NCBI GenBank assembly: GCA_944367565.1
Contig: CALVWR010000009.1
Location: 1 to 64,000, forward strand
Direction of reading: 5' to 3'
From: an uncultured Clostridia bacterium
GTDB taxonomy: Bacteria; Bacillota; Clostridia; Christensenellales; Borkfalkiaceae
DNA length: 64,000 bases
Shown: positions 1 through 64,000 of the stretch, one piece after another
How positions within the stretch are numbered: position 1 is the first letter of the stretch
How the letters are laid out: the number at the start of each line of letters is the position of its first letter
Program-made: the position numbers and the translations under genes
Notes under the pieces: generated by a model
The model's database searches: none
What the model saw: the letters and a program-made list of their open reading frames with translations, nothing else
What the model was told of the DNA's origin: nothing

Positions 1-5
1 ATAGC

Positions 6-42
6 AAAAACCCTGAAAAACTCATCGTTTTTCAGGGTTTTT
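6..42. terminator. bidirectional intrinsic terminator
   Basis: Perfect 15-bp inverted repeat (arms 6-20 and 28-42, 7-nt loop) that starts with A5 and ends with T5, so it can work on both strands. It lies directly beyond the 3' end of the minus-strand tRNA-Leu and would end that transcript. Confidence 0.85.
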
Positions 43-72
43 ACAGTGGACAGCATTTTTATCCACTAAACA

Positions 73-155
73 TGGTGTGAAGGATGGGACTTGAACCCAC
101 ACGGATAACCATACGCCCCTCAAACGTACGCGTCTGCCAATTCCGCCACCCTCAC
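73..155 (-). tRNA. tRNA-Leu (anticodon GAG)
   Basis: The minus strand folds as a class II tRNA. The 7-bp acceptor stem is GTGAGGG with CCTTCAC (one G-T pair), the discriminator is A and CCA is encoded at 73-75. The anticodon stem-loop has loop TTGAGGG, giving GAG, and a variable arm precedes the T arm with GGTTCAAGTCC. It has its own consensus promoter at 167-195 and a terminator at 6-42, so it is a single-gene unit. Confidence 0.95.
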
Positions 156-166
156 AAGCACAAATT

Positions 167-195
167 ATTTTAATGTATTTCTTTCGTTTTGTCAA
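167..195 (-). promoter_or_regulatory. sigma-A promoter of tRNA-Leu(GAG)
   Basis: On the minus strand TTGACA (190-195) and TAAAAT (167-172) are separated by 17 bp. The expected start is a few bases before the tRNA 5' end at 155. Confidence 0.85.
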
Positions 196-213
196 GGAAT
201 TCTTAAACTTTTT

Positions 214-777
214 TTATATTTTATAAATCTTTCGATATTTTTCCCGATACCGCTGTGCTTTTTTTACGTGGTTTTCCGTCTCCTTATACGGCATCGCAAA
301 AAGCGTTTTTCCGTCTGCGGAATATCTTTCGTCTTTCAGCCATTGCGACACGTTCCCTTCCCCGGCGTTGTACGCCGCAAGCACCGTGACGGGAAAATCA
401 AATTTTCCGCTTAAATACCATAAATAATAACACCCGAACAGAATGTTTGTCTCCGCATCCAGGATATCGTATTCTTTTTTGCCGAACTTGCCGGCTATAA
501 ATTCTGCCGTGGCGTCCGTGATCTGCATCAGACCTTTTGCGCCCTTGCCGCTTTCCGCGCTTGCGTCAAACCCGGACTCCGTTTTGATCACCGCATAGAC
601 CCAGCCTTGTTCCAAACCGAAAGTTTCGGCATACTTCTGCACAAACTCCGCATAGCGCAAAGGATAAATCCATTGTCGCTCTGCAAAACGATACGCCGAT
701 ACCGCCGCCAAAACCAAAAGTACCGCCAAAACCGCCGCGACAACCCGTTTTCCGTATAACGAGCTTTTTCTTTCCAT
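214..777 (-). CDS. membrane-anchored lytic transglycosylase (SLT domain)
   Basis: A 187-residue protein with an N-terminal membrane segment (about residues 11-28) and an extracytoplasmic SLT domain. The catalytic glutamate is E67 in KTES, followed by GLMQ (82-85) and AYNAG (135-139), the hallmark motifs of family 1 lytic transglycosylases. It would cleave peptidoglycan glycan strands, forming 1,6-anhydro-muropeptides. It is last in the polA-coaE operon, 29 bases after coaE. The purine-rich AAGGAAGG lies somewhat far (about 13-20 bases) from the ATG, but the only upstream in-frame near-start is closed by a stop. Confidence 0.88.
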   Translation of the reverse strand: MERKSSLYGKRVVAAVLAVLLVLAAVSAYRFAERQWIYPLRYAEFVQKYAETFGLEQGWVYAVIKTESGFDASAESGKGAKGLMQITDATAEFIAGKFGKKEYDILDAETNILFGCYYLWYLSGKFDFPVTVLAAYNAGEGNVSQWLKDERYSADGKTLFAMPYKETENHVKKAQRYREKYRKIYKI

Positions 778-806
778 ACGGAAAGTTTATGCAATGTTTC
801 CTTCCT

Positions 807-1391
807 TTATTCGCGCGAGCCCCCCGCCAGCGCATCGATCAGCTTCCCCGCCTTTTCTTCCAGCGCGGCAAGATTTCCGTCGTTTATCAGAACATGGCAG
901 CCGTCGAAGTTTCGGCTTTCATAATCGATCTGCGACCGCATCCGCGCAAGGACCTGTTCTCTTGTCAGACGGCTGCGCTCCATCACGCTGTTAATTCTCT
1001 CTTTCTTCTCCCGGATCACCACGATCACTTCGTCAAATAAACCTTCCGTTCCGCTTTCAAACAGCAACGGCACTTCATAAAACGCGATCTTTTCCCCCCG
1101 CGTTTCCTCTTCCATAGCTCTGAAAATGCGCGGATGAGCGAACGCGTTGAGCGCTGCCCTCTTTTCATCGCTCGAAAACACCGTATTTGCCAGAATCTTT
1201 CTGTCCAATCTCGGCGGATCTTCCTTGACTGCATCCGGAAATAACTTCCGCAAATCCTTTAAAAAGTCTTCGCTCCTGCATAGTTTCGCATACGTTTCGT
1301 CGCAGGACGCGACGCAATACCCTTTCCTGCGCGCTACCTCCGCCACCGCGCTCTTTCCGCTGCCGATGCCTCCCGTGATCGCTATCTTCAT
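807..1391 (-). CDS. coaE: dephospho-CoA kinase
   Basis: Catalyses the last step of coenzyme A synthesis, ATP-dependent phosphorylation of the 3'-OH of dephospho-CoA. The protein begins MKIAITGGIGSGKS, placing the P-loop at residues 7-14; the conserved CDE motif follows near residue 32, and HPRIF is the usual CoaE motif. I chose the ATG at 1391 (194 aa) because GAGAGGAAGAG sits right before it; an in-frame start eight codons upstream lacks such a site. It starts 10 bases after the polA stop. A polA-coaE pairing is common in Firmicutes. Confidence 0.93.
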   Translation of the reverse strand: MKIAITGGIGSGKSAVAEVARRKGYCVASCDETYAKLCRSEDFLKDLRKLFPDAVKEDPPRLDRKILANTVFSSDEKRAALNAFAHPRIFRAMEEETRGEKIAFYEVPLLFESGTEGLFDEVIVVIREKKERINSVMERSRLTREQVLARMRSQIDYESRNFDGCHVLINDGNLAALEEKAGKLIDALAGGSRE

Positions 1392-1401
1392 CTCTTCCTC
1401 T

Positions 1402-3945
1402 CTACTTTGCGTCATACCACGTTTCGCCGCATTCCGTTTCCACGGTGAGCGGGACCTTCAGTTTTACCGCGTTTTCCATTTCGTACACTAAAAGTTTTTC
1501 CACTTCTTCCTTTTCGCTCTTCAGACAATCGATGATCAACTCGTCATGAACCTGCAAAATCAGCTTCGATTCGTATCCGCCGTCTTTTAATTTCCCGAAT
1601 ACGTTCACCATGGCGATCTTGATGATGTCCGCACTGCTTCCCTGTAACGGCATATTCATCGCCGCTCTCTCGCCGAACATCCTTTGATTGTAATTGCTCG
1701 ATTTCAGTTCCCTTATATACCTTTTCCGCCCTAAAAGCGTGGAAACGTATCCGTGTTCCTTTGCAAACTCTACGTTTTTCTCCATGTACTTTTTGACTTC
1801 CGGATATTTCTCGAAATATTTGCGGATATACTCCCTTGCCTGCGCATTCGATATTTTCAGATTCTTTGCCAATCCGTATTCACTGATTCCGTATATAATC
1901 CCGAAATTCACCGCTTTCGCGCTGCGCCGCATCTGCGGCGTCACGTCCTCTTTCTTCACGCCGAAAACCGTCGCCGCCGTCTCGGTGTGAATATCCTCCT
2001 GCGCGTTGTAAGCGCGGATCAGCGCGGGACATTCCGAAAAATGCGCCAGCAACCGCAGCTCGATCTGCGAATAATCCGCTCCCACCAGAATGTGATCGCT
2101 GTCTTTCGGTATGAAAAACCGACGGATTTCCTTGCCCAGTTCATCGCGGACGGGAATATTTTGCAAATTCGGCTCCTTGCTCGATAACCTTCCCGTCGTC
2201 GTCACCATCTGATTAAACGATGTATGCACCAATCCCGTCTTCGGATCTATCAGCGGCTTAAAGCCTTCAATATACGTCGAATAGAGCTTCTGCAACTGCC
2301 GGTATCTTAAAATCAACGGGATCACTTCATGCTCCCCCGCTAACTCCTCCAACACCTCCGCCGAGGTGGAATATCCCGTCTTTGTCTTCTTCGCATGCTT
2401 CAACCCCAGCTTCTCAAACAGAACTTTCCCCAACTGCTGCGTGGAATTCAGATTGAAATTCTCCCCCGAGATCAGGTGTATGCGCGCTTCAAGATTCTTC
2501 AGCTCCTTTTCATAGATTTTTCCCATCTCTTCCAGCGCGTTCCTGTCGATCTTGAATCCTTCCGTTTCCATGGAATACAGAACGTATACCAGCGGCAATT
2601 CCACGTCTTTATACAGTTTTTCCATCCCCTCTTCTTTCAGCCTGGACAACAGTCTGTCGTAAATTTCCCGCAGGGATTTGCCTTGCACCGATTCCGATAC
2701 CCCGTATTCGGCGCATACCTGCGTGAAACTTTCGTCTCTTCCGGTAAAATCCACCAGATATTTCATAACCGATACGTCTTCAAATTCCGCAACAAAACGC
2801 GCATCCAGTCCGTCAAAACGGTGCATCAGTTCCTTTAAATTGTAAGTGATAAACTTTTTGTGCGTTCCGAACGCTCCGCGCAGCGCTTCCACCGCTTCGG
2901 AATACAATACGCCTTCATCAAAAAAGCCTTCTTTTAACCGGACAAAATATTCCCTTTTTCCGTCAAAGACATGAAGGTCGTTTTCAAATATAAGATACAG
3001 CGTTTTTGCCGCAAGCACCCGTTCCAGTTCGCCCCTGCTTTTTACTTCCGCGATGATCGTTTCCGTCCGATGCGCCGCGTCGTATCCTTCCTTCGCAAAA
3101 AGCTCTTCTTTCTGCATCAGTACGCGAAATTCAAGCTCCGCAAATTTCGCTTTTAACTCCGCGGGAAACGGAAATTTCAATTCCATATCCTGCAAATCAT
3201 ACTTGATATCCGCATCCGTTTCGATCGTGGCAAGCGTTCGCGACAAGCGACAGTCCTCCTCTCCCGCAAGCAGCTTCTCCTTCAGCTTTCCCGCGATTTC
3301 ATCGATATGCGCATATACCCCTTCCGCCGTTTTATACTTTTCCAGAAGAAGTTTCGCCGTCTTTTCTCCCACGCCCGCCACGCCGGGTATGTTATCGGAT
3401 GCATCGCCCATCAACGCTTTCAGTTCTATCACCTGTTCCGGATCGATCCCCGTCTTTTCCCGAAAATTTTCCTCCGTCAGTACATCCAGCTCGCTGAGTC
3501 CTTTCTTCGTAAAATATACCGAGGTGCTTTCGTCGACAAGCTGAAAAGAATCCCTGTCTCCCGTTACGATCACCGTCGGCATCTTTTCCCGCTTCGCAAC
3601 CGTCCCGATTATGTCGTCGGCTTCCCACCCCGCTTTTTCCAATATATGAATCCGCATCGTCTGCAAAATGTCCTTCAATAACGGTATCTGCGGCCGCAAT
3701 TCCTCCGGCATCGGCTTCCGCGTCTTTTTATATTCCGCATATAATTCATGCCGGAACGTCGGCGCGTGGACGTCGAAAGCAACCGAAAGATGCGTCGGCG
3801 CAATGTCCTTGATCGCTTTCAGCAACATATTCATAAAGCCGTATACCGCCCCCGTCGGAATCCCCGCCTTTGTCATCATCGGCGGATTGGCGTAAAATGC
3901 ACGGTTGATCAAACTGTTTCCGTCTATCAAAAGTAATTTTTCCAT
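1402..3945 (-). CDS. polA: DNA polymerase I
   Basis: An 847-residue family A polymerase. The N-terminal 5'-3' exonuclease domain (about 1-290) starts MEKLLLIDGNSL and contains the metal-binding stretch around VTGDRDSFQLVD. The polymerase domain has motif A DYSQIELRLLAHFSE, motif B RRSAKAVNFGIIYG and motif C LQVHDELI. The middle domain keeps the fold length, but the DxE of exonuclease motif I is not visible (LIFENDLHVF instead) and the motif II aspartate is missing (YNLKELMHRF). Proofreading is therefore probably lost, as in Bacillus-type Pol I. Roles are Okazaki primer removal and repair. It heads the polA-coaE-transglycosylase operon. Confidence 0.96.
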   Translation of the reverse strand: MEKLLLIDGNSLINRAFYANPPMMTKAGIPTGAVYGFMNMLLKAIKDIAPTHLSVAFDVHAPTFRHELYAEYKKTRKPMPEELRPQIPLLKDILQTMRIHILEKAGWEADDIIGTVAKREKMPTVIVTGDRDSFQLVDESTSVYFTKKGLSELDVLTEENFREKTGIDPEQVIELKALMGDASDNIPGVAGVGEKTAKLLLEKYKTAEGVYAHIDEIAGKLKEKLLAGEEDCRLSRTLATIETDADIKYDLQDMELKFPFPAELKAKFAELEFRVLMQKEELFAKEGYDAAHRTETIIAEVKSRGELERVLAAKTLYLIFENDLHVFDGKREYFVRLKEGFFDEGVLYSEAVEALRGAFGTHKKFITYNLKELMHRFDGLDARFVAEFEDVSVMKYLVDFTGRDESFTQVCAEYGVSESVQGKSLREIYDRLLSRLKEEGMEKLYKDVELPLVYVLYSMETEGFKIDRNALEEMGKIYEKELKNLEARIHLISGENFNLNSTQQLGKVLFEKLGLKHAKKTKTGYSTSAEVLEELAGEHEVIPLILRYRQLQKLYSTYIEGFKPLIDPKTGLVHTSFNQMVTTTGRLSSKEPNLQNIPVRDELGKEIRRFFIPKDSDHILVGADYSQIELRLLAHFSECPALIRAYNAQEDIHTETAATVFGVKKEDVTPQMRRSAKAVNFGIIYGISEYGLAKNLKISNAQAREYIRKYFEKYPEVKKYMEKNVEFAKEHGYVSTLLGRKRYIRELKSSNYNQRMFGERAAMNMPLQGSSADIIKIAMVNVFGKLKDGGYESKLILQVHDELIIDCLKSEKEEVEKLLVYEMENAVKLKVPLTVETECGETWYDAK

Positions 3946-4083
3946 AAAACCCCGTCAAAATTCTTGATTTTTGCTTCAATCTGTGGTATGATTTATCAGC
4001 AATCGGATTTATTTTATTTTAACAAATTGCATAAAAAAATGCAAGCCTTACTATAAGCGTTTGTATTTTTGCAAAAATAATTT

Positions 4084-4170
4084 GCCGCCGTGGTGAAATT
4101 GGCAGACGCACGGGACTCAAAATCCCGCGGTAGAGATACCGTGTCGGTTCGACCCCGACCGGCGGCACCA
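4084..4170 (+). tRNA. tRNA-Leu (anticodon CAA)
   Basis: Class II tRNA with acceptor GCCGCCG (4084-4090) paired to CGGCGGC (4160-4166), discriminator A and encoded CCA (4168-4170). The anticodon loop CTCAAAA gives CAA, and a long variable arm is followed by the T arm GGTTCGACCCC. A weak promoter (TTGCAT, then TACTAT or TATAAG) lies about 20-50 bases upstream, and a terminator follows at 4179. Confidence 0.95.
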
Positions 4171-4178
4171 GATCAAAA

Positions 4179-4226
4179 TAATACGAACCCTGACTTTATA
4201 TCGTCAAGGTTCGTATTGTTTTTTTC
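4179..4226 (+). terminator. intrinsic terminator of tRNA-Leu(CAA)
   Basis: Arms AATACGAACC (4180-4189) and GGTTCGTATT (4209-4218) with extra pairing inside are followed by a run of eight T after one G. It ends the tRNA transcript. Confidence 0.85.
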
Positions 4227-4399
4227 AATGGAATATTTCGGGGTGATTATTCGCTTTAAATGAAACGCAACACCCTTTCGTTTTTTTCTCAGGCGAGCTA
4301 TCAGGATAAAATCAGGCCGATGTAAAGTTTTCGTTTTTTCTTGTTTTTATTATTTCCGATCTTTCCAGTATGCCTGATGTTTTCAATTTTACATAATGA

Positions 4400-6190
4400 C
4401 TATTCAGCACGTTGCGGATAACGGGAACGCAGCTTTTTTATTTTCGATTCGATAAATAATTCCGGTTCTTTTTTTCTTACCTCTGCTTGATTGCCCCATC
4501 CCCAATGCATCATCCGGACCACGCCGCATTCTTCGCAAAATTTTTCAAAATCCGAGATCCGTTTGTCAAATACGGCTTTCTGGCAATAATATGTTCCGAA
4601 TTCAGCTAATAAATATTTTACCGCAATCATTTCCCGCTTTACCCGCAAGCTCGCCACCGCATCTTCGCGCACAGCTTCTAACCCCATTTGCAATTCGGCA
4701 TCCCATTTCAAGGCCTCTTTCTCTTCCCAAAAGGAATTCTGCATGATATCCGGGGTCCACATCGTATCAAAAAACATATGCAGTCCGCGGGAACCTTCCC
4801 GCTTATATCTCTCTTCTTTTCTTTTTATAAATTTCCTTTTCATATTAAGATAATTCAGAATGAACGGCGCCGCGGCCCGATAATATTTCTTTATAAAATT
4901 TTCGATCAGTTCCCGCGTATCCAAAGTACAGTTGTACATCAGTTTTGCATTGCAATAGGTTTTTAAATCGCAAAAGCCCGTCGCATGATCCATCAGCAAA
5001 CCTTCGCTGTATACCATCTGCGCACCGATACTGTGATAGAACCGCATATTTTCCGCCATCGGGCTTATTGCGGGAAAATCCAACATATAATTATCGAAAA
5101 ATGTTTGATATTCCCACACCAAAAAGCCTTTCGCTACGGCTTTCCAGCCCATAAACCGTTCGTAAACGGCATGGTTACAGGGCGCAGTGATCGGGTGTAA
5201 TCCGCAGGCGTCAAGCGGGGCGATCTGTACCAGGATATTTTCGTTCAATACAACAGAAGGATGAACGGGTCGATAACTCCCGTTTTCTTTTACTACCGGG
5301 GCGTCTTTATACCGTTCGTAGGCAAAAATGCAAAGCTTAAAATCGCTTTCGGGAAACCTGCGTACTTTCCAACGATAGATCTCCTCCGCAACGGCGTTTG
5401 CAAAACGGTTTTGCGTGCCGGACGGGCCTCCGTATTTCCTGTCGCTTTCCCTGCAATTTTCGCAATCGCAGTGACCGGCATTGTCTTCGATCCCCAAACT
5501 GAAAAATTTTGCTTTCGGATGAGCTGAAATATATTTTTTCAGATTTTCGATAAAAACTTTCCGCGCGGCGGGGTTCGTCATACAGACCTGCTCGTAATTT
5601 TTTGAATAATATTCGGGATGAACAGGATCTCCGTTTTCGTTTTTCTCTATCGGCAACAATTTCGCTATCGCCGTATGCGCATATAATTCCCCCCATACCC
5701 CGTTCATTACTGGTTTTTCGGAAACATTAAAAGTCATGCTTTCCCCTAAAAGGCGCATGCGGTTAATAAACTCCGGAGAAACTTTTGAATACATGCCGAC
5801 CGGCCAATACCCCACCCAGCGCAACGGAACAGAAGGGACGACCAGTTTGTCCATATCGGGGACGAGGATATCCCCTACGAAAGGGATATCCGTTTCGTCT
5901 TCCGCATAAAATTCAACGCCGCACAAACGGTTCAATAAATCATATATTCCGTATAAGGCGGCGTGCGCCGACTGCCCTGCGATAAAAAACTTTTCTTTTT
6001 CGGAATACAACCGATGCGCGCCGGCGGGCAGCTCCTTGTTCACCGTGACGATAAAAATCGGGCCGTTATTCCGTTCGGCAAGCGTGCATCCGCACGCCTG
6101 CCGAACAAAACGAATCAATTCTTCAGCCGAAAAATCTAAAATTTTATCGCGATACGGCACATAAACTCCGTATTGACTGATATGCAACAT
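4400..6190 (-). CDS. DUF4838 domain protein, putative cytoplasmic glycosidase
   Basis: A 596-residue protein with no signal peptide, so it is predicted cytoplasmic. Residues about 25-105 resemble the small alpha/beta domain that precedes the catalytic barrel in GH20/GH67-type enzymes (GPIFIVTV, then ALYGIYDLLNRLCGVEFYAE). The middle carries the DUF4838 signature: FSLGIEDNAGHCDCENC followed by a conserved RFANAVAEEI helix. DUF4838 proteins are thought to be glycoside hydrolases, but substrate and catalytic residues are not established, so I do not assign a reaction. It is the last gene of the operon, six bases after the modular protein at 6197, with AAGGACAG before the ATG. Confidence 0.75.
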   Translation of the reverse strand: MLHISQYGVYVPYRDKILDFSAEELIRFVRQACGCTLAERNNGPIFIVTVNKELPAGAHRLYSEKEKFFIAGQSAHAALYGIYDLLNRLCGVEFYAEDETDIPFVGDILVPDMDKLVVPSVPLRWVGYWPVGMYSKVSPEFINRMRLLGESMTFNVSEKPVMNGVWGELYAHTAIAKLLPIEKNENGDPVHPEYYSKNYEQVCMTNPAARKVFIENLKKYISAHPKAKFFSLGIEDNAGHCDCENCRESDRKYGGPSGTQNRFANAVAEEIYRWKVRRFPESDFKLCIFAYERYKDAPVVKENGSYRPVHPSVVLNENILVQIAPLDACGLHPITAPCNHAVYERFMGWKAVAKGFLVWEYQTFFDNYMLDFPAISPMAENMRFYHSIGAQMVYSEGLLMDHATGFCDLKTYCNAKLMYNCTLDTRELIENFIKKYYRAAAPFILNYLNMKRKFIKRKEERYKREGSRGLHMFFDTMWTPDIMQNSFWEEKEALKWDAELQMGLEAVREDAVASLRVKREMIAVKYLLAEFGTYYCQKAVFDKRISDFEKFCEECGVVRMMHWGWGNQAEVRKKEPELFIESKIKKLRSRYPQRAE

Positions 6191-6196
6191 CTGTCC

Positions 6197-7363
6197 TTAA
6201 AAAATAAACACAGGGGAAATGTAAATATTCGACCCAGAAACAAACGCACCGCTATTGCCTGCCATCATCAATACAAGGTTTTCGCAAGTAATTCCCTTTT
6301 CATCCAAAGCCGATTTCGTTACGGAAATTTTTGTCCATTCGGAAGATATATCCGTATAACCGATACTGCTGTTCCAATTTTCTTCCTTGCCTACCTTTGC
6401 AGCCGGTCTTATATTAACATTTGATTCATCGGTTTTCACATAAAATACAATACCGTTTTTGATTTCCGTCGCTCCGGGTAGCGTTATATGGACATAAATT
6501 TGCCACTGATTTGCCGCCGCCGTTAATTGCAGCGACCCGCTATATTCGGTTTCATCCAACGTATATGATGCCGTATCGATGGCAACAGCCGTTGTTCCCG
6601 TGCAGGAAATCTGACGCAAACCTATTCCGGAATCAAAATAAGCGACTTTATCCGGAACGCTTTCCGTATGATAGAGAGCAAGCAGGTCCTCTATCGTTTG
6701 ATTTTCCGGCTTGGCATAAACCGGGGTAATCAAAAATTCCATGCCGTTCACAATTTCCCAATTTGATTGCGCCGATCCCGCTATTCCGATATAAAAATTT
6801 TTTATTCCGCCGTGTTCTTCTATTTCCGAAACGGGGATTTCCACATAGACCCAGGAATTGAGTTGAGAAACGTTCGCTTTATGCGTCCAATATTCTCTGT
6901 TTCCCTCTCCCGGCGCACCATGTCCTACGGTAGAGGGCTGTCCCGCCAACTGCATCACCCAAAAATAGATACTGTCGTAATCCGTCAGATCCGTAACGGA
7001 AGGGGATTCAAACTGCAGGAAAAACTGATATGTCGTCTGTTTCGTCTTTTTTACGTGCAGCGCGCCGTTAAAAAGCAGACCGGGTTCCGGAGAAACATCC
7101 GTTTCGTAATATCCGACTTCCCCGTAGTCGTCCCATGAATTCGTCGAATATGTGCCGAAATACGCCGCTTGCGTCATTCCCGATTCATAATCCAGATATA
7201 ATATTTTATTATCCTCTTTCCTTACGCTCTCTCCCACCGTAACGGAGTTATCCGAAATCGTTTTATTTCCTTCCCACTTCGCCATTACGGGAACGGCGAT
7301 CGCAGGGATCGCAAACACGAGCATCAAGCATAAAATCAATATGTTTTTACGAACTTTTCTCAT
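6197..7363 (-). CDS. exported two-module beta-sandwich protein, function unknown
   Basis: A 388-residue protein with a clear signal peptide (cleavage expected after VMA near residue 28). Two modules of about 165 residues follow, roughly 50-215 and 225-388. Each opens with a phrase such as VAYFDSGIGLRQIS or ILYLDYESGMTQ and closes with ITPVYAK or YISPVFIF. The same module occurs three times in the lipoprotein encoded at 9916-12033. The pattern suggests jelly-roll, carbohydrate-binding-like domains, which is inference from predicted beta-strand character and context. The start ATG overlaps the upstream stop (ATGA), and its Shine-Dalgarno AAGGAGG lies inside the end of the preceding gene. Confidence 0.7.
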   Translation of the reverse strand: MRKVRKNILILCLMLVFAIPAIAVPVMAKWEGNKTISDNSVTVGESVRKEDNKILYLDYESGMTQAAYFGTYSTNSWDDYGEVGYYETDVSPEPGLLFNGALHVKKTKQTTYQFFLQFESPSVTDLTDYDSIYFWVMQLAGQPSTVGHGAPGEGNREYWTHKANVSQLNSWVYVEIPVSEIEEHGGIKNFYIGIAGSAQSNWEIVNGMEFLITPVYAKPENQTIEDLLALYHTESVPDKVAYFDSGIGLRQISCTGTTAVAIDTASYTLDETEYSGSLQLTAAANQWQIYVHITLPGATEIKNGIVFYVKTDESNVNIRPAAKVGKEENWNSSIGYTDISSEWTKISVTKSALDEKGITCENLVLMMAGNSGAFVSGSNIYISPVFIF

Positions 7364-7902
7364 GATACAACCTCCTTAGCGGTTAGCGTCAATTCGATAT
7401 CAAAGGTGAGTTTTTCGCCGGTTTCACCGGCTTCGCCCAAAACGTAATTGATCCAAAAAGTACCTTCCTCCGCCGAGTCTTCGACGATTGCCGCGCCGTC
7501 TTTCAATAAAATCCATCCGCTCAGATCGGACGGAGGATCGGACAGTTGCGTTTCTGTTACTTGATAATAAAGTTTCGCCGTTCCCGTATCGCAATTTTTA
7601 AAATATATGGAGAGAGTCTGCGTTTCCGCGTTGAAATCGTTTCCCGTGCTCAGCGAATATTGCTGCGACACAATCCGCAGATTTTCCAGCCCCTCTGGAG
7701 CCTCCGCATCGTATTCGGCTAACCCGTCCACGTTTAATTTCTCGCCCGTAATTTGCGTAAGCGTGATATCATCCGCCATACCGACCGACCCGTCAGCATT
7801 CTTTGCGCCGTTCCAATTCGCAGATGCGACGGCGATTGCCCCGCCGCCGATCACGAGCGCCATGACAACTGCCAAGATCATGTAACTGCTTCTTTTTTTC
7901 AT
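7360..7902 (-). CDS. small exported protein with DLDFS-type module
   Basis: A 180-residue protein with an N-terminal signal segment ending ...VASA, followed by NWNGAK. The neighbour at 6197 has KWEGNK at the same place after its own signal peptide, so the two share a mature N-terminal motif. The rest (about 45-178) is a diverged copy of the module at the C-terminus of the protein at 7934 and in the lipoprotein at 9348: RIVS, LYYQVTE, DPPSD, a hydrophobic strand, then WINYVL. The arrangement recalls TasA/camelysin-like matrix proteins, but I cannot confirm homology. The ATG at 7902 has GAGG at suitable distance; a GTG four codons earlier overlaps that site. Confidence 0.62.
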   Translation of the reverse strand: MKKRSSYMILAVVMALVIGGGAIAVASANWNGAKNADGSVGMADDITLTQITGEKLNVDGLAEYDAEAPEGLENLRIVSQQYSLSTGNDFNAETQTLSIYFKNCDTGTAKLYYQVTETQLSDPPSDLSGWILLKDGAAIVEDSAEEGTFWINYVLGEAGETGEKLTFDIELTLTAKEVVS

Positions 7903-7933
7903 CGTGATTTTCACCTCGTTTTCATAATTTGAA

Positions 7934-9142
7934 TTAAACCGATTGTATGCCGAGAATAAACGAAACGTTTTTGCCGATATCGGAAATATCGTCGGAAGAC
8001 AGGATAATATTCAGATAATATGTTTTTGCTGTCATTCCTTCCGCAAGCAAAACCGTTCCTTGTTCAAAAACGGCGAAGCCCTCTTCCGTCGGGTCTGTCG
8101 GCGGGGTCGCGAGAGGCTCATCGGTCAGTTTGAAATACAGGGCGGAAGTTTCCGCCAGCCCGCTCGTCATTTCCTGCACCGTTATCTTATAGGTCCCCGA
8201 AAAATTTTCGCTCAGGATAACCGTAACGGCTTTGGAAACGATCCTGTTTCCCGTAGAAAAGTTATCCTGATCGTACGGGATCAGTCCCGAAAAATCCAGA
8301 TCGGAGGCGACCAGAAGCGGATCGGCCGTATTGTAAACGGTCACGGAAATCGTTTTTACGGAAGAGCCGATCGTTACGGTAACATCCGTATTTCCGCTTG
8401 CAACGGCAGTGATCGTTCCCGTTTCCGAAACGGAAACGACCTCTTCGTTATCGCTCTTATACGTCGCGACAAGTTCTGCGGGAACGACTGTCATCTCCGG
8501 CGTCATGCTTTGCCCCTCGTAGAGGGAAATTTCGGTTTGCGTCACTTCAAAATGTCCGCCGTTTTCAGGTTTCAGCGCTCCGTCCACATAACTTAACAGT
8601 TCTTCGCCGCGCTCCGCGCCCTTTGCAATCAACCCGCTTGCGACCTGCGCGATGGAGCGATACTGCGTTGTTTCGGAATAGATGTAATTTTCACCGTTTT
8701 TAATATACGCCCGCGCCGCGATGACCGTCCCGTACGCACTTTCGGGAATATCGTAAAGAACCGTACTGAACTTATCGTATCCTTCTTTATCGGAATTAGC
8801 CAGCCAAACTTCCGTTACTTTATCCGCCGCGTTTTCCGTTTCCGCCGTAAGTTCTTCCTCCGCTCCCAGCAGAGTCGAGGGAATCATCAACATTCCGTAT
8901 TCGGCGCTCGGATTCTCCGATTTGAATTCTTCGCTTATGTACGCGCTGAACCTGATCCCGGAACGATCTTCCTCTTCCTGCTCCTTGTAACGGACGGACG
9001 CGCCTTCTTCCATCAGAACGTTTTCGATATTTTCATTTCCTCCTGCGGAAACATTCCGATACATGAATACCGCCCCGATCCCGCACAGAAAAAACAGGAT
9101 CACGAAAACGGCTGCCAAAGATTTTTTTATATTCGTTCTCAT
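7934..9142 (-). CDS. exported Big_2-domain protein with DLDFS-type module
   Basis: A 402-residue protein with a signal peptide or membrane anchor at about 8-32. Residues 40-185 form a domain seen in Clostridia surface proteins (GIRFSAYI ... YGMLMIP ... AARAYI). Residues about 200-272 are a bacterial Ig-like Big_2 domain (TEISLYEGQ, then VVSVSETGTITAVASG), and about 280-402 the DLDFSGLIPYDQ module shared with the proteins at 7360 and 9348. It should be displayed at the surface, probably in adhesion or glycan binding. The ATG at 9142 was preferred because GAGGAG precedes it; it overlaps the stop of the 48-codon gene at 9139 (ATGA), implying translational coupling. Confidence 0.72.
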   Translation of the reverse strand: MRTNIKKSLAAVFVILFFLCGIGAVFMYRNVSAGGNENIENVLMEEGASVRYKEQEEEDRSGIRFSAYISEEFKSENPSAEYGMLMIPSTLLGAEEELTAETENAADKVTEVWLANSDKEGYDKFSTVLYDIPESAYGTVIAARAYIKNGENYIYSETTQYRSIAQVASGLIAKGAERGEELLSYVDGALKPENGGHFEVTQTEISLYEGQSMTPEMTVVPAELVATYKSDNEEVVSVSETGTITAVASGNTDVTVTIGSSVKTISVTVYNTADPLLVASDLDFSGLIPYDQDNFSTGNRIVSKAVTVILSENFSGTYKITVQEMTSGLAETSALYFKLTDEPLATPPTDPTEEGFAVFEQGTVLLAEGMTAKTYYLNIILSSDDISDIGKNVSFILGIQSV

Positions 9143-9285
9143 ATAAAAAACTCCTCGTCGTTTCCGAACGACCACTTGCTGTCGTCCCATTTCTGATAAT
9201 TTTCCTGCGACGACAGCATGATGTCCGCCGGCGTGAAGTTAAAAACTTCGGCGAACGGCGCACGATACGTCTTTTTTGCCTGCAT
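9139..9285 (-). CDS. 48-residue small protein coupled to the Big_2 protein
   Basis: A short open frame preceded by AAAGGAGG about nine bases before its ATG at 9285. The product starts MQAKKTYRAPFAEVFNFT and ends WSFGNDEEFFI; it has no signal peptide or membrane segment. Its TGA overlaps the ATG of the downstream gene by four bases, the usual layout for coupled translation. No family is recognised. The pattern (basic start, aromatic/proline patch, TPADIMLSS, acidic end) resembles the many unannotated small proteins next to exported proteins in Clostridia. It could be a regulator, chaperone or peptide precursor, or just a coupling cistron. Confidence 0.65.
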   Translation of the reverse strand: MQAKKTYRAPFAEVFNFTPADIMLSSQENYQKWDDSKWSFGNDEEFFI

Positions 9286-9315
9286 CTCTTTTTCCTCCTT
9301 TCAGAAAATTTATTC

Positions 9316-9336
9316 TTTACGGGGTCTTCCCGTAAA
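9316..9336 (-). promoter_or_regulatory. intercistronic hairpin
   Basis: Between the genes at 9348 and 9285, TTTACGGG (9316-9323 as the complementary arm) pairs with CCCGTAAA (9329-9336) around a five-base loop. It has no good T tract, so it looks like a weak attenuator or an RNA-processing/stability site inside the operon rather than a full terminator. Confidence 0.5.
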
Positions 9337-9347
9337 AAATCGTTTGA

Positions 9348-9902
9348 TCACTGTTCCGACGAATCAATGACTGCAATATCGAGAATAAAAGATACCTTTT
9401 TCCCCATATCTGCCGTTTCATCGGATTTTAACACAAGATTCAAATAATACTGTCCTGCAGTTTTTCCGTCCGTACCTTTTAAAACCGTGCCTTTTTCAAA
9501 AACCTCAAACCCTTCTTTTTCCAAATCTTCGGGAGGATTTTCGATCGGCTGCCCCGTTAATTTATAATACAGATCGGAAGTTGCCGATAAATCGCTTTCC
9601 ATCTCCCCCACACGCAGTTCATAGACGCAGTTTTGGAGAAAATCCGAACCGAGGACCACCGTGAAAGGTTCGGAAACGATTTTTCTGCCGTTATCCGCGT
9701 TCTCCTGGTCATACGGGATCAATTCCGAAAAATCCAGATCTCCCGCGGAAATACGGGTCGCCTCTTCGTCCGTCCATATATCTTCCGCTTCCTGCGAATA
9801 ATCGATCTCCGAATCGGACGAAGTCTGAGAATCGCATGCAGCTAACCCGGATAAAAACAGAAAACAAACTGCCAAAATCAGAAAATTTTTTAATTTTTTC
9901 AT
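9348..9902 (-). CDS. small lipoprotein with DLDFS-type module
   Basis: A 184-residue lipoprotein: the signal peptide ends LSGLAAC, with the lipobox cysteine near residue 24. After a Ser/Asp/Glu-rich linker comes one module (about 55-180) beginning DLDFSELIPYDQEN and containing EGFEVFEKGTVL and KKVSFILDIAV. The same motifs occur in the C-terminal domain of the Big_2 protein at 7934, so one was copied from the other. The ATG at 9902 follows AAGAGGTG by seven bases; a TTG two codons upstream is possible. Membrane anchored at the outer face; function unknown. Confidence 0.7.
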   Translation of the reverse strand: MKKLKNFLILAVCFLFLSGLAACDSQTSSDSEIDYSQEAEDIWTDEEATRISAGDLDFSELIPYDQENADNGRKIVSEPFTVVLGSDFLQNCVYELRVGEMESDLSATSDLYYKLTGQPIENPPEDLEKEGFEVFEKGTVLKGTDGKTAGQYYLNLVLKSDETADMGKKVSFILDIAVIDSSEQ

Positions 9903-9915
9903 ATGCAAACACCTC

Positions 9916-12033
9916 TTATTCCAGCCACATCGGAGAAATATACACTTGCGTATTTGCTCCGATATTATTCCATCCCGTACGGCAAACGGAGAGCATGAAG
10001 TTTCCGATCCCGCCGTTTTCGTTGATCGTGGATAAGGAGATCTCTACCCTGTTCCAATTTCCCGCATTTTCCGCCGTAGTAGTGTAAACGCTGTAACCGT
10101 TTCCATAGAACATTACAACATAATTATCGGAAGACGCGTTTTCCTGTTTTACGTAAAAGACTAATTTTTCGTATGAACCGATATCCTCCGGCAGATCGGG
10201 CGAAGTTACGGTAAGATTCATACTGTAAATCCCGCCGTTCGCGCCGAGAGCCAACGCCCCGGAGAACAATTTCCCCCCGACGGCGTATTCCGTTTCGGCT
10301 ATGGAATATTTGAACGTGGCCTCGCGGATCGTTCCGTCCACATTCTGGCTGAACGTCGTCTGCCTGAGTCCCATGGAAGATTCGTAATGCGCGACCTGCT
10401 CTTTTCCCGTTTCTTCCGGATATAAAATTTCAAAATCCTCTTCGGAATAAGTCGTTTTTTGCGCGTAAACCGGGGTCATGTAAATAGTACAGGCGCCGAT
10501 TCCGTTCCAATTGTAAAACCTGAGCGTTGCCCCCACAACGGATTCTTTCCCCGCAGACTCACGGTCGCTCGCCATGGAGGAAAAATCGTCGATGCTTATG
10601 CGGAGCCACTTATTCTTGTTATACATCCCGTAAGCAGGATCGTCCCCCAAAAAACCGGTGCCTTCGTTTCCGTTTTTAAACGTAGCGGTAGGATAAGCCC
10701 CCTCCGTTCCGTCCTCCAGATACAAATAAACATACATTTCCCGATAGTCAGACAGATCCTGGATCGCAGGCAGCGTAAACGTGACTTTGCTTTCATAACC
10801 TCCGGAAATCGTCAGCTTGGTGAGCATGTCGTCCGGCGTACCGTCCGGAGCGGATTGCCCGACAAAATCCCCCGGGCGGCTGAGCGTTCCGCCCGTTACC
10901 GAAACCTGGCGGCTTCCGATCTCGGAATCGAAATAGATGATCTTATGCATCCGTTCCTCCGCCGTATCGGTATATCCGTAATGTTCTTTCAGCTCCTCCA
11001 CTTCTTCCGCCACGATCTCGTTATTTAATGCCAGACACTGCTTTTCGGTATTCCGGTACCTTGCAAGGGCTGCGGGAGAAACCTGTTCTTGTTCTTCCGC
11101 CGTCAGCGCGCCGTATAATAACCGCGCCCTTTCCATTTCGCAGTCCGTGATCTCCAGATTATCGCGGTCAACCACTGCGGGAAGATCCGAAAACTCCTCT
11201 TCCACCCGCTCGGCGAGCCCGTCTTTCGGAACGGCATACATATCCGAAAAATAAAACGTCGCCGCATCCAGTCCGTCCACGTTTGCGCTTTGGAATATAC
11301 TGATCACGCCGCCGTCCAGCGCCCCTCCGAATTTTCCCTCGATATCCTCTTCCGTGATATAGACCAAATTCCATTCCTGCGGCTGCAGGATAAAACTCGT
11401 GATCCCGGGATTAGAGGAAAAAGAAAGGTTTTTCGTAAAGGAACTGCCGTTATAAATGTAAAAATAGATATACGAAAAACTCTCCATGTATTCGGTAGGC
11501 AGCAGATTATAAAAACGGAAATAGGGACGGTGCAGTTCAGAACCGAGAGTCAGGAAAGTGCTTCCCCGTTCATCTTTATAAGCAACTTCTTCGGTGTATC
11601 CCTTCGTCATTCCGAGCGCGGCCTCTATCACTGTCGTGCCGTATTCGGGAGAGGAAAAGTCAGCAACCAGTTCATCCCCTCTCCATCCCTGCCGGCCCGC
11701 AAAAATTTTTACGGTCTTTTTTCTGTTCTCGCCGCCTGCATTCGCCCCGATCGTCAAAGTATATTCTCCCGGTTCCTCCGCCAAAAACGTTCCGTTTTCC
11801 ACTTTGACCTCTTCACCGCCGAAGCGCACGGCGTAACGATATTCGATCGGAATATCGTCAGAATCCGTGACCCTGATTTCCGGCAGACGGACGGAATCCC
11901 CCGCACACACGTATTTCCGATCATAAGACGTGCGGATGAGCGGCGCATTATAATCCGCATTCCCGCCGCTGTTACAGGCAACTCCCACGAATACCGCCAA
12001 AACAAGAAGTACGGATAAAAAAATCTTTTTCAT
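9916..12033 (-). CDS. modular surface lipoprotein with three beta-sandwich modules
   Basis: A 705-residue lipoprotein (lipobox GVAC, Cys about 20). An Ig-like domain (about 30-112) is followed by module 1 (about 122-262, closing YFSDMYAVPK), a helical acidic spacer (about 270-355, e.g. LYGALTAEEQEQ), module 2 (about 360-530, opening IIYFDSEIGSRQ, closing IYMTPVYAQ) and module 3 (about 540-705, opening VAHYESSMGLRQ, closing YISPMW). Modules 2 and 3 match those of the protein at 6197. The domain plan suggests a glycan-binding surface protein. The ATG at 12033 overlaps the upstream stop by four bases and follows GGGGAGG. Confidence 0.7.
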   Translation of the reverse strand: MKKIFLSVLLVLAVFVGVACNSGGNADYNAPLIRTSYDRKYVCAGDSVRLPEIRVTDSDDIPIEYRYAVRFGGEEVKVENGTFLAEEPGEYTLTIGANAGGENRKKTVKIFAGRQGWRGDELVADFSSPEYGTTVIEAALGMTKGYTEEVAYKDERGSTFLTLGSELHRPYFRFYNLLPTEYMESFSYIYFYIYNGSSFTKNLSFSSNPGITSFILQPQEWNLVYITEEDIEGKFGGALDGGVISIFQSANVDGLDAATFYFSDMYAVPKDGLAERVEEEFSDLPAVVDRDNLEITDCEMERARLLYGALTAEEQEQVSPAALARYRNTEKQCLALNNEIVAEEVEELKEHYGYTDTAEERMHKIIYFDSEIGSRQVSVTGGTLSRPGDFVGQSAPDGTPDDMLTKLTISGGYESKVTFTLPAIQDLSDYREMYVYLYLEDGTEGAYPTATFKNGNEGTGFLGDDPAYGMYNKNKWLRISIDDFSSMASDRESAGKESVVGATLRFYNWNGIGACTIYMTPVYAQKTTYSEEDFEILYPEETGKEQVAHYESSMGLRQTTFSQNVDGTIREATFKYSIAETEYAVGGKLFSGALALGANGGIYSMNLTVTSPDLPEDIGSYEKLVFYVKQENASSDNYVVMFYGNGYSVYTTTAENAGNWNRVEISLSTINENGGIGNFMLSVCRTGWNNIGANTQVYISPMWLE

Positions 12034-13211
12034 GCAGAAGCCTCCCCTATCCAAATTTTTTCAATGAAAAAGTTACAACTCTTTGTTTCCGTACGGTCAA
12101 ACGTAACGCGTAAATCCCCGATCTCCTCCGGATTCAGAGCGCTGCCGTCCGGCAGGGCGAATTCGAGCGTCTGCCATTGAAACGGCGCCAATATCGCCGT
12201 AAAATTCTCCGTATTTCCAGCCGTATCCGAAACCGTAACCGTCAGCGTTCTATTGGTGAACGAATCGGTCATTACGCTCAGGCACAATCTTTTTCCGGAA
12301 CCCGCCATCCATGCCGATAAGTCTGCTTTCTTAAGATATTCGTCCGCAAACCGAAACCCGCAATACCTCATATTACCCTCAATTCCCGGCATATATTTAC
12401 AGGCAAGCGTTTCCGCGTTAAAATACATTTTCAGGCAGTTTCTCCCCGTCGCCTCCGAAGGGCTGAAAGCATATCCCGCCACGGGGAACAATGTGGTGCC
12501 GTAATAATCGGTAGACGCACGGGTAGTGGGATAATCGGAACACAGAGAATAATGGCGGATCATCGAAAGACTTTCCTCATCCGCAAAAGAAACGATCGTA
12601 TTCGCTTCCGGTGAAGGCACGTTTATTTCCGAATCATCCTCTTCATAGCGGATATTATCGAAAATCAGCTTCAAATCATAGTTTTCTTCGTATGCCTGCA
12701 AACAGGAAACGGCAAAATACAAACTGTAAAACTCGCCCTCTCCTATCGAAATGACACGGCTTTTCGCGATTGAAACGGAGTTCGCGCCGGGATGCAGAAC
12801 GTAAATATTCGCATCGTGAACATTCTCCGCCACCACGGTGTAATAAATCAAATGCACGTCGGCAGAAGAATCGTTGAATACATCCAGCGTAAAACCATGA
12901 ATTTTCTCATAATTCCCCAGATCCCCGGAAAATACCCCTTCCTTAAATGCCATCCTCGGCGCGTATTCGCTTTTGGTGTTGAGAGAAACGCTCTCAAACG
13001 TTACGGCCAGGGCAGTATTTCCGTCCGTCGCGTGTTCGGAAGTCAATTCAGCGTATCCTGCGAAATTATCGAACGAGATCGTACGCGTCGAATCGGCTTC
13101 TTCAAACGAGGTTATCAATTTTCCCGAAGAGGCGGTTTCGCCGCAGCCTGCAAAAAAAGTCATGGTAAACAATATCAAAAACGCCGCCGAAATACTGACT
13201 AATTTACGCAT
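12030..13211 (-). CDS. surface lipoprotein with two CBM-like domains
   Basis: A 393-residue lipoprotein with lipobox FFAGC (Cys about 23). Two domains follow. The first (about 32-205) starts LITSFEEADSTR and ends KLIFDNIRYEEDD; the second (about 215-393) starts TIVSFADEESLS and ends CNFFIEKIWIGEA. Both have the layout of jelly-roll carbohydrate-binding modules: a surface-strand opening, then a closing strand with an aromatic or ionic tip. No enzyme motif is visible. It sits between the GH123-like lipoprotein and the three-module lipoprotein, overlapping the latter by four bases, so it is probably made in similar amounts. Confidence 0.65.
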   Translation of the reverse strand: MRKLVSISAAFLILFTMTFFAGCGETASSGKLITSFEEADSTRTISFDNFAGYAELTSEHATDGNTALAVTFESVSLNTKSEYAPRMAFKEGVFSGDLGNYEKIHGFTLDVFNDSSADVHLIYYTVVAENVHDANIYVLHPGANSVSIAKSRVISIGEGEFYSLYFAVSCLQAYEENYDLKLIFDNIRYEEDDSEINVPSPEANTIVSFADEESLSMIRHYSLCSDYPTTRASTDYYGTTLFPVAGYAFSPSEATGRNCLKMYFNAETLACKYMPGIEGNMRYCGFRFADEYLKKADLSAWMAGSGKRLCLSVMTDSFTNRTLTVTVSDTAGNTENFTAILAPFQWQTLEFALPDGSALNPEEIGDLRVTFDRTETKSCNFFIEKIWIGEASA

Positions 13212-13221
13212 AAACCCCTCC

Positions 13222-15693
13222 TTATTCTATCGTTGAGTAATACATATCGGATATTTTTATTATCCCGGGATCGACAGGAACATAATGCCCGTTTTCAAAA
13301 TATCCGTTAGAAAACAATAAAACGATTTTATCGGCGTCGGCAAGATTGCCGCATTCTTTGTAGATTTGTTTTACGGTGATCGCGTTATCTCCGGGCAAAA
13401 GGCAATATTCATCCAGAGTATAAAACTGCTCGTCTTTGCCTATTGCGACCGAAACGGTAACTTCCCTGCTTGTATTGACGATGAACATAAGATCTTCGAT
13501 TTTATCGAGCGACGCATCGAACAAAGACGTTGAAAATCCCGCATAAGGTTTTAATCTCAACATTTCGATATCCGTCTCTCCGCGGCTCTTCAGATCAAAA
13601 ACCGCATAATCGCCCTCTACGGTGACGCTGCTGCCGTCGGAACAAAGCATGCCTTGCGCCCCCGATTCGGAAACATCCAGCCCCAGCTGCTTTTTATGCC
13701 CGACAAAATAATTAAACTGCCAGCCGTCGGACGAAGAGATCGCAAGCGTGTTTTCCGCTTTATCCATAACGATTTCTGCCGTGTAAATTATATAGCCGTT
13801 CTTTTTCGTCTGCGAAACGATCCTTCCGCCGCTCACCGTTACCGACTGTGTGTCGGGAACGACAAAACGAACGGAGGCCGTCGTGCCGGCGATATCCGAA
13901 TCCAACAGATTGAATCCGTAATTTTTCGCATAAAGGATCATTTCGGCGACTTCTCTGCGTAAATTCAGAAACGAAGCGTCGTCTGAATTGTATTTTGCCC
14001 CTTCAAACAATTGATCGTAGATCGGCTGCAGAACAGCATGGATATCAAAATCGGTTTCCGTGTTTTCCGCCGTTTGAGCATATAAATTTTCCAGTTCGTT
14101 GAGCATATTGAAATCTTCCTGCCCGTCTCTCAATGCGGCGGCGCGGATACTGCCGAGCGGCGTGGAAGAACCGTATTTGCTCCCCGGATATAAATAATAG
14201 CCGTCTCCCGGAACATTATAATACCTGCCGGGATCCGTATAGGGATCCACGGGGATCATGGAAGCGTATCCGTGCGTGATTTTAGAATACAAATATACCG
14301 CCCAATATAAATAGCCGTCGATATCATAAGCGTACTGCATCCACCTGACAAGCCGGTTGGCGATCAGATAATCGTCCAGTTGATTCGATACATAAGGATA
14401 TTGCGGACTTTCGCAATTATACCACCAGGCTTCTCCCCCGCTGCGAGCCGCCGTCGCCGCATGATTCTGCCGGCCCAATGTCGTATCGTAAATATTGACT
14501 TTCGGGCAATATGCCGAAACCGAATCCTGCAATTCGTCGTTATATGCGGTGGTGATCACGACGGGAACATCTACAGCTGCCGTGAGTTCCGCCTTATAAG
14601 CCGACATCTCTTCATCTGTATATCCTCCTTCCGTTTGCACCCTTTCATAATAATCCGAACGGTCGAGCCAATCGAGGATCTGATCCTCGACCTTATCGAT
14701 CGCTTCGCAATACCGTTTCACGGTCGGATAAGCGGATTGCGCGGGTTCATCCGGCCCCACGATCACGGCGCGTTCCAATAAGATCCGCCCCGGATAGGAG
14801 TTTTCGATAAGAAGCTGCATTTTTGCGAAATGTTCGTTGGAATTGACTGTGCCGAACCCTTTGTCTGCGCCCCTTCCGGGAGTGATCGTGAACGTGGTAA
14901 AATTCGGATTGTCCCAATATCTCAGGATTTCTGCAAGCCATGCTTCGCGCGTATCGTTTTCGACGGGAAGCTGCTGCAAACAGGTCTTGTACTCGTTCAG
15001 AAAAGTTTCAAAATACGTGCGTTCCATATCGACAGAGTTGTCCATCTCGCCCAGCATCAGTTGCGTTTCTCTGTGTTCGGTCGCATAGAAAGCGGTTTTT
15101 CCGTAACACTGCGTGATGTCGATATCCCAAACTTCCACTTTTACCGGGATCTCTTCCGTTTTTCCGCCGACGGACAACGTAAAGTTTCCCGTATAAATCC
15201 CCGCCTTCGTTTCGCTCGTGGTTTTAAACTCGATCGTAATAGGCTGGTTGCATCCCTGCTCCACAACGTTTTCCCCCGACTTTTTCGCGAGGTCCATGGG
15301 TAAAAGCATATCGGGCACATATCCCGCTGGGTAATCGGTATTTGCCGTATTCCATTTATTGGTCAGGATCATTTTCTGTACATATACGGCAATATTTTCC
15401 TTGGGGAATACGGTGCCGTCCGACAGATGCAGATCGCTCACGGTCAAATCGAAAGAAGTTTCTTCTTCCGGAGTCAATACAATCTGCGCGCCTTCTGTTT
15501 CGCCTTTTGCCATCTCCACGTCGATCGACGCGGTAAAAGACGGATAGTCGTGCTCATCCCTCATGATTTTCAACGTGGAATACGTACTCCAAACATCGTA
15601 ATTGACGGAAGGAGCCTTTGCGCAGCCCGCAAACATACAGCAAGCCAAAACCGCGCATAAAAATCCGGACATAAATTTTCTTTTAGGTTTCAT
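13222..15693 (-). CDS. DUF4091 / GH123-like lipoprotein
   Basis: An 823-residue lipoprotein (lipobox CMFAGC). An N-terminal beta domain (about 35-195) precedes a barrel-type domain ending in the DUF4091 signature: RLVRWMQYAYDIDGYLYWAVY, then PGDGYYLYPG and IRAAALRDGQEDF (about 445-540). The family includes GH123 beta-N-acetylgalactosaminidases, which use substrate-assisted catalysis, and many uncharacterised enzymes. A C-terminal region (about 690-823) closes KISDMYYST like the modules of its neighbours. It would trim an extracellular glycan before import; the sugar released is not certain. It lies 13 bases after the solute-binding protein gene. Confidence 0.78.
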   Translation of the reverse strand: MKPKRKFMSGFLCAVLACCMFAGCAKAPSVNYDVWSTYSTLKIMRDEHDYPSFTASIDVEMAKGETEGAQIVLTPEEETSFDLTVSDLHLSDGTVFPKENIAVYVQKMILTNKWNTANTDYPAGYVPDMLLPMDLAKKSGENVVEQGCNQPITIEFKTTSETKAGIYTGNFTLSVGGKTEEIPVKVEVWDIDITQCYGKTAFYATEHRETQLMLGEMDNSVDMERTYFETFLNEYKTCLQQLPVENDTREAWLAEILRYWDNPNFTTFTITPGRGADKGFGTVNSNEHFAKMQLLIENSYPGRILLERAVIVGPDEPAQSAYPTVKRYCEAIDKVEDQILDWLDRSDYYERVQTEGGYTDEEMSAYKAELTAAVDVPVVITTAYNDELQDSVSAYCPKVNIYDTTLGRQNHAATAARSGGEAWWYNCESPQYPYVSNQLDDYLIANRLVRWMQYAYDIDGYLYWAVYLYSKITHGYASMIPVDPYTDPGRYYNVPGDGYYLYPGSKYGSSTPLGSIRAAALRDGQEDFNMLNELENLYAQTAENTETDFDIHAVLQPIYDQLFEGAKYNSDDASFLNLRREVAEMILYAKNYGFNLLDSDIAGTTASVRFVVPDTQSVTVSGGRIVSQTKKNGYIIYTAEIVMDKAENTLAISSSDGWQFNYFVGHKKQLGLDVSESGAQGMLCSDGSSVTVEGDYAVFDLKSRGETDIEMLRLKPYAGFSTSLFDASLDKIEDLMFIVNTSREVTVSVAIGKDEQFYTLDEYCLLPGDNAITVKQIYKECGNLADADKIVLLFSNGYFENGHYVPVDPGIIKISDMYYSTIE

Positions 15694-15706
15694 ATCGTTC
15701 CCCTTT

Positions 15707-17266
15707 TTATATCCCCATCTGGGATTTTATCGTACTCCATCTATCGAGAACGGTTTGATAGTTCGTAATCCAAACCTGGTATGCATCCATACTGCCGGAA
15801 GAAAACACGGTTTCATAAGTATAGACCCCGTTCATATGCATATCGCTCACGCCGCCTTTATGAAACAGAATATCTTTTCCCGCAAGTTCCGTCCATTTGA
15901 CGTTCGGGTTCATCATGTATTCGATCTTTTCTTTGGTAAACCCCGTAGAATTCATATATTCCGCATCCGAAGCGTAATCATAACGGAACGGAGACATGTT
16001 CCCGTAGGAATTTTCAAACAGAGCGGAGATCGCTTTATCCGATCCGTAATAAGACAAAAACATTTTCGCCTTGTCGATTTTTGTGGAATTGGACGGAACG
16101 TAAAAGTTCAGATCGCAGTGCGGCGCGACCATGCTGCGTGCGTCCAACACCGCGTCCAGGATCTCCTGCCGCGTGTAAGTTTTGCCGTCTTTCCCCGTTG
16201 AGATCGTAAACTCCGGAGCTTCGGGATCTAACCCGTCGAGCATTCCGTCTGCCCAATCGACGAGTTTTGCCAAATCGCCGTCCCCGATTCCCAGCTTGTC
16301 GCCCAATGCACTGATCACCGGCAGACGCATGATCCCCACATCCAGTTCATCCCTGGTGTAATTGTGGCGCATTTCGTTTTCGATCCAGTCGCCGTTCATC
16401 ATCATGAGAATCTTCCGATCCGCTCCGGTACCGTTCCCGCCGCTTAAAAAATAACCTTGTGCGGTAGTAAAATCCACGCTCGTCGAATACGGATCCATAA
16501 ACTTATTATCGGGATCGAAAAGTTCTTCCACGACATATAATTCTTCCAACGCGCCCTGATAAGTCATGACTTCCGGCGTATAACGGTTCCCATCGGGATC
16601 ATACCCCTCCAAAAACGCTTTATATGCTTCGCTGCCTTCGTATTGCGCCTTCCAGATATACGAACCGTATTTCCAATAAGAATCGAGAGAAGAATAGATA
16701 AACGGAGTATATCCTTCCCCTACCGCGGTATGACACAAGTCGATAAGTTCGTCCGTCGTCCGGGGAATATCCCACTCGTCCTTCCAAACTTTCTTATTGT
16801 AAATAAGGGCGATCGTTCCCGTTACTGCGGGGAACGTATAATATTCCCCGTCCACCTGAAACCAATCCACATATTTCGGCAAAATTTTGTCTTCCACCGC
16901 TATATCTTCACCGTAAACATCCCCCGTCCACACATCCGTAAGATCCGCGACGTATTGAGTGCCCTCGTCAAACCAGTTCCAATGATACTGCGTCATCATA
17001 TAAATATCGTTTGTGGCGACGCCGGATTCTACCGTCGCTTCCAAACCTTCCAGATATTCGGAAGTCGTAACCTTCACATTGATGCCGGTATCGGCGGTAA
17101 ATTGTTCGGCGATCGCATTCAGCCAGTCTTCCGCTCCGTATCCGGCTTGATACGCCGTTATATACAGGGTATCCAGATCCTGCGTCGGATCGCCGGAGCA
17201 GCCGGAAAAAAATCCCGCGGCAGCAAACAAAAACGAACACAATACGGTTATCACTCTTTTTAACAT
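15707..17266 (-). CDS. carbohydrate ABC transporter solute-binding lipoprotein
   Basis: A 519-residue family 1 extracellular solute-binding protein with lipobox FFSGC (Cys about 23). It shows the pattern of sugar-binding proteins: an N-terminal strand LDTLYITAYQAG, then AIAEQFTADTGINVKV, and the hinge strand ALIYNKKVW near residue 150. At over 500 residues it is longer than simple maltose-type proteins, like those for complex oligosaccharides. It is followed upstream by its two permease genes at 17281 and 18178, with gaps of 14 and 3 bases. No ATPase gene accompanies it. Confidence 0.9.
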   Translation of the reverse strand: MLKRVITVLCSFLFAAAGFFSGCSGDPTQDLDTLYITAYQAGYGAEDWLNAIAEQFTADTGINVKVTTSEYLEGLEATVESGVATNDIYMMTQYHWNWFDEGTQYVADLTDVWTGDVYGEDIAVEDKILPKYVDWFQVDGEYYTFPAVTGTIALIYNKKVWKDEWDIPRTTDELIDLCHTAVGEGYTPFIYSSLDSYWKYGSYIWKAQYEGSEAYKAFLEGYDPDGNRYTPEVMTYQGALEELYVVEELFDPDNKFMDPYSTSVDFTTAQGYFLSGGNGTGADRKILMMMNGDWIENEMRHNYTRDELDVGIMRLPVISALGDKLGIGDGDLAKLVDWADGMLDGLDPEAPEFTISTGKDGKTYTRQEILDAVLDARSMVAPHCDLNFYVPSNSTKIDKAKMFLSYYGSDKAISALFENSYGNMSPFRYDYASDAEYMNSTGFTKEKIEYMMNPNVKWTELAGKDILFHKGGVSDMHMNGVYTYETVFSSGSMDAYQVWITNYQTVLDRWSTIKSQMGI

Positions 17267-17280
17267 AAAAATCCTCCTTT

Positions 17281-18174
17281 TTAACCTTTTAAAGCGCCGA
17301 TGTGAACGCGCGTCATGATCGATTCCTGCAAACAGATAAAAATGATCAGTATGGGCAGCAAAGATATGAACGCGCCGGCAAAATATACGGGTTGATTGGC
17401 ATAATATTGAATTTTGCGTTCATAAGCGTAAATCCCGGCCGCCAGCGTATAATTATTCGGAAGGAATAATAACGGCGTTTGATAATTGTTCCATGCGCTG
17501 ATAAACGCGTTTACAAACAATATGCTTACAGCGGGCAGAACGAGCGGTACCATAATTTTCAGAAAAACTTTGAAATTGCTTGCGCCGTCTATAAAGCCCG
17601 CTTCGGCAATCTCCCAGGATATACCTTCAAAAAACGCATGAATATATAAAAACGTAGCGTTAAATCCCGATAAATTTGCAATCAGCAAAAGCGGGGAATC
17701 GATAAAACCGAGCTGAGAATATAATTTATATTGCGCCGGCAGCGTGCCGTAAATGGGAAGCATCTGCACCGCAATGATCATGGAATACAGGAAATGTCTT
17801 CCGCGGAATTTATATTTGGACACGACATACGCAACGCAGGTAGGACTTAAAAGAGAAACAAAAGAAGAACCTCCCGCATACCAGACCGAGTTGAAAAACA
17901 TTTTCATAAATGAATTATTCTGCACGCTCAATTCGGAAAATGCCAAGATATAATTAGAAAAATACATCGGCCACGGAAATTTGATGGGGTTTTCGATGTA
18001 AGCGCGTCCGTTTTCCATCAGCGAGATCATAAAACCGTAAAATACCGGTAACATCAGCCCGACGGCATACAGGGAAAACAGAACCAAAACGATTGCGAAC
18101 ACAGCCTGTTCCCCTTTCGACTTTGGCAAACGGTTTTTTATTTTACGTTTTTTTAATTCCAAAATATTCTGCAT
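17281..18174 (-). CDS. carbohydrate ABC transporter permease, MalG type
   Basis: A 297-residue inner-membrane protein with about six transmembrane segments. The cytoplasmic EAA loop reads EAGFIDGASNFKVFLKIMVP (about 205-224), which contacts the ATPase. The C-terminus RVHIGALKG is typical of MalG-type subunits. It pairs with the MalF-type permease whose gene ends three bases upstream of this start, and the binding protein gene follows, so the three form one importer. Confidence 0.93.
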   Translation of the reverse strand: MQNILELKKRKIKNRLPKSKGEQAVFAIVLVLFSLYAVGLMLPVFYGFMISLMENGRAYIENPIKFPWPMYFSNYILAFSELSVQNNSFMKMFFNSVWYAGGSSFVSLLSPTCVAYVVSKYKFRGRHFLYSMIIAVQMLPIYGTLPAQYKLYSQLGFIDSPLLLIANLSGFNATFLYIHAFFEGISWEIAEAGFIDGASNFKVFLKIMVPLVLPAVSILFVNAFISAWNNYQTPLLFLPNNYTLAAGIYAYERKIQYYANQPVYFAGAFISLLPILIIFICLQESIMTRVHIGALKG

Positions 18175-18177
18175 CGC

Positions 18178-19095
18178 TTAATCCTCCTTCGCCCTCGTAA
18201 GCCTGCGGACCAGCAGTACAATGGGAAGCCCTACCACCGTAAAAAACAGGCCGATCGCCGCCGGATAATTATATGAATTGTTAAAATACACTAAATCGTA
18301 GATCCAATAGGAGATCGTACTCGTATTCCAAGCCCCCTGCGTAAACAACAGGACCGGACCGCTCGCACCGAAAATACCGATAAAATCAAAGAGGATCATG
18401 GTGGACAGCGTCGGGGCGATTCCGGGAAGAATAATATGGAATATTTCCGAAGAAATACGGGTGCCGTCAATACGCCCCGCCTCCAGAATTTCCGGTTGCA
18501 GCTGGTTTAAGGCGCCTCCCAATAAGATCATATTTCCGCCGGTTCCAAAAAAAACGTTGTAAAAAAGCAGAGTCGGCATGGCCCACTCATAACTCGCCGT
18601 AAAGGAAACCATTTCTCCCCCGCAGGCAAGGATGAGCGCATTCAAAGGCCCGTTTCCCGCGATAAAATATTTAAAAAATACGACCAGCACCGTTTGCGGC
18701 AGGATAACGGGCAGATAAAACACCACGCGGAACAATTTATACGCCTTTATTTTTTTATATATAAAAATCGACATAAAAATCGAACACGGTAGCGTGATGC
18801 CCAACGAAGAAACGAAAAACAACATTGTGTTTCTTAATGAGATCAAAAAACGCCCGGAGGACAGCGACATATCGCGAAAAAGCGTCCTGAAGTTCTCAAA
18901 CGTCCAAATTACTCCACCGTCGGGCGAATCTATCTGAAAAGCGAGCAGGATCGCATCTAAATTCAAGTAAATATAAAATATACAAAAATGTACGATCGAA
19001 ACGGCCAGCATTGCCATAATAAAAAATCTGTCTTTCCATTTCCGTTCTGTAAATTTTTGTAAAAACGTGTTTTGCTTTGCACTTTCCTGTACCAT
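18178..19095 (-). CDS. carbohydrate ABC transporter permease, MalF type
   Basis: A 305-residue permease, first gene of the large glycan operon. It has a cytoplasmic start, about six membrane segments and the EAA loop LEAGRIDGTRISSEIFHIIL (about 214-233). Its promoter is the AraC-box promoter at 19206-19268, about 110 bases upstream. AGGAAAGAG precedes the ATG. It forms the heterodimeric channel with the MalG-type subunit; the ATPase must be supplied by another locus. Confidence 0.93.
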   Translation of the reverse strand: MVQESAKQNTFLQKFTERKWKDRFFIMAMLAVSIVHFCIFYIYLNLDAILLAFQIDSPDGGVIWTFENFRTLFRDMSLSSGRFLISLRNTMLFFVSSLGITLPCSIFMSIFIYKKIKAYKLFRVVFYLPVILPQTVLVVFFKYFIAGNGPLNALILACGGEMVSFTASYEWAMPTLLFYNVFFGTGGNMILLGGALNQLQPEILEAGRIDGTRISSEIFHIILPGIAPTLSTMILFDFIGIFGASGPVLLFTQGAWNTSTISYWIYDLVYFNNSYNYPAAIGLFFTVVGLPIVLLVRRLTRAKED

Positions 19096-19205
19096 ACTTT
19101 TCTCTTTCCTCTCAGAATCGTTTTTCTTTCAGAAACAAAACCGATGTTCCGAATACAGCGGAAAATTTTTACCGTTCCCGAGCCGGATTTTTCCTTGCTA
19201 TAGAA

Positions 19206-19268
19206 ATTATATAATATGTATTTTTCCATTGCATTATCAATTTTGCATACCGCCTTCGTTATTTTGCA
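19206..19268 (-). promoter_or_regulatory. promoter and AraC boxes of the glycan operon
   Basis: On the minus strand the -10 TATAAT lies at 19206-19211. Two TGCAAAAT boxes follow upstream at 19240-19247 and 19261-19268, exactly 21 bp apart, two helical turns as expected for tandem AraC half-sites. The -35 is poor, which fits activation. The same boxes with the same spacing and the same distance to the -10 occur before the sialidase-like gene at 22187. Confidence 0.75.
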
Positions 19269-19314
19269 ATTTTGGGCAAAGCCATAATTTCCCTGTTCTT
19301 TTTTTCAGCAACCG

Positions 19315-19347
19315 TTGACAAATAATGCACATATTGCTATAATGTGC
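19315..19347 (+). promoter_or_regulatory. araC-type gene promoter with overlapping palindrome
   Basis: TTGACA (19315-19320) and TATAAT (19338-19343) are both perfect and separated by 17 bp. The palindrome GCACAT-N9-ATGTGC (19327-19347) overlaps the -10 and would let a repressor block the polymerase. The start point should leave only about 15 bases of leader before the ATG at 19365. Confidence 0.85.
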
Positions 19348-19364
19348 AAAAAAGGAGAGCTCTT

Positions 19365-20267
19365 ATGGCAAAACAGCGTTTTATCAATTTTCATACTCAA
19401 GATATCCTTCCCCCGGCGTTATCCCCCGTAAACGATGTTTTGCCGTTTTTGACCTGTTTCACAAAATCGCAAAACGAACGCGTTCTGAACGAATCTCATG
19501 CGGAAGGACGCTTCCACATCCATTCCTATTTGGAAATTTTCTATTTTGAATCCGGCGAGGGGTTTTTGGAAACGAAAGAGGAAAAAATCCATTTAAAGGC
19601 AGATGATTTTCTTATCATCAATGCAAATCACGTGCACCGACAGTATTCCGACAACCAACAGCCCCTCGTTTATTATTGTTTTGACGTCACGAACCTGAAC
19701 CTGTCCGGATTCGAGCCGAATACCATTTCCGACGATACTTATAAATTAAAATCCTTTTCTTCGCCGAACAATGTCATTTACAAAAAAATAAAACAGCTCC
19801 TGCAAATCATAAAAAAGCAACAAATCAATTGTTTTTTCGAAATACAGGCGCTGGTTTATCAGATTTTGTCGCACGCGCTTTTATTATTTGTAAAAAGGAA
19901 TGACGCAATCGAAAAAGATAATTTTGAAAAACACGTAAAAGATTACATCAATACGCATTTTCAAAATCCTATCACATTGGACACTTTGGAAAATATTTTC
20001 TTTGTTTCAAGAAGTCAGCTTTCTCACCGATTTAAAATCGCTTACGGGATCTCGCCGATCCGGTATCTCATCAACGTAAGATTGGAAAACGCCAAAATAT
20101 TATTGGAAAAAACGGATTACGGCATTACGGAAATTTCTCAGAAAGTAGGATTCGGAAATTCAAATTACTTCAGCGATCAATTCCGGAAATACAGGGGGAT
20201 GTCGCCTACCGAATACAGAAAATATCAGCGGGACGTATTCATCGAAAAGCCGGGCGGAAATACTTAA
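19365..20267 (+). CDS. AraC family transcriptional regulator
   Basis: A 300-residue regulator. The N-terminal half (about 30-120) is a cupin-like ligand domain (GRFHIHSYLEIFYF, then ADDFLIINANHVH). The C-terminal 100 residues carry two AraC-type helix-turn-helix units, including FVSRSQLSHRFK and the family signature around GITEISQKVGFGNSNYFSDQFRKY (residues split here by region about 255-285). It is transcribed away from the transporter operon and lies between that operon and the nanA-sialidase operon, both with matching tandem boxes, so it is the obvious local regulator. AAAGGAG precedes the ATG at 19365. Its ligand is unknown; a sialic-acid or amino-sugar product is likely. Confidence 0.92.
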   Translation: MAKQRFINFHTQDILPPALSPVNDVLPFLTCFTKSQNERVLNESHAEGRFHIHSYLEIFYFESGEGFLETKEEKIHLKADDFLIINANHVHRQYSDNQQPLVYYCFDVTNLNLSGFEPNTISDDTYKLKSFSSPNNVIYKKIKQLLQIIKKQQINCFFEIQALVYQILSHALLLFVKRNDAIEKDNFEKHVKDYINTHFQNPITLDTLENIFFVSRSQLSHRFKIAYGISPIRYLINVRLENAKILLEKTDYGITEISQKVGFGNSNYFSDQFRKYRGMSPTEYRKYQRDVFIEKPGGNT

Positions 20268-21133
20268 AGATATGTTTTGATCGTATCGTAAAGCATATCT
20301 TTTTCCTTTTGTTCAAGCGTCCTGAACGGTTTTCTGGCATTCCCGAAATCAAAACCCATCTTTTCAAGAATGGCTTTCTCCCCTTGCATTACGCCCACTT
20401 TACAAAGGGCTTCAATGATCTTGTTCGCATCGCCCTGTAATTTTTGCGCCCGTTTAATATCGCTTTTTAAAAAGCAATCCTGAATGGCAATAAATTTATC
20501 CGCCATAAAATTAAAGGTAGAGCCGATCGCGCCGTCCGCGCCCATTGCAAGTCCCGCCAAAAACGTTTCGTCATAACCGTTCATAACCAGTTTTTCGGGA
20601 AAGGCCGCTTTATATCGGGACAGGGCGAAATAATCCGTAGAAGTATGTTTGATCCCCGCAAACCTTTCGTCATTCAAAAATTCCGAAACGTTCTCGACTG
20701 TGAGATTCACCCCCGAAAAGACGGGAAAGTTATAAATCAGCATGGGCAGTCCGATATGATCCACCATCTCGAAATAATAGCCTTTTATTTCTTCAAAAGT
20801 AAATTTATAATAAAACGGGGCGATCGAGGAGATCATGTCGTATCCGAGCCGTTCGGCATATTTCCCTAATTCCAGCGCATGCTTTGCGGCAATACAGCCG
20901 ATATGCGCGATCAATACGCACCGCCCCGCCGCTTTTTCCGCCACAATGCGTAAAATTTCTTTTCGTTCTTCCAAAGACAGCAAAAATGCTTCGGCGGTGC
21001 TGCCTCCCACATAAAAACCTTTTACGCCTTTTTTTAAGTTGAATTCTACAAGCTCTTCCAAAACACTTTTATGTACGCAATCCTTTTTATCAAACGGCGT
21101 AAGTAATGCCGGATATATTCCGCCAAAATTCAT
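20264..21133 (-). CDS. nanA: N-acetylneuraminate lyase-like aldolase
   Basis: A 289-residue protein of the DHDPS/NAL superfamily, a class I aldolase barrel. The Schiff-base lysine is K162 in GIKHTS and the catalytic tyrosine Y134 in IYNFP. The carboxylate-binding motif GGST (43-46), FSGVNLT, and NGYDETFLAGLAMGADGAIG match the lyase branch that splits N-acetylneuraminate into ManNAc and pyruvate. One residue is unusual: GGSTAEAF has Ala where the family normally has Gly. The sialidase-like gene lies 25 bases upstream in the same operon. No nanE or nanK is seen in the window. Its stop overlaps the convergent AraC gene end by four bases. Confidence 0.85.
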   Translation of the reverse strand: MNFGGIYPALLTPFDKKDCVHKSVLEELVEFNLKKGVKGFYVGGSTAEAFLLSLEERKEILRIVAEKAAGRCVLIAHIGCIAAKHALELGKYAERLGYDMISSIAPFYYKFTFEEIKGYYFEMVDHIGLPMLIYNFPVFSGVNLTVENVSEFLNDERFAGIKHTSTDYFALSRYKAAFPEKLVMNGYDETFLAGLAMGADGAIGSTFNFMADKFIAIQDCFLKSDIKRAQKLQGDANKIIEALCKVGVMQGEKAILEKMGFDFGNARKPFRTLEQKEKDMLYDTIKTYL

Positions 21134-21158
21134 TCGATTATCTCCTCTATGCTGAAAC

Positions 21159-22187
21159 TCAAATATTTTTTTTCATAAAATCGATGTCCGTTACGGCAAG
21201 AAACACCTCTCTTCCGAAATCGTCTTCATAGATTATATATATCTTTTCTTCTTTCGGATCAAAGGCAATATCCGCATATCCGCCGCGGTTTTCATCGATC
21301 ACGAGCCGAAAATCCCAGTTTTTCGTATCGTCGGCCGAAGCCTTTAAAACTAAATTTTTCCGTTCGTCTTTATTTTCGCAATTTATAAAAAATATTGTAT
21401 GCGGAAAACCGGGACGATCGCAAACAGCAAGCGAACCGAAACATCGCGGATCTGCCAATCGCTTATCCAAAGCGGCGACCGACCACCCTTCGTATCCGTT
21501 TTTACCGACCGACGAAGCGCGGTATGCGGTTTCGCAGCGGATATTCAAATAGATCCTCCCGTCGGATAAAACGCTTGCGGCCGTTTCGTTCGGGCAAACG
21601 ACGTCGTTTCCGCACGGTATGCGCTCCCCCAAAAACCAGGTCTTCCCGTTATTTTTGCTGCACAATGTTGCAATTACGGAAGGCATATGTGCTTTGAGCG
21701 GAACGTTTTCCGAACGGAGCACCATCCAACACGGAATGATGAGCGTTCCGTCTTTTGTCACGACCCCGTGTCCCGGGCCGAGAGCGAAAGCATTTCTCGA
21801 CTCCGGTGATGTCGAGGCGCTGATATCTTCCGCCGCGCTCCAGGTGATGCCGTCGTCGTCGCTGAAACGGTGATACACCCCGCCCCCTCCGACTCCGTAT
21901 TCCACGCAGTACAAAAAATGGATCCGCCCCGTCTGGTCCTGCACCATGACCGGATTATTTACGGTAGGATTCTCCTGCGTGCCGCAGGCTAAATAAACAG
22001 GCTCTCCAAAAGCGCTTTCGCTTTTTTCCGAACGCCGCATGAGAATATTTATCAGCGCCCAATCGCTCCCGGACGTTCTGGCTTCCGCATAAATGATCAA
22101 CGTGCCCTTTTGCGTCAAAATCATTCCCGGAATACGAAAATGAGTATATTTATCCGTATATTTCCAAATTTGATAATAATCGATCAT
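21159..22187 (-). CDS. sialidase-like (GH33-type) protein without signal peptide
   Basis: A 342-residue six-bladed propeller protein. It has the FRIP motif (17-20) with the first triad arginine R18, two Asp boxes (SDDDGITW at 109-116 and SKNNGKTW at 177-184), the catalytic-pair glutamate in CPNE (about 201) and a second arginine in LNIRCE (about 217). A GGYADIAFD segment near 300 fits the last blade. There is no signal peptide or anchor, so it should act in the cytoplasm on imported sialo-oligosaccharides; lyase or esterase relatives are possible. It heads the operon with the NanA-like gene. The Shine-Dalgarno site is weak. Confidence 0.78.
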   Translation of the reverse strand: MIDYYQIWKYTDKYTHFRIPGMILTQKGTLIIYAEARTSGSDWALINILMRRSEKSESAFGEPVYLACGTQENPTVNNPVMVQDQTGRIHFLYCVEYGVGGGGVYHRFSDDDGITWSAAEDISASTSPESRNAFALGPGHGVVTKDGTLIIPCWMVLRSENVPLKAHMPSVIATLCSKNNGKTWFLGERIPCGNDVVCPNETAASVLSDGRIYLNIRCETAYRASSVGKNGYEGWSVAALDKRLADPRCFGSLAVCDRPGFPHTIFFINCENKDERKNLVLKASADDTKNWDFRLVIDENRGGYADIAFDPKEEKIYIIYEDDFGREVFLAVTDIDFMKKNI

Positions 22188-22215
22188 TTTTTACAGAGGT
22201 CTCGTTTTTATTTTA

Positions 22216-22278
22216 ATTGTACACTATTTTAACGGACCATGCAATATCTATTTTGCAAATCCTCTTTGTTATTCTGCT
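22216..22278 (-). promoter_or_regulatory. promoter and AraC boxes of the sialidase-nanA operon
   Basis: On the minus strand TTGCAT (22239-22244) and TACAAT (22216-22221) are 17 bp apart. The boxes TGCAAAAT (22250-22257) and AGCAGAAT (22271-22278) lie just upstream, 21 bp apart. Distances from box to -10 are identical to those at 19206-19268, and the spacer between boxes is also conserved (CC, TTGTTATT on the plus strand). Confidence 0.72.
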
Positions 22279-22597
22279 AAAATTGCCGATACGCAATTTG
22301 AAACATGTTTTAACTCAACGACATGAAAACACTATAAAAATCGTGAAAGGCTGTCTTTAATCGTTTAATTTCATTTTCAGCAACCAAAACTTGCAGTTAA
22401 AAGTTTTCGTTCGTAAAACAATTTCAGCGTTTCTAATTGTTGTTTACATTTTTTATTTTTCTCCATGGCTTTCTTATCGCTAATATGAATGAGTAAAGTG
22501 GAAAAACAAAAACATTTGAAAGATTTATTTTGATTTTTTTAATTTTTGCAAAAAGTCGTCAATGAAATACTAAGGTTTTCGACCTTTTTGGCACTTT

Positions 22598-22659
22598 GGC
22601 GTGTGCTTGTCTTGAACAAGTGCGGCTCGGCTACGCCTCGCCGCAGACAAGCACACGCC
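22598..22659. repeat. 15-bp inverted repeat with inner hairpin
   Basis: Arms GGCGTGTGCTTGTCT (22598-22612) and its exact complement (22645-22659) enclose a second GC-rich hairpin made from GCGGC...GCCGC (about 22622-22644). There is no T tract, so it is not an obvious terminator. A structured RNA or DNA element end is possible. Confidence 0.7.
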
Positions 22660-22692
22660 CTATGAAATGCAGCTAATAAACACAAAGAAAAA

Positions 22693-22759
22693 GGCGCGGG
22701 AGGGCGCGGAAACGCCCGCTGACCCGCTTTGGCGTTTTCCGCGCTTTCTCTCCCGCGCC
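22693..22759. repeat. large imperfect inverted repeat
   Basis: GGCGCGGGAG and GCGCGGAAACGCC in the left arm (22693-22716) pair with GGCGTTTTCCGCGC and CTCCCGCGCC in the right arm (22731-22759). About 22 of 24 bases pair with a small bulge. It follows the hairpin at 22598 by about 35 bases. Confidence 0.65.
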
Positions 22760-22893
22760 GCTTTATGTGCTTTATTTTTTTCGTTGCTTTTTTGGAGCGT
22801 GTTTTCTTTTCCCGCTGCCCCGCAGGTTTACGTGCGGGACAGTTATTCCCGAAAGTTCACTTTTTCTTCGGCCATTTTCAAACTCTTTGCAAA

Positions 22894-22952
22894 AAAATAT
22901 CAGTAAAAACCTAAGGATTTCGCCTCTTTTGACGACAGGAAATGACTTTTTC
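22894..22952. repeat. element-end motif, copy 1
   Basis: Shares with 24093-24154 the order AATAT, CAGT, AAAACCT, a variable hexamer, TTTTGACGACAGGA, then TGACTTTTTC or CGACTTTTTC. On the minus strand the motif forms the last codons of the small gene in copy 2 (...CRQNN). Confidence 0.65.
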
Positions 22953-23129
22953 ACTTTTCTCAATAGCAAGATTTGCCGCTGGTTCTTGTATTCTTTCGGG
23001 TTTCCCGTTTTTCTCCGCACATATATTATACCACATCTTTTTAAATCCCGTCCGTACCTTTACCGATACTTTTCCGTCACAAAGGTGTACTGAACCGCTA
23101 CTATGGCGCACTGTTTCTTTTCCCCTCAT
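22911..23129 (-). pseudogene. decayed copy of the 57-residue element gene
   Basis: The minus strand from 23099 to 22911 matches the promoter, start region and tail of the intact module at 24122-24393. The translated remnant retains AEKNGKPERIQE and EKVISCRQ, against AEVNGEPRIEN and EKVASCRQ in the intact copy, but the internal segment (about 25 codons) is gone and the frame runs upstream through the old promoter. A 72-codon open frame exists with GGAGGG before its ATG, but it reads through the promoter-like repeat, so I treat it as a deletion relic. Confidence 0.5.
23021..23099. repeat. module promoter repeat, copy 1
   Basis: Matches 24312-24393: ATTATAC, then a variable stretch, then ATCCCGTCCGTACCTTTACCG, CTTTTCCGTCA and GTACTGAACCG-like ends (segments given separately). 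On the minus strand it contains TATAAT at 23025-23030. Confidence 0.65.
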
Positions 23130-23177
23130 TCCCTCCTCGATTTGCTTTTTCGGCAGGCTATGGTAGCATAGTTCCTC

Positions 23178-23319
23178 GCGGACGTCAACGGCCGCAAAAT
23201 CTCCGCAGATTTCACTTCTAACACTCCGTTTTGTTTCAACAAGGCAAGGTTTGCCTTGTTTTCTTTTTGCCTTTTATGCCTTACAGCGGAGATTTTGTCT
23301 TTGTCCCGTTGACTTCCGC
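23178..23319 (+). promoter_or_regulatory. structured leader with terminator before the sigma-like gene
   Basis: Outer arms GCGGACGTCAACGG (23178-23191) and CCGTTGACTTCCGC (23306-23319) pair at 13 of 14 positions. Inner arms CAAAATCTCCGC (23195-23206) and GCGGAGATTTTG (23286-23297) pair perfectly. They enclose a 10-bp terminator-like hairpin AACAAGGCAA/TTGCCTTGTT (23238-23260) followed by TTCTTTTT. The large structure could compete with or mask the terminator, as in an attenuator. Confidence 0.55.
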
Positions 23320-23405
23320 AGGCTTGCTATTCAAAATACTGATTTCTACCGTCCTATGCTCCTTCGCCTCTTGCCCGAAAAAGGCAAATTTCTTTCGGAG
23401 GTGTC

Positions 23406-24068
23406 ATGATGGAATTGTTGGTTACTAAGTTTTCCGACGGCAGGTACAAAAACGAACGGGAGTTGTTCGCTGAGGTAATCTCTTCAGACAATGTAAAACT
23501 CATGGGCGAGATGATCGCCCTCCAGGCGTTCCGCAATGTCAAGAAGTATGATCTCGAAGTAGCGGATAAACTGTATATAGGGCTTATTAAAGACTTGCAT
23601 CATATGAACGAGCTCAGATATACCGTTTCCGACGGGTATGACTACGCGCAGACAGCTATCTGCTTTCTCTGCCGGTTTATGGGAAGAACGGTTGACGAAA
23701 TCTACGGTAAAGACAGGAAAGGAAAAGACATCACCATTAAGACCGCTTGTTTCAGGGAAGTAGATCTGCATCTCATGCGTTACAGGAGGAAAGCCCAAAA
23801 GACGGAGCATATAGACTTTGAAGATTACAAAGCATTGCCTGCAGATCCGGCGGACTGTTTCGAGAAAGAAGAAGAGAACCATGAAAAAGCGGACGAGCTC
23901 GTCAAGGCTCTTAACCTGTCCGAACTTGAACTTGCTATCTTAGAATGTTACGTCAACGGTATGGTGCAATCCGAAGTCTGTGCAACGCTCGGAATCGGCA
24001 GGGGCTGTATCCACCACAGGAAAGCTTCCATCCGCAAAAGATACAGGAATTATTTCGGGGAGATCTGA
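23406..24068 (+). CDS. sigma-70-like regulator of a mobile element
   Basis: A 220-residue protein. The C-terminal part (about 160-215) is a sigma region 4-like helix-turn-helix: NLSELELAILECYVNGM, then QSEVCATLGIGRGCIHHRKASIRKRY. The middle (DGYDYAQTAICFLCRFMGR, then TIKTACFREVDLHLMRY) matches a sigma-like family found on Clostridia conjugative and recombinase-borne elements. It would direct or modulate transcription of element genes. GGAGG lies six bases before the ATG; a second ATG follows at once. Its upstream leader is highly structured, and the recombinase gene follows 425 bases downstream. Confidence 0.75.
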   Translation: MMELLVTKFSDGRYKNERELFAEVISSDNVKLMGEMIALQAFRNVKKYDLEVADKLYIGLIKDLHHMNELRYTVSDGYDYAQTAICFLCRFMGRTVDEIYGKDRKGKDITIKTACFREVDLHLMRYRRKAQKTEHIDFEDYKALPADPADCFEKEEENHEKADELVKALNLSELELAILECYVNGMVQSEVCATLGIGRGCIHHRKASIRKRYRNYFGEI

Positions 24069-24092
24069 TCTTCCCGAAGTAAATACCTCTGC

Positions 24093-24154
24093 AAAATATA
24101 TTCAGTTAAAACCTGACGATTTCAGTTGTTTTGACGACAGGATGCGACTTTTTC
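24093..24154. repeat. element-end motif, copy 2
   Basis: Second copy of the motif at 22894-22952; the shared core is TTTTGACGACAGGA. It includes the stop region of the small gene at 24122. Confidence 0.65.
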
Positions 24155-24295
24155 CTCTGCCGTTTCGTCTTGACGCGCGTCCTTTATCATTTCGAGTAAA
24201 GAGCAAAGAAAGATGTTCCTGACATCTTTCTCCATGTTTTCTATTCTCGGCTCGCCGTTTACTTCTGCCGTCAGTTTTAACTTTGCTTGCTTCAT
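24122..24295 (-). CDS. 57-residue element-borne protein, function unknown
   Basis: A small protein starting MKQAKLKLTAEVNGEPRIEN, with a helical middle (FLCSLLEMIKDARQDE) and the tail EEKVASCRQNN. CGGAGGAAAG lies right before its ATG, and a TATAAT on the minus strand (24316-24321) supplies a promoter. It faces away from the recombinase gene, so it is the divergent partner of that gene. A second, broken copy sits at 22911-23099. No family or function is recognised; a DNA-binding or directionality role is only a guess from position. Confidence 0.6.
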   Translation of the reverse strand: MKQAKLKLTAEVNGEPRIENMEKDVRNIFLCSLLEMIKDARQDETAEEKVASCRQNN

Positions 24296-24311
24296 CGTCT
24301 TTCCTCCGTAC

Positions 24312-24393
24312 ACCCATTATACAACGAGGAAAGAAAAATCCGTCCGCACCTTTACCGACACTTTTTCGTCATAAAAGGTACAGTAAACCGTCA
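24312..24393. repeat. module promoter repeat, copy 2
   Basis: Intact counterpart of 23021-23099, carrying the minus-strand promoter of the 57-residue gene (-10 at 24316-24321; a weak GACGGA-like -35 near 24339). Confidence 0.65.
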
Positions 24394-24430
24394 CTGAACA
24401 GATACTTAAAAATTTTGAAGAAATTTTTCT

Positions 24431-24453
24431 AATACGACATTACCTGTCGTATT
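24431..24453 (+). promoter_or_regulatory. inverted-repeat operator before the recombinase
   Basis: AATACGACA (24431-24439) and TGTCGTATT (24445-24453) form a perfect 9-bp dyad with a five-base centre. It lies directly upstream of a TACAAT-type -10 (24461-24466) for the recombinase gene, so a repressor bound here would cover the promoter. Confidence 0.65.
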
Positions 24454-24492
24454 CAACCTTTACAATACAGAAAACAACAGGAGGAACTCAAT

Positions 24493-26031
24493 ATGAAAAC
24501 AGCGGCGATTTACGCGAGATATTCCAGCGACAAACAAAACGAACAATCCATCGAAGGGCAGCTTCGCGTTTGCCAAAACTATGCAAAAACGAACAATATC
24601 CTCATCGTAGATACTTACATCGACCGTGCGATGACGGGCACCAACGACAACCGCCCGGATTTCAGGCGCATGATCAAAGACAGCGCGAAGAAACAATGGG
24701 ATTTCATTCTCGTTTACAAGCTCGACAGGTTTTCCCGGAACAAGTACGAAACGGCGATCCATAAAAAAACGCTCAAAGACAACGGTGTGAAGGTGATCTC
24801 CGCGATGGAAAACATTCCCGACACGCCCGAAGGCATCATCCTCGAATCCCTTCTCGAAGGCATGAATCAATATTTTTCCGCCGAACTTTCGCAGAAGGTC
24901 AGCCGAGGCATTCGCGAAAGCTGGAATAAAGGATATTGCACGGGACAACGACTGTTCGGTTACGATGTTGTTGACAAAAAATACGTGATCAACGAATATG
25001 AAGCCGCCGTCGTTAAAGAAATTTTCGTAAAATATTCTCAAGGTATAAAAGCGCGAACCATTCTAAACGATCTGCTTTCCCGCGGGATAAAAAGAAAAAA
25101 CGGCAAACCTTTGAATGAAAATTATGTATATTATATCTTGCATAACGTTCGTTATACAGGCAAAATCGAACACGACGGCAAAATCTACGACAATATTTTC
25201 CCTCCCATTGTTTCTCAGGAAATATGGACCAAAGTCAAAGGAATTTGCGATGAAAACAAAAAAGCTCCGGGACGGAAAAAAGAAATATTCGGATATATTC
25301 TTTCGGGAAAGCTCTTCTGCGGAAAATGCCTGCATCGGATGTGCGGGATCAGCGGCACAAGCCATACGGGCGACATACATTATTACTATATCTGCGGCGC
25401 AAAACACAAACGTAAAAACAAATGCAAAATGCCGCAATACCAAAAACAGCCTCTGGAAGACCTGATCGTCAATACTACCGTGAATATGTTGAACAAAAAC
25501 GGAAACATTGAAAAAATAGCCGAAGGGCTTTACGCGTTGCATCAAAAAGAAGCAAACGACAATACCGTTTTAAAATCCTTAAAAAAGCAACGCAATGCGG
25601 CAGTGAAAGCGAGCAACAATCTTATCCGAGCCGTCGAACAGGGAATCATTACCGAACAGACGAAAACAAGACTGAAAGAACTGGAAACGCAGATCGCGGG
25701 ACTGGATTTTGAAATCGAGAAAGAGTTGCAAAAAACTTTTGTTTCTCTATCCCCCGCTGCCATAGAAAAATATCTGCGTTCGAAGATATGCGAAAACACC
25801 CGGGATATACAGGTAAGAAAACTGCTCGTAAATACATTTATCCGCGAGATCATCTTGTTTGAAGATAAAATAATCATCACCTACAACTTTACCGATTTAC
25901 CCGATAAAACGAAACACTCCGAAGAACAGCTTCATAAAATCGTACAGCAGGCAGAAACGGCAACTCTGCCTGCTTTTTCTTTCCCCTTCGGTTCGTACAA
26001 ATTGATAGCTGCGGCACCAGATGCAACCTAA
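24493..26031 (+). CDS. large serine recombinase
   Basis: A 512-residue site-specific recombinase. The resolvase-type catalytic domain (about 1-150) begins IYARYSSDKQ with S11 as the expected nucleophile, and KLDRFSRNKYE is the conserved arginine motif. The recombinase domain (about 155-260) is followed by a zinc ribbon with Cys at 276, 279, 301 and 311, then a coiled-coil segment (about 330-395) as in phage and transposon integrases. It would cut and join att sites to move its element. AGGAGG precedes the ATG. The last codons and the stop lie inside the stem of a terminator-like hairpin. Confidence 0.92.
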   Translation: MKTAAIYARYSSDKQNEQSIEGQLRVCQNYAKTNNILIVDTYIDRAMTGTNDNRPDFRRMIKDSAKKQWDFILVYKLDRFSRNKYETAIHKKTLKDNGVKVISAMENIPDTPEGIILESLLEGMNQYFSAELSQKVSRGIRESWNKGYCTGQRLFGYDVVDKKYVINEYEAAVVKEIFVKYSQGIKARTILNDLLSRGIKRKNGKPLNENYVYYILHNVRYTGKIEHDGKIYDNIFPPIVSQEIWTKVKGICDENKKAPGRKKEIFGYILSGKLFCGKCLHRMCGISGTSHTGDIHYYYICGAKHKRKNKCKMPQYQKQPLEDLIVNTTVNMLNKNGNIEKIAEGLYALHQKEANDNTVLKSLKKQRNAAVKASNNLIRAVEQGIITEQTKTRLKELETQIAGLDFEIEKELQKTFVSLSPAAIEKYLRSKICENTRDIQVRKLLVNTFIREIILFEDKIIITYNFTDLPDKTKHSEEQLHKIVQQAETATLPAFSFPFGSYKLIAAAPDAT

Positions 26032-26073
26032 ATTGAAAACCTGTAGGCAGGTGTTTCAGTTAGGTTGTTTTTT
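26024..26073 (+). terminator. terminator of the recombinase gene
   Basis: Arms at 26024-26043 and 26048-26067 pair at about 16 of 20 positions and are followed by T6. The recombinase stop codon (26029-26031) lies inside the left arm. Confidence 0.65.
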
Positions 26074-26120
26074 GTATCCTAAAACCCGCGGACTATCCGC
26101 GGGTTTTAGGATACAAAAAA
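26068..26120. repeat. 24-bp perfect palindrome between two terminators
   Basis: Arms 26068-26091 and 26097-26120 are exact complements around ACTAT. The outer six pairs are T6/A6 shared with the neighbouring terminators; the inner 18 bp start GTATCCTAAAACCCGCGG. T precedes and A follows the stem, so it is not a terminator in either direction. An att-site relic or structured junction is possible. Confidence 0.75.
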
Positions 26121-26146
26121 GGCACGCAAAGTTGCGTGCCTTTTTT
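26115..26146. terminator. bidirectional terminator
   Basis: A6 GGCACGCAA (26115-26129) pairs with TTGCGTGCC T6 (26132-26146) around a two-base loop. It would end the minus-strand GGGtGRT operon and any read-through from the recombinase side. Confidence 0.85.
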
Positions 26147-26166
26147 CTTATTTCCCTTTCGGTTAC

Positions 26167-27171
26167 TTATTTTTTCATGCCTTCTTCCACGGCAACCGCG
26201 ATTGCGACGGAAGCGCCGACCATCGGGTTGTTGCCCATGCCGATCAATCCCATCATTTCTACATGCGCGGGAACGGAGGACGAACCTGCAAACTGCGCGT
26301 CGGAGTGCATTCTGCCCATCGTATCGGTCATACCGTAGCTCGCGGGACCCGCCGCCATATTGTCGGGATGCAGGGTTCTGCCCGTGCCGCCGCCGCTCGC
26401 TACCGAGAAATATTTCTTCCCGTTTTCAATCGCCCATTTCTTATACGTGCCCGCAACCGGATGCTGGAATCTCGTAGGATTCGTGGAGTTTCCCGTGATG
26501 GAAACGTCTACCGATTCATAGCGCATGACCGCCACGCCTTCGTTGACGTCGTCGCAGCCGTAGCATTTTACCTTTGCTCTGTCGCCGTCGGAATACGCCG
26601 TTTCCTTAACGATTTTCAGCTCTCCCGTATAGTAATCGTATTTCGTCTGCACATAGGTGAAGCCGTTGATCCTCGAAATGATGAACGCGGCATCCTTTCC
26701 CAAACCGTTCAGAATGACTTTCAAAGGCGTTTTCCGCACTTTATTCGCCGTCTTGGCGATGCCGATCGCGCCTTCCGCCGCCGCAAACGATTCATGCCCC
26801 GCGAGGAAGCAGAAGCATTTTGTATCTTCGGAAAGAAGCATTGCGGCAAGGTTGCCGTGTCCGAGTCCAACCTTGCGCTGATCCGCAACGGAGCCCGGAA
26901 TACAGAAACTCTGCAGACCGATCCCCAGCGCCGCCGCGGCATCCGCCGCCTTTGTGCAGCCTTTCTTGATGGCGATCGCGGCGCCTACCGTATACGCCCA
27001 CACCGCGTTTTCAAAAGCGATCGGCTGAATCCCGCGGACGATGCTTTCCGCGTCCACGCCTTTGCTCAGGCAGATCGCACGCGCGTCCTCAAGATCCTTA
27101 ATGCCGTATTCGGCAAGCGTTTTATTGATTTTATCGATTCTTCTTTCGTAGCTTTCAAACGTAACACTCAT
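26167..27171 (-). CDS. GGGtGRT family protein
   Basis: A 334-residue protein of the family named for its GGGTGRT motif, here at residues 260-266. Other conserved stretches are AVWAYTVGAAIA, VGLGHGNLAAMLLSEDTKCFCFLAGHESFAA (about 101-131, split) and the C-terminal PAHVEMMGLIGMGNNPMVG. It is found in anaerobes next to a NifU-like scaffold, exactly as here (27185-27877, 13-base gap). Its activity is not established; an iron-sulfur or redox role is inferred from the partner. Cys residues at 120-121 and 203-206 (CYGC) could bind a metal. Confidence 0.88.
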   Translation of the reverse strand: MSVTFESYERRIDKINKTLAEYGIKDLEDARAICLSKGVDAESIVRGIQPIAFENAVWAYTVGAAIAIKKGCTKAADAAAALGIGLQSFCIPGSVADQRKVGLGHGNLAAMLLSEDTKCFCFLAGHESFAAAEGAIGIAKTANKVRKTPLKVILNGLGKDAAFIISRINGFTYVQTKYDYYTGELKIVKETAYSDGDRAKVKCYGCDDVNEGVAVMRYESVDVSITGNSTNPTRFQHPVAGTYKKWAIENGKKYFSVASGGGTGRTLHPDNMAAGPASYGMTDTMGRMHSDAQFAGSSSVPAHVEMMGLIGMGNNPMVGASVAIAVAVEEGMKK

Positions 27172-27184
27172 TTTCGCTTACCTC

Positions 27185-27877
27185 CTATTCCTGCCTCGGG
27201 TCGATATATCTCGCCGCACCGTCGAACCGTCCGTACTGTCCCGAAGCCTTCTTGTACGCTTCGTCTGCGGAAAGTCCTTTCTTGATGAAATCCATCATCT
27301 TTCCGAGATTCGTAAAGGAATATCCGATGATCTGATCGTCTTTGTCAAGCGCGATCTTGTTCACATATCCTTCCGCCATTTCAAGATATCTCGGTCCTTT
27401 TGCCTTCGTCGAGAACATCGTACCTACCTGCGAACGAAGTCCTTTGCCCAGATCTTCCAACCCGGCGCCGATCGGCAGACCGTCTTCCGAGAACGCCGAC
27501 TGCGTTCTTCCGTATACGATTTGCAGGAACAATTCTCTCATCGCCGTGTTGATCGCATCGCATACCAGGTCGGTATTGAGCGCTTCCAGAATGGTTTTTC
27601 CCGGAAGGATCTCCGCCGCCATCGCCGCGGAATGCGTCATACCCGAACAACCGAGCGTTTCCACCAACGCTTCTTCGATGATCCCTTTCTTCACGTTGAG
27701 CGTCAGCTTGCATGCGCCCTGCTGCGGCGCGCACCAACCTACGCCGTGCGTCAGCCCCGATATATCCGAAATCTCTTTCGCCTGTACCCACTTCGCCTCT
27801 TCGGGAATGGGCGCGGGACCGTGATTCGGACCCTTTGCAACGCACGTCATTTCTTTTACTTCTGCTGTTTGCTGCAT
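27185..27877 (-). CDS. NifU-like iron-sulfur scaffold protein
   Basis: A 230-residue protein with a NifU N-terminal-type domain: GWCAPQQGAC (about 47-56) and ETLGCSGMTHSAA (about 73-85) provide the three scaffold cysteines. The C-terminal half (about 150-230) is extra and family specific. It is cotranscribed with the GGGtGRT gene, so the two probably work as a pair. A good promoter lies upstream (TTGTCA 27967-27972, 17 bp, TATACT 27944-27949 on the minus strand). Confidence 0.85.
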   Translation of the reverse strand: MQQTAEVKEMTCVAKGPNHGPAPIPEEAKWVQAKEISDISGLTHGVGWCAPQQGACKLTLNVKKGIIEEALVETLGCSGMTHSAAMAAEILPGKTILEALNTDLVCDAINTAMRELFLQIVYGRTQSAFSEDGLPIGAGLEDLGKGLRSQVGTMFSTKAKGPRYLEMAEGYVNKIALDKDDQIIGYSFTNLGKMMDFIKKGLSADEAYKKASGQYGRFDGAARYIDPRQE

Positions 27878-27943
27878 ATTGATTCCTCCAAAATAAGTTT
27901 CCTTTCCGTTTTTCCTCAGCGGCGGATCTCTCCGTCTTTTTTT

Positions 27944-27972
27944 AGTATATCATAATCCTCTTTTTTTGACAA
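27944..27972 (-). promoter_or_regulatory. promoter of the NifU-like/GGGtGRT operon
   Basis: TTGTCA (27967-27972), 17-bp spacer and TATACT (27944-27949) on the minus strand, 67 bases before the ATG at 27877. Confidence 0.75.
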
Positions 27973-28006
27973 TGTTTTCAACGTCCTTTTTTTTTCGTAA
28001 AAAATT

Positions 28007-28840
28007 TTATTCTTTCACGTTTCTCTTATAATGGAACAGATATTGCTGAAAAATTCCCGCGTTGTTTCCGTATCGCTCTGCAAAATATGCCGCAATCTTT
28101 TTCGCGTTTTTCCCTTCGCCGCCGAAATCCTCGTTGTAAAGTTTTACGATCCATGTGTCCGACGGAAAGACGTCAAACCGATGAAAGCCGAACAGCGCAA
28201 TGCAATCCGCCACCTTTTCCCCGACGCCCTTCAGTTTGCAGAGCCGCCGGCAAAGCTCGTCCGTCGGCAAAGTTTCCCACCCGCGCACCGCGCCCGCCGC
28301 TATGGCGCGCGCCGCGCACAGTATATATTCATCCCGATAACCGAGCCCCGCCGAACGGTATTTTTCCCTGCTCTGCGCGGCAAGCACCCGTACCGACGGA
28401 AACGACGCATATTCCTTTCCGCCCAGCCGATGCCGCCCGCCGAATTCTTCGCAAAGTCCGTTCAGAATTTTCCTGATCCGCGGGATGCGGTTGTTCTGCG
28501 AAACGACAAACGAAATCGCAGCCTCCTCCGGAAGCTGATTCAGGATCCGGATCCCTTTTCCCGCCTGCGCCGCCCTCTTCAGAATTTCCGAGCCGCTTTC
28601 CTCCGCCGCGGTTACATACCGTCCGTAATCCGTTTCCAGATCAAAATATCGCGCGAAGTAATCCGCGTCGCCGTCCTCACATTCGATGACCGCATTTCCG
28701 CCTTCATTCCTCACGCGGCAGCTCCGTTCCCCGCTGTGCAGCGTGAATCCGTTTTCCTCTTTTTCCCAGCGAAATACCTGACCGCAAGTCAGCGTAGACT
28801 CTACGTCGAAGTATTCGCCGCTTACGACGATCTTTTCCAT
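28007..28840 (-). CDS. 8-oxoguanine DNA glycosylase/AP lyase, OGG1 type
   Basis: A 277-residue HhH-GPD enzyme. The N-terminal domain includes LTCGQVFRWEKEENGFT, the OGG/AlkA beta-domain signature. The helix-hairpin-helix LKGVGEKVADCIALFG (about 205-220) holds the catalytic lysine, and FPSDTW supplies the catalytic aspartate. It should excise 8-oxoguanine and nick the abasic site. The rplU-rpmA terminator lies right before it, so it needs its own promoter or read-through. Confidence 0.88.
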   Translation of the reverse strand: MEKIVVSGEYFDVESTLTCGQVFRWEKEENGFTLHSGERSCRVRNEGGNAVIECEDGDADYFARYFDLETDYGRYVTAAEESGSEILKRAAQAGKGIRILNQLPEEAAISFVVSQNNRIPRIRKILNGLCEEFGGRHRLGGKEYASFPSVRVLAAQSREKYRSAGLGYRDEYILCAARAIAAGAVRGWETLPTDELCRRLCKLKGVGEKVADCIALFGFHRFDVFPSDTWIVKLYNEDFGGEGKNAKKIAAYFAERYGNNAGIFQQYLFHYKRNVKE

Positions 28841-28844
28841 GCGT

Positions 28845-28873
28845 AAAAAAAGCGGGTTGTTACAACAACCCGC
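28845..28873 (-). terminator. terminator of rplU-rpmA
   Basis: On the minus strand GCGGGTTG pairs with CAACCCGC (28852-28859 and 28866-28873) and is followed by T7 (28845-28851). Confidence 0.88.
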
Positions 28874-28881
28874 CCCGCCTT

Positions 28882-29160
28882 TCAGTTTTCTTTCGCGTAA
28901 ACGCTGACTTTCTTATCGCATTTACCGCTTCTTTCAAACTTCACAACGCCGTCGATCAGCGCGAAAAGCGTATCGTCACTGCCGATGCCGACATTGTTGC
29001 CCGCGTGAAATTTCGTGCCGCGCTGACGTACGAGAATGTTTCCCGCAAGTACCGCCTGTCCGTCTACCTTTTTGGGTCCGAGACGCTTGGATTCGCTGTC
29101 TCTTCCGTTTTTCGTACTGCCGCCGCCCTTATGATGCGCAAATAAACTGATAAATAACAT
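28882..29160 (-). CDS. rpmA: ribosomal protein L27
   Basis: A 92-residue bL27 of the large subunit, near the peptidyl-transferase centre. The core [18 protein letters not shown] and [14 protein letters not shown] are diagnostic. The N-terminus [10 protein letters not shown] is the Firmicutes-type extension that the Prp protease removes before the His, exposing the functional N-terminus. TAAGGAGGAG precedes the ATG. It follows rplU by 13 bases; the prp gene that usually lies between them is absent here. Confidence 0.97.
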
Positions 29161-29173
29161 TTCTCGCTCCTCC

Positions 29174-29482
29174 TTATTTCGCAGTGATTTCGAGAATCTT
29201 GACCGCCGTGAACGGCTGACGATGACCCTGCTTCTTTCTTTCGTTCTTCTTCGCCTTGTACTTATACACGACGACTTTCTTGAACTTACCCTGCTCCGTA
29301 ACTTCGCCTACGGCTTTATATGCCTTGGCTTCGTCCGCGAGCTTCACTCCGTTTTCGTCGGAAACCATCAACACGGCGAACTCCACTTTGTCGCCGACGT
29401 TGGCGTCGAGCTTTTCAAATTTGATGACGGAGCCGACTTCCGCTTTGTACTGCTTGGAACCGTTTTCCACTATCGCGTACAT
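29174..29482 (-). CDS. rplU: ribosomal protein L21
   Basis: A 102-residue bL21 that binds 23S rRNA in the large subunit. It starts [17 protein letters not shown] and has the basic loop [17 protein letters not shown] and end [16 protein letters not shown] precedes the ATG. It is the first gene of the rplU-rpmA operon and has a structured leader. Confidence 0.97.
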
Positions 29483-29600
29483 ACCTGCCTCCTTTAAGAC
29501 ATCTCGCCGGAATTCGCGCCACGTATTCCTACGCTTTGCAGTGGCACCGTTGCAAAAAAAATTACGGATTTAGCTGCCACTTCCGTGCGGTTCGCAAATT
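29483..29600 (-). ncRNA. probable L21 leader (autoregulatory 5' UTR)
   Basis: The minus-strand leader of about 115 bases contains AGTGGCA pairing with TGCCACT across a loop that includes a T8 run, followed by GGAATACGTGGCGCGAATTCC, itself able to form a hairpin (split segments). The position and AGTGGCAGC element fit the L21 leader that controls rplU in Firmicutes. A covariance-model search would decide. Confidence 0.55.
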
Positions 29601-29629
29601 ATTTTATTATATTTTTCCGTGATTGTCAA
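29601..29629 (-). promoter_or_regulatory. promoter of rplU-rpmA
   Basis: TTGACA (29624-29629), 17-bp spacer, TAAAAT (29601-29606) on the minus strand. Confidence 0.85.
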
Positions 29630-29698
29630 TCAAATGCGGTATATTTTTGCGAAAACAGGTAAAAATCGATAACGAAAAGTAAAATAAGGAGTCTTTTT

Positions 29699-30139
29699 AT
29701 GGAAAATAAAAAAATCAACGAAGAAACCCTGAATAAAATCTATCGCAACGCGCACATCGCCCTGCAGTCGATCTCCAACGTCCGGGACGCGGCAGACGAT
29801 GAAGGCATGAAACGCGAACTCAATTCCGAATACGACGGTTATGAAAAGATTATCGGGGAAATTTCTTCCGCCATGGCAAATCTCAAGCTGGAACCGAAAG
29901 ATATCAACGTACTGAAAAAAGGCATCATGTGGTCGTCGATCAAACTGAAAACCGTCGTGGACCATTCGCGCCATCACCTCGCGGACATGATGATCCAGGG
30001 CACGATCATGGGCATCGTCGAACTGAGAGGGCTTCTGAAAGCCGACGGCGCGCTGATGAGCGAGGAAACGCGCGCTCTTACCGAAAAACTTCTCGAATAC
30101 GAAGAAAACTGCGAAAAATCGTTAAAGCAACTGCTATGA
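29699..30139 (+). CDS. small all-helical protein, function unknown
   Basis: A 146-residue soluble protein predicted to be all helix, with heptad-like leucines. It reads like a four-helix bundle (TLNKIYRNAHIALQSISNV; YEKIIGEISSAMANL; IMWSSIKLKTVVDHSRHH; MGIVELRGLL). Similar unnamed proteins occur in Clostridia. The conserved DHSRHHLADMM and helical bundle suggest a metal- or ferritin-like bundle, but no metal motif can be assigned. AAGGAG precedes the ATG. It is divergent from rplU and ends before a bidirectional terminator. Confidence 0.65.
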   Translation: MENKKINEETLNKIYRNAHIALQSISNVRDAADDEGMKRELNSEYDGYEKIIGEISSAMANLKLEPKDINVLKKGIMWSSIKLKTVVDHSRHHLADMMIQGTIMGIVELRGLLKADGALMSEETRALTEKLLEYEENCEKSLKQLL

Positions 30140-30186
30140 CATCCGCAAAACGCTAAAAATCCGTTTTAATGCGAATTTCAAAAAAT

Positions 30187-30254
30187 GCCCCGTCGGCAAT
30201 TTCGGCGCCAAACGTCCTTTCACGTTCCGGCACCCGTCCGACGGGGCGTTCTTA
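30187..30254. terminator. convergent-gene terminator
   Basis: GCCCCGTCGG (30188-30197) pairs with CCGACGGGGC (30239-30248) with further imperfect pairing inside. It is preceded by A6 and followed by a T-rich stretch (GTTCTTATT), so it fits both the + gene at 29699 and the - gene at 30252. Confidence 0.7.
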
Positions 30255-30989
30255 TTCCTGAACAAGACGCAGCAAAATCTCCGCTATGGGATAATTCCCG
30301 TTTTCGTCCGCCCTGCACGCCTGCGTATGCGCGCCTTTCAGAACGTCGAGTCTGACGCCGTTCTTTCCGAATCGCCGAAGAGATTCGCAAAGCAATCTGT
30401 TCTGCGTCAGCCGACAGGGAATATCATCATCGTAACTGAGCAGCAACAGTTTGCCGAACGATGCGTTGTCATCGGAAAAATACAGCGGTGCGGCGGCGTC
30501 TATGCGTTCGATGCGCGTATCCTCCCCGCGTTCTCTCAGTACGTTGTAATGCACGGTGGTCTGCGCGCTGTCGCTCAGCCAACCGCAAATTTCCTCTCCG
30601 TTCATGTTTTCCCGCAGAAGATACCGCCTGTCCAGACACAGCATCAGCGTCAGATACGCGCCCGCGGAATGTCCCGCGACGTACAGCTCTCCGCTGCCGC
30701 CGTAGGAAACGATCTCCCGTTTCGCAAAAGCGACGGCTTTCGCCGCATCCTCGATAAATTCGGGAAATTTCGCATCGGGATACATCCGGTAATTGGCGGC
30801 AACAAAGGCGACCCCTTTTTCCGCAAGGTACGCTCCCGTTTTTTGAAAAACTTCTTCCGTTTTATCGCCCGCTTCCATTCCGCCGCCGTGAAAATCGACG
30901 ACGGTCTTAAACCCTTTCTTTTCGGGCAGATACATATCCAAAAGACAGGGCGCAGCTTCGGCATAACGCACGTTTTTAAGGATTTCCAT
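30252..30989 (-). CDS. alpha/beta hydrolase, carboxylesterase type
   Basis: A 245-residue esterase-like protein with the HGGG oxyanion motif (about 34-37), nucleophile motif GHSAGAY (serine about 107) and a late GAHTQ histidine (about 221). It belongs to the HSL/acetyl-esterase branch. It has no signal peptide, so it acts in the cytoplasm on an unknown ester. It is the last gene of the dgt-to-esterase operon, 14 bases after the Dabb gene. Confidence 0.83.
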   Translation of the reverse strand: MEILKNVRYAEAAPCLLDMYLPEKKGFKTVVDFHGGGMEAGDKTEEVFQKTGAYLAEKGVAFVAANYRMYPDAKFPEFIEDAAKAVAFAKREIVSYGGSGELYVAGHSAGAYLTLMLCLDRRYLLRENMNGEEICGWLSDSAQTTVHYNVLRERGEDTRIERIDAAAPLYFSDDNASFGKLLLLSYDDDIPCRLTQNRLLCESLRRFGKNGVRLDVLKGAHTQACRADENGNYPIAEILLRLVQE

Positions 30990-31003
30990 ACCGCACCCCG
31001 TTC

Positions 31004-31294
31004 TTATTCGGTGAAATCCATCGAGATGCTCGTTTCGCCTTTTTCATGCATGAAGGGCTTTACCGTTCCGGCATGATAAGCGTCGCGCTGGTATTCCTCC
31101 AGCGCGGCAAAATCGTCGAGCCAGACTTCCAGCATCAGATCGAAACTCCTCGGACTTCTCAGTTCGTCGAGATGCACGGCGATCTTCTTTGCCGTCGGCA
31201 CTCTGCCGTTCATCGATAAAAGCAGTTCCTTCGCCGCGCCGAGCGCCGCCTTTTCGCTTTCCTTGAAACGAAAACACACAACGTGTCTAATCAT
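31004..31294 (-). CDS. Dabb (stress-responsive A/B barrel) protein
   Basis: A 96-residue protein: MIRHVVCFRFKES, then the LDELRSPRSFDLMLEVWLDDFAALEEYQ stretch (about 45-72) and HAGTVKPF. This is the dimeric ferredoxin-like Dabb fold. Family members have varied or unknown roles. The ATG at 31294 has AAGGAG nine bases ahead, while an upstream in-frame start would give a lysine-rich extension; the gene overlaps the EamA stop by eight bases. Confidence 0.85.
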   Translation of the reverse strand: MIRHVVCFRFKESEKAALGAAKELLLSMNGRVPTAKKIAVHLDELRSPRSFDLMLEVWLDDFAALEEYQRDAYHAGTVKPFMHEKGETSISMDFTE

Positions 31295-32210
31295 CTTCTT
31301 TTTCTCCTTTCGTCTTTTTTTTCCTTTCAAATACCCGTCCCATCTTCGTTTCGCAGATCAGCACCGCGGCAAACACGAGAACGAATCCCACGATCATGCG
31401 CGCGGTGACCGCATCTCCTCCGAACGCCACGCCGAAGAGTGCGCCGAAGACCGATTCCAGACTTAAAATCACCGCCGTTTCGTTGGCGGAAGTCAGCTTT
31501 TGCCCGACGATCTGGAACGACTGCGCCGCACAGGTACAGATTACGGCAAGATATAGGAGAGGGATCACGTTCTTCCATGTAAAGGACATCGCATGATAGG
31601 CTTCGCTTTCAAAAAGAACGGAACAGATCCCGCACACGACGCCCGTCGCGAGAAGGGCAACCGCCAATCCACCCATCATCGCGCCGCTTTGAATCACCTT
31701 TTTGCCCACGATGATCTGTAAAGCAAAAAAAATTCCGCCCGCAAGGCTCAGTAAATCCCCCGCATTGAACGAGAGCCCGCCGTCGATGGAAATCAACCCG
31801 ACGCCGATCAGACACATGATCGCTGCCAGAACATGATGCGCACCGGGCTTTTCCCGAAAAAACACATACCCCATAAACGGGACAAAAACACAATATGTAC
31901 CCGTTAAAAACGCCGATTTGGACGCCGATCCCGATATGTCGATCCCGTATGTCTGTAAAACATACGCTGCCACCGTCACCGCGCCGAGCAGCATCGCCCA
32001 CAAAAATCCATGCCATGTCAAACGCCATGCGTCCTGATGAAAGACGGCAAGCAACAACGCCCCGCCGATCAGAAACCGGAATGTCAGCACGAAAAATACC
32101 GGAAAATCGTCTAAACTGCCCTTCGTCACAAAAAACGAAGATCCCCAGATCAACGTTGCCGAAAACAATAACGCTCTCCCTGCCGCCGACCGCTTTTTCG
32201 CTTTCTCCAT
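31287..32210 (-). CDS. EamA/DMT family transporter
   Basis: A 307-residue integral membrane protein with about ten transmembrane segments in two EamA repeats. LIWGSSFFVTKGSLDDFPVFFVLTFRFLIGG (about 19-49, split) and AQSFQIVGQKLTSANETAVILSLESVFGALFG are typical repeat signatures. It is likely a metabolite exporter; the substrate cannot be read from the sequence. Confidence 0.87.
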   Translation of the reverse strand: MEKAKKRSAAGRALLFSATLIWGSSFFVTKGSLDDFPVFFVLTFRFLIGGALLLAVFHQDAWRLTWHGFLWAMLLGAVTVAAYVLQTYGIDISGSASKSAFLTGTYCVFVPFMGYVFFREKPGAHHVLAAIMCLIGVGLISIDGGLSFNAGDLLSLAGGIFFALQIIVGKKVIQSGAMMGGLAVALLATGVVCGICSVLFESEAYHAMSFTWKNVIPLLYLAVICTCAAQSFQIVGQKLTSANETAVILSLESVFGALFGVAFGGDAVTARMIVGFVLVFAAVLICETKMGRVFERKKKTKGEKEDD

Positions 32211-32240
32211 ATCTTATGAATTTTTCGTTTTGCCCCGTTT

Positions 32241-32936
32241 CTACGCTTTACTGATCAGACAGCGACAGTAATCGCACTCGATGACTTCATCGTTTTTCAG
32301 ACGGTTGAGATCCGACATCGAAAGTTCCACCAGACATTTTCCGCACAGATTGCCGTTCACTTTATAAAGGACGGGAAACATCTTGTCTTTTCTTTTGGCT
32401 TTATATTGCGCCATCAAGGCGGGATCCACCGCTTTTTCCAGTTCGGCAAGCTCCTTTTCGATCGCCAGCCGTTCCCCTTCTTTACTCTGTTTGAGTTCCT
32501 TGTATTTCTGCCCGAATTCACTGTACTGCTCTTTCGCCGCCTGCGTCTTTTTTTTCAGCTGGGAAAAAGACGCCAGCACGCTGTTGATCTCTTCCGAAAG
32601 CGACGCCGCCTGCGTTTCCAGATTGGAAAGCCGAAGCGTCAGTTCGTCCGCTTTTTTCTGCAGATATCCGGCGGCATTCACGTCATCCGCGTTCTCCGCA
32701 GCCGCGCTGATCTCGCGGAACACTTCCATGAATTCGGCGTGCGCCGCCCCTAAATTTTCATAAACCGCTACCAACTCTTTCGCCCGTTTTTCCAGGTTGA
32801 CGACGGCGTCGTTCACCCCGTCGAGAAATTTTTTTGCAGACGCCGCCTTTTTGCGCACTTCGCTGCTTTGTAACTCCAGCTCGATCGCCCTGAGCTTTGC
32901 GTCCGTTTCCTGATACGCCATCAATTCTTTTACCAT
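32241..32936 (-). CDS. coiled-coil zinc-ribbon protein (C4-type)
   Basis: A 231-residue protein: a long coiled coil (about 10-175) followed by a zinc ribbon with CGKC (about 199-202) and CDYC (about 223-226). This matches the widespread C4 zinc-ribbon family of Firmicutes and others whose gene often sits next to nif3-like genes, as here. Its function is not firmly known; nucleic-acid contact is suggested for relatives. The start at 32936 is supported by AAAGGAGAGG; an upstream ATG would overlap the nif3 gene. Confidence 0.85.
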   Translation of the reverse strand: MVKELMAYQETDAKLRAIELELQSSEVRKKAASAKKFLDGVNDAVVNLEKRAKELVAVYENLGAAHAEFMEVFREISAAAENADDVNAAGYLQKKADELTLRLSNLETQAASLSEEINSVLASFSQLKKKTQAAKEQYSEFGQKYKELKQSKEGERLAIEKELAELEKAVDPALMAQYKAKRKDKMFPVLYKVNGNLCGKCLVELSMSDLNRLKNDEVIECDYCRCLISKA

Positions 32937-32949
32937 ATTCCTCTCCTTT

Positions 32950-33732
32950 CTATAAGTATCGTTCGTCTTCAAAATATTCCGTCTTTGCCCGTGCGCCGAT
33001 CGCGCCCTTCATCTTTGCATAAAACGCTTTGAATCCGTAATTTTCCGCCGCATAATGCGATAAAAGTACAAGCGCGCTTCCCCGTTCCGTGATCTCGCGG
33101 ATCACATGGTGCGGCGCGTCCGACGTCACGATCACGTCGACCTTGCCCCCGTACGCAGCCGCTTCGCCTCCCCCCGCGCCGCAAAAGCTCGCCACGCGTT
33201 CCGCACGCCTGTCGGGACTGCCGTATAAAATGTATTTCCGCGTGCCGAGTTCCCGCTCGATCTGCTCGCAAAGTTCCCCCGTCGTCGTAGGGGCAAGACG
33301 AAAGATCTTTCCGTATCCGTTTTTTTCCGTCAGCTTGTTCGCCGTCTCAAACGACGTCGCCCCTAAACCGTATGCCAGCATATCGTCGATGCCGCCTTCG
33401 GCTATATCCAGATTCAGATGCTGGGAAAAAACCGCCATCCCCGCCGTGATCGCCGCGTATATCGCACCCGACGTCACATCTTCTTCGTCGATTTTTTCCA
33501 TGCCGCCGTAAATCGCCGGATGATGCGTCACGATGCAGTCGCACCCCGCCGCCTTCGCCGCCGCTACGGCGCGTTCGCTCAGATCCAGAGAAAACAGTAC
33601 GCCTTCCGCACCGCCTTTGCGGGCGACAAGCAACCCGCTGTTGTCGTATTGCCCGCGTCTTTTCAATTCTTCGCTCAACGAAAGCGGACAGAGCTTTTCC
33701 ATCTCTTCCGCAAGTTCTTTCAATGCGATCAT
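32950..33732 (-). CDS. Nif3-like dinuclear metal protein (DUF34)
   Basis: A 260-residue protein of the NIF3/YqfO family. THHPAIYGG (about 69-77) and HLNLD (about 103-107) supply the dinuclear metal ligands, and LLSHYAAENYGF (about 222-233) the C-terminal His and Glu. Often labelled GTP cyclohydrolase type 2, but that activity is not established for the family. The ATG overlaps the trmK stop by four bases. The order rpoD-trmK-nif3 is a Firmicutes hallmark. Confidence 0.93.
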   Translation of the reverse strand: MIALKELAEEMEKLCPLSLSEELKRRGQYDNSGLLVARKGGAEGVLFSLDLSERAVAAAKAAGCDCIVTHHPAIYGGMEKIDEEDVTSGAIYAAITAGMAVFSQHLNLDIAEGGIDDMLAYGLGATSFETANKLTEKNGYGKIFRLAPTTTGELCEQIERELGTRKYILYGSPDRRAERVASFCGAGGGEAAAYGGKVDVIVTSDAPHHVIREITERGSALVLLSHYAAENYGFKAFYAKMKGAIGARAKTEYFEDERYL

Positions 33733-34364
33733 ATCCGTTTCTTCAACCTTTCTTTTCTCTTTTCCAACGCCGCCCGCGACGCCGCGTTCATCGGCTTTTT
33801 CAGATATTCGCCGATGTCGTCAAGTTCCGCTTTCAGCTTCTCGATAAACGCTTCCGGGCGCTCGCTCAGATTCGTTTTTCCGAATTCGTATTCGTCTTCC
33901 GTCAGCGCGTCTTCCCCCCGCTCCGCGACGATGATATCGTAAAACTTTCCGTCGGAAAACGTTACGTCCTCCACCAGTCTGTACCCGTCAGATACCAGAA
34001 AACGCCTCACTTTTTCGGTGTTTTTCATCGGCTGCAGTACCAGCCGATCCGGACGCTTATCCGCATTCGCCAGAATTTTCACGATCTCTTCGCCGCCCAT
34101 TCCCGCGATCAGCGCTTCGTCCGTCTTCTCCCCGATTCCGGAAAATCCGTCGCATACCGCGCTTTTCACCGTTCCCGCATCGATGTACCGTTTCAGCAAC
34201 CGTTCGGCTTTTTTCAGACAGTTCTCGCTGATGTCCGTTATGTAAATTCTTTCAGCGAGTCCGTTCTCCGCGACAAGCGCCGAGATAAGACCGTGATCGC
34301 ATCCGATATCCGCAAAGACCTTCGCCGGGATCAGACGCGAATAAATTTCCCGGATTCTGTTCAT
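33729..34364 (-). CDS. trmK: tRNA (adenine(22)-N1)-methyltransferase
   Basis: A 211-residue SAM-dependent methyltransferase. VFADIGCDHGLISALVA (about 16-32) is motif I; AGMGGEEIV (about 87-95) and LQPMKNTEKVRRFL are TrmK-specific. It methylates N1 of A22 in tRNA. The C-terminal helices fit the tRNA-binding coiled coil. The start shares one base with the rpoD stop (TGATG), so the two are translationally linked. Confidence 0.92.
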   Translation of the reverse strand: MNRIREIYSRLIPAKVFADIGCDHGLISALVAENGLAERIYITDISENCLKKAERLLKRYIDAGTVKSAVCDGFSGIGEKTDEALIAGMGGEEIVKILANADKRPDRLVLQPMKNTEKVRRFLVSDGYRLVEDVTFSDGKFYDIIVAERGEDALTEDEYEFGKTNLSERPEAFIEKLKAELDDIGEYLKKPMNAASRAALEKRKERLKKRI

Positions 34365-35410
34365 CAGTCGAGAAAATCCTTCAGCCTCTTGCTTCTGCTC
34401 GGATGGCGCAGTTTCCGTAGAGCCTTCGCCTCGATCTGACGGATTCTTTCACGCGTTACGTTGAATTCCTTGCCGACTTCTTCCAGCGTCCTCGGACGGC
34501 CGTCGTCGATCCCGTAACGCAACCGTAAGACCTTTTCTTCACGCGGCGTCAACGTGTCCAGCACGCCGAGAAGCTGTTCTTTGAGCATCGTGTACGCCAC
34601 CGCGTCGGACGGCGTTGCGCTGCCCTCGTCTTCGATGAAATCTCCCAGATGGGAATCCTCTTCCTCGCCGATGGGCGTTTCCAGCGATACGGGATCCTGC
34701 GCGATCTTCTGAATCTCCCGCACGCGGTCTTCCGAGATTCCCATTTCCCCCGCGATCTCCTCCGGCGTCGGCTCTCTTCCCAACTCCTGCAATAACCTGC
34801 GCGATACGCGGATCTGCTTGTTGATGGTCTCCACCATGTGCACGGGAATCCTGATCGTCCGCGCCTGATCCGCAATCGCCCTCGTGATCGCCTGCTTGAT
34901 CCACCACGTCGCATACGTAGAAAATTTGAATCCTTTCTGGTAATCGAATTTTTCCACGGCTTTCATCAATCCGAGATTGCCTTCCTGGATCAGATCCAGA
35001 AACAACATCCCTCTGCCCATATACCGCTTCGCAATCGACACCACCAGACGCAGATTCGCTTCCGAAAGAAGTTTTTTGGCCTCCTCGTCGCCGTCCATCA
35101 TCCGACGCGCCAGCTCCGTTTCGTCTTCCGGCGTAAGAAGCGGCACTTTCCCGATATCTTTCAGATACATCTTCACGGGATCGTCCATGCTGATCTCTCT
35201 CAGCAACTGATCATACAGTTCCTTATCCCGTTCAAATTCGTTGATCACCTGGATATTCGCCTTGTCCAGCCGGATATATACATCCTCAATTTCCTGCGGC
35301 GTAGCGTCTATCTTGTCCAGCCGCTCGAGAAGCTGTTCCAGACTTACGCTGCCCTTCATCTTGTTTTCCGCAATGATCTCATTCACGATTTCGTCGAATT
35401 TTCCTTCCAT
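34364..35410 (-). CDS. rpoD: primary sigma factor (sigma-A/RpoD)
   Basis: A 348-residue housekeeping sigma factor: region 1.2 [16 protein letters not shown], region 2 [20 protein letters not shown] with the -10 recognition helix in [11 protein letters not shown], region 3 (HMVETINK to EEIAGEMG), and region 4 [14 protein letters not shown] with the -35 helix [20 protein letters not shown]. Region 1.1 is short, as in Gram-positive bacteria. It is part of the dnaG-rpoD operon, linked to primase by 18 bases. Confidence 0.97.
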
Positions 35411-35428
35411 GGGTTCTCCTTTGTTCTC

Positions 35429-37192
35429 CTATAATCTGTTGCGCGCCGATATCCTTTCCATCAGCCGCACGGTGAGTTCCTTTCGCCGCTCTATATCCTT
35501 TTCTTCTTCACACAGTTTCTTTAACGTTTCGATCTCCTGATCAAGTCCGTTCGCCTTCAGCGTCCTCACGCAATCGTCAAAATATTTCGCCTCGTCATAA
35601 TCCCTGCGCTCCGTCAGCTCCAGCGACAGCACCGACGATAGTTCTTCGCGGTTCTCTTCTTCCACAACGTCGTATAAAACATTCGGCTTCGGCGTTTTAC
35701 CTTCCTTTCTGCATTCCGCGAGATATCCGCAGATCTCCCTGTGCGCCGGATGCCTGAACGTCACTTCGTCGAGGTCGAAATTTTCCGCATATTTCTTGGA
35801 AAACAGCAAACTCGCCAGCACATACCGTTCCGCTTGCAGATTTTTTTCCTTCGCCTCGATCGGCTCTACCGCCTTCGGCGGGGCGGGCTGCTCCGCGTTC
35901 TCGAGATCGCGCTTGAGCGATTCGTACGTGATCCCCGTCATCGACCGGATCTCCTTGAGCAGATCTTCCCGTTCCGCCGCCGCGGAACTTTCCCGGACCA
36001 CTTTCATCGCTTCCGCAACGAATTTCCGCTTCCCTTCCGTGTCCCCGACGTCGTATGTACGTTTCAGTACGTCCAGCTTGAAATCGATCAGCGGTTTTGC
36101 TTCTTCCAGAAGTTTTTCATAGGCTTCCCGCCCCTCGCGGCGGATCACGTCGTCGGGATCCATTCCGTCCGGCAGCGTTACCACCTTTACGTTCAGTCCT
36201 TCGTCCTTCAGAATTTCCAGCCCGCGCAACGCGGCTTTCTGCCCCGCAAAATCCCCGTCGTAACTGATCAGAACGGTATCCGTATATCGCTTCAGCAATC
36301 TCGCCTGATCTTTGGTCAGCGACGTCCCCATGCTCGCAACCACGTTTCCGAATCCCGCCGCAACCAGCGATACGACATCCATATGCCCTTCCACCATAAT
36401 CGCATACTGCAATCCCGATTCGTTTTTCAGCTTTTTCAGATTGTTGATGTTAAACAGCATATTTCCCTTGGAAAACACCGCCGTTTCCCGCGTATTGACG
36501 TATTTGGCAAAGCCTTTGTCCTCCAGAATCCTGCCGCAAAACGCCACGACCTGATTCATCTGATTGATCACGGGAATGATCAGCCTGCCGCCCAGAGCAT
36601 CGTAGTAGCGTCCGTTCTTCTCTCCGACGACGCCCGCTTCCGCCATTTCCTCGTACGCATATCCCTTTTTCATAAGATACGCCGGCAAGGAATTAAAATC
36701 CGGCGACGCGCCGATTCCGAATTTTTTTACCGTTTCCCCGTTCACGCCGCGCTTTCCTAAATAGAGCAGAAACTGATCCGCCGCCTCGTCCCCGCTTTTG
36801 AGAAAATGATAATAAAAGTGTGCGGAGTCTTTTAAAATCGCGTACAGTTTTTCCTTTTTCTGCTTGATCAGCCGGATGTTTTCGTCACTTTCTCCGCGCT
36901 CCGGCAGCGCGATGCCCGCTTTCTGTGCGAGCAATTTTACCGCGTCAGCAAAATCAAGACCTTCGATCTCCATGATGAAACTGATGACGTCGCCGCTTTT
37001 ATGACAGCCGAAACAATAATAAAAATTATCCGTTCCGTTCACGCAGAACGATGGCGTTTTTTCGTGATGAAACGGACACCTTCCCCAATAACTTCTTCCC
37101 CGCTGTTCCAGCTGCATATACGACGAAATCACCGACACAAGATCGTTTTTACTCTTGATTTCGTCAATGGTTTTTTCGTCGTATCCTCTCAT
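35429..37192 (-). CDS. dnaG: DNA primase
   Basis: A 587-residue primase for replication forks. The CHC2-type zinc site has C39, H42, C60 and C63 (CPFH, CFGC). The catalytic core (about 110-340) includes EGHMDVVSL and SYDGDFAGQKAA, TOPRIM motifs with their acidic residues. The C-terminal region would bind DnaB. Its ATG overlaps the gtrA stop by four bases, so the macromolecular synthesis operon here begins further upstream, at dgt. Confidence 0.96.
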   Translation of the reverse strand: MRGYDEKTIDEIKSKNDLVSVISSYMQLEQRGRSYWGRCPFHHEKTPSFCVNGTDNFYYCFGCHKSGDVISFIMEIEGLDFADAVKLLAQKAGIALPERGESDENIRLIKQKKEKLYAILKDSAHFYYHFLKSGDEAADQFLLYLGKRGVNGETVKKFGIGASPDFNSLPAYLMKKGYAYEEMAEAGVVGEKNGRYYDALGGRLIIPVINQMNQVVAFCGRILEDKGFAKYVNTRETAVFSKGNMLFNINNLKKLKNESGLQYAIMVEGHMDVVSLVAAGFGNVVASMGTSLTKDQARLLKRYTDTVLISYDGDFAGQKAALRGLEILKDEGLNVKVVTLPDGMDPDDVIRREGREAYEKLLEEAKPLIDFKLDVLKRTYDVGDTEGKRKFVAEAMKVVRESSAAAEREDLLKEIRSMTGITYESLKRDLENAEQPAPPKAVEPIEAKEKNLQAERYVLASLLFSKKYAENFDLDEVTFRHPAHREICGYLAECRKEGKTPKPNVLYDVVEEENREELSSVLSLELTERRDYDEAKYFDDCVRTLKANGLDQEIETLKKLCEEEKDIERRKELTVRLMERISARNRL

Positions 37193-37680
37193 TCTTCCAC
37201 CTGCGAAGCGTTTTTATCAGTATTCCTCTTTTTTTTGGTATTCATACTGTTTCTGTATACAACGAACGTACAATATAAAAATTCCGTCACCATATTCAGA
37301 ATCATGGTCAGCGCTTCCACGAGAAAATCGTTCCATCCGTAGTCGTTGACGAGCGACTGTCCCCACCAGAGCGTAAGCGGCGTAAAGACACAGTAATAGC
37401 CGAAAACTTTCAGCATCGCAACCGGAACGTTTGCCGCCGATTTGAAGGTGAATTCCCGATTCAGCGTAAAATTCCACAAAACCGATAAAACCAGTGAAAT
37501 CAGATATTTCAGCCAATGCAGTTCGTTCGCCGGCATCAGCAGATCGAGTAAGGCGAACGATCCCATCTGAATAACGCCCGCCGACGCCGAAAATAATACG
37601 AATTTCACCGCCTGCACAAACCGCTCTTTCTTTGTCAGAACCGCTTTTTTCTCCTGTTCGCCGTTCTTTGTTTCCGTCAT
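37189..37680 (-). CDS. GtrA family membrane protein
   Basis: A 163-residue protein with four membrane segments. AVKFVLFSASAGVIQMGSFALLDL and LWNFTLNREFTFK are the GtrA signatures. Family members help move lipid-linked sugars or sit with glycosyltransferases. The ATG at 37680 lies five bases after the dgt stop; a TTG six codons earlier is the alternative start. Its presence inside the dgt-dnaG operon is a lineage trait rather than a functional link. Confidence 0.87.
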   Translation of the reverse strand: MTETKNGEQEKKAVLTKKERFVQAVKFVLFSASAGVIQMGSFALLDLLMPANELHWLKYLISLVLSVLWNFTLNREFTFKSAANVPVAMLKVFGYYCVFTPLTLWWGQSLVNDYGWNDFLVEALTMILNMVTEFLYCTFVVYRNSMNTKKKRNTDKNASQVEE

Positions 37681-37685
37681 CTTTC

Positions 37686-38681
37686 TTACAGCCCCCAACT
37701 CTTCGGTATAAATATATTTTCGTAAATATAATATGCGTATTTATCGGACATCGAAGATATGTAATCGCAGATACTCTTATCCAGTCCGTACCGATACGCC
37801 ACGCCGATATAAAACGACGGCAGCTTGTCCGGATGCGAAGCAAAATATTCATACATCCCCGTAAGCATCCTTTCCGCCTTTTCCTCTTCCCGCATCGCCG
37901 TTTTCGAAAAATACACCTCCGAAAACATAAATTCCCGCAGGATCTTCGTCGCCTCCAGGATTTCCGGCTCCATCTCCACCTTCGGCTTATTTTCGCTCGC
38001 CCGGTAGATCGAAAAGATCATCGTGTTGATCCTCTCCCGCGACGTTCCGCCCAACACCTTCACCGCCGACTTCGGCAGATCGTCCGGCGAGATGATCCCG
38101 CCGTGGATCGCGTCGTCTATATCGTGATTGATGTACGCGATCCAGTCGGATATCGAGACCGCTCTTCCCTCCAGTGTAGACGGCGTAAGCGATACCTTGT
38201 GATTCAGAATCCCGTCCCGTACTTCCATCGTAAGATTCAAACCCTGCCCGTCGTTTTCCAGAAAATCCACAACTCTCAGACTCTGTTCGTTGTGCTTGAA
38301 TCCGTGCGGCGAAAGCTTGTCCAGCACCCTTTCCCCGCTGTGGCCGAACGGCGTATGTCCCAGATCGTGTCCGAGTGCGATCGCTTCCGTCAGATCTTCG
38401 TTCAGACTCAGCGCCCGCGCGATGCTCCGGGCGATCTGCGTCACGTCGATGGTGTGCGTCAGCCGCGTACGGTAGTTATCCCCCTCCGGACAGAAAAATA
38501 CCTGCGTTTTGTTCTTCAGACGGCGAAACGATTTACAGTGAATAATCCTGTCCCGATCGCGTTGAAAATCCGTACGCATGGGACACGGCTTTTCTTCTCT
38601 TTCCCGCCCTGCGGTTTCGGCAGATTTTTTCGCATACTGCGAAAGAAATATTTTTTCTATTTCTAACGTCCTTTCCCTCAT
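37686..38681 (-). CDS. dgt: dGTP triphosphohydrolase-like HD protein
   Basis: A 331-residue HD-domain protein. The metal site comes from RLTHTIDV (about 67-74), GHDLGHTPFGHSGE (about 105-118) and later ISDWIAYINHDIDDA (about 173-187). It would cleave dNTPs to nucleosides and tripolyphosphate; the substrate of this short form is not certain. It is first in the operon with gtrA, dnaG and rpoD. The Shine-Dalgarno site is poor. Confidence 0.9.
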   Translation of the reverse strand: MRERTLEIEKIFLSQYAKKSAETAGREREEKPCPMRTDFQRDRDRIIHCKSFRRLKNKTQVFFCPEGDNYRTRLTHTIDVTQIARSIARALSLNEDLTEAIALGHDLGHTPFGHSGERVLDKLSPHGFKHNEQSLRVVDFLENDGQGLNLTMEVRDGILNHKVSLTPSTLEGRAVSISDWIAYINHDIDDAIHGGIISPDDLPKSAVKVLGGTSRERINTMIFSIYRASENKPKVEMEPEILEATKILREFMFSEVYFSKTAMREEEKAERMLTGMYEYFASHPDKLPSFYIGVAYRYGLDKSICDYISSMSDKYAYYIYENIFIPKSWGL

Positions 38682-38723
38682 TTTGCCGACCTTATAAAAC
38701 AGTATTCATTAAAGTATTCGCCG

Positions 38724-38776
38724 TAAAGCAAAAAAATCCTTTTTTTGACGCAAAAATTTTTACAGAAAAGGATTTT
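38724..38776 (-). promoter_or_regulatory. hairpin upstream of dgt, attenuator-like
   Basis: AAAATCCTTTT and AAAAAGGATTTT-type arms pair; on the minus strand the stem ends with T7. It lies about 45-95 bases before dgt and close to the ung promoter of the other strand. As no gene precedes it on the minus strand, it may act as a leader terminator or simply insulate the divergent pair. Confidence 0.4.
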
Positions 38777-38788
38777 CCTCGATTTTCC

Positions 38789-38818
38789 TTGCCAACTTTG
38801 TATTCGATGTGATACTAT
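38789..38818 (+). promoter_or_regulatory. promoter placed to give a leaderless ung mRNA
   Basis: TTGCCA (38789-38794), 18-bp spacer and TACTAT (38813-38818). The ATG at 38828 starts nine bases after the -10, so transcription should begin within two or three bases of it. Confidence 0.6.
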
Positions 38819-38827
38819 ATTTACGAT

Positions 38828-39520
38828 ATGAAACCTCTCGGAAACGACTGGGACGATGTCCTGCGCGACGATTTCAATTCGCCTTCCTATCTGGAGCTGC
38901 GCGCCTTTTTGAAAAGCGAATATGCCACGCATCGGATCTTTCCCCCCATGAACGATATTTATAATTGTTTTCGCCTGACGCCGTTTTCCGCGGTCAAAGC
39001 GGTAATCCTGGGTCAGGATCCCTATCATAATCCCGGTCAGGCGATGGGACTTTCCTTTTCCGTTCCCGACGGCGTACAGCTGCCTCCGTCCCTGCTGAAC
39101 ATCTACAAGGAACTCGAAGACGAGCTCCAGATTCCTCCCGCGAACGGCGGCAATCTTACCGCATGGGCGAAGCGGGGCGTTCTGCTTCTCAACACCGTGT
39201 TGACGGTACGGGCGTACAGCGCCAATTCCCATCGGGGACACGGCTGGGAAATTCTTACGGACAGCGTGATCTCCAAGTTATCCGAGGGCAGAAAAAACCT
39301 TGTTTTTCTTTTATGGGGAAGCAATGCGCGCAGCAAAAAGAGTCTGATCGATCCCGAAAAGCATCTGGTTCTCGAATGTGCGCACCCCAGTCCCCTTTCG
39401 GCGTATGCCGGATTTTTCGGATGCGGACATTTCAGAAAATGTAACGAATATCTGTCCGCACACGGAATCGAACCTATCGACTGGAACTTAAACGACGCGG
39501 CAACTTCCGCGAAAGGCTGA
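38828..39520 (+). CDS. ung: uracil-DNA glycosylase, family 1
   Basis: A 230-residue enzyme that removes uracil from DNA. GQDPYHNPGQAMGLSFS (about 61-77) holds the catalytic Asp and uracil-binding residues, and AHPSPLSAYAGFFG (about 186-199) the catalytic His loop. LLLNTVLTVRAYSANSHRGHGW is the conserved central segment (about 118-138, split). No Shine-Dalgarno site is visible before the ATG, and the promoter is so close that the mRNA is probably leaderless. The next gene follows after two bases. Confidence 0.96.
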   Translation: MKPLGNDWDDVLRDDFNSPSYLELRAFLKSEYATHRIFPPMNDIYNCFRLTPFSAVKAVILGQDPYHNPGQAMGLSFSVPDGVQLPPSLLNIYKELEDELQIPPANGGNLTAWAKRGVLLLNTVLTVRAYSANSHRGHGWEILTDSVISKLSEGRKNLVFLLWGSNARSKKSLIDPEKHLVLECAHPSPLSAYAGFFGCGHFRKCNEYLSAHGIEPIDWNLNDAATSAKG

Positions 39521-39522
39521 AT

Positions 39523-40746
39523 ATGAAATACGTTGTGATCTTAGGCGACGGTATGGCGGATTACCCCATAGCGGCGCTCGGCGGCAAAACGCCGCTTGAA
39601 AAAGCAAAAAAACCGCATATCGACGCGCTTGCACGCCTCTCCGAGGTGGGACTTTGCAAGACCGTTCCCGACGGAATCAAACCGGGCAGCGACGTTGCCA
39701 ATCTTTCGGTACTCGGCTACGATCCCGCGCGGTATTACACGGGTCGCTCTCCTCTGGAAGCGGCAAGCATCGGCATCGCGCTGAAAGACACCGATCTGAC
39801 ATTGCGCGCGAATCTCGTGACGCTATCGGGCGAAACGAGCTACGAATCCATGACGATGGAAGATTATTCCGCAGGCGAGATTTCCACAAAAGAAGCGAAA
39901 ATTCTCATCGATTATCTCGCCGGGCAGCTCGGAAACGACAAGCTGAAACTCTATGCCGGCGTCAGTTACCGACATTGTCTTGTCGCAGATCGCGGCGCGA
40001 ACGATACGGAATTCACCCCGCCGCACGATATTTCGGGAAAATGTATCGCCGAATACCTGCCTTCGGGCGGAAGCGCGGCGCTCTATATTTCGCTGATGAA
40101 ACGATCGTATGAACTTCTGAAGGATCACCCCCTGAACAAACAGAGGCTGCGCGAAGGAAAACACCCCGCAAATTCGCTGTGGTTCTGGGGCGCCGGAAGG
40201 AAACCCGCGCTCGATTCCTTTCAATCGAAATTCGGCAAGAAGGGTACGATGATCTCCGCCGTCGATCTTTTAAAAGGCATCGGAAAACTGACGGGAATGA
40301 ACGTGCCCGACCTCAGAGGCGCAACGGGAAATTATCACACCGATTTCGGCGAAAAGGCACAAACCGCTTTGCGATCGCTCAATAACGGTTCTGATTTTTG
40401 CTATATCCACGTCGAAGCACCCGACGAATGCGGTCATCAGGGCGATCTGGAACATAAAATCTATTCCATAGAACAAATCGATGAAAAAATCGTCGGTTTT
40501 CTGAAAAACGAACTCGAAAAACGCGACGAACCTTTTTCTTTCCTCATTATGCCCGATCATCCCACGCCTCTGTCGGTCAGAACGCACGTTTCCGACCCCG
40601 TTCCCTATCTTCTTTACAGAAGCGACGAACCCGTCAAAGGCGCGCCCTGTTACAGCGAACGCGCTGCTGCCGACACAGGAATCTTTGTTGCACACGGATG
40701 CGATCTGATGAAAAAATTTCTGAAACTTCCTTCCGTAAAGCAATAA
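39523..40746 (+). CDS. cofactor-independent phosphoglycerate mutase, archaeal type
   Basis: A 407-residue member of the alkaline phosphatase-like superfamily. ILGDGMAD (7-14) is the first metal site, GSDVANLSVLGYDP holds the serine nucleophile (about 64-69), and HVEAPDECGHQGD and MPDHPTP provide later metal ligands. This branch (aPGAM) interconverts 2- and 3-phosphoglycerate; some bacterial copies are proposed homoserine kinases, so that alternative stays open, and lysC elsewhere in the window does not decide it. It is cotranscribed with ung. Confidence 0.85.
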   Translation: MKYVVILGDGMADYPIAALGGKTPLEKAKKPHIDALARLSEVGLCKTVPDGIKPGSDVANLSVLGYDPARYYTGRSPLEAASIGIALKDTDLTLRANLVTLSGETSYESMTMEDYSAGEISTKEAKILIDYLAGQLGNDKLKLYAGVSYRHCLVADRGANDTEFTPPHDISGKCIAEYLPSGGSAALYISLMKRSYELLKDHPLNKQRLREGKHPANSLWFWGAGRKPALDSFQSKFGKKGTMISAVDLLKGIGKLTGMNVPDLRGATGNYHTDFGEKAQTALRSLNNGSDFCYIHVEAPDECGHQGDLEHKIYSIEQIDEKIVGFLKNELEKRDEPFSFLIMPDHPTPLSVRTHVSDPVPYLLYRSDEPVKGAPCYSERAAADTGIFVAHGCDLMKKFLKLPSVKQ

Positions 40747-40790
40747 AATACCAATGATCTTTGCATTACAAACGAAAAATTTACAAAAGA

Positions 40791-40855
40791 AGCGGCGCGC
40801 GGAACGGTGATATGCACCCTCGTCCATGGGTGCATCCCCCGATCCGCGCGCCGCT
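40791..40855 (+). terminator. terminator after the phosphoglycerate mutase, nested hairpin
   Basis: Outer arms AGCGGCGCGCGGA (40791-40803) and its exact complement (40843-40855) are followed by G and T6. An inner hairpin ATGCACCC/GGGTGCAT (40812-40819, 40828-40835) sits in the loop. The size and inner stem are more than a simple terminator needs. Confidence 0.75.
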
Positions 40856-40864
40856 GTTTTTTAT

Positions 40865-40896
40865 AAAAAAGATCCGGCAAAACCGGATCTTTTTAT
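40865..40896. terminator. bidirectional terminator
   Basis: A6 GATCCGG and CCGGATC T6-type arms around CAAAA. It serves the minus-strand dehydrogenase gene ending at 40935 and backs up the preceding terminator. Confidence 0.85.
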
Positions 40897-40934
40897 TTCT
40901 TTTAAGTTGTTCCCGGCTAAAAAGCGTCCGCCGA

Positions 40935-41897
40935 TTATTTTCTCAGTTCCAAAGCGTCGTAATTGCCCGTAAGCGTATCGATCTTCTCTTTGAGAAGTTT
41001 CGCTTCGTCATCCGTCAGAGGCAGCTTCACAACCGACTTCACGCCCGAAGCCCCGACCTTACAGGGAACTCCCGTGCAGATGTTGTTTCCGCCGTATTCG
41101 CCGTTCAGCATGGTGGAAACCGGCAAAATGGTGTCGGTGTTGGAAACAAGAGCCTTGATCAGCTTGCATACGGATACCGCGATCGCATAATACGTTGCGC
41201 CCTTCGCTTTGATGACCATCGATCCGGCGGCAACCATTCCCTTGTAGATGTTATCGAGTTCCACTTCCACTTCGGCGTCGCTCACCTTCATCACTTTGGT
41301 CATGTATTCCCGAAGCGGCAGACCGGCAACCGTGCAAAGGCTCCAAGGAACCATACAAGAATCGCCGTGTTCTCCTAAAACGTAGCTTCCCACATTGGAA
41401 ATATCCGTTCCGCAATATTCCGCGATCGCCTGCGAAAGTCTGTGCGTATCGAGCATCGCGCCCGTACCGATGACCTGATTGACCGAAAGATTCGTGCATT
41501 TGATGGTCGCATACGTCAGAAGGTCAACGGGATTGCTGACGATAATATAAAGCGCGTCGGGTGCGATCTTTGCAACCGTAGGCATCACGCTCTGCAGAAT
41601 CCCGATATTGATTTTGGCAAGATCGAGTCTGGACTGACCGGGCTTTCTGCCTACGCCGAACGTGACGACCACAATGTCCGAACCCGCCACATCCTCATAT
41701 TCGCCGCACCATACCTTGCAGGAGGGCAGACAAGCCGCACACTGGCTCAGATCGAGCGCTTCGCCCTTAGCTTTTTCCTTGTTGATGTCGACAAGCAAAA
41801 TTTCGGAGGCAAGACCCTCTATCATCGCGGCAAAGCCGACGGAAGCACCTACGTTACCGGTTCCCAAAATCGAAATTTTTCTCTTTTTTTCTGTCAT
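40935..41897 (-). CDS. L-lactate/malate dehydrogenase family enzyme
   Basis: A 320-residue NAD-dependent 2-hydroxyacid dehydrogenase. The Rossmann start GTGNVGASVG (12-21), the catalytic pair in IGTGAMLDTHR and GEHGDS (His about 181), and LDL after the loop are clear. The specificity loop reads FGVGRKPGQSRLDL: where lactate dehydrogenases have Gln (ANQKPGETRLDL), this has Arg, the residue used by malate dehydrogenases. Overall sequence looks LDH-like, so substrate is ambiguous between pyruvate/lactate and oxaloacetate/malate. It has its own promoter and terminator. Confidence 0.85.
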   Translation of the reverse strand: MTEKKRKISILGTGNVGASVGFAAMIEGLASEILLVDINKEKAKGEALDLSQCAACLPSCKVWCGEYEDVAGSDIVVVTFGVGRKPGQSRLDLAKINIGILQSVMPTVAKIAPDALYIIVSNPVDLLTYATIKCTNLSVNQVIGTGAMLDTHRLSQAIAEYCGTDISNVGSYVLGEHGDSCMVPWSLCTVAGLPLREYMTKVMKVSDAEVEVELDNIYKGMVAAGSMVIKAKGATYYAIAVSVCKLIKALVSNTDTILPVSTMLNGEYGGNNICTGVPCKVGASGVKSVVKLPLTDDEAKLLKEKIDTLTGNYDALELRK

Positions 41898-41932
41898 AAT
41901 TCCATACTTCCCTATTGTAATTTTATAATTTT

Positions 41933-41961
41933 ATTTTACACCATGCCTTCGCTTTTTGCAA
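41933..41961 (-). promoter_or_regulatory. promoter of the LDH/MDH gene
   Basis: TTGCAA (41956-41961), 17-bp spacer, TAAAAT (41933-41938) on the minus strand. Confidence 0.7.
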
Positions 41962-41990
41962 GCGTTTTACCCTCTGTTTTAAAATATTTT

Positions 41991-42009
41991 CCCGCCGCGA
42001 CGCGGCGGG
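41991..42009 (-). terminator. GC-rich hairpin after the SDR gene
   Basis: CCCGCCGC and GCGGCGGG with a three-base loop, about 60 bases after the SDR stop on the minus strand. The following bases are AAAATATTTT rather than a clean T run, so its efficiency is doubtful. Confidence 0.5.
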
Positions 42010-42070
42010 AAACCGATTCCGATTTTTTCGCGGATGAACGCGGACAGTCTTGCCCGAAAACGCACGGTTT

Positions 42071-42823
42071 TCACGTTTTCGCCACGGGTACAAGCCACGC
42101 AGCCGGAAGTACTTTCGCCAGAAAACGGTAAAATTTATAAAACGCTTTGTTCGTATAAATAAATTTACCTTTTTTCGCCGCGCGCAGCGTTCCGGATACC
42201 ACTTTCTTCACATTGCAATACGGCAATCTTGCAAAAGTCTTGCTTTTTACGCCGCCCGTCTCGAGAAATTCCGTATTCATCGGCCCGGGACACACCACGC
42301 TCACCGAAATGCCCTTCGGCTTCACTTCGCAGCGAAGCGCGCGGGCGTAAGCGGTGACATACGCTTTCGTTGCGCTGTATACCGTCATATATGCGTTCGG
42401 CACAAACGAAGCGACAGACGACACAAAAAGAATACGCGATCCCCTTTTCATATACGGCAAAGCCAGCGCAGTCATCGCGCTCACCGCCTTCACGTTGACG
42501 TCGATGCTGTTGATCTGTTTTTCCACGGGAATTTTTTCAACCGCTCCCCAATATCCGAGCCCCGCATTGTTGATCAATACGGCGATCTCCGGATTCTCTG
42601 CCCGAAGCGCCGCGGCAAATTCATCGTAACTTGCGTCTTTTGCAAGATCCAGCGGAAAAATGCGTACCTTTGCCCCGCCGAGCCGTCCGGCGTATTCCTC
42701 GATTTTCTCCCTTCTTCTCGCAATCAGCCAATATTCTTCGATCTGCGGAAAATATTTTCCGCACTGCAGGGCAAACTCTCTACCGAGTCCGCTCGACGCA
42801 CCGCTGATAACCGCTACTTTCAT
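42071..42823 (-). CDS. short-chain dehydrogenase/reductase
   Basis: A 250-residue classical SDR. The cofactor motif GASSGLGRE (8-16) and an IARR end of strand two suggest NADP(H). NNAG (about 86-89), the catalytic serine in SSVASF, and YSATK (Tyr about 147, Lys about 151) are present. The C-terminus carries a basic, hydrophobic tail (KFYRFLAKVLPAAWLV), hinting at membrane contact. The substrate is unknown. It lies 13 bases after the first ABC exporter gene. Confidence 0.87.
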   Translation of the reverse strand: MKVAVISGASSGLGREFALQCGKYFPQIEEYWLIARRREKIEEYAGRLGGAKVRIFPLDLAKDASYDEFAAALRAENPEIAVLINNAGLGYWGAVEKIPVEKQINSIDVNVKAVSAMTALALPYMKRGSRILFVSSVASFVPNAYMTVYSATKAYVTAYARALRCEVKPKGISVSVVCPGPMNTEFLETGGVKSKTFARLPYCNVKKVVSGTLRAAKKGKFIYTNKAFYKFYRFLAKVLPAAWLVPVAKT

Positions 42824-42836
42824 CCTTTCTCCCCGC

Positions 42837-44717
42837 TCAGTTCAATCCTTGTTCCGCCTGTTTGAAGCTCATGTCGTTCAGGTTTTTCAGTTCAAAGAAT
42901 TTTCCCCTCTTTTCCATAAGCTCTTCATACGTTCCCATCTCCACACACTTTCCCGCTTCCATCACGACGATTCTGTCCGCGTCGCGGATCGTGGAAAGAC
43001 GGTGCGCCACGATAAACGTCGTCCGTCCCTTGATCATGCTCGAGATCGCTTTCTGTACATGATACTCCGATATATTGTCCAGCGCGCTCGTCGCTTCGTC
43101 CAGAATCAGAATCTTCGGATCGCGGATCAATGCCCTCGCAATCGTGATGCGCTGTTTCTGTCCGCCGCTGAGCTTGCCCCCGTGTTCACCGATAAACGTA
43201 TCCAGCCCGTTCGGAAGATCCTTCACGAATTCGTTCAGATTCGCCATCTCCGCCACTTGCTGCAGCTTCTCTTCCCCGATGTTTTCCATGCCGTAAGTGA
43301 TATTCTCGCGGATCGTTCCCGAAAAAAGTATGCTGTTCTGCGGCACGACGGATATGCAGTGACGATATTCCGTAAGCGAGATTTCCGTGATATCCCTGCC
43401 GTCTATGTATAAATGTCCCGACGTCGGCTGCAAAAATCCGATAATCATATTCATGATCGTCGATTTCCCGCTCCCCGACGCGCCTACCACCGCGATACAT
43501 TCCCCCGCTTTCACGTCCAGATTCAGATCGTCCACGACGTACTGCGTTCCGTTCGGATATCGATAATACACATGGTCGAATTTCACATTTCCTTCCACCG
43601 AATCCACATGTGCTTTCCCGCGGTCGTCCTCTACGTCCTTCGACATCATGATCTCCGAGATCGAGCTCACCGCCTCAAATCCCGTTGAGAACGTCGGCAA
43701 AACGTTGATGATGGTCTGCACCGAATTGTTGATCGACGCAAATAACGACTGATACAACACCACGTCCCCGGGCTTGATCATCCCGTTCAGCGCCAGAACC
43801 GCGCAGAACACAAGACACGCGCCGCTCATGATGTTTGCAATCACCCACGACGCCGAACCGAAATACGCGTTGCTCTTGTCCACGTCCAGCCCTCGCGTCG
43901 TCAGATACCGTATATTCTTTTCAAACTGCGCGATCTCCTCGTCTTCCAGCCCGTGCGCTTTCGTCACCGTCAGCATTTCCAGCATATTGCTCAGCTTCGC
44001 AGACACCGACTCGTTTTCCACGCGGTACATATGGTTCTTCTTCCGCAGCACCTTGCGGAATCCCTGCGCGATCAGGATATTTGCCGGTATGATTACGAGA
44101 AAGAACAACGTTACGACCCCGCTGTTATAGATCGCAATCCCGATCGATACAATCGCACTGATGATACTCGGAATCAGAATCTTGATGATGTTGGTGTTGA
44201 GCCCTTCCACGCTCTCGATGTCTTTGAGAAATTTACTCTGGATCTTACCCGTTTCGATTTCTTTGTGATATGTGATGGAAAGGTGTTGCAGCTTCCGTAC
44301 GACGGCACTCCTCAGCCCCGCGCCCGTACGCCGCAGCATTTTATCCGTGATCCGCGAATAGATCACGTGCGTCGGGATGTTCTGCAGCAGGATCACCGCC
44401 AGCACGATGGAGTTGATCATGATCTCCCGCACGGGATTCTCCGACCCCACCGTCACCGCATTGATGATGTTCGCCGTGATGATCGGCATGATCCAGATCG
44501 GCGAATTTTTGAGGATGTATAACAGCAGTCCGAAGATAAATCCGCCTGTGTTTTTTCTCAGAAGGCGCTTGTAAAAACGCATGCCTACGCCGGATTTTCT
44601 CTCTTTCTTTTTCAGTCCGGGTTTCGGCTTTTCCTCTTCGTCAAAAAGATATTCAAAATCCGGAATGACGTTGTCGCTCCGCTTGTATCTTTTCGCCTTC
44701 TCCGCACTCTTTTCCAT
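42837..44717 (-). CDS. ABC exporter, copy 1 (fused permease-ATPase)
   Basis: A 626-residue type IV half-transporter. A charged N-terminal tail (about 1-50) precedes six membrane segments (about 60-350) and the nucleotide-binding domain: Walker A VGASGSGKST, Q-loop SVVPQNS, signature LSGGQKQR, Walker B ILILDEATSALD and switch AHRLST. It should work as a dimer exporting a drug, lipid or peptide. The ATG at 44717 was chosen because the promoter lies upstream of it and would otherwise be inside the coding region. It is almost identical to copy 2 except for its last ten codons. Confidence 0.9.
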   Translation of the reverse strand: MEKSAEKAKRYKRSDNVIPDFEYLFDEEEKPKPGLKKKERKSGVGMRFYKRLLRKNTGGFIFGLLLYILKNSPIWIMPIITANIINAVTVGSENPVREIMINSIVLAVILLQNIPTHVIYSRITDKMLRRTGAGLRSAVVRKLQHLSITYHKEIETGKIQSKFLKDIESVEGLNTNIIKILIPSIISAIVSIGIAIYNSGVVTLFFLVIIPANILIAQGFRKVLRKKNHMYRVENESVSAKLSNMLEMLTVTKAHGLEDEEIAQFEKNIRYLTTRGLDVDKSNAYFGSASWVIANIMSGACLVFCAVLALNGMIKPGDVVLYQSLFASINNSVQTIINVLPTFSTGFEAVSSISEIMMSKDVEDDRGKAHVDSVEGNVKFDHVYYRYPNGTQYVVDDLNLDVKAGECIAVVGASGSGKSTIMNMIIGFLQPTSGHLYIDGRDITEISLTEYRHCISVVPQNSILFSGTIRENITYGMENIGEEKLQQVAEMANLNEFVKDLPNGLDTFIGEHGGKLSGGQKQRITIARALIRDPKILILDEATSALDNISEYHVQKAISSMIKGRTTFIVAHRLSTIRDADRIVVMEAGKCVEMGTYEELMEKRGKFFELKNLNDMSFKQAEQGLN

Positions 44718-44740
44718 ATTCTCCACGCTCCGACAAAACA

Positions 44741-44772
44741 GGAAAGGCTCTGTATTTCTACAAAGCCTTTCC
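44741..44772 (-). promoter_or_regulatory. leader hairpin of exporter copy 1
   Basis: A 14-bp stem GGAAAGGCT..TGTA closed by a GAAA-type tetraloop lies between the promoter and the Shine-Dalgarno site. It is followed on the RNA by CTGTTTTGTC. It may be an attenuator or a stability element. Confidence 0.55.
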
Positions 44773-44781
44773 GATACGTTT

Positions 44782-44810
44782 ACCTTATCATAAAAAAACA
44801 GGCTTGTCAA
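44782..44810 (-). promoter_or_regulatory. promoter of exporter copy 1
   Basis: TTGACA (44805-44810), 17-bp spacer, TAAGGT (44782-44787) on the minus strand. Confidence 0.75.
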
Positions 44811-44878
44811 GGTATTTTCAAAAATAAAAAAGAATTTCGAAAATATTTTCCGCGGTATAAACCGACGCCTGCCGTTCG

Positions 44879-46759
44879 TCAGTTCAGAGCCGCTTCCGCC
44901 TGTCTGTAGCTCATGTCGTTCAGGTTTTTCAGTTCAAAGAATTTTCCCCTCTTTTCCATAAGCTCTTCATACGTTCCCGTCTCCACACACTTTCCCGCTT
45001 CCATCACGACGATTCTGTCCGCGTCGCGGATCGTGGAAAGACGGTGCGCCACGATAAACGTCGTCCGTCCCTTGATCATGCTCGAGATCGCTTTCTGTAC
45101 ATGATACTCCGATATATTGTCCAGCGCGCTCGTCGCTTCGTCCAGAATCAGAATCTTCGGATCGCGGATCAATGCCCTCGCAATCGTGATGCGCTGTTTC
45201 TGTCCGCCGCTGAGCTTGCCCCCGTGTTCACCGATAAACGTATCCAGCCCGTTCGGAAGATCCTTCACGAATTCGTTCAGATTCGCCATCTCCGCCACTT
45301 GCTGCAGCTTCTCTTCCCCGATGTTTTCCATGCCGTAAGTGATATTCTCGCGGATCGTTCCCGAAAAAAGTATGCTGTTCTGCGGCACGACGGATATGCA
45401 GTGACGATATTCCGTAAGCGAGATTTCCGTGATATCCCTGCCGTCTATGTATAAATGTCCCGACGTCGGCTGCAAAAATCCGATAATCATATTCATGATC
45501 GTCGATTTCCCGCTCCCCGACGCGCCTACCACCGCGATACATTCCCCCGCTTTCACGTCCAGATTCAGATCGTCCACGACGTACTGCGTTCCGTTCGGAT
45601 ATCGATAATACACATGGTCGAATTTCACATTTCCTTCCACCGAATCCACATGTGCTTTCCCGCGGTCGTCCTCTACGTCCTTCGACATCATGATCTCCGA
45701 GATCGAGCTCACCGCCTCAAATCCCGTTGAGAACGTCGGCAAAACGTTGATGATGGTCTGCACCGAATTGTTGATCGACGCAAATAACGACTGATACAAC
45801 ACCACGTCCCCGGGCTTGATCATCCCGTTCAGCGCCAGAACCGCGCAGAACACAAGACACGCGCCGCTCATGATGTTTGCAATCACCCACGACGCCGAAC
45901 CGAAATACGCGTTGCTCTTGTCCACGTCCAGCCCTCGCGTCGTCAGATACCGTATATTCTTTTCAAACTGCGCGATCTCCTCGTCTTCCAGCCCGTGCGC
46001 TTTCGTCACCGTCAGCATTTCCAGCATATTGCTCAGCTTCGCAGACACCGACTCGTTTTCCACGCGGTACATATGGTTCTTCTTCCGCAGCACCTTGCGG
46101 AATCCCTGCGCGATCAGGATATTTGCCGGTATGATTACGAGAAAGAACAACGTTACGACCCCGCTGTTATAGATCGCAATCCCGATCGATACAATCGCAC
46201 TGATGATACTCGGAATCAGAATCTTGATGATGTTGGTGTTGAGCCCTTCCACGCTCTCGATGTCTTTGAGAAATTTACTCTGGATCTTACCCGTTTCGAT
46301 TTCTTTGTGATATGTGATGGAAAGGTGTTGCAGCTTCCGTACGACGGCACTCCTCAGCCCCGCGCCCGTACGCCGCAGCATTTTATCCGTGATCCGCGAA
46401 TAGATCACGTGCGTCGGGATGTTCTGCAGCAGGATCACCGCCAGCACGATGGAGTTGATCATGATCTCCCGCACGGGATTCTCCGACCCCACCGTCACCG
46501 CATTGATGATGTTCGCCGTGATGATCGGCATGATCCAGATCGGCGAATTTTTGAGGATGTATAACAGCAGTCCGAAGATAAATCCGCCTGTGTTTTTTCT
46601 CAGAAGGCGCTTGTAAAAACGCATGCCTACGCCGGATTTTCTCTCTTTCTTTTTCAGTCCGGGTTTCGGCTTTTCCTCTTCGTCAAAAAGATATTCAAAA
46701 TCCGGAATGACGTTGTCGCTCCGCTTGTATCTTTTCGCCTTCTCCGCACTCTTTTCCAT
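44879..46759 (-). CDS. ABC exporter, copy 2 (fused permease-ATPase)
   Basis: A 626-residue half-transporter with the same domains and motifs as copy 1: the membrane domain, then VGASGSGKST, LSGGQKQR and ILILDEATSALD. The products differ at one position in the ATPase domain (Thr here, Met in copy 1, in the segment CVETGTYEEL) and in the last residues (SYRQAEAALN against SFKQAEQGLN). The ATG at 46759 sits after a duplicated promoter and leader hairpin, so each copy is transcribed from its own promoter. Confidence 0.9.
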   Translation of the reverse strand: MEKSAEKAKRYKRSDNVIPDFEYLFDEEEKPKPGLKKKERKSGVGMRFYKRLLRKNTGGFIFGLLLYILKNSPIWIMPIITANIINAVTVGSENPVREIMINSIVLAVILLQNIPTHVIYSRITDKMLRRTGAGLRSAVVRKLQHLSITYHKEIETGKIQSKFLKDIESVEGLNTNIIKILIPSIISAIVSIGIAIYNSGVVTLFFLVIIPANILIAQGFRKVLRKKNHMYRVENESVSAKLSNMLEMLTVTKAHGLEDEEIAQFEKNIRYLTTRGLDVDKSNAYFGSASWVIANIMSGACLVFCAVLALNGMIKPGDVVLYQSLFASINNSVQTIINVLPTFSTGFEAVSSISEIMMSKDVEDDRGKAHVDSVEGNVKFDHVYYRYPNGTQYVVDDLNLDVKAGECIAVVGASGSGKSTIMNMIIGFLQPTSGHLYIDGRDITEISLTEYRHCISVVPQNSILFSGTIRENITYGMENIGEEKLQQVAEMANLNEFVKDLPNGLDTFIGEHGGKLSGGQKQRITIARALIRDPKILILDEATSALDNISEYHVQKAISSMIKGRTTFIVAHRLSTIRDADRIVVMEAGKCVETGTYEELMEKRGKFFELKNLNDMSYRQAEAALN

Positions 46760-46860
46760 ATTCTCCACGCTCCGACAAAACAGGAAAGGCTCTGTATTTC
46801 TACAAAGCCTTTCCGATACGTTTACCTTATCATAAAAAAACAGGCTTGTCAAGGTATTTT
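44908..46860. repeat. 1.95-kb direct repeat, copy 2
   Basis: Partner of 42866-44818; identity begins inside the last ten codons of the exporter and ends just upstream of the promoter. Confidence 0.9.
46783..46852 (-). promoter_or_regulatory. promoter and leader hairpin of exporter copy 2
   Basis: TTGACA (46847-46852), TAAGGT (46824-46829) and the 14-bp leader hairpin (46783-46814), base for base as in copy 1. Confidence 0.75.
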
Positions 46861-47061
46861 TCAAACAACAAGAAAAAATCGATATTCTTTTTTTCTTCTG
46901 CCGAAAAAATGCCGGTCTGTCCGTTCTGCTTTTTTTTTGCATTTTATGCGAAAACTTCAACCGATTACCCGTTTTCCGCTCCGATCTTTTTTGTTATTCC
47001 GAGACAATCCCTCCGCACGCTTCCTCCGCCGAATAAAAAAACGTTTGACGTTTCAAAAATC
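46861..47061. other. intergenic stretch, nothing recognised
   Basis: About 200 bases between the duplicated exporter promoter and a terminator. It is T-rich with no ribosome binding site, no convincing frame and no clear repeats; the only dyad is AAACGT..ACGTTT near 47040. Confidence 0.5.
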
Positions 47062-47090
47062 AAAAAGGCTCCTAAAAGGGAGCCTTTTTT
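47062..47090. terminator. bidirectional terminator
   Basis: AAAAAGGCTCC (47062-47072) and GGAGCCTTTTT (47079-47089) around a six-base loop; it ends the small membrane protein gene. Confidence 0.85.
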
Positions 47091-47104
47091 GTCTTCTTTC
47101 CTTC

Positions 47105-47326
47105 TTACAACGGACAGATACGCAGAATATGCCCGCTGAGAATCATCAAAATAAGATCGATAATCCAGATGATATTCCATCCGAGAACGATCCGCAAAAT
47201 CCCCGCGAGAATCTTCCCTTCGGAAAAACGCGTCAAAATGCCGCAAATCAATGAAGTAACGGGAATAATCGCCAAAATTATACTGACGATTCTGCCCAGT
47301 CCGAAATAATCTCCTTTTCTGCTCAT
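47105..47326 (-). CDS. small two-helix membrane protein
   Basis: A 73-residue protein with two hydrophobic segments (about 11-32 and 42-66) and a short polar loop RFSEGK. AAGGAG precedes the ATG, and it has its own perfect promoter and terminator, so it is a real monocistronic gene. It resembles small unnamed membrane proteins of Clostridia with a GRI..I.LAIIP core. Function unknown. Confidence 0.75.
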   Translation of the reverse strand: MSRKGDYFGLGRIVSIILAIIPVTSLICGILTRFSEGKILAGILRIVLGWNIIWIIDLILMILSGHILRICPL

Positions 47327-47386
47327 AAAAAACTCCTTATCCCGATGATTCTTTTTTTTCGCTTTGCGAAAACTCAGGTTATTTTT

Positions 47387-47415
47387 ATTATACTATGCAA
47401 AAATTCTCTTGTCAA
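47387..47415 (-). promoter_or_regulatory. consensus promoter of the small membrane protein gene
   Basis: TTGACA (47410-47415), 17-bp spacer, TATAAT (47387-47392) on the minus strand, all consensus. Confidence 0.88.
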
Positions 47416-47519
47416 TACGCAAATCAAAAAACAACACGGTTTCCGGAATTTTTCATCTGCCGGATGTCCAAACAAGCCTTTTATCAGGCAAGCTGCAGAA
47501 CGGCGCCGGATGCTCTTTG

Positions 47520-48698
47520 TCAGATCCTCGCAACGCCCGTCTTTCTCGCCGCTTCCGCAACCGCTTTGGAAACGGCTGCCGCAACGCGGTTATCAAACGG
47601 CGCGGGAATCACATAATCGGGACGAAGTTCTTCGTCGGAAATCAAGGACGCGATCGCATACGCCGCCGCAATATTCATTTCTTCGTTGATGTCCGTCGCA
47701 CGCACATCCAACGCTCCGCGGAAAATCCCCGGGAACGCAAGGACGTTGTTGATCTGATTGGGGAAATCGCTTCTTCCCGTTCCGACGACAGCCGCACCCG
47801 CTTTCAGCGCGAGATCCGGCATAATTTCCGGCACGGGATTCGCCATCGGCATGACGACGGGATCTTGATTCATCGACTTCACCATCTCTTCCGTAACGAC
47901 GCCGGGAGAACTTACCCCCACGAAAATGTCCACGCCCTTCATGGCGTCGGCAAGCGTTCCTCTTCTCTTTTCCTTATTGGTGAATGCGGCGATCTCCTGC
48001 TTTGCGGGCGTCATTCCCTCGTTTCCTTCGCAGATGATGCCTTTTCTGTCGCACATGAAGATATCCTTCACGCCCATTTTCTTAAAGAGCTTTGCGATCG
48101 CAACGCCCGCGGCGCCGGCGCCGCTGAATGCGACCTTCACGTCTTCAAATTTTTTGCCTACGTATTTGAGCGCGTTGATGCACGCCGCGATACATACGAT
48201 CGCCGTACCGTGCTGATCGTCGTGGAAAATGGGAATATCCACTTCGGGATCTTCTTTCAGACGCTTTTCGATTTCAAAGCACCTCGGCGCGGAAATGTCT
48301 TCCAGATTCACGCCGCCGAAACTCCCGGCAAGAAGTTTTACCGTTCTCACGATTTCGTCCACATCTTTGCTTCGGATGCAAAGCGGAATCGCGTCCACGT
48401 TTCCGAACGTCTTGAACAGCACGCTTTTTCCTTCCATAACCGGCATCCCCGCTTCCGGTCCGATGTCGCCGAGTCCGAGGACCGCGGTCCCGTCGGTGAT
48501 GACGGCTACCGTATTCCATCTTCTCGTAAGTTCAAACGACTTATTATAATCTTTCTGTATTTCAAGACAAGGCTGCGCTACACCGGGCGTATAGGCAAGG
48601 GATAAATCCTGTTTGTCTTTTACCGGCACTCTGGAAATCATTTCGATTTTCCCTTTCCATTCCGCGTGGAGTCTCAACGACTCTTTTGCATAATCCAT
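47520..48698 (-). CDS. malic enzyme (oxaloacetate-decarboxylating malate dehydrogenase)
   Basis: A 392-residue enzyme of the short bacterial malic enzyme type, converting malate to pyruvate and CO2 with reduction of NAD(P). LAYTPGVAQPC (about 34-44) has the catalytic Tyr, GSFGGVNLEDI and FHDDQHGTA supply the metal ligands, and FSGAGAAGVAIA (about 190-201) is the nucleotide fold. There is no phosphotransacetylase extension. GGAGG precedes the ATG at 48698; a TTG six codons earlier overlaps that site. Its promoter contains a perfect palindrome. Confidence 0.94.
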   Translation of the reverse strand: MDYAKESLRLHAEWKGKIEMISRVPVKDKQDLSLAYTPGVAQPCLEIQKDYNKSFELTRRWNTVAVITDGTAVLGLGDIGPEAGMPVMEGKSVLFKTFGNVDAIPLCIRSKDVDEIVRTVKLLAGSFGGVNLEDISAPRCFEIEKRLKEDPEVDIPIFHDDQHGTAIVCIAACINALKYVGKKFEDVKVAFSGAGAAGVAIAKLFKKMGVKDIFMCDRKGIICEGNEGMTPAKQEIAAFTNKEKRRGTLADAMKGVDIFVGVSSPGVVTEEMVKSMNQDPVVMPMANPVPEIMPDLALKAGAAVVGTGRSDFPNQINNVLAFPGIFRGALDVRATDINEEMNIAAAYAIASLISDEELRPDYVIPAPFDNRVAAAVSKAVAEAARKTGVARI

Positions 48699-48745
48699 AT
48701 ATATTGTGTCCTCCAAAAAATTTCCGTAATTTTACGTTCCCATTC

Positions 48746-48774
48746 ATTTTACAATAATTGTAACGTTCTGTCAA
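48746..48774 (-). promoter_or_regulatory. malic enzyme promoter with palindromic operator
   Basis: TTGACA (48769-48774), 17 bp, TAAAAT (48746-48751) on the minus strand. The spacer contains TTACAAT-A-ATTGTAA (48749-48763), a perfect 7-bp dyad touching the -10, placed to block RNA polymerase. Confidence 0.75.
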
Positions 48775-48790
48775 TCAACTTGACGTTTTT

Positions 48791-50125
48791 TTAAGCGTCT
48801 TTACGGAAAAATTCATCATAAATCGACTCGATGCATTTTTCATAATCGCCGTTCGCAACGCCGACAATGATGTTGAGTTCGCTCGATCCCTGGTCGATCA
48901 TCTGAATATTGATGTTGTTTTTCGCAAGCGCGGTGAACAGCCTCGCCGCCGTTCCCGACTTCCTCGCCATCCCGTGTCCGACGGTCGCCACGAGCGAAAC
49001 GTTTTCCGTCACATGGACATAATCGGGCGAAACGCTTTCGCGGATCTCGTTGACGAGATCGTTCAGCACGCCGTCTTTGAGCAGTTTCGATTCGATCACC
49101 AGCGACAACGTATCGATCCCGCTCGGCACGTGTTCGATGCAGATTCCGTGATGCTCCACCACGGAAAGAATCTTACGGATAAACCCGACTTCCGCATTCA
49201 TCATCGATTTTTCCACGAATATGACCGTAAAGTCCTTTTTCCCGGCGATCCCCGTGATCAGGCTCCCGTCCGTATGACAGTATTTTTCGCTCGGCACGAT
49301 CATTGTCCCCGGCGCGTCCGGTTCAAAGGTGTTGCGGATATTGATGGAGATTCTCTTCTTCATGACCGGGAAAATCGCCTCCGCATGCAGAACCGACGCT
49401 CCCATATAGGAAAGCTCTCGCAGTTCCTTATACGTAAGGCTCCGGATGATCTTTGCGTCCGGAACGATCCGGGGATCGCAAACCATGAATCCCGAAACAT
49501 CCGTCCAGTTCTCGTAGAGCGACGCATCCACGCCGCCGGCAATCACCGAACCCGTGATGTCGCTTCCGCCGCGGCTGAACGTTTTGATGTTCCCGTAAGA
49601 ATCCTTGCCGTAAAATCCGGGAATCACGGCATACTCCGCCTTTGAAAGCCTCGCCTTGATCTTATCTTCCGTATACGGCTGATTCATATTTCCCTGACTG
49701 TCAAAACGAATCAGTTCCGTTGCGTCGATAAACGGAAATCCGAGCTTTTCCGCCATCAGCCGCGCGCTGAGATATTCCCCTCTCGACGCCGCAAAATCCG
49801 GCGAATCCGCGTGCGCGCAGATTCCCGCTTCCGTTTCGTCCAGAATCGCCCCGATATCGCATTTCAGTCCCAGCTCCGCCGCAATCTGTGAAAACCGCTC
49901 CCGGATTACGGCAAAATGTCTTCCGCATTTTCCCGTCTGCTCCGCTTCCTGCTGACACGCATACAGCATATCCGTGATCTTCACGTCTTCTTTAAATCGC
50001 TTGCCCGGCGCCGATACCACGACGTACCTTCTGTCCGCATCCGCTCTGATGATGCTTTCCACCTGCAAAATCGCCTTGGCGTCCGCCATCGACGTACCGC
50101 CGAATTTACATACCTTGATTCCCAT
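48791..50125 (-). CDS. lysC: aspartate kinase
   Basis: A 444-residue aspartokinase that makes aspartyl phosphate for lysine, threonine and methionine synthesis. It starts with the KFGGTSMADA signature, has FSRGGSDITGS in the nucleotide site, and two C-terminal ACT domains (about 300-370 and 375-440) for feedback control. A single-polypeptide monofunctional form. It is the last gene of the run from comEC. A single ACT-domain inhibitor cannot be read from sequence. Confidence 0.95.
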   Translation of the reverse strand: MGIKVCKFGGTSMADAKAILQVESIIRADADRRYVVVSAPGKRFKEDVKITDMLYACQQEAEQTGKCGRHFAVIRERFSQIAAELGLKCDIGAILDETEAGICAHADSPDFAASRGEYLSARLMAEKLGFPFIDATELIRFDSQGNMNQPYTEDKIKARLSKAEYAVIPGFYGKDSYGNIKTFSRGGSDITGSVIAGGVDASLYENWTDVSGFMVCDPRIVPDAKIIRSLTYKELRELSYMGASVLHAEAIFPVMKKRISINIRNTFEPDAPGTMIVPSEKYCHTDGSLITGIAGKKDFTVIFVEKSMMNAEVGFIRKILSVVEHHGICIEHVPSGIDTLSLVIESKLLKDGVLNDLVNEIRESVSPDYVHVTENVSLVATVGHGMARKSGTAARLFTALAKNNINIQMIDQGSSELNIIVGVANGDYEKCIESIYDEFFRKDA

Positions 50126-50137
50126 TTTTCTTCTCCG

Positions 50138-51355
50138 TTACCGTATGAGTTTTCCTTCCAGATAATATCTCTTTTCCACGCCTTCTCCCATTGAAAAGGT
50201 CTTCTTCGGCAGTGCGCCGTGCTTTGAAACGTATGCAAACAATTCGCTTTTTTCCATCGGCTTGAAGCAAATCCCCGACGACGTTTTATCCTTTCCGACC
50301 AGCGCGCGCAGGTTTTCCGTTCCGTGTACGTAATCGACTTTTCCGCCGTGTTTTTTCAGATAGTCTTCTATGTATCGATCCACCGCCGCAATGCTTGCGG
50401 GAAGAGAATCTTTTCCTTCGTGCACGCCGCCGTCCGCAAGAAAAAACGATGCGTTTTCAAGCTGTAAAAGCCCCTTTTCAAACGCTGTTTTGTCCACGCC
50501 GCTCACAAACCTGTGTATCGGCTCGAAATGAATCCCTTCGTCATAAACGTTGACGATCTCCGCCAGACAGTACCGTGCCGGATGCGTTGCGCGTTCTTTT
50601 TCGCTAAGCGAACCTTTGATCCGGTTCCAGTGTTCCTTCGCCGTGGCGAGAGAATGATTCCCGTCCCCCGCCGCAAACAAAAACGGCGCGCTGTCGCCGT
50701 ACTTTTTCAAAGAACGCTCCGCGTCGGCAAACGCCGCAAAACGCGACAAAATCTCTTCACAGTCGGATATGAAATATCCTTCCGTATGTCCGCCGCCCAT
50801 GTTCAGTTCAAAATCATAGATCTTTTCGTATCTGTTCCGATTTTCATACAGCGCTTCGTTCACCGAACGCGTTTCGTCATCGTACAGAAGCATGATGTGC
50901 GGAAACTCCGCCGGCGCATCCCTCCGGATCTCCAGCCTGGGCGGAATCCGTTCGGCGATCGTTCCTTCCGTCGCGCGGATCAGCGCACGGCTGCCCGCCG
51001 CATATTCGTACTCCTCCAGATCGACCGCGCCGATCAGACCGATACGGCGCGGACAATACGGCGTTTTCCGTACCGTTAAAATCAGCCCCGGCGCCGTTTT
51101 TTCCAATACGCCCGTCGCGATATACTCTTTCATCTTTTCCACGGTGACCGGCGCAAGTTTTTCTCTCTGATCGAGATAAATTTCCGGTAACACCACGTGC
51201 AACGCGGACGCCTTATCCCCGACATAGGCGGCAAGTTCTTTCCAATATTCCTCTTCCGACGTGAACTGATCGCACGCGACAACCGCCCACGCACTCAGAT
51301 CGACCCCTTTCGCGGGGAGAAGAAACTCCGCCGCGTGCAATGCGCTTTTTCCCAT
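50138..51355 (-). CDS. DUF1015 family protein
   Basis: A 405-residue protein of the DUF1015 family (HTH-like SpoOJ/ParA-associated in some annotations, but unproven). Conserved motifs are VACDQFTSEEEYW, LRIGLIGAVDLEEY-like strands, and the DGNHSLATAKEHW motif (about 234-246). Its function is unknown; a serine-kinase-like role has been proposed for some relatives. It lies 12 bases before lysC and one base overlaps the 34-residue gene upstream. Confidence 0.85.
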   Translation of the reverse strand: MGKSALHAAEFLLPAKGVDLSAWAVVACDQFTSEEEYWKELAAYVGDKASALHVVLPEIYLDQREKLAPVTVEKMKEYIATGVLEKTAPGLILTVRKTPYCPRRIGLIGAVDLEEYEYAAGSRALIRATEGTIAERIPPRLEIRRDAPAEFPHIMLLYDDETRSVNEALYENRNRYEKIYDFELNMGGGHTEGYFISDCEEILSRFAAFADAERSLKKYGDSAPFLFAAGDGNHSLATAKEHWNRIKGSLSEKERATHPARYCLAEIVNVYDEGIHFEPIHRFVSGVDKTAFEKGLLQLENASFFLADGGVHEGKDSLPASIAAVDRYIEDYLKKHGGKVDYVHGTENLRALVGKDKTSSGICFKPMEKSELFAYVSKHGALPKKTFSMGEGVEKRYYLEGKLIR

Positions 51356-51459
51356 TATGACATCACCACGATATAGGTAAACAGCGCAAGCAGCACCGAG
51401 CCGGTGATCAGCCAGAATCTGTCCGATTTATTCATTTTATTATCGTCGTTTCTCTTCAT
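51355..51459 (-). CDS. 34-residue single-span membrane peptide
   Basis: Reads MKRNDDNKMNKSDRFW followed by one hydrophobic helix (LITGSVLLALFTYIVV). GAGGAG lies six bases before its ATG at 51459. Its stop overlaps the start of the DUF1015 gene (TAATG), so the two are translationally linked, and it follows cdaA by 10 bases. The basic N-terminus and single helix fit a small membrane subunit. No family is recognised. Confidence 0.65.
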   Translation of the reverse strand: MKRNDDNKMNKSDRFWLITGSVLLALFTYIVVMS

Positions 51460-51469
51460 GTTTTACTCC

Positions 51470-52273
51470 TCACCGAATATCCTGCCAATAAAATTTACTG
51501 AGCGTTTTTCTTAAAAATTCGGAATCCGCATAGCGCGTGATCGTTCCGCCTTTGGCAACCGAAATGATTCCCGTTTCTTCGGAAACGATCAGCGTCGTCA
51601 CATCGATGGTTTCCGTAATCCCGATCGCCGCGCGGTGACGCGTTCCCAGCTCTTTCGGAAGATTTTCCCGCTGCGACAACGGCAGAAAACATCCCGCCGC
51701 AACGATCTTCGTTCCGTTGATCACCATCGCCCCGTCGTGCAACGGCGTTTTCGGAAAAAAGATGCTCTCGATCAGCTGTGACGTGATATCCGAGTTGATC
51801 TCCACGCCGCTTTCCAGAATTCTTTCCGGCACGTTGTTGTTGGACAGCACGATGATCGCGCCGATATCGTTCTTCGACATATTCTGCAAGGCGCGGATGA
51901 TCTCGTCGATACAGTTTCCGACTTCCACTTCACTGTAATTTTTGATCGAATACTTCGCGCCGGAAAGTTTCAGATTGGAAAGTCTCCAGATCGCGCTTTT
52001 CAATTCCACGGAATACACCGCAGCGGCAAAAAGCGCGACCGCAAGCGGCGTCAGCAGGAACAGCCGATTCACGCCTTTTCCGATCAGCATCATCGCCAGC
52101 CCGAGCGCCAGCATCACCGGTACGGAAATCTTGATCAGCGCCGTCGCGCCGCTCGTCTTGAGAAATTTCAATAAAAAATAATAAAATACCGCAAAAAACG
52201 CGACGAATAATATGGCGCCTATCAGATAATCCGGATATTTCAGATCTGTAAATACTTTCAGGATGTCTTTCAC
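51470..52273 (-). CDS. cdaA: diadenylate cyclase CdaA
   Basis: A 267-residue membrane-bound c-di-AMP synthase. Three membrane segments (about 17-90) precede the DAC domain, whose active site is marked by LHDGAMVI (DGA) and GTRHRAAIG (RHR). It makes c-di-AMP from two ATP to control potassium and osmolyte balance. The usual partner genes cdaR and glmM do not follow; instead the 34-residue membrane peptide gene lies 10 bases downstream. Confidence 0.95.
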   Translation of the reverse strand: MKDILKVFTDLKYPDYLIGAILFVAFFAVFYYFLLKFLKTSGATALIKISVPVMLALGLAMMLIGKGVNRLFLLTPLAVALFAAAVYSVELKSAIWRLSNLKLSGAKYSIKNYSEVEVGNCIDEIIRALQNMSKNDIGAIIVLSNNNVPERILESGVEINSDITSQLIESIFFPKTPLHDGAMVINGTKIVAAGCFLPLSQRENLPKELGTRHRAAIGITETIDVTTLIVSEETGIISVAKGGTITRYADSEFLRKTLSKFYWQDIR

Positions 52274-52289
52274 GTTTCTCTCCTCTGTC

Positions 52290-53258
52290 TTAAATCAATA
52301 TCTCGAAAATCGCGTTGTTCAACGCCGTTTCGAAATCCGCTTTTCCGCTCTTCGCGGCATAATCGCTTTCCGCAAGCACGTCCGTCGCGCGCTTCAGATC
52401 CTTTTTCCTGAACGACCTCGCAAGAACGCGCAGCTTTTTTACAGCATATTCTTTGATTCCGAATATTCCCGCGAGTTCGCCGTCGGAAAGCGTACTCAAG
52501 GATATGTGCAGAAGCCTTCTGAAGTAATTATAGATACTCACCAGCAGCCGTTGCGGCGGCTCCCCTTTCGCTTCCATCTCTTTCAGAATCATCCATGCCT
52601 TGCCCGTATTCTTTTTCCCGATCCACTCCGTCAGCTCGTAGATCTGATATTCCGTGTCTTTCACGACGAGATTTTCTATATCTTCCGCGCCGATCGTTCC
52701 GCCTGCGCCCGCAAATGCCGTGAGTTTCGCTACCTCGCCGGAAATCTTCGTCATGTCCCTCAGCGAATATTCCGCTATTTTTTCCGCTTCCGCTCTGCCG
52801 ATCGTCACGCCGCTTTTGGCGCACTCGTTCACGATCCATCTGCTCAGAAGATCGCTTTCGCCTTTCTCGCAGTCGATCAAGGTCAGCTTCCCCGTTTTCT
52901 TCAGCGGTTCGCAGATACGCGAATTTTCAATGACAAGCACCGTCTCCGGCGCGGGGTTTTCTAAATACTCCTTGAATTTTCCGTTGCAAAAATCGGTTTT
53001 CGGATAAAATTCCCTTACCGTCACCATACGCTTTTCGCTCAGGAACGGATAGGCATACAGCGCCGCGAAAAAATCTTCCGGATCCGAAAGCACGCTCTCC
53101 CCCTCGAAGACCGCCGCGTTGATCGCCGGTTCCGTGACAAAGCGTTCTTTCAGAAATTCCACGCTCTTATTGCGGAAATAGGCGTCCTCCCCGCATACCA
53201 GATATGCCGGATCGCTTTCCCCGTTTGCAAGATATTTTTTCAGTTGCACGAATTTCAC
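52290..53258 (-). CDS. holA: DNA polymerase III delta subunit
   Basis: A 322-residue clamp-loader subunit. It has the AAA-like start YLVCGEDAYFRNK (about 19-31), the long helical middle with LIDCEKGESDLLSRWI, and the C-terminal QIYELTEWIGKKNTGKAW region. It opens the sliding clamp during replication. It lies between comEC and cdaA, the usual comEC-holA order of Firmicutes. Confidence 0.93.
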   Translation of the reverse strand: MKFVQLKKYLANGESDPAYLVCGEDAYFRNKSVEFLKERFVTEPAINAAVFEGESVLSDPEDFFAALYAYPFLSEKRMVTVREFYPKTDFCNGKFKEYLENPAPETVLVIENSRICEPLKKTGKLTLIDCEKGESDLLSRWIVNECAKSGVTIGRAEAEKIAEYSLRDMTKISGEVAKLTAFAGAGGTIGAEDIENLVVKDTEYQIYELTEWIGKKNTGKAWMILKEMEAKGEPPQRLLVSIYNYFRRLLHISLSTLSDGELAGIFGIKEYAVKKLRVLARSFRKKDLKRATDVLAESDYAAKSGKADFETALNNAIFEILI

Positions 53259-53329
53259 GCGGTACGCCTCCGCCTTTTATCAGCTTCTTTTTTGTATTTT
53301 ATCATTTTTTCGCGCATTTTGCAAGATTT

Positions 53330-55414
53330 TTATCCCCGTTTCAATTCACTTTCGTATATTTTATATCGCAGCGTTTCTTCCCCGGTTGAAAACGTTACGC
53401 TTTCTGCATTCTCAGGCGTTTCGTATTCTTCCGAATAAGACGGCGCGATGACCAACGCGTAATCGTCCGAATATTTTTGCACTTCCGCCGCGGAGATCAG
53501 CACCGATACCCCGTCGATCAGCAATGCCGTTTCCTGCCCGTTCGCATAGAGTTCGCATCCCGAAAAACCGATCTTTTTCCCCTCCGCACGTTCAAAAAAA
53601 TCCGCGTCTTCGGAAAATATCGTTTCCAGGATGCTTTCGTCCGTATTCCCCGTAAAATATACCTTTTTTACGGGGATTTCCTCTTCTATCGCGTCGTATG
53701 CGGCGATCACGTCGGCATTGGCGTCGGCAAAAACGAGCGTTGCGCCGTCGGAGTGTCTTTTTTCCAGAAAATATGCTGCATCGTATGCGGAAAAAACGCC
53801 TTCCGCTTTACAGATCACGATAAGCTCCTCCCCTTTCAAGCCCACGCATACGGCTTGAAAATCATATCCCGTTACGACTTCGATCTCCGCCGTGCGGAAT
53901 CCGATTGCGGAAACCGTCGCCGTTCCCGAAAGAAAGATACCGCAACACAGCAGACATACCGGGCGGAGCAAGCGCTCTTTCAGATTGAAAAAGCCCGCGG
54001 AAAGAAACAGAAAAATAAAATACAGAAAGGTCAGCCCCGCCGATATGACGATTCCCGACAACACGACTTTTTCAAAGTCGAAGAGCATCGTCGTCGTCAC
54101 GAGAAAGCGGAGCAGATATTTCGGAACGAACAGCGTTACGGCGGGAGAGACGATTCCTCCGAGCACCGCACCCGCAAACAGAAACACGAAGAGGACCGAT
54201 ATAAACGGCACGATCAGAAGATTGAACAATGTAGCGAGCGGCGGAAAATACGCGAAATAATAAATGCTTACGGGGAGCGTGCCGACTTGCGCGGACAACG
54301 TTACGCCGAGCGCGGCGGCAAGTTTATCCGGCAATTTAGCGAACAGACGCCGGAAATGCGGCGTGAACACGGCGATTCCGCAGACTGCGGCAAAAGACAG
54401 ACGGAACCCTGCCGTGAAAAACTGCACGGGCGAGATCAGACATACCGCCATCGCGGCGAAGGAAACGGAAGAAAGCATATCGTATTTGAGTCCCGCGCCG
54501 CCGGCAAACAGCACGACGGCGCACATGATCGCCGCGCGCAACGAAGAGGGCGTAAAACCGCACACGCCGGCATAGAAAAACAAAACGATTAACGTCTCTG
54601 CGTTTTTCACGGATTTTCTGATCGGGATCGGTCGGAGCAACAGCGACAGCGCCGCCGCAAGAAACCCGATATGCAGACCGGATACCGCAAAAATATGCGC
54701 GACGCCTCCCGATCGGAAATTTGTCAGTATGTCGGCGTCGATATACGCCGTTTCACCCGTCAGCAGCGCATACGCCACGGGATAATCGTCCCCGAGCCCC
54801 GCACGCAGATTGTCGTAAAGATAACGGTTCATCTTTTCGAACGGATTTGCTTTGCCGTCCTTTATGAAATATGTGTCGTTCCGATCCAGATATGCCGTGT
54901 ATTTTATCCTTTCCGCAATCTCCGTCGCGTTCACGCTTTTGTTTTCCGCAATCGGATTTCTTGTCAGCTCCGCCGTAAACGTGATCCTGTCTCCCGCATG
55001 AAAATCCTCCTCTCCTTCAATGTAAAGAGAAATCCTGTACGACGTTTTTCCTTTACTGTGTACGAGTTCCGCATCCGACAGAATCAGCCGCGCTCCGTTT
55101 TCGTAAAATACCGCGCTGTCTATCCGCGCGTCCACCGTATAGATCCCGTCGGGAAACTCTTCTGCTCCGTAAGAATCAAATTGCGCGTATCCGGACAAAA
55201 ACCCGACCGCCGCCGCGATTACAGTGCAGACGATCACGCATCTTTTCTCCGAATGTAAAAGCAAAATCCCCGCTCCAACGAAAAACGCCGCCAACAGGAG
55301 TATTCCCGTGACGGTGCCGTACATAAAACAAAGAGAAGAAAAATAAAGCCCCGCGCAAAAGCCTGAGGCCGCTACGACAAACAAACGTACGTTTATTTTC
55401 CTCATCTCTTTCAT
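53330..55414 (-). CDS. comEC: ComEC/Rec2 competence protein
   Basis: A 694-residue membrane protein. The N-terminal region (about 60-190) is an OB-type domain, followed by the channel domain with GGVAHIFAVSGLHIGFLAA (about 230-248) and about ten membrane segments (to about 500). The C-terminal part (about 505-690) should be the metallo-beta-lactamase-like nuclease domain, but its HxHxDH motif is not visible here, so the domain looks degenerate. It carries single-stranded DNA through the membrane in transformation. An ATG three codons downstream is an alternative start. Confidence 0.88.
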   Translation of the reverse strand: MKEMRKINVRLFVVAASGFCAGLYFSSLCFMYGTVTGILLLAAFFVGAGILLLHSEKRCVIVCTVIAAAVGFLSGYAQFDSYGAEEFPDGIYTVDARIDSAVFYENGARLILSDAELVHSKGKTSYRISLYIEGEEDFHAGDRITFTAELTRNPIAENKSVNATEIAERIKYTAYLDRNDTYFIKDGKANPFEKMNRYLYDNLRAGLGDDYPVAYALLTGETAYIDADILTNFRSGGVAHIFAVSGLHIGFLAAALSLLLRPIPIRKSVKNAETLIVLFFYAGVCGFTPSSLRAAIMCAVVLFAGGAGLKYDMLSSVSFAAMAVCLISPVQFFTAGFRLSFAAVCGIAVFTPHFRRLFAKLPDKLAAALGVTLSAQVGTLPVSIYYFAYFPPLATLFNLLIVPFISVLFVFLFAGAVLGGIVSPAVTLFVPKYLLRFLVTTTMLFDFEKVVLSGIVISAGLTFLYFIFLFLSAGFFNLKERLLRPVCLLCCGIFLSGTATVSAIGFRTAEIEVVTGYDFQAVCVGLKGEELIVICKAEGVFSAYDAAYFLEKRHSDGATLVFADANADVIAAYDAIEEEIPVKKVYFTGNTDESILETIFSEDADFFERAEGKKIGFSGCELYANGQETALLIDGVSVLISAAEVQKYSDDYALVIAPSYSEEYETPENAESVTFSTGEETLRYKIYESELKRG

Positions 55415-55435
55415 CTTTCGTAAATTTCCGTTTTT

Positions 55436-55464
55436 ATTTTACCAGAAATTTCCAAATATGACAA
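55436..55464 (-). promoter_or_regulatory. promoter of the comEC-holA-cdaA run
   Basis: TTGTCA (55459-55464), 17-bp spacer, TAAAAT (55436-55441) on the minus strand, 22 bases before the comEC start. Confidence 0.75.
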
Positions 55465-55481
55465 GAATTATGATAAATTTT

Positions 55482-56129
55482 TTATATAAAAACCACCTTG
55501 CCTCCCGACAAAACGATTTCCTCGCCTTTCAGCGCGTTTCTCGCCGCGCTGACATTCAGATTCCCGCTTTCGATCCGCAATTCCCCGCCGCACACGATTC
55601 CGTCCGCAAAATTGCCGCTCACCGACAACGTTCCGCTGCCGCCGATCACCAGCGAGCGTTCCGCCGATACGCACCCTTGCGCGTATTCCCCTTCCTTATA
55701 TTCGTACGCGTCCGACAAGCGGTTTTCGCTTCCCGCCGCCAGAGTCAGCGTCGCGTTCTTTCCCGTCAGCGTTAGCGCCGCGCCTCTGGACGACGATACC
55801 TTGACTCCGTCCAGAATCAGCTCCATTCCCTCTTCCGCTTCGGCGCAGATCTGCCCGTCGCGCAACGTTCCGCTGATGCGATACTTTCCCGTGCCGTTTA
55901 TGCTTACGCCGAAAAACGAAGCCTCGGCGCCTTCGCCGTATATCTCGCTCTTTCCGCCGTCCTTCAACACGATCCTCGTGACCTCCGCCCTCTCGCGGCA
56001 GGTTTCGGCTCCCTGCTCCGTTTCGTTTTCTTTCTGCGCTTCGCTTTCCTTGATCGGTTCGCCTGTGCAGAACAACGACATGATGAACAGCGCTGCCACC
56101 GTCAATACGATAAGGATGATCTTTCCCAT
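55482..56129 (-). CDS. short Cthe_2159-like exported beta-helix protein
   Basis: A 215-residue protein with an N-terminal membrane segment (MGKIILIVLTVAALFIMSLF), an acidic linker and a beta-helix-like domain. GKYRISGTLRDGQICAEAEEG, LILDGVKVSSSRGAA and LAAGSENRLSD match the opening of the Cthe_2159 carbohydrate-binding family. Family members are usually longer than 400 residues; this one stops after the N-terminal half, so it may be a short form or a truncation. The ATG at 56129 follows GGAGTG. It faces the response regulator gene across shared OmpR-like boxes. Confidence 0.72.
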   Translation of the reverse strand: MGKIILIVLTVAALFIMSLFCTGEPIKESEAQKENETEQGAETCRERAEVTRIVLKDGGKSEIYGEGAEASFFGVSINGTGKYRISGTLRDGQICAEAEEGMELILDGVKVSSSRGAALTLTGKNATLTLAAGSENRLSDAYEYKEGEYAQGCVSAERSLVIGGSGTLSVSGNFADGIVCGGELRIESGNLNVSAARNALKGEEIVLSGGKVVFI

Positions 56130-56185
56130 CTGTTTCACTCCTTCCGGAGTTTTTCCTTCATTTTTCTTCATTGTAACATCGCAAC

Positions 56186-56248
56186 CTTGAACGCTTCTTG
56201 AATTTTTACATTTTTTTCAAGACATTTTCAAGCGTTTCGTGTTATACT
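56186..56248 (+). promoter_or_regulatory. response-regulator box array and promoter
   Basis: CTTGAA occurs at 56186-56191 and 56197-56202, and TTCAAG at 56216-56221 and 56227-56232: two pairs, each with 11-bp phasing, facing each other. The -10 TATACT is at 56243-56248 with a poor -35. Tandem 11-bp repeats are typical of OmpR/PhoB-type regulators, so autoregulation and control of the divergent gene are likely. Confidence 0.7.
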
Positions 56249-56293
56249 GTTTTCAGAATCGATCACCGAATCGAATCAAGGGGGTGTCTTTTG

Positions 56294-56986
56294 ATGAAAA
56301 TTCTCATCGTAGACGACGAAAAACAACTTGTGAAAGCCCTGACGGCGATTTTGAAAAAAAACAATTACAACGTGGACTGCGCTTACGACGGAGAAGACGG
56401 TCTGGATATGGCGCTTTCCAACATCTATGACGTCATTATCCTCGACATCATGCTTCCGAAACGCAACGGCTATGATATTATCCGGGAATTACGCAACAAC
56501 CGGATTTCGACGCCCGTGCTGATGCTCAGTGCGAAATCGCAGACATACGACAAGATCTACGGGCTCAATCTCGGCGCCGACGATTATCTTGCCAAACCGT
56601 TTGAATCGGAAGAACTTCTCGCACGGATCAAGGCGCTTTTACGAAGAAAGACGGAATTTGTGGGAGATACGCTTTCTTTCGGGGATCTGCGGCTGAACCG
56701 CGATAACTGTTCGCTTCTTTGCAACGGTCAGGAAATTTCTCTCGGAAAAAAGGAATTTCAGATCATGGAAATGCTGATCTTAAGCGGAGGAAAAGCGATC
56801 AATAAGGAGCGCCTGATCGAAAAGATCTGGGGCTTTGATACCGACGCGGAATACAACGCCATCGAAGTACACGTCTCTTTTCTCAGAAAAAAACTCAATC
56901 TTCTCTCTTCTTCCGTGAATATCCGTTCACTGAGAGGGATCGGTTATCTCCTGGAGGAAACCAATGCTAAGAGCGGCCAGAATTAA
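56294..56986 (+). CDS. OmpR family response regulator
   Basis: A 230-residue regulator. The receiver domain starts MKILIVDDEKQL with the acidic pair D8 and D9, the phosphoacceptor Asp in VIILDIMLPKRNG (about 52), and the lysine in ADDYLAKPFE (about 102). The C-terminal winged helix ends EVHVSFLRKKL and IRSLRGIGYLL. GGGGGTG precedes the ATG at 56294; the upstream in-frame ATG at 56198 lies across the promoter. The kinase gene overlaps its end by 23 bases. Confidence 0.95.
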   Translation: MKILIVDDEKQLVKALTAILKKNNYNVDCAYDGEDGLDMALSNIYDVIILDIMLPKRNGYDIIRELRNNRISTPVLMLSAKSQTYDKIYGLNLGADDYLAKPFESEELLARIKALLRRKTEFVGDTLSFGDLRLNRDNCSLLCNGQEISLGKKEFQIMEMLILSGGKAINKERLIEKIWGFDTDAEYNAIEVHVSFLRKKLNLLSSSVNIRSLRGIGYLLEETNAKSGQN

Positions 56987-58124
56987 ATTCGTAACCATCA
57001 CGATGTTCATCCTTTTGGGCGTCTTTATCGTGATGGGCTCGGCGATCTACGGGCTCACCTATAACAAAAGTTCCCTCGGAACTTATAAAACGCTCAACGA
57101 TCTTTATGTAAAAATTTCCGTAGAAGGCATGGAAGAAGCCCATATTCCGCGTTCGGCAATTCTTTTTATATCGGCGTCCGGCGGGCAGGAATTTGTCTGC
57201 GACGAAAGCAGTTTTACCCGCGAACAGATCGACGAACTCTATCTTTCCGCAAAGAAAAGCGGTCAGAGCGAAGGTCGGATCGGCGATTACTTCTACCGTA
57301 TTGCCGCAAATAACGGCGGCACCGTCTTTATGGTCGTCGACCGTTCCATCGAAAAGGCCTTCGAACAGCAATTCACCACGTTTCTCATCCTCGTGATGAC
57401 CGTCTCTTATATTGTACTTTTCTTCGTGGTGCTCGGCTTTTCCTATCTCGTCATGAAACCCGTGCAGAATGCGTTTCTCCGGCAAAACGAATTCATTTCC
57501 GACGCGGGACACGAACTGAAAACGCCGATCGCCATCATTTCCGCCTCGGCAGACGCGCTTTCTCTCGAAACAAACAATGAATACCTCGACAACATCCGCG
57601 CCCAGACAAGGCGCATGAATTCCCTGATTTCCGATCTGATGTCCCTCGCGAAAATGGACGAAACCAAAGCGCTTCTGGATAACAGCGAACATAACCTCAG
57701 CGCGCTCATCGGCAAATGCGTTTTGCAGTTCGACGCCGTCGCCTTTGAAAAAAACAAAGAGATCGTGACGGATTTCGAACCGGATATCACCCTCCCCTGC
57801 GACAAAACTTCGGTTGAAAAGATCGTGGGAATCCTCGTCGACAACGCGCTCAAATATTCCGACGGAAAAATCATTTCCTGTTCCCTGAAAAAAAACGGCG
57901 ACAAGGCGATTTTCTCCGTTTACAACGAAACCGCAACGCTCCGCGCCGAATCGAAAAATAAAATTTTTGAAAGATTTTTCCGCGAAGATCATTCGCGGAA
58001 CCGCGAAACGGGCGGCAGCGGTTTGGGGCTGTCCATCGCCAAAAAAATCGCCGACATCAACAAGTGGAAGATCTATGCGAATATCGAAGACAGAAAATCC
58101 GTGACCTTCACCGTCATGTTCTGA
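56964..58124 (+). CDS. sensor histidine kinase
   Basis: A 386-residue kinase: membrane segment 1 (about 9-31), a short extracellular sensor (about 32-130), membrane segment 2 (about 138-160), and the H box SDAGHELKTPIA (His about 184). The ATPase domain has the N box VDNALKYS, and G boxes in GGSGLGLS (about 350-357). It phosphorylates the adjacent regulator. The signal is unknown; the pairing with an exported beta-helix gene suggests an envelope or glycan cue. Confidence 0.93.
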   Translation: MLRAARIKFVTITMFILLGVFIVMGSAIYGLTYNKSSLGTYKTLNDLYVKISVEGMEEAHIPRSAILFISASGGQEFVCDESSFTREQIDELYLSAKKSGQSEGRIGDYFYRIAANNGGTVFMVVDRSIEKAFEQQFTTFLILVMTVSYIVLFFVVLGFSYLVMKPVQNAFLRQNEFISDAGHELKTPIAIISASADALSLETNNEYLDNIRAQTRRMNSLISDLMSLAKMDETKALLDNSEHNLSALIGKCVLQFDAVAFEKNKEIVTDFEPDITLPCDKTSVEKIVGILVDNALKYSDGKIISCSLKKNGDKAIFSVYNETATLRAESKNKIFERFFREDHSRNRETGGSGLGLSIAKKIADINKWKIYANIEDRKSVTFTVMF

Positions 58125-58145
58125 TTGCGGTATTCTTCCGTCTGC

Positions 58146-58184
58146 AGAAGCGGGCGTCCGTTTACAGGACGCCCGCTTCTTTTT
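58146..58184. terminator. terminator between convergent genes
   Basis: AGAAGCGGGCGTCC (58146-58159) pairs with its exact complement (58167-58180) and is followed by T4. It ends the kinase gene and can also end the BrkB-like gene on the minus strand. Confidence 0.85.
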
Positions 58185-58194
58185 GCGAATCGCT

Positions 58195-59028
58195 TTATCT
58201 GAAGCCTTCCTCGCTTTTTTCCGGCAGACGACATTCTTTTGCCGTATTCCGGACGGTCTGTTTTTCTATGAGAATTTTGATCAGCGCGTTTCCCGATACC
58301 ATGCCCAGCATGGTGATGTAGACCCACAGCATCAACACCACGATCGCGGCGAGATTTCCGTACAGATCGGTATAGGATGCAAAAAAATGCAGATATGTCG
58401 CAAAGCCGATACTGCCGAGAACCGTTACGGCAAGCGACAAAAGGGAACCGAGCATGACCGCACCCGCCTTGTTCCTGCGCGGACAGAGAAACAGATTCAC
58501 CGTGACGATGATCAGATATACGGCGGAAATTACAAGCAGATTCAGCACCAGCTTGCCCGCGATCGTCCCCCACTTTCCCGAAAAGATCGCCGCGCTGATT
58601 TTTTTTCCGAGAAGCAGCACGGTTGCCGCGGCGAGAAACATCAGAAAAACCAGAAACAGCAGCATAAACCCGACGATCTTTCTGAAAATCCCGTTTTTGC
58701 GGCGCAATCCGTAAATCATTTCCCCGTCCTTCAGCATATAGGAAAACAGCCGCGTTGACGAGTACAAAGACGTAAGCACGAGAATAAACGTGGCGCCTTT
58801 CGACGCTTCCTCCGCAACGGAAAAAATCAATTTTAATCCGTCGCTGAGCTCCCGCGGCATATCTTCAAGAAGAAACGTGACGTTCACGCCGAGCGCGTCG
58901 CACGCCATGATCAGCAGCAGCACGAGCGGCACGGCCGATAAAATAAAGAAAAACGACCAGCTTCCCGCATACAGCGCAAGATTGTTTTCCTCCGCCGTTT
59001 TAAACGCGCTTTTAAAAAAGGCAAGCAT
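58195..59028 (-). CDS. YihY/BrkB family membrane protein
   Basis: A 277-residue integral membrane protein with about six segments. LALYAGSWSFFFILSAVPLVLLL (about 20-42, split) and the SLYSSTRLFSYMLKD strand (about 95-110) match the YihY/BrkB family, once confused with RNase BN. Its role is unknown. The ATG at 59028 follows AAGGATG; a longer form from an upstream start would add a charged tail without membrane or domain support. Confidence 0.85.
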   Translation of the reverse strand: MLAFFKSAFKTAEENNLALYAGSWSFFFILSAVPLVLLLIMACDALGVNVTFLLEDMPRELSDGLKLIFSVAEEASKGATFILVLTSLYSSTRLFSYMLKDGEMIYGLRRKNGIFRKIVGFMLLFLVFLMFLAAATVLLLGKKISAAIFSGKWGTIAGKLVLNLLVISAVYLIIVTVNLFLCPRRNKAGAVMLGSLLSLAVTVLGSIGFATYLHFFASYTDLYGNLAAIVVLMLWVYITMLGMVSGNALIKILIEKQTVRNTAKECRLPEKSEEGFR

Positions 59029-59118
59029 TTTTTTCACATCCTTAGTTTGTTCCACATCGCGCCGGATTAACCGAAAACGGGAAATTTTCCTTTTTTCGAC
59101 AAAACTTTCTTTTCCCGG

Positions 59119-59147
59119 TTGCATTCAGCCGATTTTTATTGTATACT
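59119..59147 (+). promoter_or_regulatory. promoter of glf and the glycosyltransferase
   Basis: TTGCAT (59119-59124), 17-bp spacer, TATACT (59142-59147), 30 bases before the glf ATG. Confidence 0.75.
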
Positions 59148-59176
59148 TTTTTATAGGAATCAATCAGGAGAATAAC

Positions 59177-60328
59177 ATGAGAGCGATTATTGTAGGAGCG
59201 GGATTTTCGGGCGCGACCTGCGCCCGCTGTCTTGCGGAAAACGGTTTTTCCGTTACGGTTCTCGAAAAAAACAATACCGTCGGAGGCAACGCTTTCGACG
59301 AATATAAAAACGGCGCATACGTCCATAAATACGGTCCGCATATCTTTCATACGCAAAAACAGCGGGTGTTTGAATTTCTTTCCCGCTTCACCGAGTGGTT
59401 TCCTTACGAGCACCGCGTTCTGGCAAACTTAAACGGCACGTTTATCCCCGTTCCGTTCAATCTGGAAAGTCTCAGGAAAACCTTTCCCCCGGAAAAAGCG
59501 GACAAACTTGAAAACGCCCTCAAACGCGGCTACGGAGAAAACAAAAAGGTTCCCATTCTCGAACTGAAAAAAGATCCCGACAAAGACGTACGCGAATTCG
59601 CGGATTTCGTTTTTGACAACGTTTTCCGCTTCTACACCGAAAAACAGTGGGGCAGAAAACCGGAAGAACTCGATCCTACGGTCATGCAGCGCGTTCCCGT
59701 TTATATTTCTTATGAGGACAGATATTTTACGGACGCATATCAATATCAGCCGAAACGCGGATTTACGGCCATCTTCGAAAAGATGCTCGATCACGAAAAC
59801 ATCGCCGTCGAACTCGGCTGCGACGCTCTCAAAAGGCTCTCCGTCACGGAAGACGGCGTCTTCTTCGACGGTAAAAAAACGGACGACGTCGTCATCTATA
59901 CCGGTCAGGCGGACGAGCTTCTTCACTACCGCTTCGGTAAACTGTCGTACCGTTCTTTGCGGTTTGAATTCAGAACGGTGAAAAATCCGTTTCAGCCGGC
60001 AGCGGTGGTCAATTACACCGTAAGCGAAGATTATACGCGCATCAGCGAATTCAACAAATTCACCTGCGAAAAAGCCGAAGGCGAGCTGAGCGAGATCGTC
60101 TACGAATATCCGCTCGAATACGAAACAGATCGGGGAATGATCGCATACTATCCCGTCGCAAACGAAGAAAACGTTGCCCTTTACAAAAAATACGCGAATT
60201 TCGTCGCAAAGCATAAAAACTTTTACCTTACGGGAAGGCTGGGAAGTTATAAATACATCAACATGGACGTCGCCGTGGACAATGCGCTCACGCTGGCGGA
60301 TACAATCTGCAAGGAGGCTGAAAAATAA
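59177..60328 (+). CDS. glf: UDP-galactopyranose mutase
   Basis: A 383-residue FAD enzyme that converts UDP-galactopyranose to UDP-galactofuranose for cell-surface polysaccharide. VGAGFSGATCA (6-16) binds FAD, YVHKYGPHIFHT (about 49-60) is the Glf signature, and the substrate arginine lies in FYTEKQWGRKPEELDP (about 150-165). RGMIAYYPVANEEN near 320 and LGSYKYINMD near 355 are also conserved. AGGAG precedes the ATG. The glycosyltransferase gene starts at the next base after its stop. Confidence 0.95.
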   Translation: MRAIIVGAGFSGATCARCLAENGFSVTVLEKNNTVGGNAFDEYKNGAYVHKYGPHIFHTQKQRVFEFLSRFTEWFPYEHRVLANLNGTFIPVPFNLESLRKTFPPEKADKLENALKRGYGENKKVPILELKKDPDKDVREFADFVFDNVFRFYTEKQWGRKPEELDPTVMQRVPVYISYEDRYFTDAYQYQPKRGFTAIFEKMLDHENIAVELGCDALKRLSVTEDGVFFDGKKTDDVVIYTGQADELLHYRFGKLSYRSLRFEFRTVKNPFQPAAVVNYTVSEDYTRISEFNKFTCEKAEGELSEIVYEYPLEYETDRGMIAYYPVANEENVALYKKYANFVAKHKNFYLTGRLGSYKYINMDVAVDNALTLADTICKEAEK

Positions 60329-61492
60329 ATGAAAATTTTACAGACGCTCGATTGTTATTATCCCAAATTCGACGGGCCGACAAACGTCATCACCAATTAC
60401 AGCAAAAGTCTGCAAAAAGTGAAACACGCCGACGTAGATGTTTTTGTCCCGCGCTTTCCGAACTATACGGACAATCAGCCGTTTCGCGTATTCCGCGTAA
60501 AATCCATCCCCACGGCGGACGGATATTATCAGGGAACGCCGGGACTGGATAAAAAACTTAAAAAAACGCTGAAGGAAAACAAGTACGAGATCATTCACCT
60601 CCATTCCCCGTTCACAATGGGACGTTTTTTCGCTAACTACGGAAAAAAACACAATATCCCGACGATTTTTTCTTTCCACACCAAATTCAAGGAGGATTTT
60701 GAACGGATTCTTCATCTCAAACCCCTCGTGAATTTCATGATGCACTATATGATGAAAACCATCAACACCTGCGATTACGTACTGACCGTTTCGCAAGGCG
60801 CCGCCGAAGAACTCCGTTCTTACGGGTATAAAAAGGAAATTACCGTCATCACGAACGGAACCGATCTCGTCTATCCCGAAAACGCGGCGGAACTGATCGG
60901 AAAAGTCGATGAAAAGCACGCGCTTTCCGGTCAAAAGAACGTCTTTCTTTCCGTGGGACGCATCGTGGAAAACAAACGCATCGATCTTGTGCTGAACGCG
61001 CTGAAGATCGTGAAAGAACGCGGCTATGATTTCCGTTTTCTCATCGTGGGCGACGGGTCCTACAAAGAAAAACTGGAAAGCAACGTACGCCGCCTCGATC
61101 TGGAAGATAAGGTTATCTTCACCGGAAAGATCATGGACCGCGCCCTCCTTTCGGGCTATTATTTAAGAAGCGATCTGTTTATGTTCCCCTCCACCTTCGA
61201 CACGGCAAGCCTTGCTCCCATCGAAGCGGCGGCGCTGAAACTGCCGAGTCTGATGACGCGGGGTTGCTCCACGGCGGAGATCATCACCGAAAACCGCAAC
61301 GGATTTCTCGCGGACGACAACGTGCAGAGCTGGGCGGACACGATCTGCCGCATCGTCGACGACAAAGAACTGCTCGCCGCGGCGAAGGAAAACTGCTACA
61401 AGGAAGTCTACCGCACCTGGGACGACGTCTGCGAAGAAGTTTACGCTTTCTACGAGAAGGCGATCCGCGAAAAAAAGAACGCGAAAAAATAA
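60329..61492 (+). CDS. GT4 glycosyltransferase
   Basis: A 387-residue GT-B fold enzyme. The N-terminal half starts MKILQTLDCYYPKFDGPTNV, and IIHLHSPFTMGRF gives the acceptor-side motif. The C-terminal domain has LSVGRIVENKRIDLVL (about 206-221), IVGDGSYKEKLE and the EX7E-type donor motif around FDTASLAPIEAAA. It would add a sugar to a lipid or surface glycan; with glf adjacent, galactofuranose or a diacylglycerol-type acceptor are options. The ATG directly follows the glf stop (TAAATG). Confidence 0.9.
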   Translation: MKILQTLDCYYPKFDGPTNVITNYSKSLQKVKHADVDVFVPRFPNYTDNQPFRVFRVKSIPTADGYYQGTPGLDKKLKKTLKENKYEIIHLHSPFTMGRFFANYGKKHNIPTIFSFHTKFKEDFERILHLKPLVNFMMHYMMKTINTCDYVLTVSQGAAEELRSYGYKKEITVITNGTDLVYPENAAELIGKVDEKHALSGQKNVFLSVGRIVENKRIDLVLNALKIVKERGYDFRFLIVGDGSYKEKLESNVRRLDLEDKVIFTGKIMDRALLSGYYLRSDLFMFPSTFDTASLAPIEAAALKLPSLMTRGCSTAEIITENRNGFLADDNVQSWADTICRIVDDKELLAAAKENCYKEVYRTWDDVCEEVYAFYEKAIREKKNAKK

Positions 61493-61574
61493 ACTTTGTA
61501 CTTTGCTCGGACAGATCGGCAAAGACAACATCAACCGAATGTCTGAAAAGCGGTCTATCGTTTAACGATCCGTT

Positions 61575-61608
61575 AAAAAAAGGAAAGGCGGTCGCCTTTC
61601 CTTTTTTA
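61575..61608 (+). terminator. terminator of glf-glycosyltransferase
   Basis: A run of A then GGAAAGGCG (61582-61590) pairs with CGCCTTTCC (61593-61601) and is followed by T6. It can also stop minus-strand transcripts. Confidence 0.85.
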
Positions 61609-61645
61609 TTTTATTCGGTGTTGCACGTTTGTTCATCTGTGATTT

Positions 61646-61894
61646 TTATCTGACGATTTTTTCGTACATTGTATCGAGGAACGCTTTGTATTCCGCAAAA
61701 GAGATCTTCCTGCAGAGCGCGACGTGATTATACGCCGTTTTCCCTTCGGCAAGCATTTCGGACACCAGAAACGCCTTCGCCTTAAGCCCTTCCGCCGCCC
61801 GCACGCGGGACAGCGGCGGACAAACGCATTCGGCTTCGGAAAATGTCTGCTTTCCCTGATTTTTTCCATATTTTTCGGATAAAATTGTATAAAT
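61646..61894 (-). pseudogene. coding-like remnant without a start codon
   Basis: A minus-strand frame of 82 codons ends at a TAA (61646-61648). It has codon third-position bias like the neighbours and reads plausibly (ILSEKYGKNQGKQ, then RAAEGLKAKAFLVSEML and SFAEYKAFLDTMYEKIV), but has no ATG, GTG or TTG before an internal methionine; an upstream stop limits it. Another frame with an ATG is arginine-rich and looks like its shadow. A gene fragment or a frame-shifted small gene is likely. Confidence 0.4.
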
Positions 61895-62001
61895 TTATCC
61901 TATTATCGTATTTTTTTGTACTATCATTTTAACATACCGAAAATCGGAATACTTGTCGTATTCTGCTGAAAACTTGCTGTATATTATCACAAAAAAATAC
62001 A

Positions 62002-62035
62002 GGCGGAAACTTTTCCAACCTGTACTTTCCTCTTT
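62002..62035 (-). terminator. terminator of the DtxR-type gene
   Basis: On the minus strand TACAGG pairs with CCTGTA, with a partly paired GGAAA/TTTCC inside, followed by T7. Confidence 0.7.
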
Positions 62036-62041
62036 TTGCCG

Positions 62042-62428
62042 TTATTTTTGTTCGTCTTTGTTTCCCACGAATCCTTTCAGAACTTCAAACAGTTCGTCGG
62101 AGATCACGTGCTCGATCCGGCAGGCGTCATTTTCCGCCGTTTCGGAATCCGCGCCCAGTTGCCTTAAGGCTTCTTGCAGGACCCGATGACGCTCGTAAAC
62201 GCCTTCCGCTTTTTTCAATCCCGCTGCGGTAAAAGTGATCCTTCCCGATGTGTCGATCTCGATATATCCCTTTTCCCTGAGAAGATTTACGCCTCTGGAA
62301 ACGCTCGATTTTGCATAGCCGAGCCATGCCGCCACATCTACGGAATGAACTTCTCCGCCCTTTTTCCGCAGCAACAGAATCGTTTCCAGATACATTTCCT
62401 CCGATTCCCGGTTTTTTCTTAAACTCAA
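62042..62428 (-). CDS. DtxR/MntR family metal-dependent regulator
   Basis: A 128-residue regulator. The N-terminal winged helix has SEEMYLETILLLRKKGGEVHSVDVAAWLG (about 9-37, split) and SSVSRGVNLLREKGYI, with the metal-dimer domain following: ERHRVLQEALRQLG and ACRIEHVIS (about 104-112) give His and Glu ligands. There is no SH3-like third domain, so it is MntR-like. It starts at a TTG that overlaps the metH stop (TTGA), with GGGGA upstream. Manganese or iron sensing is likely; its target here is unknown. Confidence 0.88.
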   Translation of the reverse strand: MSLRKNRESEEMYLETILLLRKKGGEVHSVDVAAWLGYAKSSVSRGVNLLREKGYIEIDTSGRITFTAAGLKKAEGVYERHRVLQEALRQLGADSETAENDACRIEHVISDELFEVLKGFVGNKDEQK

Positions 62429-64000
62429 CGTTTTTTCCCCTTTTCCGTGATCTGTCTCTTTTTGTATGCCTCGTTTACTTCTTCCGCATACCGCACCGTT
62501 TCCATCGCGTCCTTTGCGTATTTATCGGCACCGATCTTCTCCGCGTATTCTTTGTTCAGCACCGCACCCCCGACAACGACTCTGCACCAAGGCGCCCGCT
62601 CTTTCAGCATACGCACCGTCTCTTCCATCGCGGGTACGGTGGTCGTCATCAGCGCACTCAACCCGACAATCGGCGCTTGCAGCCGTATCGCCGTTTCCAC
62701 CACCGTTTCGGAAGGCACGTCCCTGCCGAGATCCGTCACCGCAAATCCGTAATTTTCAAGCAATAATCTCACGATGTTTTTCCCGATATCGTGAATATCG
62801 CCCTTCACCGTTGCAATGACAAACCGACATTTATCCGCCGCTTTTTCTCCCTTCATGGCGGACTTGATCTCTTCAAATGCCGCCTTTGCCGCTTCCGCGC
62901 TCATCAGAAGCTGCGGCAGATACACCGTTTTATTTTCAAAACCTGCTCCCACCTTATCGAGAGCGGGTATGATCTCTTTCTGCACGATCTCCATCGGCGC
63001 GTTTTCTTTCAGCGCTTCCTTCGTCCATGCCGCGGCCTGCTCTTTCAGACCTTTAATCACCGCGTGCTGTAAATAAGAAGCCTCTTTGTTTTCGCCGTCC
63101 GTTCCTTTAAGCGGCGTCGGATCCTGCGACTGCGACGTTACGGGCAACGCCTGCACAAACCCGATATACGCTTCGCAATTTTCATCCTTTCCCGTCAGCG
63201 CGTTATAGGCATAATACGCTTTCATCATCTCCGACGAATACGGATTCATGATTGCGGCGGATAACCCCGCGTTCAACGCCATGGTGAAAAACGTTCCGTT
63301 CACAATATCCCGCCGGGGTAAACCGAACGAAACGTTCGACACGCCGAGCGACGTCATCAGCCCTCTTTCCGAAAGCATCCTGACCGCGCGGAGCGTTTCC
63401 GCCGCGGCGTTTTTATCCGCGCTGATCGTCAGCGCAAGCGGATCGAAAATCAGATCTTTCTTTCCGATCCCGTATTTTCCCGCCTCCGCAAGGATTTTTT
63501 CCGCTATTTTTACACGGCCTTCCGCCCGCTCGGGAATTCCGTCTTCATCAAGCGTGAGCGCGACGACGACGCCGCCGTACTTTCTGACAAGCGGAAAGAC
63601 TTCCGCCATACTTTCCGCCTTTCCGTTTACCGAATTCACCATCGGCTTTCCGTTATACCTGCGCAACGCCTGTTCCATCGCGCGGCTGTCGGAGGTATCG
63701 ATCTGCAACGGAAGATCGCTGACCGCCTGCAATTCGCATACGGCAGTCTTTAACATCGCCGTTTCATCGATCTCCGGCAACCCCACGTTCACATCGAGAA
63801 TCTGCACGCCTTTTTCCTGCTGCGCGATCCCTTCTTGCAGAATATAACCGATGTCTCCCGCCCGAAGCGCTTCCTTGCATTTCTTCTTGCCCGTCGGGTT
63901 GATTCTCTCCCCGATCAGCACCGGCTCCGCGCCGAAACATACCGCATGGGTATACGAAGATACCGCCGTCCTTTCCCGTTTTACGATTTCCCGCGGACGT
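62425..64000 (-). CDS. metH: MetH-type methionine synthase, 3' part (partial)
   Basis: The gene runs off the window at 64000; its frame is open to the edge, reading REIVKRERTAVSSYTHAV before VLIGERINPTGKKK. So the homocysteine-binding domain lies outside. Present are the methyltetrahydrofolate domain (IGERINPTGKK; LDVNVGLP; QIDTSDSRAMEQAL; VNSVNGK) and the cobalamin domain, whose cap is followed by the B12 signature DIHDIG (about 372-377 from VLIGE) with the GGAVL strand. There is no C-terminal reactivation domain, so a separate reactivating protein is needed. A GTG at 63921 is internal, not the start. Confidence 0.92.
   Translation of the reverse strand, partial: RPREIVKRERTAVSSYTHAVCFGAEPVLIGERINPTGKKKCKEALRAGDIGYILQEGIAQQEKGVQILDVNVGLPEIDETAMLKTAVCELQAVSDLPLQIDTSDSRAMEQALRRYNGKPMVNSVNGKAESMAEVFPLVRKYGGVVVALTLDEDGIPERAEGRVKIAEKILAEAGKYGIGKKDLIFDPLALTISADKNAAAETLRAVRMLSERGLMTSLGVSNVSFGLPRRDIVNGTFFTMALNAGLSAAIMNPYSSEMMKAYYAYNALTGKDENCEAYIGFVQALPVTSQSQDPTPLKGTDGENKEASYLQHAVIKGLKEQAAAWTKEALKENAPMEIVQKEIIPALDKVGAGFENKTVYLPQLLMSAEAAKAAFEEIKSAMKGEKAADKCRFVIATVKGDIHDIGKNIVRLLLENYGFAVTDLGRDVPSETVVETAIRLQAPIVGLSALMTTTVPAMEETVRMLKERAPWCRVVVGGAVLNKEYAEKIGADKYAKDAMETVRYAEEVNEAYKKRQITEKGKKR

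Follow-up and report, generated by a model that had tools for sequence, protein, structure and literature searches.

What do the modular surface proteins encoded at positions 4400-15693 of the window, the 64,000-nucleotide stretch of DNA from an uncultured Clostridia bacterium analysed here, do beside a sugar ABC transporter? A preliminary description had read them as a surface glycan-capture system without SusC/SusD. We conclude that this is probably a Gram-positive glycan-utilisation locus whose dedicated surface proteins are non-enzymatic and consist of tandem CBM-like jelly-roll modules (module A). The locus is longer than the span first described, extending upstream to at least 19095 with the ABC transporter and probably reaching 22187 with the NanA-like and sialidase-like genes (Table 1).

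Table 1. Features of the locus, with positions in the window.
Feature	Position	Strand	Evidence or remark
DUF4838 protein without signal peptide	4400..6190	-	Pfam DUF4838 2.2e-54
A module 6197b, residues 219-388	6200..6709	-	BLAST and profile
A module 6197a, residues 46-218	6710..7228	-	BLAST and profile; protein with signal peptide, without lipobox
7360, B-module protein	7360..7914	-	signal peptide; phmmer 1e-10 to 9348
7934	7934..9190	-	N-terminal membrane anchor, extracellular domain, Big_2 (Pfam 1.2e-8), B module 7937-8332
48-aa small ORF	9142..9285	-	AAGGAGG ribosome site
9348, B-module lipoprotein	9348..9908	-	lipobox LAAC read in sequence
A module 9916c, residues 541-712	9919..10434	-	AlphaFold2 model
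A module 9916b, residues 366-540	10435..10959	-	pairwise and profile
A module 9916a, residues 121-285	11200..11694	-	profile from other genomes
N-terminal Ig-like domain of 9916	11695..11952	-	common to many multi-module proteins of relatives
12030, lipoprotein with two diverged A modules (about 12612-13139, 12033-12614)	12033..13139	-	hhalign
GH123-like lipoprotein	13222..15693	-	Pfam GH123_cat 3.5e-17; PDB 8k2j 3.7e-18
C-terminal A module of GH123-like lipoprotein	13225..13716	-	hhalign, 15 orthologues
Sugar-ABC solute-binding lipoprotein	15707..17266	-	nearest NCBIfam models CPR_0540, NgcE (below cut-off)
Two ABC permeases (17281-18174, 18178-19095)	17281..19095	-	Pfam BPD_transp_1
AraC-type regulator, divergent	19344..20267	+	domain scan
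N-acetylneuraminate-lyase-like protein	20264..21133	-	NCBIfam PRK04147 349.6 bits (cut-off 281)
GH33-like sialidase without signal peptide	21159..22187	-	FRIP motif, Asp boxes

The module A repeat is real. The opening phrases YLDYESGMTQ, YFDSGIGLRQ and YFDSEIGSRQ and the closing strands ITPVYAK, ISPVFIF, MTPVYAQ and ISPMWLE were found where the preliminary description had placed them, and direct comparison shows homology among four copies, two each in 6197 and 9916. The pairs 9916c-6197a, 9916c-6197b, 9916b-6197a and 9916b-9916c each scored better than 1000 of 1000 shuffles, and BLAST to 9916c gave 1.8e-9 for 6197b and 4e-8 for 6197a. The 6197a-6197b pair was weaker, with 14 of 1000 shuffles equally good, and its homology is carried by the links that both copies share with the others. 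Copy 9916a was undetectable pairwise (249 of 1000 shuffles equally good) and became clear only with a profile from other genomes, at 59.4 bits versus 10.8 for the best shuffle; this approach yielded 64.9 bits for 6197a, 55.8 bits for 6197b and 51.6 bits for 9916b. The recurrence first described, three times in 9916 and twice in 6197, was thereby confirmed.

Like 9916a, the two modules of 12030 and the one that ends the GH123-like protein were added via profiles built with relatives. Profile-profile comparison with module A by hhalign gave E-values of 6e-12 and 4e-16 for the modules of 12030 (13 orthologues) and 4e-8 for the GH123-like C-terminus (15 orthologues), compared with 0.01-0.8 for ten negative control regions, and some GH123-like orthologues match module A directly (e.g. 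L071, 2e-17). The "related layout" formerly ascribed to these two proteins is therefore homology within one module family, at the profile-profile level with relatives included, and the "at least seven" modules become, as counted from sequence, eight. Chance similarity of low-complexity, β-rich secreted proteins would fit the fact that 9916a, 12030 and the GH123 C-terminus are inseparable from shuffles pairwise, but it is refuted by the other-genome profile, by the core pairs (0 of 1000 shuffles) and by profile-profile matches with clean controls, leaving it a negligible probability.

A second, short module (module B) had been described as common to 7360, 7934 and 9348, which was borne out by shuffling (0 of 1000 as good) and by 53% identity between 7934 and 9348. 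Profile-profile comparison found module B unrelated to module A. Module B is a separate, unexplained family; matches outside its own genome were at noise level only, its model was poor (pLDDT 61.7), and foldseek returned none below 1e-3.

Judged by their N-termini, only 9348, 9916, 12030, 13222 and the solute-binding protein 15707 are lipoproteins. A lipobox cysteine is absent from the N-termini of 6197, 7360 and 7934, so that 6197 is not the lipoprotein it had been taken for; no anchor is visible in either 6197 or 7360. The mature start of 7360, ANWNGAKNADGSV, is similar to AKWEGNKTISDNSV of 6197, and the two genes overlap by 4 bases. The true start of 7934 is probably 9142, its likely ATG being overlapped by the stop of the 48-aa ORF.

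The β-sandwich-like character ascribed to the modules was supported by structure prediction. The AlphaFold2 model of 9916c is a β-jelly-roll (pLDDT 84.8, pTM 0.82), and the prediction of a CBM-like jelly-roll fold for module A has good confidence. Its best foldseek matches in the PDB were 8x8h, CBM11, CBM8, CBM4, CBM61 and CBM16 (E 1e-5 to 1e-3) at moderate TM-scores of 0.35-0.53, and GH101 endo-α-GalNAcase domains were also matched. A profile of 80 A copies matched CBM27 in the PDB nearly full length (1pmh, 1.3e-4) as well as CBM22; the same profile matched designed Ig proteins at 4e-6, so these PDB sequence E-values are inflated. As first reported, the modules belong to no nameable family: no Pfam family covers module A, direct Pfam and NCBIfam scans of 6197, 9916 and 12030 gave no matches, and the window's own copies had no Pfam CBM match. 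No member consistently exceeded a Pfam CBM cut-off, the best such matches among the 80 copies being CBM_4_9 (3.7e-4, in two) and CBM30 (0.0099, in two).

The 80 copies have a mean column identity of 13% and one invariant column, a Trp that is probably structural; conserved binding-site residues were not identified among them. With no conserved ligand site visible in so variable an alignment, the A modules might be non-binding β-sandwich spacers, accessory to the enzymes and the binding protein, for stability or surface-complex assembly. CBM families too, however, vary in ligand residues with specificity, and whole proteins made solely of A modules and anchors exceed spacing needs; this makes spacers quite improbable.

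Among the neighbours, the GH123-like lipoprotein passed the curated Pfam cut-off (65 bits versus 23.1) and carries a catalytic-type Asp315-Glu316 pair invariant in 16 aligned orthologues, which on sequence grounds places it in GH123. Upstream and in the same direction lie the sugar-ABC solute-binding protein and two permeases and, farther away, the NanA-type lyase and sialidase-like genes; the locus contains no ABC ATPase. The lyase-like protein scored 298 against TIGR00683, below the cut-off of 382, and the Glu/Tyr region of the GH33-like protein could be aligned to solved sialidases. In the 95%-complete genome NanE stayed below cut-off (21.7 bits versus 27) and GlcNAc_2-epim was absent, so the sialate route is incomplete: of the NanA and ManNAc epimerisation functions of a sialic acid catabolic operon, only a NanA-like protein was found. 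The DUF4838 protein is possibly a glycosidase. DUF4838 is linked to GH163; comparison of the protein with solved structures returned no GH163 relative, the one match being to the N-terminal region of NagJ (0.001). Rfam elements in the locus were limited to a tRNA at 4084-4167, and promoter and terminator scans were overall no richer than shuffles. The site at 19315-19343, before the AraC gene, is a 12/12 consensus match.

The arrangement recurs in relatives, where A-module lipoproteins again lie directly behind solute-binding proteins. In 37 genomes, 28 of 56 A-module clusters had a solute-binding protein within 15 kb (about 7.5 expected); the other half had none nearby, and some of these sit on short contigs. 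Conversely, A proteins were present in 6 of 7 loci chosen by solute-binding protein alone. About a dozen loci repeat the order permeases, binding protein, GH123-like protein, two-module lipoprotein and another multi-module protein. In 18 fetched loci the gene immediately after that of the binding protein is the GH123-like one, and in 11 the two-module lipoprotein comes next.

If the A modules were adhesin or scaffold domains, attaching the cell to host protein or neighbouring cells or keeping other domains at a distance from the wall, their linkage to the ABC genes would reflect only co-regulation in a host-contact operon. Such a role would suit the non-catalytic receptor-binding domains and filament sheath protein among the fold matches, the Big_2, Ig-like domains and helical linkers accompanying module A, and some very long A proteins of relatives (open frames over 2000-3600 aa) away from a binding protein. 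It is nevertheless unlikely, given that the order of solute-binding protein followed by A protein recurs across genera, that an A module is fused to the GH123-like enzyme and that the top fold matches are CBMs.

Glycan capture without SusC/SusD is the best reading, because CBM-like modules occur in a sugar-ABC and glycosidase locus and the genome has no TonB Plug domain (positive controls from E. coli and Bacteroides matched); that module A binds glycan we infer. Tandem A modules would retain glycan chains on the surface of the cell, where the GH123-like lipoprotein, with its own A module, would cut β-HexNAc linkages. Released oligosaccharide would be taken up by the solute-binding protein, imported by the two permeases and processed in the cytoplasm by the sialidase-like, NanA-like and DUF4838 enzymes, the A-module proteins and their neighbours presumably acting together in this direction. 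A sialylated β-GalNAc or N-glycan structure of an animal host is a tentative proposal for the glycan. Chances are about even that module A is a new, lineage-expanded CBM-like family of dedicated surface glycan-binding lipoproteins, a standard fourth or fifth component of the bacterial family's sugar-ABC cassettes and a functional counterpart of SusD/SGBP with a recurring GH123-like partner. Little is known of how Gram-positive gut bacteria hold complex glycans at their surface ahead of ABC import; a module family outside Pfam, in many copies directly behind solute-binding proteins, is a concrete, testable candidate set and would allow hundreds of surface proteins that lack names in such genomes to be interpreted.

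Among known systems, GH123 and related β-N-acetylgalactosaminidases (NgaDssm, NgaCa; PMC11087588) share with the window protein an N-terminal β-sandwich, a DUF4091/GH123 catalytic region and the Asp-Glu motif, whereas identity to solved enzymes is low, specificity is unreadable from sequence, and the C-terminal A module is extra. SiaBb3 of Bifidobacterium bifidum, which degrades the Sda antigen, likewise combines sialidase-like and GH123-like functions, there as domains of one surface protein (PMC12856340); the sialidase-like protein of the window, in contrast, lacks a signal peptide and would act inside the cell. CBM27, CBM22, CBM11, CBM61, CBM4 and similar jelly-roll CBMs agree with module A in predicted fold and in size, at weak profile similarity; module A is predicted to have their jelly-roll fold without consistently passing a curated Pfam CBM profile and, except in the GH123-like protein, is not attached to a catalytic domain. 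Bacteroidota SGBPs (SusE/SusF type) are also tandem β-sandwich surface lipoproteins beside a glycan-capture/transport pair, but are encoded with susC/susD, in place of which the locus has an ABC transporter; SGBP_B_XBD matched weakly (2e-4), in 1 of 80 A copies. Gram-positive PULs (gpPULs), as defined in PMC10318527, comprise a regulator, an ABC solute-binding protein with permeases and glycoside hydrolases, without SusC/SusD, and the genes at 13222-20267, encoding the AraC regulator, the GH123-like enzyme, the solute-binding protein and the two permeases, correspond to this, as does the lack of a SusC/TonB-dependent transporter in the Plug-domain search. Published gpPULs are described as lacking SGBPs, with CBMs fused to endo-acting enzymes in their place (PMC10318527), whereas here separate non-enzymatic module proteins stand right behind the binding protein; the locus therefore looks like a gpPUL variant that possesses them, and the recurrence of its arrangement across the bacterial family points to a Gram-positive equivalent of the proteins that catch glycans at the surface of Bacteroides.

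The proteins were split into modules and compared all-against-all, which revealed a core of the predicted jelly-roll module A comprising 9916b, 9916c, 6197a and 6197b (numbers denote gene positions; BLAST/phmmer E-values, from a very small database, of 1e-10 to 1e-4). Upon 1000-fold shuffling of the partner, no shuffle reached the real score in four of five A pairs, and 14 of 1000 were as good for the pair 6197a-6197b. The sequence phrases named in the preliminary description were found at the A modules. With a profile from copies in other loci only, the core modules scored 41-65 bits, 9916a reached 59 bits, against at most 10.8 among 1800 shuffled proteins, and 12030 was weak (12 and 8 bits). 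For 12030 and the C-terminus of the GH123-like protein 13222, orthologues were aligned and subjected to profile-profile comparison with A; the "related layout" ascribed to them proved to be homology (E = 6e-12, 4e-16 and 4e-8). Ten control regions gave E-values of 0.01 to 0.8; among them were the remaining domains of the GH123-like protein, module B, the Ig domain, the binding protein and a permease. Since 9916a, 12030 and the GH123-like C-terminus join the core by profiles, there are eight A modules, of which 9916 has three, 6197 and 12030 have two apiece and 13222 has one; at least seven had been described before. The second short module, B, was likewise confirmed in 7360, the 7934 C-terminus and 9348 (E = 1e-8 to 1e-40); profile-profile comparison revealed no relationship to A, and a structure model from three sequences only (pLDDT 61.7) gave no reliable fold match.

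An AlphaFold2 model of 9916c (80 sequences; mean pLDDT 84.8, pTM 0.82) was an all-beta domain. Among PDB structures, Foldseek ranked 8x8h first (1.3e-5), the carbohydrate-binding domain of a putative pectate lyase, followed by CBM11, CBM8, CBM4, CBM61, CBM16 and GH101 endo-alpha-GalNAcase domains; other jelly-rolls, such as clostridial binary toxin receptor-side domains, a MAM domain and FlaA1, were also matched. TM-scores were 0.31 to 0.53, and therefore the modelled likeness of A to CBMs is at the superfamily level. The 80-copy sequence profile matched the sialidase module 4c1w (1.9e-6, partial), CBM27 (1pmh, 1.3e-4, positions 5-152 of 159) and CBM22, with E-values that are inflated, as designed Ig proteins were matched at 4e-6. 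Pfam matched none of the window's A copies; among the 80 copies, two touched CBM_4_9 and one SGBP_B_XBD.

Of 301 genomes from this bacterial family, 29 contained relatives detected with the four-module profile. Iteration over the ORFs of 40 fetched loci yielded 174 domains in 69 proteins from 38 loci (E of 1e-3 or better). The GH123-like gene immediately followed the solute-binding gene in 18 loci (L066, L069, L071, L076, L078, L082-L088, L091-L094, L096, L099), and a two-module lipoprotein (~310-480 residues) came next in 11 (L066, L071, L076, L078, L085, L088, L092, L093, L094, L096, L099); in L082, one gene intervenes. Other loci are without the GH123-like gene (L063, L064, L065, L067, L068, L073, L075, L079), and there a multi-module A protein adjoins the binding gene. 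Many loci were chosen through an A match; for L082-L088 the solute-binding protein was the sole criterion, and A proteins occurred in six of these seven, the exception being L083, a 6-kb contig end.

In a less selected test, the A profile and Pfam SBP_bac_1 were run over 37 genomes drawn as relatives. Of 56 A clusters, 28 had a solute-binding gene within 15 kb, where gene density would predict 7.5; outside the window's genus, 15 of 30 had one (3.0 expected). Some bias remains, the profile having been built partly from loci near solute-binding genes, and contig ends bias the count downward (G004:C149, with the binding gene at the contig edge, was counted absent). In a class-wide draw, A was matched (at 1e-6) in only 11 of 391 genomes, of which two belong to this family; thus, the A expansion is mainly in this family.

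From 4400 to 19095, every gene is on the minus strand and closely spaced. Lipobox cysteines were read in 9348, 9916, 12030, 13222 and 15707; 6197 and 7360 carry ordinary signal peptides and 7934 a hydrophobic N-terminus. No TonB plug was found in the genome. Peptides resembling the 48-aa ORF are common in Clostridia.

Features of the locus, its surroundings and related cassettes
Feature	Position	Strand	Observation
DUF4838 protein			downstream end of locus; no signal peptide
6197 and 7360	6197-7914	-	4-base gene overlap; both proteins start, directly behind the signal peptide, with A-[KN]-W-[EN]-G-x-K, despite unrelated modules
7934	7934-9190	-	unnamed extracellular domain (residues ~40-215) recurring in relatives' A-module proteins (L092, L093, L094, L102; 6e-18 to 5e-6)
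48-aa ORF (MQAKKTYRAPFAEVFNFTPADIMLSSQ...)	9142-9285	-	strong ribosome site; overlaps likely start of 7934, hence coupled; no further copy in fetched loci
Solute-binding lipoprotein	15707-17266	-	upstream; SBP_bac_1; nearest NCBIfam CPR_0540 and NgcE, both below cut-off
Two permeases			upstream, with the solute-binding lipoprotein
AraC regulator			upstream, divergent; perfect sigma-70-like site before gene
NanA-like lyase			upstream; above one NCBIfam cut-off, below another
GH33-like protein			upstream; FRIP motif, Asp boxes, no signal peptide
Large serine recombinase	24493-26031	+	adjoins locus; GC content 42% vs ~52% further on; possible border of a mobile or variable region
L096, second cassette in the window's own genome	C7:5001-25000		shares the gene order: a permease, then the binding protein and the GH123-like gene, followed by a two-module and a multi-module protein
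GH123-like gene of closest solute-binding relative	L083:31-1635	-	no longer follows the family towards its 3' end; the gene (534 aa) apparently has a broken frame or reflects an assembly error

The best solved relative of the GH123-like protein was 8k2j (3.7e-18), and Asp315-Glu316 was kept in 16 of 16 aligned proteins; mutating the equivalent pair abolishes the activity of SiaBb3 (PMC12856340). The wider family includes enzymes freeing GalNAc or Gal-beta1-3-GalNAc (PMC11087588). The joint presence of sialidase-like, NanA-like and GH123-like genes points to a sialylated beta-HexNAc glycan, e.g., of Sda type, as the putative substrate. Despite the NanA-like and sialidase-like genes, neither NanE above cut-off nor a GlcNAc 2-epimerase was found in the window's genome. 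Enzymes near the relatives' cassettes vary (GH20, GH28, GH38, GH31), implying that the substrate differs between cassettes.

A search covering part of the literature found no report joining DUF4091 with an ABC transporter. Glycan capture is the predicted function of the cassette. In gpPULs as published, which are without SGBPs, enzyme-borne CBMs take their role (PMC10318527).
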